The notes under the pieces: model-generated
Seen by the model: the letters and a program-made list of their open reading frames with translations, nothing else
What the model was told of the DNA's origin: nothing
Database searches by the model: none
Origin: Lineus longissimus
Taxonomy: Eukaryota > Nemertea > Pilidiophora > Heteronemertea > Lineidae
Reading direction: 5' to 3'
DNA length: 64,000 nt
Assembly (NCBI RefSeq): GCF_910592395.1
Contig: NC_088310.1
Span: 18,359,501 to 18,423,500, forward strand
Shown: positions 1 through 64,000 of the stretch, one piece after another
Layout of the letters: each line of letters opens with the position of its first letter
How positions within the stretch are numbered: the first letter of the stretch is position 1
Translations under genes and position numbers: made by a program

Positions 1-3000
1 ATGTTGTTGGAGCTGAGGACAGTACTTGTCCAATGAAGGCATCTCTCCTGTCCGATGATGGCACACCCAGGACATCCAGTAGGTTATTGGGGCTGCGGAT
101 AGTACTTGTCCAATGAGGTCACATCTCCAGTGGATAAGTCTCCGCCCACGAATGCATACCCAGAACCTCCAGCAGGTCATTGGGGCCGAGGACAGTGATT
201 GTCCAATGAAGGAACATCACCAGCATGTTATTGGAGACGACGACAGTACTTTTGTAATCAAGAGACATTCCCCGTGGTTTAGTCTCTGTCCACGAATACA
301 CACCCAGAACCTTCAGCAGGATATTGGGGCCGAGGACAGCAATTGTCGAATGAAGACACATCACCAGTTGGTCATTGGGGCCGAGGACAGTATATTTCCA
401 ATGAAGAGACATCCTCCGTCATTATCTGTTCAGTAAATGCACCCCCAGGACATCCAGCAGGTCATTGGAACCGAGGACAGTACTTATCTAATGAAGGCAC
501 ATATCTGTCTACTGATTACGATGGACAACAAGAACCTCAAGCAAGTTGTATGAGCTGAGGACAGTACTTGTCCAATGAAGGTATATCTCCTGTCCGATGA
601 TGGCACACCCAGGACATCCAGTAGGCTATTGGTGACGAGGACAGTACTTGTCCAATGAGGTCACATCTCCAGTTGACAAGTCTCCGTCCGCGAATGCATA
701 CCCAGAACCTCCAGCAGGTCATTGGGGCCGAGGACAGTAATTGTCCAATAAAGGCATGTCACCAGTAGAACTGTATCTGTCAAATGAATGCACACCCAGG
801 ACATCCAGCTGGTTATTGGAGACGAGGACAGTACTTTTCCAATGAAGAGACATCCCCCGTGGATCAGTCTCTTTCCATCAATGCACATCCAGAACCTCCA
901 GCAGATCATTTGGGCCGAGGACAGTCATTGTCGAATGAAGGCACATCACCAGCAAGTTATTTGAGACGAGGAGAGTACTTTTCCAATGGAGAGACATCCC
1001 CGTGGATCAGTCTCTGTCAACGAATGCATACCCAGAAGCTCCAGCAGGTCATTGGGGCCGAGGACAGTATTTGTCCAATGAAGGCACATCACCAGCATGT
1101 TATTGGAGACGACCACAGTACTTCTCCAATGAAGAGCCATCCCCCGTGGCTCAGTATCTCTTCTCTGAATGCACACCCAGGACCTCCAGCAGGTCATTGG
1201 AGCCGAGGACAGTACTCGTCCAATAAAGGCATATCACCAGTGGAACAGTATCTGCCATATGAATGCACACCCAGGACGTCCAGCAGATTATTGGAGACCT
1301 CCAGCAGGTCATTGGAGCCGAGGACAGTACTTATCTAATGAAGGCACATATCTGTCTACTGATTACAACGGACACCAAGAACCGCAAGTATGTTGTTGGA
1401 GCTGAGGACAGTACTTGTCCGATGAAGGCATATCTCCTGTCCGATGATGGCACACCCAGGACTTCCAGTCGGCTATTGGGGTCGAGGACAGTACGTGTCC
1501 AATGAGGTCACATCTCCAGCGGACAAGTCTCCGTCCACGAATGTATACCCAGAACCTCCAGCAGGTCATTGGGGCCGAGGACAGTAATTGTCCAATGAAG
1601 GCACATCACCAGCAGGTTATTGGCGACGACGACAGTACTTTTCTAATGAAGAGACATCCACCGTGGTTTAGTCTCTGTCCAGGAATGCACACCCACAACC
1701 TCCAGGAGGACATTTGGGCCGAGGACAGTAATTGTCGAATGAAGGCATATCACCAATAGGTTATTGGAGACGAGGACAGTACTTTTCCAATGAAGGCATA
1801 TCACCAGTGGAACAGTATATTTCAAATGAATGCACACCCAGGACCTCCAGCAGGTCATTGGGGCCGAGGACAGTACTTGTCCAATGAAGGCATATCGCCA
1901 GTGTGCATTCGTGGACAGAGACTGATCCATGGGGATGTCTCTTCATTTGTAAAGTAGTGTCCTCGTCTCCAATAACCTGCTGGTGATGTGCCTTCATTGG
2001 ACAAGTACTGTCCTCGGACCCATTGACCTGCTGGAGGACATGGGTGTGCATTCATTTTACAGATATGGTTCTACTGGCGATATGCCATCATTTGAAAATT
2101 ACTGTCCTCGGCTCAAATGACCTGCTGGAGGTTCTGGGTGTGCATTCGTGGACAGAGACTGATCCACGGGGGATGTCTCTTCCTTGGAAAAGGACTGTCT
2201 TCGGCTCCAATAACCTGCTGGACGTCCTGGGTGTGCATTCAGTGAAGAGATACTGATCCACGGAGGATGTCTCTTCATTGGAAAAGTACTGTCCTCATCT
2301 GCAATGACCTGCTGGTGATGTGCCTTCATTGAACAATTACTGTCCTCGGCCCCAATTACTTGCTGGTGGTTCTGGGTATGCACTCGTGGACACAGACATT
2401 TCCTCTGGAGATGTGACGTCATTAGACCAGTACTGTCCTCGGTCCCAACAACCTGCTGGAGGTACTTGGTGTGCATTCATTTGTCAGATACTCTTCATTC
2501 ATCATTGGAGACGAGGACAGTACTTTTCCAATGAAGACATCCTCCGTGGATCAGTATCTGTAAAATGAATGCACACCCAGGACCTCCAGCAGGTCATTTG
2601 AGCCGAGGCCAGTACTTGTCCAATGAAGGCATATCACCAGTTTAAGAGTATCTGTCAAATGAATGCACACCCAGGGCGTGCAGCAGGTTAATGGAGACGA
2701 CAACAGTACTTTTCCAATGAAGAGACATCCTCCGTAGATCAGTTACCGGTTCACAAAATGCACACGCAGGACCTCCAGCAGGTCATTGGAGCCGAGGACA
2801 GTACTTGTCCAATGAAGAGAGATCCTCCGTGGAACAGTATCGGTTCACTAAATGCACACACGGGACCTCCAGTAGGTCATTGAGGCGGAGGACAGTAATT
2901 GTCCAATGAAGGCATATCACAAGTGGAACAGTATCGGTTCACTGAATGCACACCCAGGACGTCCAGCAGGTCATTGGAGCCGAGGACAGTACTTGTCCAA

Positions 3001-3250
3001 TGAAGGCACATATCTGTCCACTGAATCCAATGGACACCCAGGACCTCCAGCAGGTCATTGGAGCCGAGGACAGTACTTGTCCAATGAAGGCACATATCTG
3101 TCCACTGAATGCAATGGACACCCAGGACCTCCAGCAGGTCATTGGAGCTGAGGACAGTACTTGTCCAATGAAGGCATATCTCCTGTTCGATGATTGCACG
3201 CCCAGGACATCCAGAAGGTTAATGGGGTTGTGGACAATACATGTACTTGA
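1..3250. repeat. Satellite array A1
   Basis: This is a tandem array with a higher-order period of about 144 bp, made of a ~51-bp and a ~93-bp subunit. Both carry the core ATTGG-GACGAGGACAGTA...TCCAATGAAG. Copies are diverged by several percent and unit lengths vary. Most of the array runs in one orientation, but about 1,901-2,495 is inverted relative to the rest. Many short reading frames are open on both strands because the subunit lengths are multiples of three and poor in stops; they are not credible genes. The array ends near 3,250 with the same unique sequence that follows array A3 at 40,145. Confidence 0.9.
1901..2495 (-). repeat. Inverted block inside satellite A1
   Basis: The satellite monomers switch strand here. 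Up to about 1,900 the array reads GTCCAATGAAGGCATATC; from GTGTGCATTCGTGGACAGAG it reads the reverse complement, and it flips back near 2,495. The left, head-to-head junction is the same one seen at about 18,600 and 55,096 in arrays A2 and A4. Confidence 0.8.
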
Positions 3251-5377
3251 TCTGAAGGCATGCATCACAACTTTGCATGATTTTCAATTCGAGTCTCATG
3301 CAGATGAATGTTTCCCGGACTTTTTTTCAGTTCACACCAATATTCATGTAGCTGTTGACTAATTAACTCACCAAATTGGTTGCAAGCTACTTAGCTTGCA
3401 ATTTGCATCAACTGAAAGTATATCAGACATAAGATCGCAGACAGCACCTAGGTCATTAAACATTTCTCGCCAATGCTCAGGCAGGTTTAAAAACCTCACC
3501 ATGTTATAACGAACACCGAGACGCACTTCCTCATATACATTCTAATGTGTATTTTTCTCCGATTTAAATATACAAATCAAGACAATTTAAAGATGGTAAC
3601 AAAGCCTTGTGTAGCCCACCTTGCCTTGTGTTCATACACATGCCTCCAAGAATTAATAAAGAGAAGACTTTATGAATTCTTGATGCCACTGACCCAATCA
3701 AATGACACGTACAATAATCCTCTACGGACTGGTCACTTCAAACCAGTTCAACTCCTGACACGTTTCCTGGGACAGGGAGTATGATGACCCCCTCATTAGT
3801 ATGATGAATCCCCTAATTACATCTAACACTTTCTGTAGCATCTAATGTCAAGCAATTTGAAGCTCACCGCGGCACTACTTAATTTAGCTTCGAAACTTTG
3901 ATGAAAAAGACTTCTCTGAAGCTTTTCCTAGACTGTTGGCCAATGTTGAAAGTGAGCTTGTATCAGAAATTCTGACGGTGATATCAAGGACAAAGCCCAC
4001 ATTTTGGTTCATGAAAGTCCAATAATGATATGATGTAAAATCAGCTACCCCAATGATTCTATTGCAGGGTCTTCCAACTTTTCCTCAACCCGGGACAGTT
4101 GCAGAAGGTCTCCAATGTTGTGACGACCCTTCGACATGCGACAAATATAACCAACTTTTGCTTAACTTCCACTCTGGGGCCAACGCGCCAACCACTGGGC
4201 CGAAAAGGAATTCCCTCATGGCCGGCGGGTTAAGCCGTGCCATATACCTGGGGGTACTATACAAAGGGAGACTTTAAGGCCAAAATAGACCCGTCATACT
4301 CATTAGCCAGGTGCACGGTGGTTAAGTGCAACTTGGACCAGCAGTCTTGCACCCCTGGCAGTTTCTTTGTACCCCCAGGATCAGCCTGGTGCCCCTTACA
4401 GACTGCTTGTAGTAGTTGGAAAGCCCTGCTACACAGGATAAGCTACCAGTCCCTCACGAAAAAAATTAGTCTGCAGTTCAAGCTACAAAGTCTGGAACGG
4501 TTTGCACAAAAGTGCTTGTCCTTTTTCATCGAAGTCAAAACCATGCGACAATTACATAAGAACACTTCATCTTGTGTAATAACTGACAACAAGAATACCA
4601 CCATACATGATTTGTGCATGTTTGAGGAAATCCATTCCCCGGCAGTTTCAGCACTCCCAGAATATTTCCCTTTCATTGTTTGTTAACACTTCAAACAAAC
4701 ACAATGTTTAGAAATTAGCACAGTCACGAGCCACTAATCTGCTAAGAACAAATAGTAACATTACGCTTGCATGCCTGAACTTTATTTACATGTATTCTGG
4801 AAAGTTTTAACTCAGATATTGTTATGGACAGAAATACAAACGTTGCTTATTTTAACCTTACAAATGCTCAAGGTCAAATGCTGGCTTGAAATATTCTTCA
4901 ATTTAATAGTATTTTGAAGACTTGCAGTAGCATGTAAACTCAGAACCCAAGCCGAAATAGAGGTCTTCAAAATTCCCAGCAATAAATTTATATCCAAACC
5001 ATACCCTCTGCCTTCCAGTCCTATCGATTGATGTCATGTTGACTGACAGGACGTGATAGATATTGCATTTCGATGTCAATCGCGTCACGGACTGAGCTTA
5101 CAAGTCAGTGACCGCGCAAAAAAACGCCCCAGCCACCTTTACCAAAGTTGGCAGTTCCAAGGTGTATAGACTCTTCAGAGTGTTTCAATTCTTAAAGTGT
5201 TATGAATTCATGAATCACACACCCTTCACTAAATAGATATATTACATTTCTGGTAAAATAGCGTTTTGTTCAGCTAGGAATTCAGTAGACTCTCCCAGGA
5301 CAGTCCATTGCATTATCCTAATTGGATATCCTTAGGATGAGGGACGAGGCCCGTCCACTGCCTCTGGAGTGTAAGAA
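3251..5377. other. Non-coding flank 3' of the ALPK1-like gene
   Basis: I see no convincing gene here. A 149-codon frame at 4,237-4,686 is present in the direct duplicate but broken by a stop in the inverted duplicate, and it resembles no family I know. The part 4,043-5,377 is repeated inverted at 34,572-35,890 and directly at 40,952-42,286. It should contain the 3' UTR of the minus-strand kinase gene; a minus-strand AATAAA lies at 4,781-4,786. Confidence 0.7.
4781..4786 (-). terminator. Candidate poly(A) signal of the ALPK1-like gene
   Basis: AATAAA on the minus strand (TTTATT on plus), about 590 bases after the stop codon of the kinase gene. Duplicates lie at 41,690-41,695 and, on the plus strand, at 35,147-35,152. 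Use is inferred. Confidence 0.4.
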
Positions 5378-8300
5378 TTAAGAGGCAAATTGAGGTCTCT
5401 TTATTCCTAGCGAGTAGCATATATCGTTACATGTCGGATGTTGCTCACTCCAAAAGTCGTCAACACCCTCTTTACCACGGTTACCAGTAACAAATACGGT
5501 CTTCAGAGGTTCTGAATTAATGGCAGGGTCTGTGAAAATGATGGTGCCTTTTTGGTCCCGGGGCAACCAACCCTGAAGGTCTGTCACCAGTATCCTGCCT
5601 TCGGACTGCTCCCATGTAAAGTGCATAAAGGCTAGGGACACGTCCACAAGTTCCTTAGTTAAATCTGGGTTGACATACTTGGAGTTGTTGGTCACTTTGA
5701 CAAAATCTGACCCCTCCACGAACGGCTCAACATTTAACAAATAAACTATGTCCTTGTGGTCATCCGACAAAAGTTGGATGTGCGCTGCAGGAACAAACTG
5801 GATCTTCCAGGCCTGATTGTCGTCCTTGAGCGCCTGGTTGAACAGGGCCACGAAATGGCGCGCTGTCATCTGGCAGACGACATCCTGGTAGTACAAATGC
5901 AGCTTCTTCCGCCTGGCATCTCGGTATCTCTTGCCAACGTATCTATCAAGACAAAGAACATCTGGTGAGTTAAACGACGCATCTAAAAATGGACACCGTA
6001 TCAGAGAGATATTTTCTAGCGCTTGCTGCAATTCGACCTCAGAGTAGATAGATTGTCTATTTCTGTGTCCGGATGTACCCTTTAATTTGTTACCTTGCTT
6101 TTGGTTCATCCTGATTAAGATACTGAAGTTTGATGACGTCACGCATGGCTCCCTTTGGACGAACGTCCAGCTTGTCATCGACGTAGACCAGGGTCGTCGA
6201 GCAAGTCCATGTATTGTGGGCAGCGTCGAATTTAAACACCCGGGCACCTGGGAAATACATGTGTAGATTCTTGAAATTACGGCCGGTCCCTGGAGGCGGA
6301 CACCGATGACTAGAGATGCCCCGGCGGCGTCCACCAGACTGCCAGTGGCACATGGACAACACAGACAGAAGTTTTCTTTCTATCTGTTTTATACACATAG
6401 GTTAATATTCAGTGCACGACACTTGAATTTGAATTTCAGTCAATCGTCAGTATGGAAATAATTTCCATTTTAAAACCTTTCTTTTAATGAAACAACTCTG
6501 AATTTCTTCTATATAAAAGGAAAAAAGGACGAGATTTCAGTTCAATAGCCTAAAAAGTATGTCTCAGCGGTCAGTTAACCCGTCGCAGTACCTGTGTATT
6601 TTTGTTTCAGTCAGAATCATTGGTGATAGCGTCTTCAGTGACAAAATTGACGTCATAACCTTTGCCGATACACGTACATGTACTTACTTATGCCATTGAG
6701 GAAATACTCAGAAGTTGGAATCATGATGTGCCAAGTAGATACTTACGATGAACACCCAACGGTATCTCGCCTGTCTTTAAGGCGTGACCTTGGCGGGAAT
6801 CAGTCATCTCGATATTAGCGGAAGGATTCATTGTCTGTCCAGGCAATGCAGAGAGGGTGCAGTCTACGAATGAGCTTATTGGGCTCACTGGATCAGGCAC
6901 GAGGAACGTCTGCGGGAGTTGTGTGGGTTTGTCTTCGAGGTTCATCGGTTGGACACTCTCAACGTACTCGTCAATTTCGACCCCTTGTTCGTGACTCGCG
7001 ATGGACGCATCCTCTGTCTTTGGATTCATCAAGCCTTGCGTTGATCCACTGTAACCTGTATCCTCAGATGAAGCATAAACACCAAAATCATCAGCAAGAG
7101 TAGCAGCTTCATGCGGCAATTCAAACTGTCCTCCGAGACTACCAGTCCAAGAAGCAGTTTCTACGACATTATTGGCGCTCGGAAGCCCCAGGCAATGCGA
7201 TGCGACAGGCGGGCGAACTACCGCAGGAGTGCCGCTCTCTTCATTCGGACCTCCGCCAGATTTGGTCATCTGCTGAAACTGACCTTCTCTATCTCCCACT
7301 TTCACTGCTATCCCTGTGTCTCGATACCTTGACGAGTCTGCTGTCTCTGGCTGCCGTCGTCCTGATGGTCGAGTGTCAGCCTCTGGGTCCATAAGAGTAG
7401 GTGCTACTGACAAACTCACTGAGATGGAAGTTGTCTTTTCCGAGAGATCAGCGACTGAAGTGTCTCCTTCTTGTTCACCATTCCCTGCAGTGGAGCCAAT
7501 AGCATGTCTGTTAGCTCTTGTATTGGAACGGGTGAGTCGAGCTCGAGTACCCGAGCGGTTGTGCTCGGTCACCATAGGAGTAGCAGCCGCTGGTTGTCGT
7601 TTGGATGGCTTGGTGTCAGCCTCTGGTTCCGTAAGTGTAGGTGCCAGGCTCCAAGAGATTGAACGAACACGTGTCGTTGCAGATTCTTCCATGGCCCTTT
7701 CGTTTTGATTGTCTTTCCTTGGAGTGGCAGCACCAGTAGCATGTCTCGTAACCCGGGTGCGGAAACGGGACAATGGCGCTCGACTGTTGGCTGTGTCCTC
7801 AGGATGGGACACCACCTGAGTGCCTATGTGGTTAGGGGTCGATGCCACAGATTCTCGGAGAGTCGGGTACCGGTATTCATAAGCTGGTAGGTTGAGAAAC
7901 TCATTAGTTTCAGGAGCACTGACAGTTTTTCGCGGTAGTTCCAGCAAGTCATGGACTTTATGGATTGCTTTGACAAAGTTCTCCTCGAGAGGAACAGCGT
8001 CAGTAGCGGCGCAGTGATGATCATAAATGACCATGCAGTTCTTTTCGATCTCAATAGCTTTCGAGATTGCTCCTGGGGTAGCCATCAGACGGTAGGCTAT
8101 GAAACATTGGTACACAGCGCATGTGAATTCATTCAGCTGCTCTCGACTCGTGAGTTTATTCAATGATAGGTGTCCCTTGAGGCTCATCTTGAGGTCGTTG
8201 AGAGCCTGAGTGATCTGCTTAAGCCGGTCTTCCTGAGGCAGTGTGATCACGAACATGAGCAACACCTCGCCAGCCCTTCGCTGGAAGAGAAATGGAATGA

Positions 8301-11032
8301 AATCAGCCTCAGAAAATGTGAGGGGCTAAAGCAATGAAAGGAAGTGAGGAAAAAACTTGTGACCAGTCAGGGTTGTCGCCAATTTGGGGAGATTCGCACT
8401 CACACCCACAGAATCGACTGTGCCCCAGATACCGAAGTCGTTTCCGCCATAACTCGATTTGCGAGTTGCCCCTAGATTTAGTTGCGTCGCATAAAGATTT
8501 AAGGGTAATACCTAGACTATTTAGCACTACTCGACCACCGGGATGTGCCCAAAGATGTGGTAGGCCTGCTGCCATAATTGTTCACACCAGAATGCAAAAC
8601 TGTTCGAATCACCAATTGATGGCTATACTAGCTAATAGTAGAATCAGAGTATTTCAATGAATTCATTTAAAGAAGACAAGCAGTCTCATGATTGTGACTA
8701 TGTCTTTTCAAGGCCGCCCGCTTACCGCATGCCTCGCGAAGAAAAATGGGTCGAATCTAGTCAGCCAGGCAGCCTGTCTGTTCGCAGCATAGGCCTCTTC
8801 AAGGGGATGGTTATAGCGGCACGCATACTTCAGCAGCATCTGCTTGAACTCTGAATGAGAGATGTTTCTTAGGACATCTGAGAGGATGCCCAACGAGGAG
8901 CTTATTTCTTTTTGGTCGGGCTTGGGTAGGCTGTTGTATCTCCGGATAGACTCGAGGATAAGGTCTGCAGCTTCCAACCAAAGACCTATATACAAGAACA
9001 TGAGGGACAGAAAAAATAAACAAGCACTCACTTGATATCAATTAACGAAGTGTTTTTGTGTAATCTAGTCGATTTCCGCAATCCGATTCGACGAAAGAGC
9101 GCTCAGCTTAGCCATCTGTATATACTTGAACACATGTACTTGACTTTAAATTTGAGGATACTGTTGCAGTAGCTTGCACGTTCACACTTGCACTTTTGAA
9201 AAGGCCTGCTGTCATTTCCAGTTCTGTTCAAAATTACATTAGAACAGCTTATTCTCAGGTGCAAATTCGCAGCTAAGTCACACCTCTGGCCAGTATCCCG
9301 CAAAAGAAGCCACGGACCAGGTAGATCTTCGTATCTCTGGCCAGTATCCCGCCAGATAGGCCATGAACGGGTAGGACTTCGATCAAATCTCTGGCCAGTA
9401 TCTCGACAGCGAGAAGCCATGGACCGGGTAGGACTTGCGTGTATGTCTTTGGTCCTCAGCCAAAATAATGATAGTATAAGTAATAGCTTACCGAGATTAT
9501 GTCTGATGACTCCTTTCACCTGGACGCATGTTGCGTGAACAATGTTGTACTGGCTCTCCTCCTTATAGCGCCATTGCTCTGGAAGGACAAATTGAGTACA
9601 ATGACCGTCTTGACCCTTAAGTTTTGGATCCACTCCGCCAACCCGGACTCCGTGACACAAAAGGGAAGGGAGTTCAAAGATGTAGTACCTCTGATGGTTC
9701 AGAATGACATGGACCTACAGTCCAATACGGAGTTCTCCTGAAGCAGATCTTTCAGTTTTTTGGGGTGCACCATAGCTCCTTACTTTATACAAAGGTTAGA
9801 TAGTACAAAACCAAGATGAAACGTCTGCAGATATAACAGGCATATCAGAGAAGACGCAAAAGACCTGGATGTGCCCTGATGAAAGTTGGTCTCCAACACC
9901 GCCATCTGTGGACGCATAAGCTGGAAAGTAGAGTTTTGATAGACCCGGGACATTCCATTTCGTCATCCTACTCATGAAGTACGAGGCCGGTCCACTGCGT
10001 CCGGAGTGTAAGTTTTAAAGGGGTGACCAACCTTTATGTCCCTTCTCTGAGAGAATGAAATCGAGCGTCTTGTCGGCATCTTGGAGAGAGCCCCCATCTT
10101 TGAGGAACCTTGCCTTCCTTAGGTAGACCTGTGGCGCGATGGCCGTGGTGGGCGCCTGCTGTTTGATGTCGTCCACCTTGTCGAGGATGTATTTGGAGTT
10201 ACCATGCAAATACATCAACCGATCAAGCAGGAGGGCGACTGACGCGGCCGTCTCGAAGGCCTTCTCTGAATAGGCATGTTCAAGACATTCCTGGAACAAA
10301 AAAACAACAACATTAGAAATATTAATTTCAATCACGCCATAGTACGGCGTTCGAGTCAAACTTGATAGACACGTTATTTCAGCAACCATTTCGATACATG
10401 TACATGTACCGGGACATATCACTTGTTGCAGTTAAAAAGTTCGAATTTCCTGTGTCACCTAGACTCCATTGCAGTCCATTTCGTCATCCCTATCGTTTTT
10501 CCTCGTTGGGCGACAGGGCGCGCGGCGACTATAGGACGAGGTCGGTCCTCTGCGTCCGGGGTATGGGAGTCACCGGGGTTCAAAGAAGTTGACCCGCCTG
10601 ACTGCTGCATGCCGATTTTGGCGTTCTTAGTCAGCCTTGTCTTAGTGAAGGACTGAAAAAAACACCGATGGGCATCGAATAATGGTGACGCCAATGAGAT
10701 TCGCACTGCCTCTCTAATCAAGACTGCATTCTGCAATTCATGCTAGATTTGTACAACTCGGCGATTGAGGGGGCATGCGAAACAACCTTCAGAACATCCT
10801 CCTCTGTCATATCAGGATAGACTGAATTCTTGGACTGGATGAGATCATTGATGTTGACGATCTCCTTCTTGTTGTCCGGCTCGAACTGCCACTCCTCGAA
10901 GACGAATGGCCAAGATTGGTCCTCAGCCTCGCGAACTAACTGCTGGAGTTTCGGCGACAGCGCGCTGAACCATTCCTTCAATGTCTTGTGTTGCGAGGAG
11001 GAATTCTTCAGTTGCACCCCAGCTCCTTTCAT
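5378..11032 (-). CDS. ALPK1-like: ALPK1-like alpha-protein kinase, copy 1
   Basis: This is a predicted cytosolic atypical kinase. Vertebrate ALPK1 binds bacterial ADP-heptose through its helical N-terminal domain and phosphorylates TIFA. Exons, in transcription order: 11,032-10,787 (3' end least certain), 10,290-10,032, 9,578-9,492, 8,985-8,726, 8,280-6,747, 6,247-6,094, 5,942-5,378. All phases join to 1,034 residues (human ALPK1 about 1,240). Residues 1-390 match the ALPK1 sensor domain: WPFVFEEWQF, APQVYLRKARF, SSSLGILSDVL. A low-complexity linker follows to about 795. The alpha-kinase domain has VIKLQ with the candidate ATP lysine, RYVGKRY, QMTARHF, VTDLQGWLP, FTDPAINS, GNRGKEGV and the zinc-binding HPTCNDIC. 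The first ATG follows an acceptor at 11,052; an exon ending at 11,142 may be 5' UTR. The TIFA-like gene lies upstream in the same orientation. Confidence 0.9.
7372..7629 (-). other. Two EADT motifs in an 80-residue duplicated linker module of the kinase
   Basis: The linker exon carries APTLTEPEADTKPS (motif at 7,629-7,612) and APTLMDPEADTRPS (7,389-7,372), exactly 80 codons apart. Each is preceded by similar Arg/Thr-rich and Ser-rich text (RHATG/RHAIG; SISWSLAPTL/SVSLSVAPTL), so a module of about 240 bp was duplicated. The motif resembles the phospho-threonine site of TIFA. Function is inferred. Confidence 0.75.
9284..9441. repeat. Intronic minisatellite, three units
   Basis: About three imperfect copies of a 50-60-bp unit sharing CTCTGGCCAGTATC and GGTAGGACTT, inside an intron of the ALPK1-like gene. 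The duplicate is at 46,196-46,353. Confidence 0.75.
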
Positions 11033-11141
11033 TTCAATTCGTGGACGGGAACTGAAATGAGTGATTTGAAAAAACCGTCACAGAGTTGAAGCTGAGACGA
11101 CTGAATCATTAAAGGTATAGATGTCTGGAGATGCAACATAC

Positions 11142-11290
11142 CGGTCTCCGCCCGAGCGGATGGTGTTTTGAGCCAGCAGCCCGGAAAACGTATTGTCCCG
11201 GGAATGTCGTCAAGCCAGTGTCATAAAGACGGCCGTCTTGAATGTAGGCTTGGCACAAGTTGAGACTTGCTGGACAGACCGGGGCAGTGG
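11142..11290 (-). other. Possible 5' exon of the ALPK1-like gene
   Basis: A good donor (GAGACCG followed by GTATGTT) ends an open stretch at 11,142. Joining it to the acceptor at 11,051 puts the downstream ATG out of frame with this exon, so it would be untranslated leader if used. The upstream limit was not determined. It is conserved in the duplicate (about 48,057-48,205). Confidence 0.35.
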
Positions 11291-11640
11291 GACTGATCAT
11301 GTGCTCGTGTTGCAGTTATACATGCATATTTGAAGTGGACAAATGATTCATGACGAATGAACTCGGTGCATGTCTGATAGCGGTAGAACATGCAGACATA
11401 ATTGACCCTGATGGTGATATTGATAACCTATTAATACTGACTATCGGAACCGACCGCATTCGATTTCCGGAAAAGCAAGCAGAAATAATTTGCCCGTCAC
11501 GAACGTCACTTTCGGACATCGGTGTTGAGTATGATCAAGAAGATTATCAAGAGCTCCATGACACTTTTGTTGAAGAACTCTCGTGAGATCGATACACATG
11601 GTGTAAAAGAAATTACTCCGACACAGAAAGTGGCATAAAA

Positions 11641-11646
11641 TTTATT
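11641..11646 (-). terminator. Candidate poly(A) signal of the TIFA-like gene
   Basis: Minus-strand AATAAA about 310 bases after the TIFA-like stop codon and before the first kinase exon. It supports two separate transcripts rather than a kinase-adaptor fusion. In the second unit it is at 48,657-48,662. Confidence 0.45.
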
Positions 11647-11957
11647 CCATTTTTACATGTTTTAACAGAGAGCAAAAGCATATCCTTAAACAATTTTGAT
11701 ACATTCATAGAGTGAATCACCTCAACAGTTCTTCTAATGCGTCTTGTGAGACTCTGGATTAAATCTTTGGATTGCGAAGCAAATGAACGACACTTTAACA
11801 CTCCTACGACACGTCGTTCTCTACAATAAACTCAGCAAGGCGCCGTCGCGACTCTCCACTGAGCTGATGGAACCTTATGAGAGATATCATCAAAGCAAGA
11901 CAGTCGCGACGGATCTGATAAACTTTACATTACCACTTCATGACAGAGAGACAATGC

Positions 11958-12938
11958 TTATTGTTGGAAGGCATCATCACCAAGACAACTTCTGGGTGCC
12001 TCTTGTGACACATTGCGTGAGAGGGAACACTGCAAGGGCGCATTCAGCTGTGAACCTGGTGTATTCATTGCGAAGTCTAAGTTCGAGTCAGCTTTAAATG
12101 TTACCTCGAATATGTAACTACTCCATCTATTTGACGTCTCCACGCACAACAAAAAGTCCATGCTTTGCCCTTCACCGTACTTAGAATCAAGATCACGAAT
12201 ACGCAATCGTGATACCTGGGGAAGTCGTCTGCTTTCATCCAGTCCCAAAGTTTCTTCATTTAGGAAAACCTTCTTAAGCCTGCTCAGGTTTTTAAAAACG
12301 AAGTACCACTGGTCCGATTTGTGGACAAGTGTCAATGAAAATTGTCTTTGTGAAATCGTCGCGTCATTAAGTTTTACCTGGACACCCCCTGAAGGTGCAA
12401 GTCTGCCAAACACCATTACCCCGTCACCTATCACTTTATCCTTCGGGTAGAATTCTTTCAATCGTTTTGGCGTGAGAGGCGAGTAGCTGAAAACCACCTT
12501 GTTCTCGTCCGTCCCGCCACCCAGTTGAACTTGTGTTTCAGCCTCCGGATTCTCTTCGACGACAATACCACTATCCGCCACGGAATTGTCCTTTTCTAAT
12601 CCACTGCTGGGAACACCTAACTTAACCGAGACATCTCTCGAAGAAAAATCATTTCGCGGTTTTGCCCTTTTTTCGTTGTCACATCCCGCATTAGCCGTAT
12701 TCGCTACATCTACATTAACTTTCGTGTCGGCATCGTGGTCTACTTCTATGATATTATGTCTCCCCGCATCTTCAATTGATGCGGCTCGCCGGGGTTCCTC
12801 TTCTTTCGTGTCCGCATCGGGGTGTACTTCTATGATATTATGTCTCCCAGCACCTTCGGCTGATACGGCTCGCCGGGGTTCCTCTTCTTTTGTTTCGGCC
12901 TCTGGGTCCTCCTCTACAATGTCACGCCCCGAATCCAT
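11958..12938 (-). CDS. TIFA-like: TIFA-like FHA-domain adaptor, copy 1
   Basis: A predicted 326-residue cytosolic adaptor. The FHA domain (about 170-275) matches TIFA in order: VFGRL, then ISQRQFSL (TIFA also has QFSL), then FKNLS, then LNEETLGLDESRRLP. TIFA is the substrate of ALPK1: its N-terminal phospho-threonine is bound by FHA domains of other TIFA molecules, giving oligomers that recruit TRAF6. Here the N-terminus has a 28-residue repeat (PEAETKEEEPRRA..., PDADTKEEEPRRA...) and four [DE]A[DE]T sites, T16, T44, T72 and T135. No P-x-E-x-x-(acidic/aromatic) TRAF6 motif is visible. The start is the ATG at 12,938: an acceptor lies just upstream at about 12,965 and the exon before it (13,425-13,471) has an in-frame stop. 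The kinase gene follows on the same strand. Confidence 0.85.
   Translation of the reverse strand: MDSGRDIVEEDPEAETKEEEPRRAVSAEGAGRHNIIEVHPDADTKEEEPRRAASIEDAGRHNIIEVDHDADTKVNVDVANTANAGCDNEKRAKPRNDFSSRDVSVKLGVPSSGLEKDNSVADSGIVVEENPEAETQVQLGGGTDENKVVFSYSPLTPKRLKEFYPKDKVIGDGVMVFGRLAPSGGVQVKLNDATISQRQFSLTLVHKSDQWYFVFKNLSRLKKVFLNEETLGLDESRRLPQVSRLRIRDLDSKYGEGQSMDFLLCVETSNRWSSYIFEVTFKADSNLDFAMNTPGSQLNAPLQCSLSRNVSQEAPRSCLGDDAFQQ
12715..12914 (-). repeat. 84-bp coding repeat with DADT-type motifs
   Basis: The segment for residues 12-40 is repeated in tandem with a 28-codon period, and a third unit begins at residue 69 and decays. Each unit opens with the P/H-[DE]-A-[DE]-T motif. Confidence 0.8.
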
Positions 12939-13424
12939 CCTAATATTCTCAACTTCGAAACTATCTATAAGAGACAAGACCACTAATGAATATTCATAGG
13001 TTGGTGTCCTATCAATTAGACGAGTGCATGTTTTTAACTCTCAAGTACATATTTGGAGAGGCATTGAAAAATTATTTGTTGTGGCAAGTCTACAGATATA
13101 AAGAAATTATTTGATGAAAAAATTAATTTCGAATTTTGCTAATTTGGTAATAGGGGGCGTGTTTTGAGATTTTTCTGCCAGTTAGTGGAAATATCAATGT
13201 CTGTCTAATTTGTCGATTATCAAAAAATTTCCGTGGTCAACTACCAGTTATTTTTCACCATTTACTTGCCCGACTGTCCGGAATATCAAAATTTCAGATT
13301 CACAGCCCCACGCAGCATTTGATGCGTCGCGGTCAAACATTGACAATTTAACTGCTAAAAGGCTTAAAAAATCAATGGTGGTTTTGTCTCATAAAGCGAT
13401 ATAACCAGATTGTTGTTTACTCAC

Positions 13425-13471
13425 CATGTACTCGACTTTAGACTGCAAATGGCGCTCGGTAGAATCACGAC
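13425..13471 (-). other. Likely 5' UTR exon of the TIFA-like gene
   Basis: A 47-base exon bounded by a strong acceptor (AAATTTTTAG) and a strong donor (CATG followed by GTGAGT). In the main frame it carries a TAA stop. It ends in ATG, which after splicing would open a 17-codon upstream frame that overlaps the main start. Conserved in the second unit near 49,92x-49,97x. Confidence 0.5.
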
Positions 13472-14802
13472 CTAAAAATTTAACAGAGACACATATTAAT
13501 CAAGATAGTAATCAGAGTTTTGATAAAACGCAGACTTGAATCTATAACCGGCCCATGTAAACTTTAAACTAGTTGTACACCTGTGCAAGTATTTATTCCA
13601 GAAAACTGTGTTTTTATGTCTTGTGTATCTCACACTACATTTTCCAGGTCACAGAACTTGGTGCGGTTAATTGTCAAACGGAACTTTTTTCATGCTTCAT
13701 GAACACTAGAAATGTGCTTAGAAATGAAGTTTCGTTTTAGAATTTGTGGCACCAACAGAAAACCATGTTTCTTGGGTAAATTGGGGGTGCTCTTTCCAAA
13801 AATGAGGTTTTCTGGAGCTTTTTTTTAGGTTGTGAAATATGTCTGTGGAGGAAGTGATAAAATGTCAGACAAATGGAGTAGATTAATGCAGGCCGGTGCA
13901 GAAGTAGAAAGTGTCTCCCTGGAAAAAGTGTCCGGTCCTACTTTATTCTGACGCATTATGGTCCATGGTTCTCTTGATGCCATGACTGTCAACACCTCAG
14001 ATATTAAGGACATTTCAAACTTCTATACCGGCAATTATTAGAATAAATGACGAAATCGGAGTGTATCGATAATACATGTACCAATAAACTCTCCGTTCCA
14101 CTGTTCAGATATCATTCTTCGGAGTGGTCAGTATATTAGTGTCACGCAGACACTTACTGACGGTACACTCTGGACGCCGTGGATCAGCGTCGTCTCTCCC
14201 CTGGGAAGACTATGAAAGGACTGTCGTCACGAATCTTACCGACGGGCTGTCAATTTGCCCCGCGGATTGTTTACAAATTCGCGAGGGGGGGGGGGGGGGG
14301 GGGCAGAAATAGAAGCTTTCAAAGACAACACTTACCTCTTGTTTTCACCGATTTAGAAAGACAAGAGAATTGTTTTCAAGCGCGGGTAGAATGAAATCAA
14401 TGGCGTCCAGTTTGACAGGTCTCGACTCATCGCGTGTCACCATCGCCGACAATACGTAACTGGAATGGTTGGTAATTGATATTTATAGAACGGGGCATTT
14501 CTTTTTCACTTTTCTCAACTTAGGATTGGTCGAATTCGAAATATAATCTTGGGTTTTCCGAGGCCACTTGAATATGTTATACTTTATATTCTTCTCAATA
14601 ACGAAAGCGCAACTACTTTCAATACAAATTTCAATACAAACTGTACATACACATGACATATACAAGGATTATAAGATTTAAGTTCTGTTAAGAAGTCGAA
14701 GTACTCTTTTCAAATTCGACTACACAAATTCTTTGGATTTCAAGTCATCGTATCATAAACTGTCTCCTAATCTTTGACAGATAACATGGCTTGTGCGTTC
14801 TT
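13472..14802. other. Intergenic region upstream of the TIFA-like gene
   Basis: No gene recognised. Minus-strand donor-like sites (CCGTCA followed by GTAAGTGTC near 14,155; AAGAG followed by GTAAGTG near 14,335) suggest further untranslated first exons and a promoter in this stretch. It contains a 19-G run at 14,285-14,303, which is 11 G in the second unit. Confidence 0.45.
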
Positions 14803-15066
14803 CCCGTTGATAATAATAATGAGTCTTTTATATAGCGCAATTCCGTGACACTAAGTTCTCGCTCAAATCGCTTTAGGTTATCTTATTATTACCCCGGTCT
14901 CCACAGAAATCAATCAGGGGTTTCAAGGAGCAACCAGAAGGTGCTCACTTGAACTCGACCAGTAGGGGAACTAAGCAGTGACTCGGCCGGGAGTCGAAAC
15001 CACGACCTCCTGATCATGAGACCGACTCTCTTCCACTGCGCTACCGCTGCCCCGTGCCCCGTTGAT
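14803..15066 (-). mobile_element. tRNA-derived SINE with target-site duplication
   Basis: On the minus strand the element starts at about 15,057 with a tRNA-like head: A box TAGCGCAGTGG and B box GGTTTCGACTCC. A body follows, and the tail is GCGCTATATAAAAG then (ATT)n at 14,812. It is flanked by the 9-bp direct repeat CCCGTTGAT (14,803-14,811 and 15,058-15,066). This is the layout of RNA polymerase III SINEs with tRNA heads. The same insertion is at 51,299-51,562. Confidence 0.85.
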
Positions 15067-15319
15067 GACATCTACCATAGGCCCAAATGTGTTCAGTTCA
15101 TGCTGTGCCAGCTATGGTGAGTCTGTATGATACAGGCAGAGGTTGGCTGATGTACAATGTGCTCGATGGCTGTGTAGGCTGCATCCAGTGCAGAGGAACA
15201 ATCTGCACACCCGGGATCGCGAAGCTCAAGTGACTGGAAGACGGCGTTCCTCCATTAAAGATACAGACTCTATTTCCAGGTAACTGAAGCCAATTGTGGG
15301 CATCCCCAGGATAGCCAGC

Positions 15320-18300
15320 TGGAGACGAGAACATCCAGGTGCTCTAGCCAGATTCGAGGACATGACACTAGTCCGACGAAACGCACACCAAGGACCTCTA
15401 GTGGGGTTACTTGGCCCGAGAACGGTACACATCTTCAGTAGATCAGTATCTATCGGTCCACTAAATACACAACCAGACCTCAAGCAGGTTGTTGGGGCCG
15501 AGGACAGTAAGAATCCAATGAAGGCACATCACCAGCAGGTCATTGGAGTCAGTCTCTGTCCACAAATACACACCCAGAACCACCAGCAGGTGATTGGGGC
15601 AGAGGACAGTAATTGTCCAATGAAGGCACATCACCAACAGGTTATTGGAGACGAGGACAATACTTTTGCAAAGAAGAGATCCCCCGTGGATCAGTCTCTG
15701 TCCACGAATGCACAGCGAGAACCTCCAGCAAGTGATTGGGGCCGAGGACAGTAATTGTCCAATGAAGGCACATCACCAGCAGGTAATTGGAGACGAGGAC
15801 AGTCCTTTCCCAATGAAGAGACATCCTCCGTGGATCAAAATCTGTTCACTGAATGCACACCCAGAACCTCCAGCAGGTCATTGGGGCCGAGGACAGTAAT
15901 TGTCCAATGAAGGCACATCACCAGCAGTTCAATGGAGACGAGGACAGTCCTTTCCCAATGAAGAGACATCCTCCGTGGATCAAAATCTGTTCACTGAATG
16001 CACACCCAGAACCTCCAGCAGGTCATTGGGGCCGAGGACAGTAATTGTCCACTGAAGGCACATATCTGTCCACTGAATCCAATGGACACCCAGAATCTCA
16101 AGCATGTTGTTGGAGCTGAGGACGGTAATTGTCTAATGAGGTCGCATCTCCAGAGGAAAAGTCTGTGTCCACGAATGCTTACCCAGAACCACCAGCAGGT
16201 GAATGGGGCCGAGGACAGTACATTTCCAATGAAGAAACATCCTCCGTCGATCAATATCTCTTCAATGAATGCACACACAGGACCTCCAGCAGGTCATTGG
16301 AGCCCATGACAGTACTTGTCCAATGAAGGCATATCACCAGTGGAACAGTACCTGTCAAATGAATGCACACCCAGGACGTCCAGCAGGTTATTGGAGACGA
16401 GGACAGTCCTTTTTCAATGAAGAGACATCTTCGTGGATCAGTATCTGTTCACTGAATGCACACAAAGGACATCCAGTAGGTCATTGTGGCCAAGGACAGT
16501 ACTTGTCCAATGAAGGCATATCACCAGTGGAAGAGTATATGTCAAATGAATACACAACCAGGACCTCCAGCAGGTCATTGGAGCCGAGGACAGTACTTGT
16601 CTAATGAAGACACATATCTGTCTACTGATTCCAATGGACACCCAGAAACTCCAGTATGTTGTTGAAGCTGAGGACAGTACTTGTCCGATGAAGGCATATC
16701 TCCTGTCCGATGATGGCACACCAAGGACATCCAGTAGGTTATTGGTGCCGAGGACAGTACTTGTCCAATGAAGAGACATCCCCGTGGATCAGTCTCTGTC
16801 CACGAATGCACACCCAGAACCTCCAGCAGGTCATTGGGGCCGAGGACAGTAATTGTCCACTTAAGGCACATCAACAACAGGTTATTAGAGACGAGGACAC
16901 GACTTGTCCAATGAAGAGACATCCTCCGTGGATCAGTCTCTGTACACGAATGCACACCCAGAACCTCTATCAGGTCATTGGAGCCGAGGCCAGTACTTGT
17001 CCAATGAAGGCATATCACCAGTGGAACAGTATCTTTCAAATGAATGCACACCCAGGACGTCCAGCAGGTTATTGGAGACGAGGACAGTCCTTTTCCAAGG
17101 AAGAGACATCCTCCGTGGATCAGTATCTGTCCACTGAATGCACAGCCAGGACCTCCAGCAGGTCATTGGGGCCGAGGCCAGTACTTGTCCAATGAATGCA
17201 TATCACCAATGGAAGAGTTTCTGTGAAATGAATGCACACCAAGGACCTCCAGCAGGTTGTTGGGGGCCGAGGACAGTACTTGTCTAATGAGGTCACATCT
17301 CCAGACGAAAAGTCTGTGTCCACGAATGCCTAGAACCACCAGCAAGTGATTTGGGCCGAGGACAGTAATTGTTCAATGAAGGCACATCACCAGCAGGATT
17401 TTTGAGACGAGGACAGTACTTTTCCAATGAAGATACATCCCCCGGGGATCAGTCTCTGTCCACAAATGCACGCCCAGAACCTCCAGCAGGTCATTGGGGC
17501 TGAGGACAGTAATTGTCCAATGAAGGCACATCACCTGCAGGGTATTGGAGACGAGGGCAGTACCTTTCCAATGAAGAGAGATTCTCCGTGGATCAGTCTC
17601 TGTCCACGAATACACACCCAGAACCTCAAGCAGGTCATTTGGGCCGAGAACAGTACATTTCCAATGAAGAGACATCCCCGTCGATCATTATCCGTTCAGT
17701 AAATGCACCCCCAGGACCTCCAGCAGGTCATTGGAACCGAGGACAGTACTTATCTAATGAAGGCAAATATCTGTCTACTGATTACAATGGACACCAAGAA
17801 CTTCAAGCATGTTGTTGGAGCTGAGAAAAGTACTTGGCCAATGAAGGCATATCTCCTGTCCGATGATGGCACACCCAGGACATCCAGTAGGTTATTGGGG
17901 CCGAGGACAGTACTTGTCCATTGAGGTCACATCTCCAGTGGATAAGTCTCCGTCCACGAATGCATACCCAGAACCTCCAGTAGGTCATTGGGGCCGAGGA
18001 CAGTACTTGTCCAACGAAGGCATATCACCAGTAGAACAGTATCTGTCAAATGAATGCACACCTAGGACGTCCAGCAGGTTATTGGAGACGAGGACAGTCC
18101 TTTTCCAATGAAGAGACATCCCCCGGGAATCAGTCAGTCAATGATGCACACCCAGAACCTCCAGCAGGACATTTGGGCCGAGGACAGTAATTGTCGAGTG
18201 AAGGAACATCAACAACAGGTTATTGGAGACGAGGACAGTACTTTTCCAATGAAGAGACATCCCCGTGGATCAGTATCTCTCCACTGAAAGCACAGCCAGA

Positions 18301-18951
18301 ACTTCCAGCAGGTCATTGGGGCCAAGGACAGTAATTGTCCAATGAAGGCACATCAACAACAGGTTATTAGGGACGAGGACACTACTTTTCCAATGAAGAG
18401 ACATCCCCCGTCGATCAGTATCTCTTCACTGAATGCACACCAAGAATCTCCAGCAGGTCATTGGAGCCGTGGCCAGTACTTGTCCAATGAAGGCATATCA
18501 CCAGTGGAGCAGTATCTGTTAAGTGAATGCACACCCAGGACCTCCAGCAGGTCATTGGGGCCGAGGACAGTACTTGTCCAATGAAGGCATATCACCAGTG
18601 TGCATTCGTGGACAGAGACTGATCCACGGGGGGTGTCTCTTCATTTGTAAAGTAGTGTCCTCGTCTCCAATAACCTGCTGGTGATATGCCATCTTTGGAA
18701 AATTACTGTCCTCGGCTCAAATGACCTGCTGGAGGTTCTGGGTGTGCATTCGTGGACAGAGACTGATCCACGGGGATGTCTCTTCATTGGAAAAGTACTT
18801 TCCTCGTCTCCAACAACCTGCTGGGGAGGTGCCTTCATTGGACAATTACTGTCCTCAGCCCCAATGACCTGCTGAAGGTACTGGGTATGCATTCGTGGAC
18901 GGAGACTTGTCCACTTGAGATTTGACCTCATTAGACAAGTTTTGTCCTTAG
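15320..18951. repeat. Satellite array A2
   Basis: Same family as A1, period about 144-146 bp. The first ~200 bases are degenerate units, then regular ones. Orientation flips at about 18,600 and stays inverted until the BEL element 1 LTR begins at 18,952. It lies about 2.4 kb beyond the TIFA-like gene, so the gene pair is bracketed by satellite on both sides. Confidence 0.9.
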
Positions 18952-19142
18952 TGGATAGGAGTTAATAGTTTCCCAGGAGGATGTGACTGTCTTCGGCTCA
19001 CATCCGGCTGGTGCGGACTTGGTCCGCGGGGGTCGAATGGCGCGCTGAAGAAGAAGGACGGAGATCGAATTTTGTAGCAAGGAATTCCTGAATAAAGCGG
19101 AAGAACTGTTATGTTTTATATCGTCTAAGAGTCTAATAACCA
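18952..19142 (+). repeat. 5' LTR of BEL element 1, copy 1
   Basis: 191 bp, TG...CA ends, contains AATAAAGCGG. It differs from its 3' partner at two positions (CAGGAGG against CAGTAGG, GCAAGGAATT against GCAAAGAATT). Confidence 0.9.
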
Positions 19143-19144
19143 AG

Positions 19145-19160
19145 TGGTAGCAGAGCGTAG
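19145..19160 (+). other. Primer-binding site, BEL element 1
   Basis: TGGTAGCAGAGCGTAG starts two bases after the LTR. A leading TGG complements a tRNA CCA end; the tRNA is not identified. Confidence 0.6.
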
Positions 19161-19205
19161 TTATCAATATAGTATAGAGACTTTAAAGCATAGAGTTCCG
19201 AAAAA

Positions 19206-21712
19206 ATGAGTAAAGATCGGGGTACCCTAAAGATCGAGCCGACCTCCCGCGCCCTGGCCGCTCGCAGGACGCGCCATCAGAACAAGACATGCAAGTTGCA
19301 CGTGTTGATGTACACGATGCACGTGGCGATGTACACGATGTACGTAGCGAAGGCACGCATACAGAAGACGGTGAACAGGATGAGTATAACCTCAATGGAT
19401 TGCATGCTGATGATGATGATGAGCGTGAGAAATGTTCTGAGAAAGAGGTGAGAGAATGGAAAGCACAGAAAGCTGTAGATAAAGCAGGTTTTACAAAGAC
19501 AAGAAGAAAACTGGCGTCGTTGCTGGACGATGTGTTGGAAGAGTTAGGCCTAGACACCGATAGGGATACATCCTTGAGTGAAGATGCCCGTAATCAAATA
19601 GAAGCAGCTGCCAAGAAGGTTGATGATGCTCAAGAGAGGGCGATGAGAACCATGTCGAAGCTGACCTACGCGTATTTAGACAATGGAAAACTTGAAGATT
19701 TCGACAAAATCTCTGATGAGATGGAGAAGATTGCGCAAGAGTATGACGACATAAGCAAGAAACTCGAGGAGTTTTATGTATCAACGAAGAAAAAGCGTGT
19801 TGAGGAAACGCCAGTAGTAACCAGCAGTCCAAGAAGGCCGCCCCCTAGTGTTACCACTGCCAGTGGTACCAGTGACACTATCACCAGTCGTGGTACTACC
19901 ACTACTAGCAGCAGTAGTACCAGCCCAAGCTCAAGACCAGTTGCTGCAGCGGTCACGACCAGCAGTTCCCGTAGAGTCTCATCCGGAAGTTCCAGTTCTC
20001 AGGCCGTTGAGTTTGATCCTACAAGGCATTTAACCCGCGTTACTATCCCCAAGTTTAGTGGTGATAAGAGAAACTACTCAGCATGGAAGGCTGCCTTCAC
20101 TAGTTGCGTCGATGAAACCACTATCACTGCAGAGTACAAGCTGTTGAGACTTAGAGAATGCCTTACTGGTGAAGCTCTGAAAGTTGTTGATGGGTTGGGG
20201 TATTCAGCGTCTGCATATGAAGTTGCTAAGGATCGCCTGGAGAGAAAATACGGAGGCCAGAGGAGGCAGCTTATCCTGAGACTGGATGAGTTAGAGAAGT
20301 TCAAGCAAGTCCGTGATGGGAATGCAAAGGATTTAGAGAAATTGGCAGAACTATTAGATGTCATCACAGTTAATTTGAAGGATGCGCACCAGGAATCTGA
20401 ATTGGGCAGTGGCAGTTTGTTTCTGTCAATACAGCGGAAACTGAGTGAGCTTCTCCTTGCACGCTACCACAGATGGGCCTATGATAAAGCAAAAGAGAAA
20501 ACTGTGATGTCCCTTCGAGAATTTGTAAATGAAGAAACAGAGTTTCAAGTCAACGCTATGGAAGCCATCAGTGGTGTGAGGGATTTTCCCAAGAAAGACC
20601 CAAGAAAAGATAGGAGCTTTGTCACGTCACAAAGTAGCACAGACCGTCAATCACAGTCACACTCCGGAGCCATGGGAAAATACACCAGATCATGCAATGT
20701 ATGCGGTTCAGAGCATGGAGCATGGGAATGTGACAGCTTTAAGGCGATGTCAGTGGACCTGCGGTGGAAAACAGCCAAAGAAAAGAAACTTTGCTACAGA
20801 TGTCTTAGCGGTAATGGTCACAGAGCAGAAAAGTGCCCAAGGACACGTCAATGCAAGATAGATGGCTGCAAACAGACACACCACCGGTTGCTGCATGGAA
20901 AAGCGAAGAGAGCTGAGAGTCGTCGACCCATGGAAGGGAGTGGTAACTACCAAGACTCAGATGAGAGCACAATGGCAACAGTGACACTGGCTGCAAAGAA
21001 CTGGAGTGAAATCGCGCTGAGAACCGTTCCAGTCATAATAAAGCATGGTGGAAAAAGAATAAAGACTAACGCCTTGCTAGATGATGCGAGTACATCGACC
21101 TACATAGATGCAAACTTAGCTGCAGAACTCGGAGTGCAAGGGAAAATTGAACAAACCACAGTTAACGTCCTAAATGGAAAGCTGAAGACATTCACCACCA
21201 TGCCAGTTGAAGTGGGAATAGAAAGTTTGAATCGACGAGTAGATATGAAGATTTGGGCAAAGACAGTGGATAAAGTCACGGGTGATTTAAAAGCAACAGA
21301 TTGGTCTTTGAAGCAGGATCAATATAGCCATTTGAAAGATATCCGGTTTCCAAAGATTGGTAAGAGAACCTCAGTGGATCTCCTGATAGGTGCAGATTAC
21401 AGTGAGCTACATCAAAGCATTCGAGACGTCATTGGTCGACCTGGTGAACCAACAGCGAGAGAGACAAGACTGGGATGGACGTGTATCGGTCCGGTAGGGA
21501 CTCCCTCGGGCCAAAAGAGGGAGGCAACCAACATAGCTTACAGCTTCTTCACCAAGGAGTCGCCATTGCTGCATGAAATCAATGATAACCTGAGAGCATT
21601 TTGGGAGATAGAGAGCATCAGCAAAGTGAATGAAGGACAAACCCCCTTGAATGAGAGTGATCGGAAAGTGCTGCAGAATGCCAGATCGTCAGTCAAGATA
21701 GTAGAGGACTGA
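19206..21712 (+). pseudogene. BEL element 1 gag-protease, broken (copy 1)
   Basis: Gag and aspartic protease of a BEL/Pao element, which make the particle core and process the polyprotein. Visible parts: an acidic N-terminus, a Ser/Thr-rich stretch, VTIPKFSGDKRNYSAWK, zinc knuckles starting CNVCGSEHGAWEC and CYRCLSGNGHRAEKC, and a protease region with LLDDASTSTYI. Compared with the copy at 55,702, a 17-bp insertion next to a repeated AAAGATC breaks the start, leaving an open frame from 19,289. A TGA at 21,710-21,712 ends the frame where the other copy reads on. Confidence 0.85.
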
Positions 21713-24700
21713 TATCAAGTGGCCGTACCATGGAAGGGAAACCACCACCCAGCAATGCCAGATAGCCGGGAGATGGCTGAGAAACGGCTGATATCAACAG
21801 AGACCAAACTGCAGAAAAATCCAGAGCTTGGAAAAAGTTACTCCCGAGTCATTCAGCAATACCAAGAAAAGGGTTACATTAAGAAGATCAAGGATGATGA
21901 GAGAAATAGTCAGCAGTGGTACCTACCACACTTCCCTGTGGTCCGTGTCCTGACAAGAGCACAACAAAAACAAGGATAGTTTTCGATGCCTCGGCGAAAG
22001 TTGACGGAGTCAGTTTGAATGACAATATAAATACAGGACCGAAGATCCAAAACGAGCTGTTCGAGGTATTACTGCGCTTTAGGAGGTACCCAGTTGCTAT
22101 TGTTTGCGACATAGCGGAGATGTACCTGCAGATATCCTTAGAAGAAGAAGATAAAAGGTATCACCGATTTCTGTGGCGGGACCTAGAAGACAGGACAAGA
22201 GATCCAGAGACGTTTGAGTTCCAGCGACTTGTTTTTGGAATCAACAGCTCACCGTTTTTGGCACAGTTGGTTTCTCAAGAGCATGCAAGAGCCCACCAGA
22301 CACAGTGCCCTAGAGCAGCAGAGGCAATTTTGAAGTCAACTTACATGGACGACACTCTTGACTCAGTGAACGATGATGAACAGGGAAAAAAGCTGTACAG
22401 AGAGTTATCAGCATTGTGGAAAGGAGCTGGGATGCATGCCAGAAAATGGTTGTCCAACTCACCCGAAGTTTTAGCCATCATACCAGATGAAGATAGAGCT
22501 TCAGAGATTAATTTGGAGGAGGGATATTTGCCATCAGTAAAGGCCCTTGGAGTGCTGTGGAAGGCGGAAGAAGACGCGTTCTGTTATCGGCTGACACCCC
22601 CTGCTGCTGATCTCAAGCTTACGAAGAGGAGCCTACTGCGAAGAATAGCAACCATTTTTGATCCCCTTGGGTTGATGTCGCCATATGTTATACAAGGAAA
22701 AATCATCATGCAGGATGTATGGATGTGTGGCGTGGAATGGGATGAAGAATTGCCAGAGGAGATTGAAAAGAAAGCTTGGGATTGGATAGTTGAAATCACA
22801 GGGTTGGCCCAAGCCAGGATCCCTAGATGCCTACAACTTGCTGAGGAGATGACAAGTTTCCAACTTCACACCTTTGGTGATGCCTCAAAAGATGCATATG
22901 GGACTGTGGTGTATGCAAGAAGCACCTATGCCAGTGGAATGGTAGCCACAAGGATTGTAGCGTCCAAGACCAAGGTTGCACCGTTAACCTCAGTGAGCAT
23001 CCCGAGACTAGAGATGATGGCGGCGGTCCTAGGACTTCAACTCAGTCTGAACATTGTAGCAGCATTGGCCACCAATGTCAAGGAGGTGGTGTTTTGGAGT
23101 GATAGTCAAAACGTTCTCTGGTGGATAAAGCGACCTAGCAGAAAACTGAAACCTTTCGTTGCCAACCGAGTAGGCCTGATACAGCAACATACAGACCCTC
23201 AACAGTGGAGATATGTGCCAACCAAAGAAAACCCAGCAGACCTGCCTTCAAGAGGTGTAAGAGCAAAAGACCTAGCAGAGTCCAGCCTATGGTGGGACGG
23301 CCCAGAGTTTTTACAGAGGGATTCTTCAGAGTGGCCAGAGAGAGTTGTTGGACAGGGAGATGAAGTCCAGGATGAAATGAAAAATGAGAGCAGTTACCTC
23401 AGCTTGGAAGAAAAGAACAGTCTAAAACAAGTGATGAACCTTGCAGATACAAGACTAGACCCTTCCCGATTCTCCAGCTGGCAGAGATTGACACGTGTTC
23501 ATGCATGGGTGCAGCGGTTTATCGGAAATTGTCAGGCAGCCCCCACTGAGAGGAAACAAGGAGAACTAGAAGTTGAGGAAGTAAAAGCGACTGAGTTACT
23601 CTTGATTAGACAGTGCCAAAAAGAAGCCTTTGCAGAGGAGTATAGCGCGTTATGCCATGGAAGGGAGCTGCCCAAGTCCAGTCAAATAGCTGGCCTGACG
23701 CCAAAATTAGATGCCGACTTCTTACTTCGTAGCAACAGTCGTCTAGCTTATGATGATAATCTGTCCTATGAAGCCAAGTTCCCGATAATACTACCGAGAA
23801 AACACCACGTGACCCAGTTACTGGTGAGATTCTACCATGAAAGAGAGAATCATGTAGCTGGGACAAACAAGATCTTGTCAGAGATGTCAGCCAAGTATTG
23901 GATTATTAGAGGTCGAGAGGAGATCCGGGATTGGGAGGCTAAGTGCGCAGCCTGTGAACGTAAGAAGGCAAGAGTAACGTCACAATTGATGGCCCCCCTG
24001 CCAAGAACAAGAGTGAGTCCACCAATGAGAGCCTTCTCAGTTTCTTCAGTCGACTATGCTGGACCGTTTCTTACTAAGCAAGGACGAGGGAGAGTACAAA
24101 CTAAGAGATACCTGTGCCTATTTACTTGCCATGCCTCGAGGGCGGTACACTTGGAGATGGCATATGCTTTAGATACCAACTCGTTCCTGAATGCCTTCAA
24201 CAGATTTACTCACCGTAGAGGCGTCCCAGTAGAAGTTACTTCAGATAATGGCACGAACTTCGTTGGGGCTAACCGAGAATTGATGGAATTGGTCACCCAG
24301 CTGGACCAAGTGAGAGTAACTAGAGATGGAGCAGCGCGAGGAATAAAATGGAGGTTTAATCCGCCACATGGACCTCACTTTGGTGGAATTCATGAAAGTC
24401 TGGTGCAAAGAAGGCGATATATGCTGTACTTCAGAAAGCAGACATCACAGATGAAGAGCTGAGCACTGCATTCACTGGAGCTGAAGCCCTGCTCAATTCC
24501 AGGCCGTTGTCTTACCAGTCAGCAGATTCCAAGGATGCTCCCCCTATAACACCTAACCACTTTCTATTTGGTCAGTGCGGCGGACAGTTTGCCCCAGAAG
24601 AGATAGATAGCTCAGATTTCAACCCAAGACGACGATGGAGGAGAGTTCAGGAGCTACTGAAGGAATTTTGGTCCCGGTGGTTAAAGGAGTGGCTCCCTCT

Positions 24701-24920
24701 GTTGCGTCAGCGCCACAAGTGGAGAGATGTCAAGAAGGATTTAGAAGTAGGAGACGTTGTACTGGTGGCAGATCCTGGATCAGTGAGAGGAGATTGGCCA
24801 ATGGGACGAGTAACAGAAGTGTTTACCGGCAGAGATGGTCATCGTCGAGTGGTCAAAGTCCAGGTTGGCGAGAAGACTATGATAAGGCCAATCGTCAGGT
24901 TGTGCCCCCTGCGGTGCTGA
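21713..24920 (+). pseudogene. BEL element 1 RT-RNase H-integrase, broken (copy 1)
   Basis: The pol part continues at 21,713-21,979 in the gag frame, then shifts by -1 into 21,916-24,462. Visible are the RT active site YMDD (near 22,345), RNase H text TFGDASKDAYG, the integrase zinc module with KCAACERKKA, and the core with VDYAGPF and SDNGTNF. A 7-bp deletion near 24,405 shifts the frame just after HFGGIHESLV, and the C-terminal tail stays open in another frame at 24,507-24,920. The -1 shift between VVR and DKSTTK is shared with copy 2; the 7-bp deletion is not. Confidence 0.85.
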
Positions 24921-24934
24921 CATGTTTGCTTGCT

Positions 24935-25125
24935 GTCATTTTATTGGTGCGTGGTGGCCAGGCCACGCTTGCTGTTGTTTATTGGTGCATGGTGCCCAGT
25001 CCATGCTTGCTGTCGTTATTGGTGCGTGGTGCCCAAGCCATGCTGGTCGCAGATCGTTCGTGGTGCATGGTGCCCAAGCCATGCTGGTCGCAGATCGTTC
25101 GTGCATGGTGCCCAAGCCATGTTAA
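24935..25125 (+). repeat. Short tandem repeat in the BEL element 1 3' region
   Basis: About five imperfect units containing GGTGCATGGTGCCCAAGCCATG, some with GGTCGCAGATCGTTCG between them. Duplicate at about 61,421-61,611. Confidence 0.75.
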
Positions 25126-25882
25126 CCATCATCGAGAAGTGGCTTGCTCGAGGACAGTGACATTTAATAGACTTATCATTATGGATATCCTTTTTGTGAA
25201 ATGGACACTTGGATACGTGTAGAGACCTTTTTGAAATAGTGCTTATCAGTCACTATCCGGACAATGGTGAACTTAATGAAACAACAGAAATTCTGAATGC
25301 TAACAATCAGTTTGTTTAGACTTAATCAAAATGGGTTGATAATTAGAATTGGGAGCAAAATTGCTTCGGGTTACTTGTTTTTCATTAAACCATATCAACC
25401 AACACGTTACAGTTTTTTGTGGATGACAGTATTCAGAGTTTCAACCGTTTCATTCTTTGTGCATAATTGTGGAAGTTGAGAATTCTGTGTTCCATAACAG
25501 ATGGACAGACGGACAAAAATTGGCATTTTCAAAGAGTATAGATGGAATAGTGATTCACTATTGGATATATTCTATAGACAGTTGATCTGCATTAGTCAAG
25601 CTGAACCTACTGTAAAGTCAGTCGGGATACGTTACCGGAAATTATTATGGACTGTCATTTTATGAATATTCCGGGTTCAGCTGGTATTTGTTAACAAAAC
25701 GTCATTTCACTTTAAACTCGGCATAAGCCTTTTAAGCATAGTTTTTGAACAACTGTGAGTCCAGTACTCAATAGGTTAAATTTGGGGTTCTATCAGTTGG
25801 GACATTGATCATCAATAGTATACACATGTACATAAGTTTAATAGATTTGATTACCGTTAAGGTTTTAACGGGGAAGGGAGGA
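25126..25882 (+). other. BEL element 1 untranslated 3' region
   Basis: No coding sequence recognised. It ends in the purine-rich tract GGGGAAGGGAGGA directly before the 3' LTR, which fits a polypurine tract for plus-strand priming. Confidence 0.6.
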
Positions 25883-26073
25883 TGGATAGGAGTTAATAGT
25901 TTCCCAGTAGGATGTGACTGTCTTCGGCTCACATCCGGCTGGTGCGGACTTGGTCCGCGGGGGTCGAATGGCGCGCTGAAGAAGAAGGACGGAGATCGAA
26001 TTTTGTAGCAAAGAATTCCTGAATAAAGCGGAAGAACTGTTATGTTTTATATCGTCTAAGAGTCTAATAACCA
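25883..26073 (+). repeat. 3' LTR of BEL element 1, copy 1
   Basis: 191 bp, preceded by a polypurine tract and followed at once by TGGTCTACG of the inverted ALPK1 exon. Confidence 0.9.
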
Positions 26074-26320
26074 TGGTCTACGTCGATGAGAAGCTGAACG
26101 TTCGCCCCAAGGGAGCCATGCGTTACGTCATCAAACTTCAGTATCTTAATCAGGATGAACCAAAAGCAAGGTAACAAATTAAAGGGTACATCCGGACACA
26201 GAAATAGACAATCTATCTACTCTGAGGTCGAATTGCAGCAAGCGCTTGAAAATATCTCTCTGATACGGTGTCCATTTTTTGATGCGTCTTTTAACTCACC
26301 AGATGTTCTTTGTCTTGATA

Positions 26321-27381
26321 AGCCCCCCTCTTAGGAGGGGCTCTTAAGATACACGTGTGTGCGGGAGTATATAATGTAAATGAATGAAGAGAAATAAAGA
26401 GAGTAACTATATTGTATATCCAACAAACAATTGTTTTTGGTATTTTTCTGAATTAACTCCGTTGAGTTTACCGATTTCTCCGCGATCTTCCGGTGGTGGT
26501 TGCTATCCCATTGGTTGAAATTAAGTTAAATTAAATTTAAATCTTCATGGGAATTCGCTACATCATATGCCTAAGAAATTGGCCAATTATATTAATATTT
26601 TTATTAGAGAAATATCCGTCCTAAATAATGACAGAAAAGGGTGGTTTATTTCAATTTTGTGTCGACATGGTCGAGGTCACGTGACATAAAAACAAAACAA
26701 TCGCACACACCCGTCCAAAAAAGGCACTTTAAGAAAGAAAAAAAACGTTTTTCCTGCTTAAAACCACACTGACGACTAAGTTATTTTAGTCTACTACCCA
26801 AATCTGAAGTATCAAAATGAATTACAAACTAGAACTAGCTCTATTTAGCAAAAGTTGCGTGAAAAATTCGGGTGAGCGACATTCTGAACCCTAGCGTCCA
26901 ATAATTAAACTACTTTCAGCCGTCTGCTCCGGTCTCGTTAGGGAGTTTTTCCCAAATGTACGCGATGATGACGTGCCCCATTAACAGGACGTGACATCTA
27001 TTTTAAAATGCGTTTCCAAAGTGAATGCATGAGGACAATCCATTTAAGTGTCGTATATCACTGGAAACGCCCGATTCCCGTGAATAAGGACAATCACAAT
27101 GTATTACATTACCAATACAAAAATGTGTCGGAAGGAACTATATGGATGGTCCCATCGCACCCCCCCCCCCCCCCCCCCGCAGTATGACACAGAAGGGCTA
27201 GTTGACTGTCCACCGGGGGGGTTTGGGGGGAGCTTCCCCCAACGCACTGGTAAAAACCTATGTCGACGGAGGGGGGTTTGGGGGGTGTCCCCCCATTGTA
27301 ACAGCTGTAGTTGTTAGAGCTTGCACTTAACATATGCTCGTAGGGGGGTTCGGGGGAGCTCCCCCGACCTAAAGGGGGGCT
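26321..27381. mobile_element. Probable non-autonomous DNA element with terminal inverted repeats
   Basis: A ~1.06-kb insertion in the kinase intron, absent from the minus-strand gene copies, whose intron is about 150 bp. Its ends are inverted: AGCCCCCCT(C)TTAGG on the left and CCTAAAGGGGGGCT on the right. There is no coding capacity and no clear target-site duplication. The right part has a poly-C run and three G-rich/C-rich palindromes. Duplicate at 62,807-63,865. Confidence 0.55.
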
Positions 27382-27472
27382 CACTAAGTCCTTGACTTTA
27401 CATATTAGATACGTTGGCAAGAGCTACCAAGATGCCGAGCGGAGGAAGCTGCATTTGTACTACCAGGATGTC

Positions 27473-27654
27473 TGTTGTGTATTTGGTTGAGACGGTTTTA
27501 TGTGTAACGACAACAACGAGCAATGGCGAGATATGAGAGCACGTGCGATGAATTTGTATTTTAGAATCCTTAATAAATATACAGTCCCTACAGAACACAG
27601 CCGAATGTCGCCCTGTATTTCCCACTTACTCCAAACTTAAGTAGCTACAGAACA
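27473..27654 (+). repeat. Probable 5' LTR of BEL element 2
   Basis: 182 bp starting TG and ending CTACAGAACA, with AATAAA at 27,572-27,577. TGGTCTCTCCGACCGG, a plausible primer-binding site, starts three bases later at 27,658. With no 3' LTR to compare, the right boundary is inferred; another CTACAGAACA at 27,588-27,597 is a possible alternative. Confidence 0.55.
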
Positions 27655-29262
27655 TTATGGTCTCTCCGACCGGATCAGGACAGTCGCCAATCGATCCGAT
27701 GTGCCGGCGCGGCAGTGGCAGTGATCGCAGTGATGCACTATTGATGCACTAAGCATATACAGGCATCCAATGCACGTGGTTGCAAAATGTTGTCTTTCAT
27801 GCACTCCGGAGTTGTGCGGTGTGCAGTCGAGTAGTACGGTGGACCTGAGGTGGGACACTGTGATCAACAGTTGTCAATACAAATGAGTAATTTGACATTG
27901 TGAGAGTTGTGCATCCGAAAAAACGAATTTTGAGAGCCTTGACAGAGGTGCAGGGTGTGACTTTCTCTTCTGTCTTTCGAGGATTCACCCAACCCATGCA
28001 ATGACAATTCGTGCATGGCCTGAGCAGAGTGAGTCGGACTGTCTTTAGCGTGTAGTTTGTGGAAAACCCGAGTTCCTGAGTTCCACGTGCACATGCTTTT
28101 CGAGCATCCGTTAGTTGTCGTACATTGCTGAGCAGCTCCCAGCACAGATGCATCATCTATGAGGACCAGGAATCTTGACGACTACATGAGTGAGAATCGT
28201 CGCTGTTCCAGACATCGCCGAGTTATGCAGATACGTCTTGTCGCTGAGTTAAGACTGAGTTGTGGAGGACATCTGCGTGTACTTTGACTAAATTCGTATC
28301 TGAGTGTTTTCTAGCTTTCCCCTAGAATTATGAGTTTATGCTTTGACTAAAAGATGTCAAACTTACTGCAGTGTGTATGAGTTCAACCACGTATGAATCC
28401 AAAAAGGTGATTCTTTCTTACCCTGAGTTTTAAGTCTTTGACTTCTTGTTTCACTTTCAGTATAAGTGTCCTGTCTTACCATGTGTTAAATTTATGCCAA
28501 ATACTGAGTTTGCATTTTACAGAGGTACATGTATTACTGTTAGTGTATGTTTGGTAATCTTTAACAGGTAACGGTTTGATAAATCTAAAAGTAAGGATTT
28601 AGTCAGCCTAATCTGAGTTGAGTGTGAGCCATCAGAGTTTCTTTCAGTGAGAGTCAAGAGTATAAGTGCCACGTTGTGTTTATTGGTATTTACTGAATCT
28701 GGCATCTGCCATGTTGAGGCATACATGATACAGGTATTCAATTTTAATATGGATTACATGTAGATTAGAGTTGCATTTTATTTAAAACGGTTACCGGTAG
28801 TGATTCTCAAGAGTGTTTGAGTTACAGTTTGGTCTTACTACATTTGTATTTCATAGAATAATCATAGTAAATACTGTGACTAATTATTGACCTTAAGATA
28901 AAGTGACGCTGTCACAATACTTAAGAGGTGACCATGTTTGTATAGTGTTGAGTTATCGTGTGTTTATACATTGTACTTTTATAGTCAAAGTGTTTATATG
29001 AGTCTTGAGATTGCCATTCAGTTCAAATCTCAGTGGTTTTCATGAGTAGATAGTGATTTTGGTCAATATGCAATGGTCTCTTTATGGTAATTACTACAAG
29101 GTTTATCATTCCTCGGTATACCAATTTATTATAAGTCTCAAAGTTTTACCAGGTCACAAATAGTGAGGGTTAAGTTCTCAAGTGGGTTACGTTAACGTAA
29201 TAATTGTTTTAAAAAATTATCAATACTGCTTCATCTGTCCTAAAATCACTGACATACATGTA
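27655..29262 (+). other. BEL element 2 leader
   Basis: About 1.6 kb between the presumed LTR and the gag ATG with no supported reading frame. It contains the primer-binding site at its left end; otherwise I see nothing recognisable. Confidence 0.5.
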
Positions 29263-29958
29263 ATGGCGACTACTAAGGGTAAAAGTGTGGCTGCTGAGCC
29301 AGCAACGCTTGAATTCCTATTGGAAAGGAGGCGCATCAATCGGCAGAGATACACCAAGTTGGAGAAATCCTTGTTCCGATATTATGATGATGTTCTTCCA
29401 GCATTAGACGATGATGACCGTTCACCCGAGAATGAGATTAAAGTGAGGGCAGCCATGTCTGCCAGAGAACAGTTGAAGTCAGCCTACATGGACTTGCAAG
29501 ATACTCAAGACCAAGTGGATTATCACAGAGATAACGAGGAGAGGCTGAACGCTATGTCTGACGACCAGAGGAGAAGAGAAGATAAAGATGAGCAAGACTA
29601 TAGAGAGAGGTACTTCAACTGTGATGCCAAGATCCAGAGGTTGGAGAAAGACTGGTTCAGGCCGACAAAGGAGAGGAGTGAGAGTGAGGGCAAAGGATCC
29701 CATCATAGTAGCCAGAGCAACATTGAAGTGTTAACAAAGGGTTTAGCAGAGGCTTTTAAATCCATGAACAATGGAATATCAGGAGAGCAGCTCACAACCA
29801 TCTTGTCAACTTTGACCAAGAAGAAGAGAGAGCTACCCATACCAAAATTTAGCGGCGATCCGCATTTCTTTGATCAATGGCGAGAGCTGTTAGAAGCGGA
29901 GTTGGCGAAGCCAGGTTATTCGGAGGTGGAAAGACGCACTTTACCATTACATTACTAG
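29263..29958 (+). pseudogene. BEL element 2 gag N-terminal part
   Basis: The gag start ATG is at 29,263 (MATTKGKSVAAEP). The product is a charged, probably coiled-coil region, then PIPKFSGDPHFFDQW, the start of the BEL gag domain. The frame stops at 29,958 after a frameshift near 29,930; the homologous text continues in another frame (GECRKLVAG). The gag start at 27 codons into the longer open frame is chosen because homologous gag text begins there. Confidence 0.75.
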
Positions 29959-32900
29959 AGGGCGAGTGTAGAAAGTTAGTAGCGGGTATGAAAGATCCTG
30001 ATTACCAAGACATCCTCCAAGTTTTAGAAAGCAAGTATGGTGACGTTGAGAGTTGTGTGCAGAAGGCTGTAATCGAGATAGCCAACATGGAGGCACCGAG
30101 CTCCCTTGCACTAAAAGACATGGAGCCATTCTGCCATAAGCTTGTGTCAGCATGGAATTATATTTTAAAGAAAACCGAGGCTCTATGTGAACTAGACGAA
30201 ACAAGTTGGATTTTCACGGCATTGGTCAGGCCCAAAATTCCCAAAACACTGTTGCGAAAGTGGGATGGCGAAAAGCTGAAGGCAAAAACAAAGTCGACTT
30301 TGCCTCTGAAATTTCCCGACTTACTGGAAAGGCTACTCGACGCCCTGCAAGTTACCCGAAGGACGGAAATGGAGGGGGGAAAGCGACCAACCACAAGTAG
30401 TAGTACTTCACACTCACAGAAACCAGAGAAAAAACATACTAGTACTAGTTATGGCAAGCCAAGTGCATATGCATTGAATGTCAATGCTACAAGTAACCCT
30501 AAAGCTGGACAATCAAAACAGAAGACGCAGAGTCGAACTCCCAAGTGCCCTGTATGCCAAGAAGCACATCTACTTTATCAGTGCCAGACCTTCAAAGCCA
30601 TGAGTGTCAGTGATCGCATAGACAAGGTCAAGAGTTTAAAACTTTGTTTTAACTGCTTTGCTTCGCATTATGTCAAAGACTGTAATTCAAGACACTGTCA
30701 GAGATGTGGGAAGAAACATCATACCTTGATCCATTATGATCGTGAGCCAGAGCTACCGGAAGAAGAGCAAGTACAAGGTCTACGTCAAAAAACGGAATTT
30801 CCCAAGAGTGTAGGACTTGTCAAGGCCATTACAGGTCCAAAGGAGATATTGATGCAATCCACTCTAGCAAGAATCGAATCACGAGGAGCAATTTCAGTGG
30901 CGAGAATCTTATTTGATACAGGCAGCGGTGTATCATTCATAAGTAACAAGATGGCAAGAAAACTGGACTTACGAGGACCCAAGGTTGAGGCAGAATTTTC
31001 ACTAGCCGGTGGTAACCAGATGAGATTGAAAACAGAGAGAGTTAAGTTTCATCTATCAAGCGCTATTCCTAATTGGAAAGGTGAGGAATTTGAGATAGAG
31101 GCTTACACAGTTGATCAGCCTAGCATGGACCTCAACTGCGTGAGAGTAGATTTGTCAAAGCTGCAACACTTACAGGGATTGCAGATAGCAGACACATACC
31201 CCCGTGAATCGGCTGAAATTGATGTTATGTTGGGGCTAGAGGATACCACAAACATCTTACTGCCTGTTAGAAAAACTGGACCACCAGGAATGCCAACTGC
31301 CACAAAGAGTCATTTTGGATGGGTACTTTCAGGTATCTGCCCAGTAGAGGAGCCAAACCAACGACATGGAAAGATTGGTATGGTAAACACGTGTCATAGA
31401 GTTTCCTTGGAGAATGAAACTGACTTTGCAGCCAGACATTGGGACCTAGAACACTTGGGAATATTACCTAATGAGGTCAAGCACCAAGCCACAGAATTGG
31501 AGACTGATGCATTGCAGCAGCATCTTGATAATACCAAACTCGTAGATGGTCATTACGTCACAGGTTTGATTCGCCATCCGGACTGGAAGGACAAGTCTTT
31601 AGAATCAAATCGAACCTTAGCAGAGAAACGTCTCGAGGGGTTGGAAAGAAGATTACAGAGGGACCCAGACTTGGGAAAGGCCTACCAAGAACAGATCCAA
31701 GAGTTAGTTGATAAAGGGCGTGCCGAGAAAGTTGAGGAATTGGAGAAACAAGCGCAAGCAATATGGTACTTGCCTCATCACCCTGTTGTTAGAATGGATA
31801 AATCAACCACAAAGGTGCGTGTTGTGTTTGACGGCTCCGCCAAAGGACCAGAGGGGGTGTCACTAAATGACACATTGTTGAGTGGACCAGCACTGCAGCC
31901 CGACCCACTTGCCATACTTTTGCGTTTCAGAAAACATAAAGTAGCGCTTGTAGCAGATATAGAGAAAATGTTTCTTCAAATCGGCATGCAAACTGGAGAT
32001 CAAGATCTACAGAGATTCTTATGGCGTGACATGGACACTAGTAAAAAACCTGATGTTTACAGGCTGAAAACAGTAACATTTGGTCTGAAATCATCTCCAT
32101 TTTCGAGTATCAAAACTGTAGTGGACCATGCACTCACACAGACAAAGGAATACCCAAAGGCTACTGAGGAAATAACAGAAAATATTTTCGTGGATGATGT
32201 ACTATCTGGAGAAGACAATACCACAGCAGCAGCAAGCTTAGCAGTAGACATGAAAACAGTCTTGAAATCTGGAGGATTCCCACTCAGGAAATTTGTGTCC
32301 AACAAACCAGAAGCTTTGGCTGGATTAGAGGAGTCAGATCTTGCCTGTGGTATAGTAGTCGTCACTGAGGAACAATTTACTACAAAAACGTTGGGGATCA
32401 AGTACATTCCTAAAGAGGACGTACTAATGTTTTCCTTTTGCGAGAGGATGGAAAATGTACCCTGTGAAACTCGTAGGACTGTGTTACAACAACTTCATCG
32501 AATTTACGACCCGATGGGTTTGTTAGCACCGTTCACTTTGGTAGCCAAGCGGCTATTCCAACAGTCCTGGATGGATCGTACTGACTGGGATGAGAAGTTA
32601 TCTGATGAACTTCATCAGAACTGGGTACGTTGGAAGGAGCAAGTTTCTGATCTGGATCAGATAAAGGTCCAGCGATGTATAGTTCCTGAGAGCTTCACTC
32701 AACCTAGATTCACACTGCATGGTTTCGGTGATGCGTGTGTAGCAGCATATGGAGGAGTAGTTTACGTCAGGGTTGAGGACTTGCCAACAGGGAGAGTGCA
32801 CACAGCTGTACTGTGCTCTAAAACTAGAGTGTCACCACTTGGAAAGAAGAGAAGCTTACCAGAGCTAGAGCTCATGGCTGCGCTAATCACAGCACGCTTG

Positions 32901-34571
32901 GTAAACTACGTTCAACGTGAAATCAAGTTGGAAATAGAGGATGTACACTGCTGGACTGACTCACAAGTAGTACTTGCCTGGATTAGCAAACCTGCCTACA
33001 CTTGGCAGACGTTCGTTGCCAATCGCGTGAGTGAGATACAGAATCTAGTACCACCTAGGAAGTGGAGTCATTTGCCAGGGAAAATTAACCCCGCTGATCT
33101 ATGCTCGAGAGGATGTTCTGCTGAAAGCTTAGTTAACTCGCAACTCTGGTGGGAAGGGCCAGACTTCCTAAGAAAAGAAGAAGAAAGTTGGCCAAAACAG
33201 CGAATTGACACAGCTGAACTGGAATTGGCTGAACAGAAGAAAAAACCCAAGACTTTCTCAGCACTGCAAGTCAAAGAGAAAACAACTGACCAAACCAAAA
33301 GTGAGCAGCTGAAACTAGTGGAGAAATATGAGAGTTACCACAAGTTTCTGAGAGTGATGAATAGAGTCCGAAGCTTAAAGTACCGAGTGAGGACAGGAGA
33401 TGGGCAACATGTTCGAGAAGAAAATGCAATCTTGACTCTCACTGATCAAAGAGAAGAGGAGTTGTATTGGTTACGTTGGGCTCAAGAACAAGCATTTTCA
33501 GTGGAAATTCATGCAGTACAGAATAATCTTTCGATTCCTGCAAATAGCCGCTTGAAACAGCTTGATCCGATATGGGATGAGAAACTGAAGTTACTCCGTG
33601 TTGGGGGGAGACTACACAAAGCACTACTGCCAGATGAGCTTAGAAACCCCATCATATTGCCTAATCACAATAGATTTGTGGAAATGTTGATAATCCACTA
33701 TCACATCATCTTTGGACACACAGGAGTTGTTCAAACCTTGTCTAACTTGAGAAGCAAATACTGGTTAGTATGTGGCCGGCAGGAAGTTCGCAGAGTCCTA
33801 CCATGTAAGAAATGTAGAAGTGCCAGAAAATTAGAGCAAAAAATGGCGCCGTTGCCAGAGGAAAGGGTTAATGTATCGCCACCATTTACCAACATTGGAG
33901 TGGACTATGCTGGACCACTCTATGTTAGAGAAGTACATGTCAGTGGAAAACATGGAGCTGGAAGCAACAAGGCTTACATCCTCATATTCACATGTATGGC
34001 CACCAGGGCAGTGCATTTAGAGCTGACAGCAAATTTGACAACAGAGGAGTTCCTACAGAACAATGTCGTCTGCCAGATGACAGCGCGCCATTTCGTGGCC
34101 CTGTTCAACCAGGCGCTCAAGGACGACAATCAGGCCTGGAAGATCCAGTTTGTCCCTGCAGCGCACATCCAACTTTTGTCGGATGACCACAAGGACATAG
34201 TTTATTTTTTTAATGTTGAACCGTTCGTGGAGGGGTCACTAGGTTTTGAGAAAGTGACCGACAACTCCATCTATGTCAACCGTAAATTAACTAAGGAACT
34301 TGTGGACGTGTCCCTAGCCTTTATGCACTTTACATGGGAGAAGTCGGAAGGCAGGATACTGGTGACAGACCTTCAGGGTTGGTTGCCCTGGGACCAAAAA
34401 GGCACCATCATTTTCACAGACCCGGCCATTAATTCAGAAACTCTGAAGACCGTATTTGTTACTGGCAACCGTGGTAAATTGGGTGTTGACGAATTTTGGC
34501 GTGAGCAACATCCGACATGTAACGATATATGCTACTCGCTAGGAATAAAGAGACCTCAATTTGCCTCTTAA
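29877..34571 (+). CDS. Chimeric open frame: BEL element 2 gag-pol joined to the alpha-kinase C-lobe
   Basis: An uninterrupted 1,564-codon frame. Roughly: gag C-terminus and zinc knuckles (CPVCQEAHLLYQC, CFNCFASHYVKDC), protease with DTGSGVSF (about 347), RT with WYLPHHPVVR and FVDD (about 771), RNase H, integrase zinc module (about 1,275) and the first part of the integrase core (VDYAGPL, about 1,342). At about residue 1,395 it passes in frame into the ALPK1-like last exon (QMTARHF, DLQGW, HPTCNDIC) and ends at that gene's own stop. Integrase lacks its second and third catalytic acidic residues. The first ~20 residues are out-of-frame text, so the true 5' end is unclear. Whether any protein is made is unknown; it may be a fortuitous fusion. 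Confidence 0.8.
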   Translation: MARAVRSGVGEARLFGGGKTHFTITLLEGECRKLVAGMKDPDYQDILQVLESKYGDVESCVQKAVIEIANMEAPSSLALKDMEPFCHKLVSAWNYILKKTEALCELDETSWIFTALVRPKIPKTLLRKWDGEKLKAKTKSTLPLKFPDLLERLLDALQVTRRTEMEGGKRPTTSSSTSHSQKPEKKHTSTSYGKPSAYALNVNATSNPKAGQSKQKTQSRTPKCPVCQEAHLLYQCQTFKAMSVSDRIDKVKSLKLCFNCFASHYVKDCNSRHCQRCGKKHHTLIHYDREPELPEEEQVQGLRQKTEFPKSVGLVKAITGPKEILMQSTLARIESRGAISVARILFDTGSGVSFISNKMARKLDLRGPKVEAEFSLAGGNQMRLKTERVKFHLSSAIPNWKGEEFEIEAYTVDQPSMDLNCVRVDLSKLQHLQGLQIADTYPRESAEIDVMLGLEDTTNILLPVRKTGPPGMPTATKSHFGWVLSGICPVEEPNQRHGKIGMVNTCHRVSLENETDFAARHWDLEHLGILPNEVKHQATELETDALQQHLDNTKLVDGHYVTGLIRHPDWKDKSLESNRTLAEKRLEGLERRLQRDPDLGKAYQEQIQELVDKGRAEKVEELEKQAQAIWYLPHHPVVRMDKSTTKVRVVFDGSAKGPEGVSLNDTLLSGPALQPDPLAILLRFRKHKVALVADIEKMFLQIGMQTGDQDLQRFLWRDMDTSKKPDVYRLKTVTFGLKSSPFSSIKTVVDHALTQTKEYPKATEEITENIFVDDVLSGEDNTTAAASLAVDMKTVLKSGGFPLRKFVSNKPEALAGLEESDLACGIVVVTEEQFTTKTLGIKYIPKEDVLMFSFCERMENVPCETRRTVLQQLHRIYDPMGLLAPFTLVAKRLFQQSWMDRTDWDEKLSDELHQNWVRWKEQVSDLDQIKVQRCIVPESFTQPRFTLHGFGDACVAAYGGVVYVRVEDLPTGRVHTAVLCSKTRVSPLGKKRSLPELELMAALITARLVNYVQREIKLEIEDVHCWTDSQVVLAWISKPAYTWQTFVANRVSEIQNLVPPRKWSHLPGKINPADLCSRGCSAESLVNSQLWWEGPDFLRKEEESWPKQRIDTAELELAEQKKKPKTFSALQVKEKTTDQTKSEQLKLVEKYESYHKFLRVMNRVRSLKYRVRTGDGQHVREENAILTLTDQREEELYWLRWAQEQAFSVEIHAVQNNLSIPANSRLKQLDPIWDEKLKLLRVGGRLHKALLPDELRNPIILPNHNRFVEMLIIHYHIIFGHTGVVQTLSNLRSKYWLVCGRQEVRRVLPCKKCRSARKLEQKMAPLPEERVNVSPPFTNIGVDYAGPLYVREVHVSGKHGAGSNKAYILIFTCMATRAVHLELTANLTTEEFLQNNVVCQMTARHFVALFNQALKDDNQAWKIQFVPAAHIQLLSDDHKDIVYFFNVEPFVEGSLGFEKVTDNSIYVNRKLTKELVDVSLAFMHFTWEKSEGRILVTDLQGWLPWDQKGTIIFTDPAINSETLKTVFVTGNRGKLGVDEFWREQHPTCNDICYSLGIKRPQFAS

Positions 34572-35890
34572 TTCTTACACTCCAGACGCAGTGGACGGGC
34601 CTCGTCCCTCATCCTAAGGATATCCAATTAGGATAATGCAATGGACTGTCCTGGGAGAGTCTACTGAATTCCTAGCTGAACAAAACGCTATTTTACCAGA
34701 AATGTAATATATCTATTTAGTGAAGGGTGTGTGATTCAGGAATTCATAACACTTTAAGAATTGAAACACTCTGAAGAGTCTATACACCTTGGAACTGCCA
34801 ACTTTGGTAAAGGTGGCTGGGGCGTTTTTTTGCGCGGTCACTGACTTGTGAGCTCAGTCCGTGACGCGATTGACATCGAAATGCAATATCTATCACATCA
34901 TGTCAGTCAACATGACATCAATCGATAGGACTGGAAGGCAGAGGGTATGGTTTGGATATAAATTTATTGCTTGGAATTTTGAAGACCTCTATTTCGGCTT
35001 GGGTTCTGAGTTTACATGCTACTGCAAGTCTTCAAAATACTATTAAATTGAAGAATATTGCGAGCCAGCATTTGACCTTGAGCATTTGTAAGGTTAAAAT
35101 AAGCAAAGTTTGTATTTCTGAGTTGAAACTTTCCAGAATACATGTAAATAAAGTTCAGGCATGCAAGTGTAATGTTACTATTTGTTCTTAGCAGATTAGT
35201 GGCTTGTAACTGTGCTAATTTCTAAACATTGTGTTTGTTTGAAGTGTTAACAAACAATGAAAGGGAAATTTTCTGGGAGTGCTGAAACTGCCGGGGAATG
35301 GATTTCCTCAAACATGCACAAATCATGTATGGTGGTATTCTTGTTGTCAGTTATTACACAAGATGAAGTGTTCTTATGTAATTGTCGCATGGTTTTGACT
35401 TCGATGAAAAAGTACAAGCACTTTTGTGCAAACCGTTCCTGACTTTGTAGCTTGAACTGCAGACTAATTTATTTCGTGAGGGACTGGTAGCTTATCCTGT
35501 GTAGCAGGGCTTTCCAACTACTACAAGCAGCCTGTAAGGGGCGCCAGACTGATCCTGGGGGTACAAAGAAACTGCCAGGGGTGCAGGACTGCTGGTCCAA
35601 GTTGCATTTAACCACCGTGCACCTGCCTAATGAGTATGACGGGTCTATTTTGGCCTTAAAGTCTCCCTTTGTATAGTACCCCCAGGTATATGGCACGGCT
35701 TAACCCGCGGGCCATGAGGGAATTCCTTTATGGCCCAGTGGTTGGCGCGTTGGCCCCAGAGTGGAAGTTAAGCAAAAGTTGGTTATATTTGTCGCATGTC
35801 GAAGTGTCGTCACAACATTGGAGACCTTCTGCAACTGTCGCGGGTTGAGGAAAAGTTGGAAGGCCCTGCAATAGAATCATTGGGGTAGCT
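34572..35890 (+). repeat. Inverted copy of the ALPK1 downstream flank
   Basis: Reverse complement of 4,043-5,377, with about 1% difference in the part compared by eye. It ends abruptly at AGCTACCCC (4,043-4,051), where satellite A3 starts. With the kinase fragment it forms the right arm of an inverted repeat whose arms are about 20 kb apart. Confidence 0.9.
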
Positions 35891-38800
35891 AATCCAAGAA
35901 CCTCCAGCAGGTCATTGGTACCGAGGACAGTACTTGTCCAATGAAGAGACATCCTCCGTGGATCAGTCTCTGTTCACGAATGCACACCCAGAACCTCCAG
36001 CAGGTCATTGGGGCCGAGCACAGTAATTGTCCAATGAAAGCACATCACCAGCAGGTTATTGGAGACGAGGACAACACTTTCCAATAAAGAGACATCCTCC
36101 GTCGATCAGTATCTGTTCACCGAATGCAAACCTAGGACCTCCAGCAGGTCATTGGAACCGAGGACAGTACTTGTCTAATGAAGACACATATCTGTCTACT
36201 GATTACAATGGACACCAAGAACCTCAAGCAAGTTGTTGGAGCCGAGGACAGTACTTGTCCAATAAGAAGGTATATCCCCTGTCCGATGATGGCACACCCA
36301 GGACATCCAGTAGGTTATTGGGGTCGAGGACAGTACTTGTCCAATGAGGTCACATCCCCCGTGGATCAGTCTCTGTCCAGGAATGCACACCCAGAACCTC
36401 CAGCATGTCATTGGGGCCGAGGACAGTAATTGTCGAATGAAAGCACATCACCAGCAGGTTATTGGAGACGAGGACAGCACTTTCCAATAAAGAGACATCC
36501 TCCGTCGATCAGTATCTGTTCATCGAATGCAAACCTAGGACCTCCAGCAGGTCATTGGAACCGAGGACAGTACTAGTCTAATGAAGGCACATATCTGTCT
36601 ACTGATTACAATGGACACCAAGCACCTCAAGCAAGTTGTTGGAGCCAAGGACAGTACTTGTCCAATATGAAGGCATATCCCCTGTCCGATGATGGCATAC
36701 CCAGGACATCCAGTAGGTTATTGGAGACGAGGACAGCACTTTCCAATAAAGAGACATCCTCCGTCGATCAGTATCTGTTCACTGAATGCACACCCAGGAC
36801 CTCCAGCAGGTCATTTGAGCCGAGGACAGTACTTGTCCAATGAAGGCACATATCTGTCCATTGATTCCACTGGACACCCCGAACCTCCAGTATGTTGTTG
36901 GAGCTGAGGACAGTACTTGTCCAATGAAGGCATATCTCCTGTCCGATGATGGCACACCCAGGACATCCAGTAGGTTATTGGGGCCGAGGACAGTACCTGT
37001 CCAATGAGGTCACATCTCCAGTGGATAAGTCTCCGCCGTCGAATGCATGCCCAGAACACACATCACCAGTAGATTATTGGAGACGAGGACAGTACTTTTC
37101 CAATAAAGAGACTTCCCGTGGATCAGTTTATGTCCACGAATGCACACCCAGAACCTCCAGCAGGTCATTGGGGCCGAGGACAGTAATTGTCCAATGAAGG
37201 CACCTCACCAGCAGGTTATTAGAGACGAGGACAGTACTTTTCCAATGAAGGCATATTACCAGTGGAAGAGTATCTGACAAATGAATGCACACCCAGTATC
37301 TCCAGCAGGTTGTTGGGGCCGAGGACAGTACTGGTCTAATAATGTCACATCTCCAGAGGAAAAGTCTGTGTCCACGAGTGCATACCCAGAACCACAAACA
37401 GGTCATTGGAACCGAGGATAGTGATTGTCCAGTGAAGGCACATCACCAGCATGTTATTGGAGACGAGGAAAGTACTTTTCCAATGAAGAGACATCCTCCG
37501 TGTATCAGTCTCTGTCCACGAATGCGCACCGAGTACCTCCAGCAGGTCATTGTGGCCGAGGACAGTACTTTTCCAGTGAAGGCATATCACCAGTGGAAGA
37601 GTATCTGTCAAATGAATGCACACCCAGGACCTCCAGCAGGTTGTTGGGGCCGAGGACAGTACTTGTCTAATGAGGTCACATCTCCTGACGAAAAGTCTGT
37701 GTCCATGATTGCCTACCCAGAAACACCAATAGGTGAATGGGGCCGAGGACAGTAATTGTCAAATGAAGGCACATCACCAGCAGGTCATTGGAGACGAGGA
37801 CAGTACTTTTCCAATGAAGAGACATCCTCCGTGGGTCAGTCTCTGTTCAATGAATGCATACCCAGAACCTCCAGCAGGTCATTGGGGCCGAGGACAGTAA
37901 TTGTCGAATGAAGGCACATCACCAGTAGGTTATTGGAGACGAGGACAGTACTTTCCAATGAAGAGACTTCCCGTGGATCAGTCTCTGTCCACGAATGCAC
38001 ACCCAGAACCTCTAGCAGGTCATTGGGGCCGAGGACAGTTATTGTCCACTGAAGGCACATCAACAACAGGTTATTAGAGACGAGGACACTACTTGTCCAA
38101 TGAAGAGATATCCCCGTGGATCAGTATCTCTTCACTGAATGCACAACGAGAACCTCCAGCAGGTCATTGGAGCCGAGGCCAGTACTTGTCCAATAAAGGT
38201 ATATCACCAATGGAACAGTATCTTTCAAATGAATGCACACCAAGGACGTCCAGTAGGTTATTGGAGACGAGGACAGTCCTTTTCCAAGGAAGAGACATCC
38301 TCCGTGGATCAGTATCTCTTCACTGAATGCACAACCAGAACCTTCAGCAGGTCATTGGAGCCGAGGCCAGTACTTGTCCAATGAAGGCATATCACCAATG
38401 GAACAGTGTCTTTCAAATGAATGCACACCAAGGACGTCCAGTAGGTTATTGGAGACGAGGACAGTCCTTTTCCAAGGAAGAGACATCCTCCGTGGATCAG
38501 TATCTGTTCACTGAATGCACACCCAGAACCTCCAGCAGGTCATTTGAGGCGAGGACAGTACTTGTCCAATGAAGGCACATCGCCAGCAGGTTATTGGAGA
38601 CGAAGACAGTAATTTTCCAATGAAGAGACATCCCCGTGGATCAGTGTCTGTCCACGAATGCATACCCAGAACCTCCAGCAAGTCATTAGGGTAGAGGACA
38701 GTAAATGTCCAATGAAGGTACATCACCAGCAGGTTATTGGAGACGAGGACAGTACTTGACCAATGAAGAGACATTCCTCGTGGATCAGTCTTGTCCACGA

Positions 38801-40145
38801 ATGCACAGCCAGGACCTCCAGCAGGTCATTTGAGACGAGGACAGTAATTGTCCAATGAAGGCATATCACCAGTGGAACAGTATCTGTCAAATGAATGCAC
38901 ACCCAGAACCTCCAGCAGGTCATTGGGGCCGAGGACAGTAATTTTTCAATGAAGGCACATGACCAGCAGGTTATTGGAGACGAGGACAGTACTTTTCTAA
39001 TGAAGAGACATCCTCCGTGGGTCAGTCTCTGTCCAGGAAGGCACACCAGAAACCTCAAGTAGGTCATTGGGGCCGAGGAAAGTACATTTCCAATGAAGAG
39101 ACATCCTCTGTCGATTAGTATCTGTTCACTGATTGCACACCCAGGATATCCAGTAGGTTATTTGGGCCGAGGACAGTACTTGTCCAACGAGGTCACATCT
39201 CTAGTGGCGAAGTCTCCGCCAACGAATGCATACCCAGAACCTCCAGCAGGTCATTTGGGGCCGAGGACAGTAATTGTCCAATGAAGGCACATCACCAGCA
39301 TGTTATTTGAGACGACGACAGTACTTTTCTAATGAAGAGACATCCCCCGTGGTTTAGTCTCTGTCCACGAATGCACACCCAGTACCTCCAGCAGGACATT
39401 GGGGCCGAGGACAGTAATTGTCCACTGAAGGCACATCAACAACAGGTTATTAGAGACGAGGACACTATTTGTCCAGTGACGAGATATCCCCATTGATCAG
39501 TATCTCTTCACTGAATGCACACCCAGGACCTTCAGCAGGTCATTGGAGCCGAGGCCAGTACTTGTCCAATGAAGGCATATCACCAATGGAACAGTATCTT
39601 TCAAATGAATGAACACCAAGGACGTCCAGTAGGTTATTGGAGACGAGGACAGTCCTTTTCCAAGGAAGAGACATCCTCCGTGGATCAGTATCTCTTCACT
39701 GAATGCACAACCAGGACCTTCAGCAGGTCATTGGAGCCAAGGCCAGGACTTGTCCAATGAAGGCACATCACCAGCAGGTTATTGGAGACGAAGACAGTAA
39801 TTTTCCAATGAAGAGGCATTCCCGTGGATCAGTCCTGTCCACGAGTGCACACCCAGGACCTCCAGCAGGTCATTGGAGACGAGGACAGTAATTGTCCAAT
39901 GAAGGCATATCACCAGTGGAACAGTATCTGTCAAATGAATGCACACCCAGAACCTCCAGCAGGTCATTGGAGCCGAGGACAGTACTTGTCAAATGAAGGC
40001 ACATATCTGTCCACTGAATCCAATGGACACCCAGAATCTCAAGCATGTTGTTGGAGCTGGGGACAGTACTTGTCCAATGAAGGCATATCTCCTGTTCGAT
40101 GATTGCACACCAAGGACATCCAGTAAGTTAATGGGGGTTGTGGAC
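35891..40145 (+). repeat. Satellite array A3
   Basis: Same satellite family, about 4.25 kb, apparently in one orientation throughout. Its right end matches the right end of A1, including the degenerate last unit, and leads into the second copy of the gene unit. It therefore marks the junction between the two tandem units. Confidence 0.9.
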
Positions 40146-42286
40146 AATACATGTAATTGATCTGATAAAGGCATGCATCACAACTTTGCATGATTTTCAA
40201 TTCGAGTCTCATGAAGATGGATGTTTCACGGACTTTTTTTCAGTTCACACCAATATGCATGTAGCTGTTGACTAATTAACTCACCAAATTGGTGGCAAGC
40301 TATTTAGCTTTCAATTCGCATCAACTGAAAGCATATCCGACATGAAATCGCAGACAGCACCGAGGTCATTAAACATTTCTCGCCAATGCTCAGGCACGTT
40401 TAAAAACCTCACCATGTTATAACTAACACCGAGACGCACTTCCTCATATACATTCTAATGTGTATTTTTCTCCGATTTAAATATACAAATCAAGACAATT
40501 TAAAGATGGTAACAAAGCCTTGTGTAGCCCACCTTGCCTTGTGTTCATACACATGCCTCCAAGAATTAATAAAGACAAGATTTATGAATTCTTGATGCCA
40601 CTGACCCAATCAAATGACACGTACAATAATCCTCTACGGACTGGTCACTTCAAACCAGCTCAACTCATGACACGTTTCCTGGGACAGGGAGTATGATGAC
40701 CCCCTCATTAGTATGATGAATCCCCTAATTACATCTAACACTTTCTGTAGCATCTAATGTCAAGCAATTTGAAGCTCACCGCGGCACTACTCAATTTTGC
40801 TTCGAAACGTTGATGAAGACTTCTCTGAAGCTTTTCCTAGACTGTTGGCCAATGTTGAAAGTGAGCTTGTGTCAGAAATTCTGACGGTGATATCAAAGAC
40901 AAAGCTCACATTTTGGTTCATGAAAGTCCAATAATGATATGATGTAAAATCAGCTACCCCAATGATTCTATTGCAGGGCCTTCCAACTTTTCCTCAACCC
41001 GCGACAGTTGCAGAAGGTCTCCAATGTTGTGACGACCCTTCGACATGCGACAAATATAACCAACTTTTGCTTAACTTCCACTCTGGGGCCAACGCGCCAA
41101 CCACTGGGCCATAAAGGAATTCCCTCATGGCCGGCGGGTTAAGCCGTGCCATATACCTGGGGGTACTATACAAAGGGAGACTTTAAGGCCAAAATAGACC
41201 CGTCATACTCATTAGGCAGGTGCACGGTGGTTAAGTGCAACTTGGACCAGCAGTCTTGCACCCCTGGCAGTTTCTTTGTACCCCCAGGATCAGCCTGGTG
41301 CCCCTTACAGGCTGCTTGTAGTAGTTGGAAAGCCCTGCTACACAGGATAAGCTACCAGTCCCTCACGAAAAAAATTAGTCTGCAGTTCAAGCTACAAAGT
41401 CTGGAACGGTTTGCACAAAAGTGCTTGTCCTTTTTCATCGAAGTCAAAACCATGCGACAATTACATAAGAACACTTCATCTTGTGTAATAACTGACAACA
41501 AGAATACCACCATACATGATTTGTGCATGTTTGAGGAAATCCATTCCCCGGCAGTTTCAGCACTCCCAGAATATTTTCCTTTCATTGTTTGTTAACACTT
41601 CAAACAAACACAATGTTTAGAAATTAGCACAGTCACGAGCCACTAATCTGCTAAGAACAAATAGTAACATTACGCTTGCATGCCTGAACTTTATTTACAT
41701 GTATTCTGGAAAGTTTCAACTCAGATATTGTTATGGACAGAAATACAAACTTTGCTTATTTTAACCTTACAAATGCTCAAGGTCAAATGCTGGCTTGCAA
41801 TATTCTTCAATTTAATAGTATTTTGAAGACTTGCAGTAGCATGTAAACTCAGAACCCAAGCCGAAATAGAGGTCTTCAAAATTCCAAGCAATAAATTTAT
41901 ATCCAAACCATACCCTCTGCCTTCCAGTCCTATCGATTGATGTCATGTTGACCGACAGGATGTGATAGATATTGCATTTCGATGTCAATCGCGTCACGGA
42001 CTGAGCTTACAAGTCAGTGACCGCGCAAAAAAACGCCCCAGCCACCTTTACCAAAGTTGGCAGTTCCAAGGTGTATAGACTCTTCAGAGTGTTTCAATTC
42101 TTAAAGTGTTATGAATTCATGAATCACACACCCTTCACTAAATAGATATATTACATTTCTGGTAAAATAGCGTTTTGTTCAGCTAGGAATTCAGTAGACT
42201 CTCCCAGGACAGTCCATTGCATTATCCTAATTGGATATCCTTAGGATGAGGGACGAGGCCCGTCCACTGCGTCTGGAGTGTAAGAA
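40146..42286. other. Non-coding flank 3' of ALPK1-like copy 2
   Basis: Direct duplicate of 3,251-5,377. No gene is supported. A minus-strand AATAAA lies at 41,690-41,695. Confidence 0.65.
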
Positions 42287-45200
42287 TTAAGAGGCAAATT
42301 GAGGTCTCTTTATTCCTAGCGAGTAGCATATATCGTTACATGTCGGATGTTGCTCACTCCAAAAGTCGTCAACACCCTCTTTACCACGGTTACCAGTAAC
42401 AAATACGGTCTTCAGAGGTTCTGAATTAATGGCAGGGTCTGTGAAAATGATGGTGCCTTTTTGGTCCCGGGGCAACCAACCCTGAAGGTCTGTCACCAGT
42501 ATCCTGCCTTCGGACTGCTCCCATGTAAAGTGCATAAAGGCTAGGGACACGTCCACAAGTTCCTTAGTTAAATCTGGGTTGACATACTTGGAGTTGTTGG
42601 TCACTTTGACAAAATCTGACCCCTCCACGAACGGCTCAACATTTAACAAATAAACTATGTCCTTGTGGTCATCCGACAAAAGTTGGATGTGCGCTGCAGG
42701 GACAAACTGGATCTTCCAGGCCTGATTGTCGTCCTTGAGCGCCTGGTTGAACAGGGCCACGAAATGGCGCGCTGTCATCTGGCAGACGACATCCTGGTAG
42801 TACAAATGCAGCTTCTTCCGCCTGGCATCTCGGTATCTCTTGCCAACGTATCTATCAAGACAAAGAACATCTGGTGAGTTAAACGACGCTTCTAAAAATG
42901 GACACCGTATCAGAGAGATATTTCTAGCGCTTGCTGCAATTCGACCTCAGAGTAGATAGATTGTCTATTTCTGTGTCCGGATGTACCCTTTAATTTGTTA
43001 CCTTGCTTTTGGTTCATCCTGATTAAGATACTGAAGTTTGATGACGTCACGCATGGCTCCCTTTGGACGAACGTCCAGCTTGTCATCGACGTAGACCAGG
43101 GTCGTCGAGCAAGTCCATGTATTGTGGGCAGCGTCGAATTTAAACACCCGGGCACCTGGGAAATACATGCGTAGATTCTTGAAATTACGGCCGGTCCCTG
43201 GAGGCGGACACCGATGACTAGAGATGCCCCGGCGGCGTCCACCAGACTGCCAGTGGCACATGGACAACAACACAGACAGAAGTTTTCTTTCTATCTGTTT
43301 TATACACATAGGTTAATATTCAGTGCACGACACTTGAATTTGAATTTCAGTCAATCGTCAGTATGGAAATAATTTCCATTTTAAAACCTTTTTTTTAATG
43401 AAACAACTCTGAATTTCTTCTATATAAAAGGAAAAAAGGACGAGATTTCAGTTCAATAGCCTAAAAAGTATGTCTCAGCGGTCAGTTAACCCGTCGCAGT
43501 ACCTGTGTATTTTTGTTTCAGTCAGAATTATTGGTGATAGCGTCTTCAGTGACAAAATTGACGTCATATCCTTTGCCGATACACGTACATGTACTTACTT
43601 ATGCCATTGAGGAAATACTCAGAAGTTGGAATCATGATGTGCCAAGTAGATACTTACGATGAACACCCAACGGTATCTCGCCTGTCTTTAAGGCGTGACC
43701 TTGGCAGAAATCAGTCATCTCGATATTAGCGGAAGGATTCATTGTCTGTCCAGGCAATGCAGAGAGGGTGCAGTCTACGAATGACCTTATTGGGCTCACT
43801 GGATCAGGCACGAGGAACGTCTGCGGGAGTTGTGTGGGTTTGTCTTCGAGGTTCATCGGTTGGACACTCTCAACGTACTCGTCAATTTCGACCCCTTGTT
43901 CGTGACTCGCGATGGACGCATCCTCTGTCTTTGGATTCATCAAGCCTTGCGTTGATCCACTGTAACCTGTATCCTCAGATGAAGCATAAACACCAAAATC
44001 ATCAGCAAGAGTAGCAGCTTCATGCGGCAATTCAAACTGTCCTCCGAGACTACCAGTCCAAGAAGCAGTTTCTACGACATTATTGGCGCTCGGAAGCCCC
44101 AGGCAATGCGATGCGACAGGCGGGCGAACTACCGCAGGAGTGCCGCTCTCTTCATTCGGACCGCCGCCAGATTTGGTCATCTGCTGAAACTGACCTTCTC
44201 TATCTCCCACTTTCACTGCTATCCCTGTGTCTCGATACCTTGACGAGTCTGCTGTCTCTGGCTGCCGTCGTCCTGATGGTCGAGTGTCAGCCTCTGGGTC
44301 CATAAGAGTAGGTGCTACTGACAAACTCACTGAGATGGAAGTTGTCTTTTCCGAGAGATCAGCGACTGAAGTGTCTCCTTCTTGTTCACCATTCCCTGCA
44401 GTGGAGCCAATAGCATGTCTGTTAGCTCTTGTATTGGAACGGGTGAGTCGAGCTCGAGTACCCGAGCGGTTGTGCTCGGTCACCACAGGAGTAGCAGCCG
44501 CTGGTTGTCGTTTGGATGGCTTGGTGTCAGCCTCTGGTTCCGTAAGTGTAGGTGCCAGGCTCCAAGAGATTGAACGAACACGTGTCGTTGCAGATTCTTC
44601 CATGGCCCTTTCTTTTTGGTTGTCTTTCCTTGGAGTGGCAGCACCAGTAGCATGTCTCGTAACCCGGGTGCGGAAACGGGACAATGGCGCTCGACTGTTG
44701 GCTGTGTCCTCAGGATGGGACACCACCTGAGTGCCTATGTGGTTAGGGGTCGATGCCACAGATTCTCGGAGAGTCGGGTACCGGTATTCATAAGCTGGTA
44801 GGTTGAGAAACTCATTAGTTTCAGGAGCACTGACAGTTTTTCGCGGTAGATCCAGCAAGTCATGGACTTTATGGATTGCTTTGACAAAGTTCTCCTCGAG
44901 AGGAACAGCGTCAGTAGCGGCGCAGTGATGATCATAAATGACCATGCAGTTCTTTTCGATCTCAATAGCTTTCGAGATTGCTCCTGGGGTAGCCATCAGA
45001 CGGTAGGCTATGAAACATTGGTACACAGCGCATGTGAATTCATTCAGCTGCTCTCGACTCGTGAGTTTATTCAATGATAGGTGTCCCTTGAGGCTCATCT
45101 TGAGGTCGTTGAGAGCCTGAGTGATCTGCTTAAGCCGGTCTTCCTGAGGCAGTGTGATCACGAACATGAGCAACACCTCGCCAGCCCTTCGCTGGAAGAG

Positions 45201-47947
45201 AAATGGAATGAAATCAGCCTCAGAAAATGTGAGGGGCTAAAGCAATGAAAGGAAGTGAGGAAAAAACTTGTGACCAGTCAGGGTTGTCGCCAATTTGGGG
45301 AGATTCGCACTCACACCCACAGAATCGACTGTGCCCCAGATACCGAAGTCGTTTCCGCCATAACTCGATTTGCGAGTTGCCCCTAGATTTAGTTGCGTCG
45401 CATAAAGATTTAAGGGTAATACCTAGACTATTTAGCACTACTCGACCACCGGGATGTGCCCAAAGATGTGGTAGGCCTGCTGCCATAATTGTTCACACCA
45501 GAATGCAAAACTGTTCGAATCACCAATTGATGGCTATACTAGCTAATAGTAGAATCAGAGTATTTCAATGAATTCATTTAAAGAAGACAAGCAGTCTTCA
45601 TGATTGTGACTATGTCTTTTCAAGGCCGCCCGCTTACCGTATGCCTCGCGAAGAAAAATGGGTCGAATCTAGTCAGCCAGGCAGCCTGTCTGTTCGCAGC
45701 ATAGGCCTCTTCAAGGGGATGGTTATAGCGGCACGCATACTTCAGCAGCATCTGCTTGAACTCTGAATGAGAGATGTTTCTTAGGACATCTGAGAGGATG
45801 CCCAACGAGGAGCTTATTCCTTTTTGGTCGGGCTTGGGTAGGCTGTTGTATCTCCGGATAGACTCGAGGATAAGGTCTGCAGCTTCCAACCAAAGACCTA
45901 TATACAAGAACATGAGGGACAGAAAAAATAAACAAGCACTCACTTGATATCAATTAACGAAGTGTTTTTGTGTAATCTAGTCGATTTCCGCAATCCGATT
46001 CGACGAAAGAGCGCTCAGCTTAGCCATCTGTATATACTTGAACACATGTACTTGACTTTAAATTTGAGGATACTGTTGCAGAAGCTTGCACGTTCACACT
46101 TGCACTTTTGAAAAGGCCTGCTGTCATTTCCAGTTCTGTTCAAAATTACATTAGAACAGCTTATTCTCAGGTGCAAATTCGCAGCTAAGTCACACCTCTG
46201 GCCAGTATCCCGCAAAAGAAGCCACGGACCAGGTAGATCTTCGTATCTCTGGCCAGTATCCCGCCAGATAGGCCATGAACGGGTAGGACTTCGATCAAAT
46301 CTCTGGCCAGTATCTCGACAGCGAGAAGCCATGGACCGGGTAGGACTTGCGTGCATGTCTTTGGTCCTCAGCCAAAATAATGATAGTATAAGTAATAGCT
46401 TACCGAGATTATGTCTGATGACTCCTTTCACCTGGACGCATGTTGCGTGAACAAGGTTGTACTGGCTCTCCTCCTTATAGCGCCATTGCTCTGGAAGGAC
46501 AAATTGAGTACAATGACCGTCTTGACCCTTAAGTTTTGGATCCACTCCGCCAACCCGGACTCCGTGACACAAAAGGGAAGGGAGTTTAAAGATGTAGTAC
46601 CTCTGATGGTTCAGAATGACATGGACCTACAGTCCAATACGGAGTTCTCCTGAAGCAGATCTTTCAGTTTTTTTGGGTGCACCATAGCTCCTTACTTTAT
46701 ACAAAGGTTAGATAGTACAAAACCAAGATGAAACGTCTGCAGATATAACAGGCATATCAGAGAAGACGCAAGAGACCTGGATGTGCCCTGATGAAAGTTG
46801 GTCTCCAACAACGCCATCTGTGGACGCATAAGCTGGAAAGTAGAGTTTTGATAGACCCGGGGCATTCCATTTCGTCATCCTATTCATGAAGTACGAGGCC
46901 GGTCCACTGCGTCCGGAGTGTAAGTTTTAAAGGGGTGACCAACCTTTATGTCCCTTCTCTGAGAGAATGAAATCGAGCGTCTTGTCCGCATCTTGGAGAG
47001 AGCCCCCATCTTTGAGGAACCTTGCCTTCCTTATGTAGACCTGTGGCGCGATGGCCGTGGTGGGCGCCTGCTGTTTGATGTCGTCCACCTTGTCGAGGAT
47101 GTATTTGGAGTTACCATGCAAATACATCAACCGATCAAGCAGGAGGGCGACTGACGCGGCCGTCTCGAAGGCCTTCTCTGAATAGGCAAGTTCAAGACAT
47201 TCCTGGAAACAAAAAACAACAACATTAGAAATATTAATTTCAATCACGCCATAGTACGGCGTTCGAGTCAAACTTGATAGACACGTTATTTCAGCAACCA
47301 TTTCGATACATGTACATGTACCGGGACATATCACTTGTTGCAGTTAAAAAGTTCGAATTTCCTGTGTCACCTAGACTCCATTGCAGTCCATTTCGTCATC
47401 CCTATCGTTTTTCCTCGTTGGGCGACAGGGCGCGCGGCGACTATAGGACGAGGTCGGTCCTCTGCGTCCGGGGTATGGGAGTCACCGGGGTTCAAAGAAG
47501 TTGACCCGCCTGACTGCTGCATGCCGATTTCGGCGTTCTTAGTCAGCCTTGTCTTAGTGAAGGACTGAAAAAAACACCGATGGGCATCGAATAATGGTGA
47601 CGCGGCCAATGAGATTCGCACTGCCTCTCTAATCAAGACTGCATTCTGCAATTCATGCTAGATTTGTACAACTCGGCGATTAAGGGGGCATGCAAAACAA
47701 CCTTCAGAACATCCTCCTCCGTCATATCAGGATAGACTGCATTCTTGGACTGGATGAGATCATTGATGTTGACGATCTCCTTCTTGTTGTCCGGCTCGAA
47801 CTGCCACTCCTCGAAGACGAATGGCCAAGATTGGTCCTCAGCCTCGCGAACTAACTGCTGGAGTTTCGGCGACAGCGCGCTGAACCATTCCTTCAATGTC
47901 TTGTGTTGCGAGGAGGAATTCTTCAGTTGCACCCCAGCTCCTTTCAT
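42287..47947 (-). CDS. ALPK1-like: ALPK1-like alpha-protein kinase, copy 2
   Basis: Second intact ALPK1-like gene. Exons in transcription order: 47,947-47,702 (3' end least certain), 47,202-46,944, 46,490-46,404, 45,897-45,638, 45,191-43,658, 43,155-43,002, 42,851-42,287. Lengths, phases and splice sites equal those of copy 1, so the product is again 1,034 residues. Differences are scattered substitutions, for example DNQNER to DNQKER and PMVTEH to PVVTEH in the linker and RHA to RHT at an exon end; none disables the frame. Both linker EADT motifs and all alpha-kinase motifs are kept. The adaptor gene upstream is broken, so this kinase lacks an intact adaptor in its own unit. Confidence 0.88.
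46196..46353. repeat. Intronic minisatellite, copy 2
   Basis: Duplicate of 9,284-9,441, three units with CTCTGGCCAGTATC. Confidence 0.7.
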
Positions 47948-48365
47948 TTCAATTCGTGGACGGGAACTGAAATGAGTGATTTGAAAAAACCGTCACAGAG
48001 TTGAAGCTGAGACGACTGAATCATTAAAGGTATAGATGTCCGGAGATGCAACATACCGGTCTCCGCCCGAGCGGATGGTGTTTTGAGCCAGCAGCCCGGA
48101 AAACGTATTGTCCCGGGAGTGTCGTCAAGCCAGTGTCATAAAGACGGCCGTCTTGAATGTAGGCTTGGCACAAGTTGAGACTTGCTGGACAGACCGGGGC
48201 AGTGGGACTGATCATGTGCTCGTGTTGCAGTTATACATGCATATTTGAAGTGGACAAATGATTCATGACGAATGAACTCGGTGCATGTCTGACAGCGGTA
48301 GAACATGCAGACATAATTGACCCTGATGGTGATATTGATAACCTATTAATACTGACTATCGGAAT

Positions 48366-48467
48366 CTTTTTTCCGCGGGCCGTTCATGATATACTTATCG
48401 ATTATACGCCAAATCATACTGCACATTTGCCTGCAGAAATTCGGATAGAAACAGACTTGGTTAAACC
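48366..48467. other. About 100 bp present only in unit 2
   Basis: Between CTATCGGAA and CCGACCGCA the second unit has roughly 100 bases that unit 1 lacks at about 11,449. It could be an insertion here or a deletion in unit 1. No repeat or gene recognised. Confidence 0.7.
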
Positions 48468-48973
48468 GACCGCACTCGATTTCCGGAAAAGCAAGCAGAA
48501 ATAATTTGCCCGTCACGAACGTCACTTTCGGACATCGGTGTTGAGTATGATCAAGAAGATTATCAAGAGCTCCATGACACTTTTGTTGAAGAACTCTCGT
48601 GAGATCGATACACATGGTGTAAAAGAAATTACTCCGACACAGAAAGTGGCATAATATTTATTCCATTTTTACATGTTTTAACAGAGAGCAAAAGCATATC
48701 CTTAAACAATTTTGATACATTCATAGAGTGAATCACCTCAACAGTTCTTCTAATGCGTCTTGTGAGACTCTGGATTAAATCTTTGGATTGCGAAGCAAAT
48801 GAACGACACTTTAACACTCCTACGACGCGTCGTTCTCTACAATAAACTCAGCAAGGCGCCGTCGCGACTCTCCACTGCGCTAATGGAACCTTATGAGAGA
48901 TATCATCAAAGCAAGACAGTCGCGACGGATCTGATAAACTTTACAGTACCACTTCATGACAGAGAGACAATGC

Positions 48974-49434
48974 TCATTGTTGGAAGGCATCATCACTAAG
49001 ACAACTTCTGGGTGCCTCTTGTGACACATTGCGTGAGAGGGAACACTGCACGGGCACATTCAGCTGTGAACCTGGTGTATTCATTGCGAAGTCTAAGTTC
49101 GAGTCAGCTTTAAATGTTACCTCGAATATGTAACTACTCCATCTATTTGACGTCTCCACGCACAACAAAAAGTCCATGCTTTGCCCTTCACCGTACTTAG
49201 AATCAAGATCACGAATACGCAATCGTGATACCTGGGGAAGTCGTCTGCTTTCATCCAGTCCCAAAGTTTCTTCATTTAGGAAAACCTTCTTAAGCCTGCT
49301 CAGGTTTTTAAAAACGAAGTACCACTGGCCTCTCTATGTCTCCCAGCACCTTCGGCTGATACGGCTCGCCGGGGTTCCTCTTCTTTTGTTTCGGCCTCTG
49401 GGTCCTCCTCTACAATGTCACGCCCCGAATCCAT
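48974..49434 (-). pseudogene. TIFA-like: TIFA-like adaptor, copy 2, broken by an internal deletion
   Basis: Same gene as 11,958-12,938 but missing 526 bases (12,313-12,838 of copy 1), replaced by the 6-base filler CCTCTC at 49,329-49,334. Starting at the equivalent ATG (49,434), the frame keeps the first EAET motif and one repeat unit, then shifts and stops at 49,300 after 44 residues. The C-terminal half of the FHA domain (LDESRRLPQVSRL onward) persists as an orphan open stretch down to the old stop at 48,974. The N-terminal half of the FHA fold, including the FGR and QFSL region, is gone, so phospho-threonine binding should be lost. Confidence 0.88.
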
Positions 49435-51298
49435 CCTAATATTCTCAACTTCGAAACTATCTATAAGAGACAAGACCACTAATGAATATTCATAGGTTGG
49501 TGTCCTATCAATTAGACGAGTGCATGTTTTTAACTCTCAAGTACATATTTGGAGAGGCATTGAAAAATTATTTGTTGTGGCAAGTCTACAGATATAAAGA
49601 AATTATTTGATGAAAAAATTAATTTCGAATTTTGCTAATTTGGTAATAGGGGGCGTGTTTTGAGATTTTTCTGCCAGTTAGTGGAAATATCAATGTCTGT
49701 CTAATTTGTCGATTATCAAAAAATTTCCGTGGTCAACTACCAGTTATTTTTCACCATTTACTTGCCCGACTGTCCGGAATATCATATCAAAATTTCAGAT
49801 TCACAGCCCCACGCAGCATTTGATGCGTCGCGGTCAAACATTGACAATTTAACTGCTAAAAGGCTTAAAAAATCAATGGTGGTTTTGTCTCATAAAGCGA
49901 TATAACCAGATTGTTGTTTACTCACCGTGTACTCGACTTTAGACTGCAAATGGCGCTCGGTAGAATCACGACCTAAAAATTTAACAGAGACACATATTAA
50001 TCAAGATAGTAATCAGAGTATTGATAAAACGCAGACTTGAATCTATAACCGGCCCATGTAAACTTTAAACTAGTTGTACACCTGTGCAAGTATTTATTCC
50101 AGAAAACTGTGTTTTTATGTCTTGTGTATCTCACACTACATTTTCCAGGTCACAGAACTTGGTGCGGTTAATTGTCAAACGGAACTTTTTTCATGCTTCA
50201 TGAACACTAGAAATGTGCTTAGAAATGAAGTTTCGTTTTAGAATTTGTGGCACCAACAGAAAACCATGTTTCTTGGGTAAATTGGGGGTGCTCTTTCCAA
50301 AAATGAGGTTTTCTGGAGCTTATTTTTAGGTTGTGAAATATAGGTCTGTGGAGGAAGTGATAAAATGTCAGACAAATGGAGTAGATTAATGCAGGCCGGT
50401 GCAGAAGTAGAAAGTGTCTCCCTGGAAAAAGTGTCCGGTCCTACTTTATTCTGACGCATTATGGTCCATGGTTCTCTTGATGCCATGACTGTCAACACCT
50501 CAGATATTAAAAGGACATTTCAAACTTCTACACCGGCAATTATTAGAATAAATGACGAAATCGGAGTGTATCGATAATACATGTACCAATAAACTCTCCG
50601 TTCCACTGTTCAGATATCATTCTTCGGAGTGGTCAGTATATTAGTGTCACGCAGGCACTTACTGACGGTACACTCTGGACGCCGTGGATCAGCGTCGTCT
50701 CTCCCCTGGGAAGACTATGAAAGGACTGTCTCACGAATCTTACCGACGGGCTGTCAATTTGCCCCGCGGATTGTTTACAAATTCGCGAGGGGGGGGGGGC
50801 AGAAATAGAAGCTTTCAAAGACAACACTTACCTCTTGTTTTCACCGATTTAGAAAGACAAGAGAATTGTTTTCAAGCGCGGGTAGAATGAAATCAATGGC
50901 GTCCAGTTTGACAGGTCTCGACTCATCGCGTGTCACCATCGCCGACAATACGTAACTGGAATGGTTGGTAATTGATATTCATAGAACGGGGCATTTCTTT
51001 TTCACTTTTCTCAACTTAGGATTGGTCGAATTCGAAATATCATCTTGGGTTTTCCGAGGCCACTTGAATATGTTATACTTTATATTCTTCTCAATAACGA
51101 AAGCGCAACTACTTTCAATACAAATTTCAATACAAACTGTACATACACATGACATATACAAGGATTATAAGATTTAAGTTCTGTTAAGAAGTCGAAGTAC
51201 TCTTTTCAAATTCGACTACACAAATTCTTTGGATTTCAAGTCATCGTATCATAAACTGTCTCCTAATCTTTGACAGATAACATGGCTTGTGCGTTCTT
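49435..51298. other. Region upstream of TIFA-like copy 2
   Basis: Duplicate of 12,939-14,802 with the same probable untranslated exon and an 11-G run (50,789-50,799). No other gene seen. Confidence 0.5.
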
Positions 51299-51562
51299 CC
51301 CGTTGATAATAATAATGAGTCTTTTATATAGCGCAATTCCGTGACACTAAGTTCTCGCTCAAATCGCTTTAGGTTATCTTATTATTACCCCGGTCTCCAC
51401 AGAAATCAATCAGGGGTTTCAAGGAGCAACCAGAAGGTGCTCACTTGAACTCGACCAGTAGGGGAACTAAGCAGTGACTCGGCCGGGAGTCGAAACCACG
51501 ACCTCCTGATCATGAGACCGACTCTCTTCCACTGCGCTACCGCTGCCCCGTGCCCCGTTGAT
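51299..51562 (-). mobile_element. tRNA-derived SINE, copy 2
   Basis: Duplicate of the SINE at 14,803-15,066 with the same CCCGTTGAT flanks (51,299-51,307, 51,554-51,562). It was duplicated with the unit rather than inserted independently. Confidence 0.85.
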
Positions 51563-51814
51563 GACATCTACCATAGGCCCAAATGTGTTCAGTTCATGCT
51601 GTGCCAGCTATGGTGAGTCTGTATGATACAGGCAGAGGTTGGCTGATGTACAATGTGCTCGATGGCTGTGTAGGCTGCATCCAGTGCAGAGGAACAATCT
51701 GCACACCCGGGATCGCGAAGCTCAAGTGACTGGAAGACGGCGTTCCTCCATTAAAGATACAGACTCTATTTCCAGGTAACTGAAGCCAATTGTGGGCATC
51801 CCCAGGATAGCCAG

Positions 51815-54800
51815 CTGGAGACGAGAACATCCAGGTGCTCTAGCCAGATTCGAGGACATGACACTAGTCCGACGAAACGCACACCAAGGACCTCTAGTGG
51901 GGTTACTTGGCCCGAGAACGGTACACATCTTCAGTAGATCAGTATCTATCTGTCTGCTAAATACACAACCAGACCTCAAGCAGGTTGTTGGGGCCGAGGA
52001 CAGTAATAGTCCAATGAAGGCACATCACCAGCAGGTCATTGGAGTCAGTCTCTGTCCACGAATACACACCCAGAACCACCAGCAGGTGATTGGGGCAGAG
52101 GACAGTAATTGTCCAATGAAGGCACATCACCAACAGGTTATTGGAGACGAGGACAATACTTTTGCAAAGAAGAGATCCCCCGTGGATCAGTCTCTGTCCA
52201 CGAATGCACAGCGAGAACCTCCAGCAAGTGATTGGGGCCGAGGACAGTAATTGTCCAATGAAGGCACATCACCAGCAGGTAATTGGAGACGAGGACAGTC
52301 CTTTCCCAATGAAGAGACATCCTCCGTGGATCAAAATCTGTTCACTGAATGCACACCCAGAACCTCCAGCAGGTCATTGGGGCCGAGGACAGTAATTGTC
52401 CAATGAAGGCACATCACCAGCAGTTCAATGGAGACGAGGACAGTACTTTTCCAATGAAGAGACATCCTCCGTGGATCAGTCTCTGTTCACGAATGAACAC
52501 CCAGAACCTCCAGCAGGTCTTTGGGGCCGAGGACAGTAATTGTCCACTGAAGGCACATATCTGTCCACTGAATCCAATGGACACCCAGAATCTCAAGCAT
52601 GTTGTTGGAGCGGAGGACGGTAATTGTCTAATGAGGTCGCATCTCCAGAGGAAAAGTCTGTGTCCACGAATGCATACCCAGAACCACCAGCAGGTGAATG
52701 GGGCCGAGGACAGTACATTTCCAATGAAGAAACATCCTCCGTCGATCAATATCTCTTCAATGAATGCACACACAGGACCTCCAGCAGGTCATTGGAGCCC
52801 ATGACAGTACTTGTCCAATGAAGGCATATCACCAGTGGAACAGTACCTGTCAAATGAATGCACACCCAGGACGTCCAGCAGGTTATTGGAGACGAGGACA
52901 GTCCTTTTTCAATGAAGAGACATCTTCGTGGATCAGTATCTGTTCACTGAATGCACACAAAGGACATCCAGCAGGTCATTGTGGCCAAGGACAGTACTTG
53001 TCCAATGAAGGCATATCACCAGTGGAAGAGTATCTGTCAAATGAATACACAACCAGGACCTCCAGCAGGTCATTGGAGCCGAGGACAGTACTTGTCTAAT
53101 GAAGACACATATCTGTCTACTGATTCCAATGGACACCCAGAAACTCCAGTATGTTGTTGAAGCTGAGGACAGTACTTGTCCGATGAAGGCATATCTCCTG
53201 TCCGATGATGGCACACCAAGGACAACCAGTAGGTTATTGGTGCCGAGGACAGTACTTGTCCAATGAAGAGACATCCCTGTGGATCAGTCTCTGTCCACGA
53301 ATGCACACCCAGAACCTCCAGCAGGTCATTGGGGCCGAGGACAGTAATTGTCCGCTTAAGGCACATCAACAACAGGTTATTAGAGACGAGGACACTACTT
53401 GTCCAATGAAGAGACATCCTCCGTGGATCAGTCTCTGTACACGAATGCACACCCAGAACCTCTAGCAGGTCATTGGAGCCGAGGCCAGTACTTGTCCAAT
53501 GAAGGCATATCACCAGTGGAACAGTATCTTTCAAATGAATGCACACCCAGGACGTCCAGCAGGTTATTGGAGACGAGGACAGTCCTTTTCCAAGGAAGAG
53601 ACATCCTCCGTGGATCAGTATCTGTCCACTGAATGCACAGCCAGGACCTCCAGCAGGTCATTGGGGCCGAGGCCAGTACTTGTCCAATGAATGCATATCA
53701 CCAATGGAAGAGTATCTGTGAAATGAATGCACACCAAGGACCTCCAGCAGGTTGTTGGGGGCCGAGGACAGTACTTGTCTAATGAGGTCACATCTCCAGA
53801 CGAAAAGTCTGTGTCCACGAATGCCTAGAACCACCAGCAAGTGATTTGGGCCGAGGACAGTAATTGTTCAATGAAGGCACATCACCAGCAGGATTTTTGA
53901 GACGAGGACAGTACTTTTCCAATGAAGATACATCCCCCGGGGATCAGTCTCTGTCCACAAATGCACGCCCAGAACCTCCAGCAGGTCATTGGGGCTGAGG
54001 ACAGTAATTGTCCAATGAAGGCACATCACCTGCAGGGTATTGGAGACGAGGGCAGTACCTTTCCAATGAAGAGAGATTCTCCGTGGATCAGTCTCTGTCC
54101 ACGAATACACACCCAGAACCTCAAGCAGGTCATTTGGGCCGAGAACAGTACATTTCCAATGAAGAGACATCCCCGTCGATCATTATCCGTTCAGTAAATG
54201 CACCCCCAGGACCTCCAGCAGGTCATTGGAACCGAGGACAGTACTTATCTAATGAAGGCAAATATCTGTCTACTGATTACAATGGACACCAAGAACTTCA
54301 AGCATGTTGTTGGAGCTGAGAAAAGTACTTGGCCAATGAAGGCATATCTCCTGTCCGATGATGGCACACCCAGGACATCCAGTAGGTTATTGGGGCCGAG
54401 GACAGTACTTGTCCATTGAGGTCACATCTCCAGTGGATAAGTCTCCGTCCACGAATGCATACCCAGAACCTCCAGTAGGTCATTGGGGCCGAGGACAGTA
54501 CTTGTCCAACGAAGGCATATCACCAGTAGAACAGTATCTGTCAAATGAATGCACACCTAGGACGTCCAGCAGGTTATTGGAGACGAGGACAGTCCTTTTC
54601 CAATGAAGAGACATCCCCCGGGAATCAGTCAGTCAATGATGCACACCCAGAACCTCCAGCAGGACATTTGGGCCGAGGACAGTAATTGTCGAATGAAGGA
54701 ACATCAACAACAGGTTATTGGAGACGAGGACAGTACTTTTCCAATGAAGAGACATCCCCCGTGGATCAGTATCTCTCCACTGAAAGCACAGCCAGAACTT

Positions 54801-55447
54801 CCAGCAGGTCATTGGGGCCAAGGACAGTAATTGTCCAATGAAGGCACATCAACAACAGGTTATTAGGGACGAGGACACTACTTTTCCAATGAAGAGACAT
54901 CCCCCGTCGATCAGTATCTCTTCACTGAATGCACACCAAGAATCTCCAGCAGGTCATTGGAGCCGTGGCCAGTACTTGTCCAATGAAGGCATATCACCAG
55001 TGGAGCAGTATCTGTTAAGTGAATGCACACCCAGGACCTCCAGCAGGTCATTGGGGCCGAGGACAGTACTTGTCCAATGAAGGCATATCACCAGTGTGCA
55101 TTCGTGGACAGAGACTGATCCACGGGGGGTGTCTCTTCATTTGTAAAGTAGTGTCCTCGTCTCCAATAACCTGCTGGTGATATGCCATCTTTGGAAAATT
55201 ACTGTCCTCGGCTCAAATGACCTGCTGGAGGTTCTGGGTGTGCATTCGTGGACAGAGACTGATCCACGGGGATGTCTCTTCATTGGAAAAGTACTTTCCT
55301 CGTCTCCAACAACCTGCTGGGGAGGTGCCTTCATTGGACAATTACTGTCCTCAGCCCCAATGACCTGCTGAAGGTACTGGGTATGCATTCGTGGACGGAG
55401 ACTTGTCCACTTGAGATTTGACCTCATTAGACAAGTTTTGTCCTCAG
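51815..55447. repeat. Satellite array A4
   Basis: Copy of array A2, unit for unit, including the strand switch at about 55,096. Small differences occur, for example near 51,950 and 52,441. Confidence 0.9.
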
Positions 55448-55701
55448 TGGATAGGAGTTAATAGTTTCCCAGTAGGATGTGACTGTCTTCGGCTCACATC
55501 CGGCTGGTGCGGACTTGGTCCGCGGGGGTCGAATGGCGCGCTGAAGAAGAAGGACGGAGATCGAATTTTGTAGCAAGGAATTCCTGAATAAAGCGGACGA
55601 ACTGTTATGTTTTATATCGTCTAAGAGTCTAATAACCAAGTGGTAGCAGAGCGTAGTTATCAATATAGTATAGAGACTTTAAAGCATAGAGTTCCGAAAA
55701 A

Positions 55702-58458
55702 ATGAGTAAAGATCGAGCCGACCTCCCGCGCCCTGGCCGCTCGCAGGACGCGCCATCAGAACAAGACATGCAAGTTGCACGTGTTGATGTACACGATGCA
55801 CGTGGCGATGTACACGATGTACGTAGCGAAGGCACGCATACAGAAGACGGTGAACAGGATGAGTATAACCTCAATGGATTGCATGCTGATGATGATGATG
55901 AGCGTGAGAAATGTTCTGAGAAAGAGGTGAGAGAATGGAAAGCACAGAAAGCTGTAGATAAAGCAGGTTTTACAAAGACAAGAAGAAAACTGGCGTCGTT
56001 GCTGGACGATGTGTTGGAAGAGTTAGGCCTAGACACCGATAGGGATACATCCTTGAGTGAAGATGCCCGTAATCAAATAGAAGCAGCTGCCAAGAAGGTT
56101 GATGATGCTCAAGAGAGGGCGATGAGAACCATGTCGAAGCTGACCTACGCGTATTTAGACAATGGAAAACTTGAAGATTTCGACAAAATCTCTGATGAGA
56201 TGGAGAAGATTGCGCAAGAGTATGACGACATAAGCAAGAAACTCGAGGAGTTTTATGTATCAACGAAGAAAAAGCGTGTTGAGGAAACGCCAGTAGTAAC
56301 CAGCAGTCCAAGAAGGCCGCCCCCTAGTGTTACCACTGCCAGTGGTACCAGTGACACTATCACCAGTCGTGGTACTACCACTACTAGCAGCAGTAGTACC
56401 AGCCCAAGCTCAAGACCAGTTGCTGCAGCGGTCACGACCAGCAGTTCCCGTAGAGTCTCATCCGGAAGTTCCAGTTCTCAGGCCGTTGAGTTTGATCCTA
56501 CAAGGCATTTAACCCGCGTTACTATCCCCAAGTTTAGTGGTGATAAGAGAAACTACTCAGCATGGAAGGCTGCCTTCACTAGTTGCGTCGATGAAACCAC
56601 TATCACTGCAGAGTACAAGCTGTTGAGACTTAGAGAATGCCTTACTGGTGAAGCTCTGAAAGTTGTTGATGGGTTGGGGTATTCAGCGTCTGCATATGAA
56701 GTTGCTAAGGATCGCCTGGAGAGAAAATACGGAGGCCAGAGGAGGCAGCTTATCCTGAGACTGGATGAGTTAGAGAAGTTCAAGCAAGTCCGTGATGGGA
56801 ATGCAAAGGATTTAGAGAAATTGGCAGAACTATTAGATGTCATCACAGTTAATTTGAAGGATGCGCACCAGGAATCTGAATTGGGCAGTGGCAGTTTGTT
56901 TCTGTCAATACAGCGGAAACTGAGTGAGCTTCTCCTTGCACGCTACCACAGATGGGCCTATGATAAAGCAAAAGAGAAAACTGTGATGTCCCTTCGAGAA
57001 TTTGTAAATGAAGAAACAGAGTTTCAAGTCAACGCTATGGAAGCCATCAGTGGTGTGAGGGATTTTCCCAAGAAAGACCCAAGAAAAGATAGGAGCTTTG
57101 TCACGTCACAAAGTAGCACAGACCGTCAATCACAGTCACACTCCGGAGCCATGGGAAAATACACCAGATCATGCAATGTATGCGGTTCAGAGCATGGAGC
57201 ATGGGAATGTGACAGCTTTAAGGCGATGTCAGTGGACCTGCGGTGGAAAACAGCCAAAGAAAAGAAACTTTGCTACAGATGTCTTAGCGGTAATGGTCAC
57301 AGAGCAGAAAAGTGCCCAAGGACACGTCAATGCAAGATAGATGGCTGCAAACAGACACACCACCGGTTGCTGCATGGAAAAGCGAAGAGAGCTGAGAGTC
57401 GTCGACCCATGGAAGGGAGTGGTAACTACCAAGACTCAGATGAGAGCACAATGGCAACAGTGACACTGGCTGCAAAGAACTGGAGTGAAATCGCGCTGAG
57501 AACCGTTCCAGTCATAATAAAGCATGGTGGAAAAAGAATAAAGACTAACGCCTTGCTAGATGATGCGAGTACATCGACCTACATAGATGCAAACTTAGCT
57601 GCAGAACTCGGAGTGCAAGGGAAAATTGAACAAACCACAGTTAACGTCCTAAATGGAAAGCTGAAGACATTCACCACCATGCCAGTTGAAGTGGGAATAG
57701 AAAGTTTGAATCGACGAGTAGATATGAAGATTTGGGCAAAGACAGTGGATAAAGTCACGGGTGATTTAAAAGCAACAGATTGGTCTTTGAAGCAGGATCA
57801 ATATAGCCATTTGAAAGATATCCGGTTTCCAAAGATTGGTAAGAGAACCTCAGTGGATCTCCTGATAGGTGCAGATTACAGTGAGCTACATCAAAGCATT
57901 CGAGACGTCATTGGTCGACCTGGTGAACCAACAGCGAGAGAGACAAGACTGGGATGGACGTGTATCGGTCCGGTAGGGACTCCCTCGGGCCAAAAGAGGG
58001 AGGCAACCAACATGGCTTACAGCTTCTTCACCAAGGAGTCGCCATTGCTGCATGAAATCAATGATAACCTGAGAGCATTTTGGGAGATAGAGAGCATCAG
58101 CAAAGTGAATGAAGGACAAACCCCCTTGAATGAGAGTGATCGGAAAGTGCTGCAGAATGCCAGATCGTCAGTCAAGATAGTAGAGGACAGATATCAAGTG
58201 GCCGTACCATGGAAGGGAAACCACCACCCAGCAATGCCAGATAGCCGGGAGATGGCTGAGAAACGGCTGATATCAACAGAGACCAAACTGCAGAAAAATC
58301 CAGAGCTTGGAAAAAGTTACTCCCGAGTCATTCAGCAATACCAAGAAAAGGGTTACATTAAGAAGATCAAGGATGATGAGAGAAATAGTCATCAGTGGTA
58401 CCTACCACACTTCCCTGTGGTCCGTGTCCTGACAAGAGCACAACAAAAACAAGGATAG
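55702..58458 (+). CDS. BEL element 1 gag-protease, copy 2
   Basis: A 918-codon frame starting MSKDRADLPRPG, 63 bases after the LTR. Order: acidic and coiled-coil-like N-terminus, Ser/Thr-rich spacer (about 205-260), gag domain with PKFSGDKRNYSAWK (about 275), zinc knuckles at about 492-545, protease region with LLDDASTSTYI (about 618), and the start of the pol linker, ending in WYLPHFPVVR plus out-of-frame text. The last 64 bases overlap the pol frame. In related elements gag and pol are one frame, so the break is best read as a one-base indel shared with copy 1. Confidence 0.88.
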   Translation: MSKDRADLPRPGRSQDAPSEQDMQVARVDVHDARGDVHDVRSEGTHTEDGEQDEYNLNGLHADDDDEREKCSEKEVREWKAQKAVDKAGFTKTRRKLASLLDDVLEELGLDTDRDTSLSEDARNQIEAAAKKVDDAQERAMRTMSKLTYAYLDNGKLEDFDKISDEMEKIAQEYDDISKKLEEFYVSTKKKRVEETPVVTSSPRRPPPSVTTASGTSDTITSRGTTTTSSSSTSPSSRPVAAAVTTSSSRRVSSGSSSSQAVEFDPTRHLTRVTIPKFSGDKRNYSAWKAAFTSCVDETTITAEYKLLRLRECLTGEALKVVDGLGYSASAYEVAKDRLERKYGGQRRQLILRLDELEKFKQVRDGNAKDLEKLAELLDVITVNLKDAHQESELGSGSLFLSIQRKLSELLLARYHRWAYDKAKEKTVMSLREFVNEETEFQVNAMEAISGVRDFPKKDPRKDRSFVTSQSSTDRQSQSHSGAMGKYTRSCNVCGSEHGAWECDSFKAMSVDLRWKTAKEKKLCYRCLSGNGHRAEKCPRTRQCKIDGCKQTHHRLLHGKAKRAESRRPMEGSGNYQDSDESTMATVTLAAKNWSEIALRTVPVIIKHGGKRIKTNALLDDASTSTYIDANLAAELGVQGKIEQTTVNVLNGKLKTFTTMPVEVGIESLNRRVDMKIWAKTVDKVTGDLKATDWSLKQDQYSHLKDIRFPKIGKRTSVDLLIGADYSELHQSIRDVIGRPGEPTARETRLGWTCIGPVGTPSGQKREATNMAYSFFTKESPLLHEINDNLRAFWEIESISKVNEGQTPLNESDRKVLQNARSSVKIVEDRYQVAVPWKGNHHPAMPDSREMAEKRLISTETKLQKNPELGKSYSRVIQQYQEKGYIKKIKDDERNSHQWYLPHFPVVRVLTRAQQKQG

Positions 58459-61406
58459 TTTTCGATGCCTCGGCGAAAGTTGACGGAGTCAGTTTGAATG
58501 ACAATATAAATACAGGACCGAAGATCCAAAACGAGCTGTTCGAGGTATTACTGCGCTTTAGGAGGTACCCAGTTGCTATTGTTTGCGACATAGCGGAGAT
58601 GTACCTGCAGATATCCTTAGAAGAAGAAGATAAAAGGTATCACCGATTTCTGTGGCGGGACCTAGAAGACAGGACAAGAGATCCAGAGACGTTTGAGTTC
58701 CAGCGACTTGTTTTTGGAATCAACAGCTCACCGTTTTTGGCACAGTTGGTTTCTCAAGAGCATGCAAGAGCCCACCAGACACAGTGCCCTAGAGCAGCAG
58801 AGGCAATTTTGAAGTCAACTTACATGGACGACACTCTTGACTCAGTGAACGATGATGAACAGGGAAAAAAGCTGTACAGAGAGTTATCAGCATTGTGGAA
58901 AGGAGCTGGGATGCATGCCAGAAAATGGTTGTCCAACTCACCCGAAGTTTTAGCCATCATACCAGATGAAGATAGAGCTTCAGAGATTAATTTGGAGGAG
59001 GGATATTTGCCATCAGTAAAGGCCCTTGGAGTGCTGTGGAAGGCGGAAGAAGACGCGTTCTGTTATCGGCTGACACCCCCTGCTGCTGATCTCAAGCTTA
59101 CGAAGAGGAGCCTACTGCGAAGAATAGCAACCATTTTTGATCCCCTTGGGTTGATGTCGCCATATGTTATACAAGGAAAAATCATCATGCAGGATGTATG
59201 GATGTGTGGCGTGGAATGGGATGAAGAATTGCCAGAGGAGATTGAAAAGAAAGCTTGGGATTGGATAGTTGAAATCACAGGGTTGGCCCAAGCCAGGATC
59301 CCTAGATGCCTACAACTTGCTGAGGAGATGACAAGTTTCCAACTTCACACCTTTGGTGATGCCTCAAAAGATGCATATGGGACTGTGGTGTATGCAAGAA
59401 GCACCTATGCCAGTGGAATGGTAGCCACAAGGATTGTAGCGTCCAAGACCAAGGTTGCACCGTTAACCTCAGTGAGCATCCCGAGACTAGAGATGATGGC
59501 GGCGGTCCTAGGACTTCAACTCAGTCTGAGCATTGTAGCAGCATTGGCCACCAATGTCAAGGAGGTGGTGTTTTGGAGTGATAGTCAAAACGTTCTCTGG
59601 TGGATAAAGCGACCTAGCAGAAAACTGAAACCTTTCGTTGCCAACCGAGTAGGCCTGATACAGCAACATACAGACCCTCAACAGTGGAGATATGTGCCAA
59701 CCAAAGAAAACCCAGCAGACCTGCCTTCAAGAGGTGTAAGAGCAAAAGACCTAGCAGAGTCCAGCCTATGGTGGGACGGCCAAGAGTTTTTACAGAGGGA
59801 TTCTTCAGAGTGGCCAGAGAGAGTTGTTGGACAGGGAGATGAAGTCCAGGATGAAATGAAAAATGAGAGCAGTTACCTCAGCTTGGAAGAAAAGAACAGT
59901 CTAAAACAAGTGATGAACCTTGCAGATACAAGACTAGACCCTTCCCGATTCTCCAGCTGGCAGAGATTGACACGTGTTCATGCATGGGTGCAGCGGTTTA
60001 TCGGAAATTGTCAGGCAGCCCCCACTGAGAGGAAACAAGGAGAACTAGAAGTTGAGGAAGTAAAAGCGACTGAGTTACTCTTGATTAGACAGTGCCAAAA
60101 AGAAGCCTTTGCAGAGGAGTATAGCGCGTTATGCCATGGAAGGGAGCTGCCCAAGTCCAGTCAAATAGCTGGCCTGACGCCAAAATTAGATGCCGACTTC
60201 TTACTTCGTAGCAACAGTCGTCTAGCTTATGCTGATAATCTGTCCTATGAAGCCAAGTTCCCGATAATACTACCGAGAAAACACCACGTGACCCAGTTAC
60301 TGGTGAGATTCTACCATGAAAGAGAGAATCATGTAGCTGGGACAAACAAGATCTTGTCAGAGATGTCAGCCAAGTATTGGATTATTAGAGGTCGAGAGGA
60401 GATCCGGGATTGGGAGGCTAAGTGCGCAGCCTGTGAACGTAAGAAGGCAAGAGTAACGTCACAATTGATGGCCCCCCTGCCAAGAACAAGAGTGAGTCCA
60501 CCAATGAGAGCCTTCTCAGTTTCTTCAGTCGACTATGCTGGACCGTTTCTTACTAAGCAAGGACGAGGCAGAGTACAAACTAAGAGATACCTGTGCCTAT
60601 TTACTTGCCATGCCTCGAGGGCGGTACACTTGGAGATGGCATATGCTTTAGATACCAACTCGTTCCTGAATGCCTTCAACAGATTTACTCACCGTAGAGG
60701 CGTCCCAGTAGAAGTTACTTCAGATAATGGCACGAACTTCGTTGGGGCTAACCGAGAATTGATGGAATTGGTCACCCAGCTGGACCAAGTGAGAGTAACT
60801 AGAGATGGAGCAGCGCGAGGAATAAAATGGAGGTTTAATCCGCCACATGGACCTCACTTTGGTGGAATTCATGAAAGTCTGGTGAAGAGTGCAAAGAAGG
60901 CGATATATGCTGTACTTCAGAAAGCAGACATCACAGATGAAGAGCTGAGCACTGCATTCACTGGAGCTGAAGCCCTGCTCAATTCCAGGCCGTTGTCTTA
61001 CCAGTCAGCAGATTCCAAGGATGCTCCCCCTATAACACCTAACCACTTTCTATTTGGTCAGTGCGGCGGACAGTTTGCCCCAGAAGAGATAGATAGCTCA
61101 GATTTCAACCCAAGACGACGATGGAGGAGAGTTCAGGAGCTACTGAAGGAATTTTGGTCCCGGTGGTTAAAGGAGTGGCTCCCTCTGTTGCGTCAGCGCC
61201 ACAAGTGGAGAGATGTCAAGAAGGATTTAGAAGTAGGAGACGTTGTACTGGTGGCAGATCCTGGATCAGTGAGAGGAGATTGGCCAATGGGACGAGTAAC
61301 AGAAGTGTTTACCGGCAGAGATGGTCATCGTCGAGTGGTCAAAGTCCAGGTTGGCGAGAAGACTATGATAAGGCCAATCGTCAGGTTGTGCCCCCTGCGG
61401 TGCTGA
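58395..61406 (+). CDS. BEL element 1 RT-RNase H-integrase, copy 2
   Basis: A 1,003-codon frame in -1 relative to gag. The first ~16 residues are out-of-frame; true pol begins at PDKSTTKTRIVFDASAK. Reverse transcriptase with YMDD (about 142), RNase H with TFGDASKDAYG (about 319), integrase zinc module (HVAG to CAACERKK, about 645-680), integrase core with acidic residues in VDYAGPF (about 713), SDNGTNF (about 776) and HFGGIHESLVKS (about 821), then a basic C-terminal domain. It makes cDNA and inserts it. The integrase is complete here, unlike in copy 1. Confidence 0.9.
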   Translation: MVPTTLPCGPCPDKSTTKTRIVFDASAKVDGVSLNDNINTGPKIQNELFEVLLRFRRYPVAIVCDIAEMYLQISLEEEDKRYHRFLWRDLEDRTRDPETFEFQRLVFGINSSPFLAQLVSQEHARAHQTQCPRAAEAILKSTYMDDTLDSVNDDEQGKKLYRELSALWKGAGMHARKWLSNSPEVLAIIPDEDRASEINLEEGYLPSVKALGVLWKAEEDAFCYRLTPPAADLKLTKRSLLRRIATIFDPLGLMSPYVIQGKIIMQDVWMCGVEWDEELPEEIEKKAWDWIVEITGLAQARIPRCLQLAEEMTSFQLHTFGDASKDAYGTVVYARSTYASGMVATRIVASKTKVAPLTSVSIPRLEMMAAVLGLQLSLSIVAALATNVKEVVFWSDSQNVLWWIKRPSRKLKPFVANRVGLIQQHTDPQQWRYVPTKENPADLPSRGVRAKDLAESSLWWDGQEFLQRDSSEWPERVVGQGDEVQDEMKNESSYLSLEEKNSLKQVMNLADTRLDPSRFSSWQRLTRVHAWVQRFIGNCQAAPTERKQGELEVEEVKATELLLIRQCQKEAFAEEYSALCHGRELPKSSQIAGLTPKLDADFLLRSNSRLAYADNLSYEAKFPIILPRKHHVTQLLVRFYHERENHVAGTNKILSEMSAKYWIIRGREEIRDWEAKCAACERKKARVTSQLMAPLPRTRVSPPMRAFSVSSVDYAGPFLTKQGRGRVQTKRYLCLFTCHASRAVHLEMAYALDTNSFLNAFNRFTHRRGVPVEVTSDNGTNFVGANRELMELVTQLDQVRVTRDGAARGIKWRFNPPHGPHFGGIHESLVKSAKKAIYAVLQKADITDEELSTAFTGAEALLNSRPLSYQSADSKDAPPITPNHFLFGQCGGQFAPEEIDSSDFNPRRRWRRVQELLKEFWSRWLKEWLPLLRQRHKWRDVKKDLEVGDVVLVADPGSVRGDWPMGRVTEVFTGRDGHRRVVKVQVGEKTMIRPIVRLCPLRC

Positions 61407-61420
61407 CATGTTTGCTTGCT

Positions 61421-61611
61421 GTCATTTTATTGGTGCGTGGTGGCCAGGCCACGCTTGCTGTTGTTTATTGGTGCATGGTGCCCAGTCCATGCTTGCTGTC
61501 GTTATTGGTGCGTGGTGCCCAAGCCATGCTGGTCGCAGATCGTTCGTGGTGCATGGTGCCCAAGCCATGCTGGTCGCAGATCGTTCGTGCATGGTGCCCA
61601 AGCCATGTTAA
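61421..61611 (+). repeat. Short tandem repeat in the BEL element 1 3' region, copy 2
   Basis: Same GGTGCATGGTGCCCAAGCC repeat as at 24,935-25,125. Confidence 0.75.
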
Positions 61612-62368
61612 CCATCATCGAGAAGTGCCTTGCTCGAGGACAGTGACATTTAATAGACTTATCATTATGGATATCCTTTTTGTGAAATGGACACTTGGAT
61701 ACGTGTAGAGACCTTTTTGAAATAGTGCTTATCAGTCACTATCCGGACAATGGTGAACTTAATGAAACAACAGAAATTCTGAATGCTAACAATCAGTTTG
61801 TTTAGACTTAATCAAAATGGGTTGATAATTAGAATTGGGAGCAAAATTGCTTCGGGTTACTTGTTTTTCATTAAACCATATCAACCAACACGTTACAGTT
61901 TTTTGTGGATGACAGTATTCAGAGTTTCAACCGTTTCATTCTTTGTGCATAATTGTGGAAGTTGAGAATTCTGTGTTCCATAACAGATGGACAGACGGAC
62001 AAAAATTGGCATTTTCAAAGAGTATAGATGGAATAGTGATTCACTATTGGATATATTCTATAGACAGTTGATCTGCATTAGTCAAGCTGAACCTACTGTA
62101 AAGTCAGTCGGGATACGTTACCGGAAATTATTATGGACTGTCATTTTATGAATATTCCGGGTTCAGCTGGTATTTGTTAACAAAACGTCATTTCACTTTA
62201 AACTCAGCATAAGCCTTTTAAGCATAGTTTTTGAACAACTGTGAGTCCAGTACTCAATAGGTTAAATTTGGGGTTCTATCAGTTGGGACATTGATCATCA
62301 ATAGTATACACATGTACATAAGTTTAATAGATTTGATTACCGTTAAGGTTTTAACGGGGAAGGGAGGA

Positions 62369-62559
62369 TGGATAGGAGTTAATAGTTTCCCAGTAGGATG
62401 TGACTGTCTTCGGCTCACATCCGGCTGGTGCGGACTTGGTCCGCGGGGGTCGAATGGCGCGCTGAAGAAGAAGGACGGAGATCGAATTTTGTAGCAAAGA
62501 ATTCCTGAATAAAGCGGAAGAACTGTTATGTTTTATATCGTCTAAGAGTCTAATAACCA
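62369..62559 (+). repeat. 3' LTR of BEL element 1, copy 2
   Basis: 191 bp after a GGGGAAGGGAGGA purine tract; ends AACCA directly at the truncated kinase exon. The paired 5' LTR is 55,448-55,638. Confidence 0.9.
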
Positions 62560-64000
62560 TGGTCTACGTCGATGAGAAGCTGAACGTTCGCCCCAAGGGA
62601 GCCATGCGTTACGTCATCAAACTTCAGTATCTTAATCAGGATGAACCAAAAGCAAGGTAACAAATTAAAGGGTACATCCGGACACAGAAATAGACAATCT
62701 ATCTACTCTGAGGTCGAATTGCAGCAAGCGCTTGAAAATATCTCTCTGATACGGTGTCCATTTTTTGATGCGTCTTTTAAGTTACCAGATGTTCTTTGTC
62801 TTGATAAGCCCCCCTTTAGGAGGGGCTCTTAAGATACACGTGTGTGCGGGAGTAGATAATGTAAATGAATGATGAGAAATAAAGAGAGTAACTATTGATT
62901 GTATATCCTACAAACAATTTTTTTTGGTATTTTTCTGAATTAACTCCGTTGAGTTTACCGATTTCTCCGCGATCTTCCGGTGGTGGTTGCTATCCCATTG
63001 GTTGAAATTAATTTAAATTAATTTAAATCTTCATGGGAATTCGCTACATCATATGCCTAAGAAATTGGCCAATTATATTAATATTTTTATCAGAGAAATA
63101 TCCGTCCTAAATAATGACAGAAAAGGGTGGTTTATTTCAATTTTGTGTCGACATGATCGAGGTCACGTGACATAAAAACAAAACAATCGCACACACCCGT
63201 CCAAAAAAGGCACTTTAAGAAAAACAAATACGTTTTTCCAGCTTAAAACCACACTGACGACTAAGTTATATTGGTCTACTGCCCAAATCTGAAGTATCAA
63301 ATTGAATCACAAACTAGAACTAGCTCTATTTAGCTATAGTTGCGTGAAAAATTCGGGTGAGCGACGTACATTCTGTACCCTAGCGGCCAATAAATAAACT
63401 ACTTTCAGCCGTCTGCTCCGGTCTCGTTAGGGAGTTTTTCCCAAATGTACGCGATGATGACGTGCCCCATTAACAGGACGTAACATCTATTTTAAAATGC
63501 CTTTCGAAAGTGAATGCATGAGGACAACCCATTTGTGTCGTATATCACTGGAAACGCCCGATTCCCGTGAATAAGGTCAATCACAATGTATTACATTACC
63601 AAAACAAAAATGTGTCGGAAGGAACTATATGGATGGTCCCATCGCACCCCCCCCCCCCTCCAGCAGTATGACACAGAAGGGCTAGTTGACTGTCCACCGG
63701 GGGGTTTGGGGGGAGCTTCCCCCCAACGCACTGGTAAAAACCTATGTCGACGGAGGGGGGTTTGGGGGGTGTCCCCCCATTGTAACAGCTGTAGTTGTTA
63801 GAGCTTGCACTTAACATATGCTCGTAGGGGGGTTCGGGGGAGCTCCCCCGACCTAAAGGGGGGCTCACTAAGTCCTTGACTTTACATATTAGATACGTTG
63901 GCAAGAGCTACCAAGATGCCGAGCGGAGGAAGCTGCATTTGTACTACCAGGATGTCGTCTGCCAGATGACAGCGCGCCATTTCGTGGCCCTGTTCAACCA
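62560..64000 (+). pseudogene. ALPK1-like: Inverted partial ALPK1-like kinase, unit 2, cut by the window edge
   Basis: The same truncated N-lobe exon (62,560-62,656), the intron with the inverted-repeat insertion, then the last exon from 63,893 (YVGKSYQDAERRKLHLYY), open to the window end. BEL element 2 is absent, so the exon is continuous here. Whether the rest is intact lies outside the window. Confidence 0.82.
62807..63865. mobile_element. Inverted-repeat insertion, copy 2
   Basis: Duplicate of 26,321-27,381 with AGCCCCCCTTTAGG and CCTAAAGGGGGGCT ends. By eye it is several percent different from copy 1, more than the neighbouring BEL element. Confidence 0.55.

Follow-up and report, generated by a model that had tools for sequence, protein, structure and literature searches.

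Neither TIFA nor ALPK1 occurs in invertebrate lineages according to the available part of PMC12457700, and ALPK1 homologues are confined to vertebrates according to that of PMC11573728, which also places heptose biosynthesis enzymes in protostomes and proposes a scenario in which the receptor arose in vertebrates after heptose synthesis had been lost in deuterostomes. PMC11461863, as far as its available text goes, summarises the same evolutionary analysis. Among the literature matches listed, in which subscription papers are thinly covered, no description of an invertebrate ALPK1 or TIFA was found by title or abstract. In human ALPK1, R150 is critical for ADP-heptose binding, the role of the catalytic K1067 is likewise described, T237 hydrogen-bonds the ligand and S277 is strongly conserved in vertebrates (PMC11614533, available part). 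Ligand-dependent autophosphorylation of ALPK1 has also been reported, the sites being still to be identified according to the available part of PMC10113258. In TIFA, residues S33, K48, G50, R51, S66 and N89 are listed as critical for the binding of phosphorylated Thr9 by the FHA domain, and it is described that TIFA N89A still condensed and that K48R and S33A still rescued signalling (PMC10865109, available part).

Here we describe a locus of the heteronemertean Lineus longissimus (Nemertea), contained in a window of 64,000 nucleotides that is the whole stretch of DNA analysed (C3:18359501-18423500 of a 391-Mb assembly; positions given below with no contig name are those of the window). The original prediction had placed a kinase and an FHA ORF in tandem on one strand, about 0.9 kb apart. 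Both ORFs are present on the minus strand where it had put them, the FHA ORF adjoining the kinase gene on its upstream side, with 925 bp measured from the FHA stop to the kinase ATG. We regard the locus as probably a protostome counterpart of the ALPK1-TIFA system, with sensor and adaptor physically linked in one module. Gene structure, domain homology, linkage, copy number and the repetition of the motif are established for it, as is the conservation of pocket, catalytic and FHA residues, and we infer its ligand, kinase-substrate relation, oligomerisation and output. The pair, referred to as unit D, comprises the following features.

5378..11051, minus strand: ALPK1-like kinase gene, seven exons with GT-AG at all six introns, matching phase and no internal stop, 1034 aa, with the sensor at residues 20-394 and the alpha-kinase domain at residues 785-1034
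11051-10787 (ATG at 11032), 10290-10032, 9578-9492, 8985-8726, 8280-6747, 6247-6094 and 5942-5378, minus strand: exons of this gene
5378-6334, minus strand: kinase exon ORF, matching Pfam Alpha_kinase with E 7.2e-34
5930..5932, minus strand: codon of Lys851, the ATP-site lysine in the motif RYVGK, aligned with human K1067
7372..7614, minus strand: region of the kinase linker in which PEADT occurs twice (threonines 507 and 587)
11958..12938, minus strand: FHA (TIFA-like) adaptor ORF, 326 aa in a single exon from the ATG, with the FHA core at about residues 148-284
12534..12893, minus strand: four copies in the FHA ORF of a TIFA-Thr9-like motif, [DE]A[DE]T, with threonines 16, 44, 72 and 135, before the FHA domain

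In searches of all PDB sequences, the unit D kinase matches ALPK1 in two parts, the ligand-binding domain at residues 20-394 (5z2c, E 5.6e-39) and the kinase domain at residues 785-1030 (9j4p, E 2.9e-46). Alpha-kinases that share the fold match much more weakly, with E values of 2.8e-11 for eEF2K and 7.6e-10 for myosin heavy chain kinase A, the other alpha-kinases listed scoring below eEF2K. Judged by the sequences of both domains, against a match list and comparison set of PDB sequences from which ALPK2 and ALPK3 are absent, the kinase is a member of the ALPK1 family, as had been predicted, and chance is excluded as an explanation of its identity. As in vertebrate ALPK1, an N-terminal sensor is combined with a C-terminal alpha-kinase domain, and the positions of R150 and K1067 are conserved. 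The gene model is letter-for-letter protein P0002 of L. longissimus, of which the automatic NCBI name, "alpha-protein kinase 1-like", was already known. Ahead of the first kinase ATG, no stop interrupts the frame back to the splice acceptor, for which reason an FHA-kinase fusion transcript was considered.

The genome's own complement of alpha-kinases was also searched; at least 10 matches were scored, 8 of them on C3 in the region described below and 2 on C1, and the C1 exon examined has eEF2K as its best match (E 2.5e-34), indicating a separate eEF2K-like Lineus locus. In a collection of 5.8 billion proteins, the kinase queries returned six matches, three from the contig of the window and three from fish, and the sensor-region query returned two Lineus proteins only. 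Absence from other invertebrates does not follow from these results, because the search needs exact shared words and the sensor query missed the fish proteins as well.

Genome searches revealed that unit D belongs to a cluster of five FHA-kinase units (A to E) within about 128 kb, with the full kinase genes at C3:18.2809-18.4075 Mb. Units D and E lie inside the window and three further units outside it, in association with the following features of the window.

2869..27472: tandem duplication, copy 1 (unit D)
39771..63956: tandem duplication, copy 2 (unit E)
42287..47966, minus strand: second ALPK1 kinase gene, that of unit E, with conserved splice sites and an open frame of 1034 aa
48974..49434, minus strand: FHA gene remnant (unit E), 526 bp missing with 6 other bases in their place, giving a frameshift and a stop after 44 residues
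34063..34571, plus strand: incomplete copy of the last kinase exon, the third in the window, inverted and sharing its frame with a BEL/Pao retroelement ORF

In all five units the FHA gene stands upstream of the kinase on the same strand. The kinase frames are open throughout, with GT-AG at every intron, and encode 1034 aa in A, D and E, 970 in B (identical to P0003) and 1020 in C, and the FHA frame is open in four of the five (326 aa in A, 243 in B, 298 in C and 326 in D). The members of a pair are about 1 kb apart in A, D and E, 7 kb in B and 12 kb in C, the wider distances arising because about 5 kb (in B) and 11 kb (in C) interrupt the same intervening sequence. The two tandem copies are 98.3-99.1% identical in three long pieces. 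Synonymous divergence is 0.7% between kinases D and E and 2.2-4.9% for the other kinase pairs, and the cluster is young. The five units would have arisen from one module through tandem and inverted duplication. The original prediction of a pair duplicated as a unit holds as regards these five units, but two of them are split by insertions and the second unit of the window has no working adaptor frame. Fragments of kinase exons 6 and 7 also occur near the cluster, on the plus strand.

The sensor domains of the Lineus and human proteins are identical at 105 of 368 positions. Ligand contacts were compared at nine positions, R150 and T237 being backed by a paper and the seven others presumed contacts of ALPK1 (position 95, where the human residue is Leu, was left out). 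Eight of the nine are identical to human, versus 85 of 255 positions across the region (p 0.0008). R150 is conserved in all five paralogues, and so are the arginines, the Asp and the Lys of the seven presumed contacts. At the T237 position units A, C, D and E have Ser and unit B has Ala, and at the S277 position all five have Glu; in these two residues, as in being a protostome family of five linked copies, the Lineus kinases differ from vertebrate ALPK1.

Recognition of the adaptor required a family profile. Single-sequence searches with the unit D FHA protein found nothing in Pfam or, by phmmer, in PDB, and the 5.8-billion-protein collection returned one match, P0001 (299 aa, 68% identical and starting at the same MDSG), and no record of the unit D FHA protein itself. 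One more family member was located elsewhere on the same contig.

C3:5671010: distant paralogue of the FHA gene, 37% identical where it matches

A profile of two rows gave seven matches in PDB, six of which are TIFA (best E 0.002). With six rows (the open unit copies, P0001 and the distant paralogue), 23 matches were obtained, of which six TIFA chains lead with modest E values of 1.6e-4 to 1.7e-3, followed by a luciferase at 0.065, and no FHA protein besides TIFA is present among the matches listed. The Pfam FHA family was reached by three of the six profile members, at a best E of 0.0022, one of them scoring 18.7 against a curated cut-off of 20.7 bits. In the alignment to TIFA, 23 of 79 positions are identical; the equivalents of G50, R51, S66, Q69, K88 and N89 are kept, and K48 differs. 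AlphaFold2 models of the FHA protein from two-row alignments reached a mean pLDDT of 31.0 and 45.4, and Foldseek with the second returned 639 matches at E <=10, none at 0.001, with no FHA protein among the best 50 of the 639. Structure is for this reason taken as no evidence either way. On the profile comparison, TIFA appears to be the nearest FHA protein among the PDB matches listed, which agrees with the predicted TIFA-type nature of the Lineus adaptor.

In the TIFA records of PDB, residue 9 is the threonine of the sequence EDADT, and the Lineus proteins likewise have EDADT-like acceptor motifs before the FHA domain. The four [DE]A[DE]T motifs of the unit D FHA protein compare with a mean of 0.028 in 20,000 shuffles, none of which reached three. 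Three motifs plus one EAYT are present in A, one plus one EAYT in B, three in C, three in P0001 and two plus one EANT in the distant paralogue. In contrast with vertebrate TIFA, the open copies of the cluster (243-326 aa) have a long N-terminal tail with mostly two to four motif copies, and they are encoded beside the kinase. The motif also recurs in the kinase linker, where unit D has two sites, a number attained or exceeded in 0.4% of shuffles (P 0.0038); in the form PEADT, the linker of B has a single site and that of each other unit has two, unlike the three fish ALPK1 sequences examined, all of which lack the [DE]A[DE]T pattern. Among five-residue strings, kinase D shares DPEAD, PEADT and EADTK with FHA C and P0001, and none with FHA A, B, D or the distant paralogue. 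The linker motifs may correspond to sites of ALPK1 autophosphorylation. Multi-site acceptors together with an acceptor motif in the kinase suggest a testable rule for the recruitment of an adaptor by its kinase.

With respect to output, the pattern P.E..[FYWHDE], which we take to be the TRAF6-type motif, is absent from all six FHA proteins scanned, and kinase D has two matches to it, both within the sensor domain. Because the C-terminal TRAF6-binding motif of vertebrate TIFA is absent, the FHA protein is classed here as TIFA-like and not as TIFA. The short motif TKEE, which fits a TRAF2 consensus quoted in the available part of PMC12457700, occurs twice in FHA A, B and D and once in P0001, and is absent from C and the distant paralogue. 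Directly upstream of the latter lies a death effector domain (DED) exon (Pfam 6.1e-19) with matching phase-1 splice sites, predicting a DED-motifs-FHA protein of 414 residues joined by the splice. No alpha-kinase match was found near this paralogue, and in the stretches searched near the five-unit cluster no match to the DED exon fell below E 3.3.

The mechanism best supported, each step being backed by homology and residue conservation, is the following. A microbial ligand resembling NDP-heptose would bind the N-terminal nucleotide-sugar-binding domain and activate the alpha-kinase, by which the neighbouring FHA protein would be phosphorylated at the D/E-A-D/E-T threonines of its N-terminal tail. 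The phosphothreonines of one molecule would then be bound by the FHA domains of others, forming TIFAsome-like oligomers, and since a molecule of most copies offers several acceptor sites, the assembly would be more multivalent than in vertebrates. Output would probably proceed by ubiquitin or death-fold signalling; sensing of ADP-heptose itself and a TRAF6/NF-kB output would extend the vertebrate scheme to this animal. Against the module reading stand the Ser, Ala and Glu found at the human T237 and S277 positions, the change at TIFA K48, the missing TRAF6-type motif, the broken FHA frame of unit E and the lack of purifying selection among the FHA copies. A broader proposal, possible but rather doubtful at present, is that ALPK1-TIFA belongs to the ancient immunity of animals, going back at least to bilaterians, and is preserved in this nemertean as a linked and expanding pair, in which the linker motifs would be autophosphorylated on activation, recruit the kinase's own FHA adaptor directly and nucleate the assembly, and the DED-FHA protein would read the same phospho-motif code, so that one sensor could serve several outputs.

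Selection was assessed by pairwise comparison of the units. For whole kinases dN/dS is 0.52-1.14, with 0.25-0.83 in the kinase domain (D-E, with one change, being left out) and 0.81-1.99 in the linker. Among the FHA copies, per-site nonsynonymous changes equal or exceed synonymous ones in five of six pairs and no purifying selection was seen; C and D differ by 32 nonsynonymous and 3 synonymous changes (one-sided p 0.03), and the other two of the three pairs tested gave p 0.09 and 0.18, all uncorrected. Such a pattern points to an adaptor under relaxed or diversifying evolution, and no support comes from constraint within the cluster.

The lack of purifying selection fits an alternative in which the kinase is a true ALPK1 orthologue with its substrate encoded elsewhere, and the FHA gene is an unrelated, lineage-specific neighbour, linked by chance, that hitch-hiked in the duplications. 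The failure of single-sequence searches to find TIFA, the low identity to it (23 of 79 positions) and the missing TRAF6-type motif point in the same direction, and since one ancestral arrangement lies behind all five units, the five linkages are not five independent events. Nevertheless, TIFA is the sole FHA protein among the profile matches listed, the SxxQ and phosphothreonine-pocket residues are kept, and the Thr9-like motif is repeated in both the FHA protein and the kinase linker, so that we consider an unrelated FHA gene improbable. The linked ALPK1-TIFA type module may also be real and respond to something else, with paralogues for other nucleotide sugars, or for metabolites of the animal itself, and an expansion that reflects a diversification of specificity. 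The constancy of the presumed contact arginines, Asp and Lys in all five units argues against this, as does the hydroxyl that Ser retains at the gatekeeper position. In its favour, that position varies, with Ala in B, the sensor dN/dS between units is 0.29-1.92 (on few changes), and the human T237A protein admits UDP-mannose, ADP-ribose and GDP-mannose (PMC11614533, available part). On this evidence a different ligand seems somewhat unlikely.

The number of units could itself be inflated if the assembly had set the two haplotypes of a single unit one after the other, as D and E. Their difference of 0.7% at synonymous sites and 1-2% overall is of an allele-like level, but the contig is 29 Mb long, and units A, B and C differ from D/E by 2.2-4.9% at synonymous sites and lie in other orientations and contexts. 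An artefact of this kind is therefore judged unlikely, and because A, B and C diverge more and sit elsewhere, the multiplication of the unit stands whatever the nature of the D/E pair.

The reading preferred here, that a protostome has a linked ALPK1-TIFA type module, bears on the history of the family. The Lineus locus contradicts the vertebrate-only distribution of ALPK1 and TIFA. The presence of ALPK1 together with a TIFA-like partner in a protostome opens the origin of heptose sensing to testing, and suggests that an immune alarm based on the sensing of bacterial sugars may be much older than thought.

Within the window, the last exon of the ALPK1-like kinase (exon 7) recurs outside the complete kinase genes, both in partial kinase copies and in a chimeric element, and an additional copy lies beyond the window at C3:18441153. 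These features, with the BEL-type elements and the minisatellite arrays between the gene units, are as follows:

26070-27529, plus strand: partial kinase copy, with exon 6 plus exon 7 in whole or in part
62556-64000, plus strand: partial kinase copy, likewise with exon 6 plus exon 7 in whole or in part, extending past the window end
29877-34571, plus strand: BEL/Pao gag-pol ORF (Peptidase_A17, 1e-47) whose reading frame continues into the final exon of the kinase (Alpha_kinase, 3.9e-27)
19289-24920, plus strand: BEL-type element, first copy
55702-61406, plus strand: BEL-type element, second copy
600-3250, 15560-18920, 35900-39920 and 52040-55410: minisatellite arrays

Among at least eight last-exon matches on contig C3, just one, the BEL/Pao chimera, lies in a 1565-aa open frame. 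The two BEL-type elements, one in each duplicated unit, are about 35% similar to the pol of this chimeric element, and the second copy has longer ORFs than the first. The arrays consist of related repeat units of about 94, 144 and 187 bp, and give rise to spurious open frames.

Among the five kinase paralogues (A-E), only B (C3:18305171-18310539) carries Ala at the position of human T237, and it also lacks one of the linker PEADT motifs. An eEF2K-like locus, separate from the ALPK1-like cluster, occurs on another contig (C1:1244800-1245467; eEF2K match of 2.5e-34 in the one exon examined). Also outside the cluster, at about 5.6695-5.6715 Mb of C3, a two-exon DED-FHA gene is predicted (stretch L038, 34-424 and 1096-1947), whose putative product has 414 aa; in it the predicted splice would join a death effector domain (6.1e-19 in Pfam) to an FHA domain of TIFA-like type, with three Thr9-like motifs between the two.
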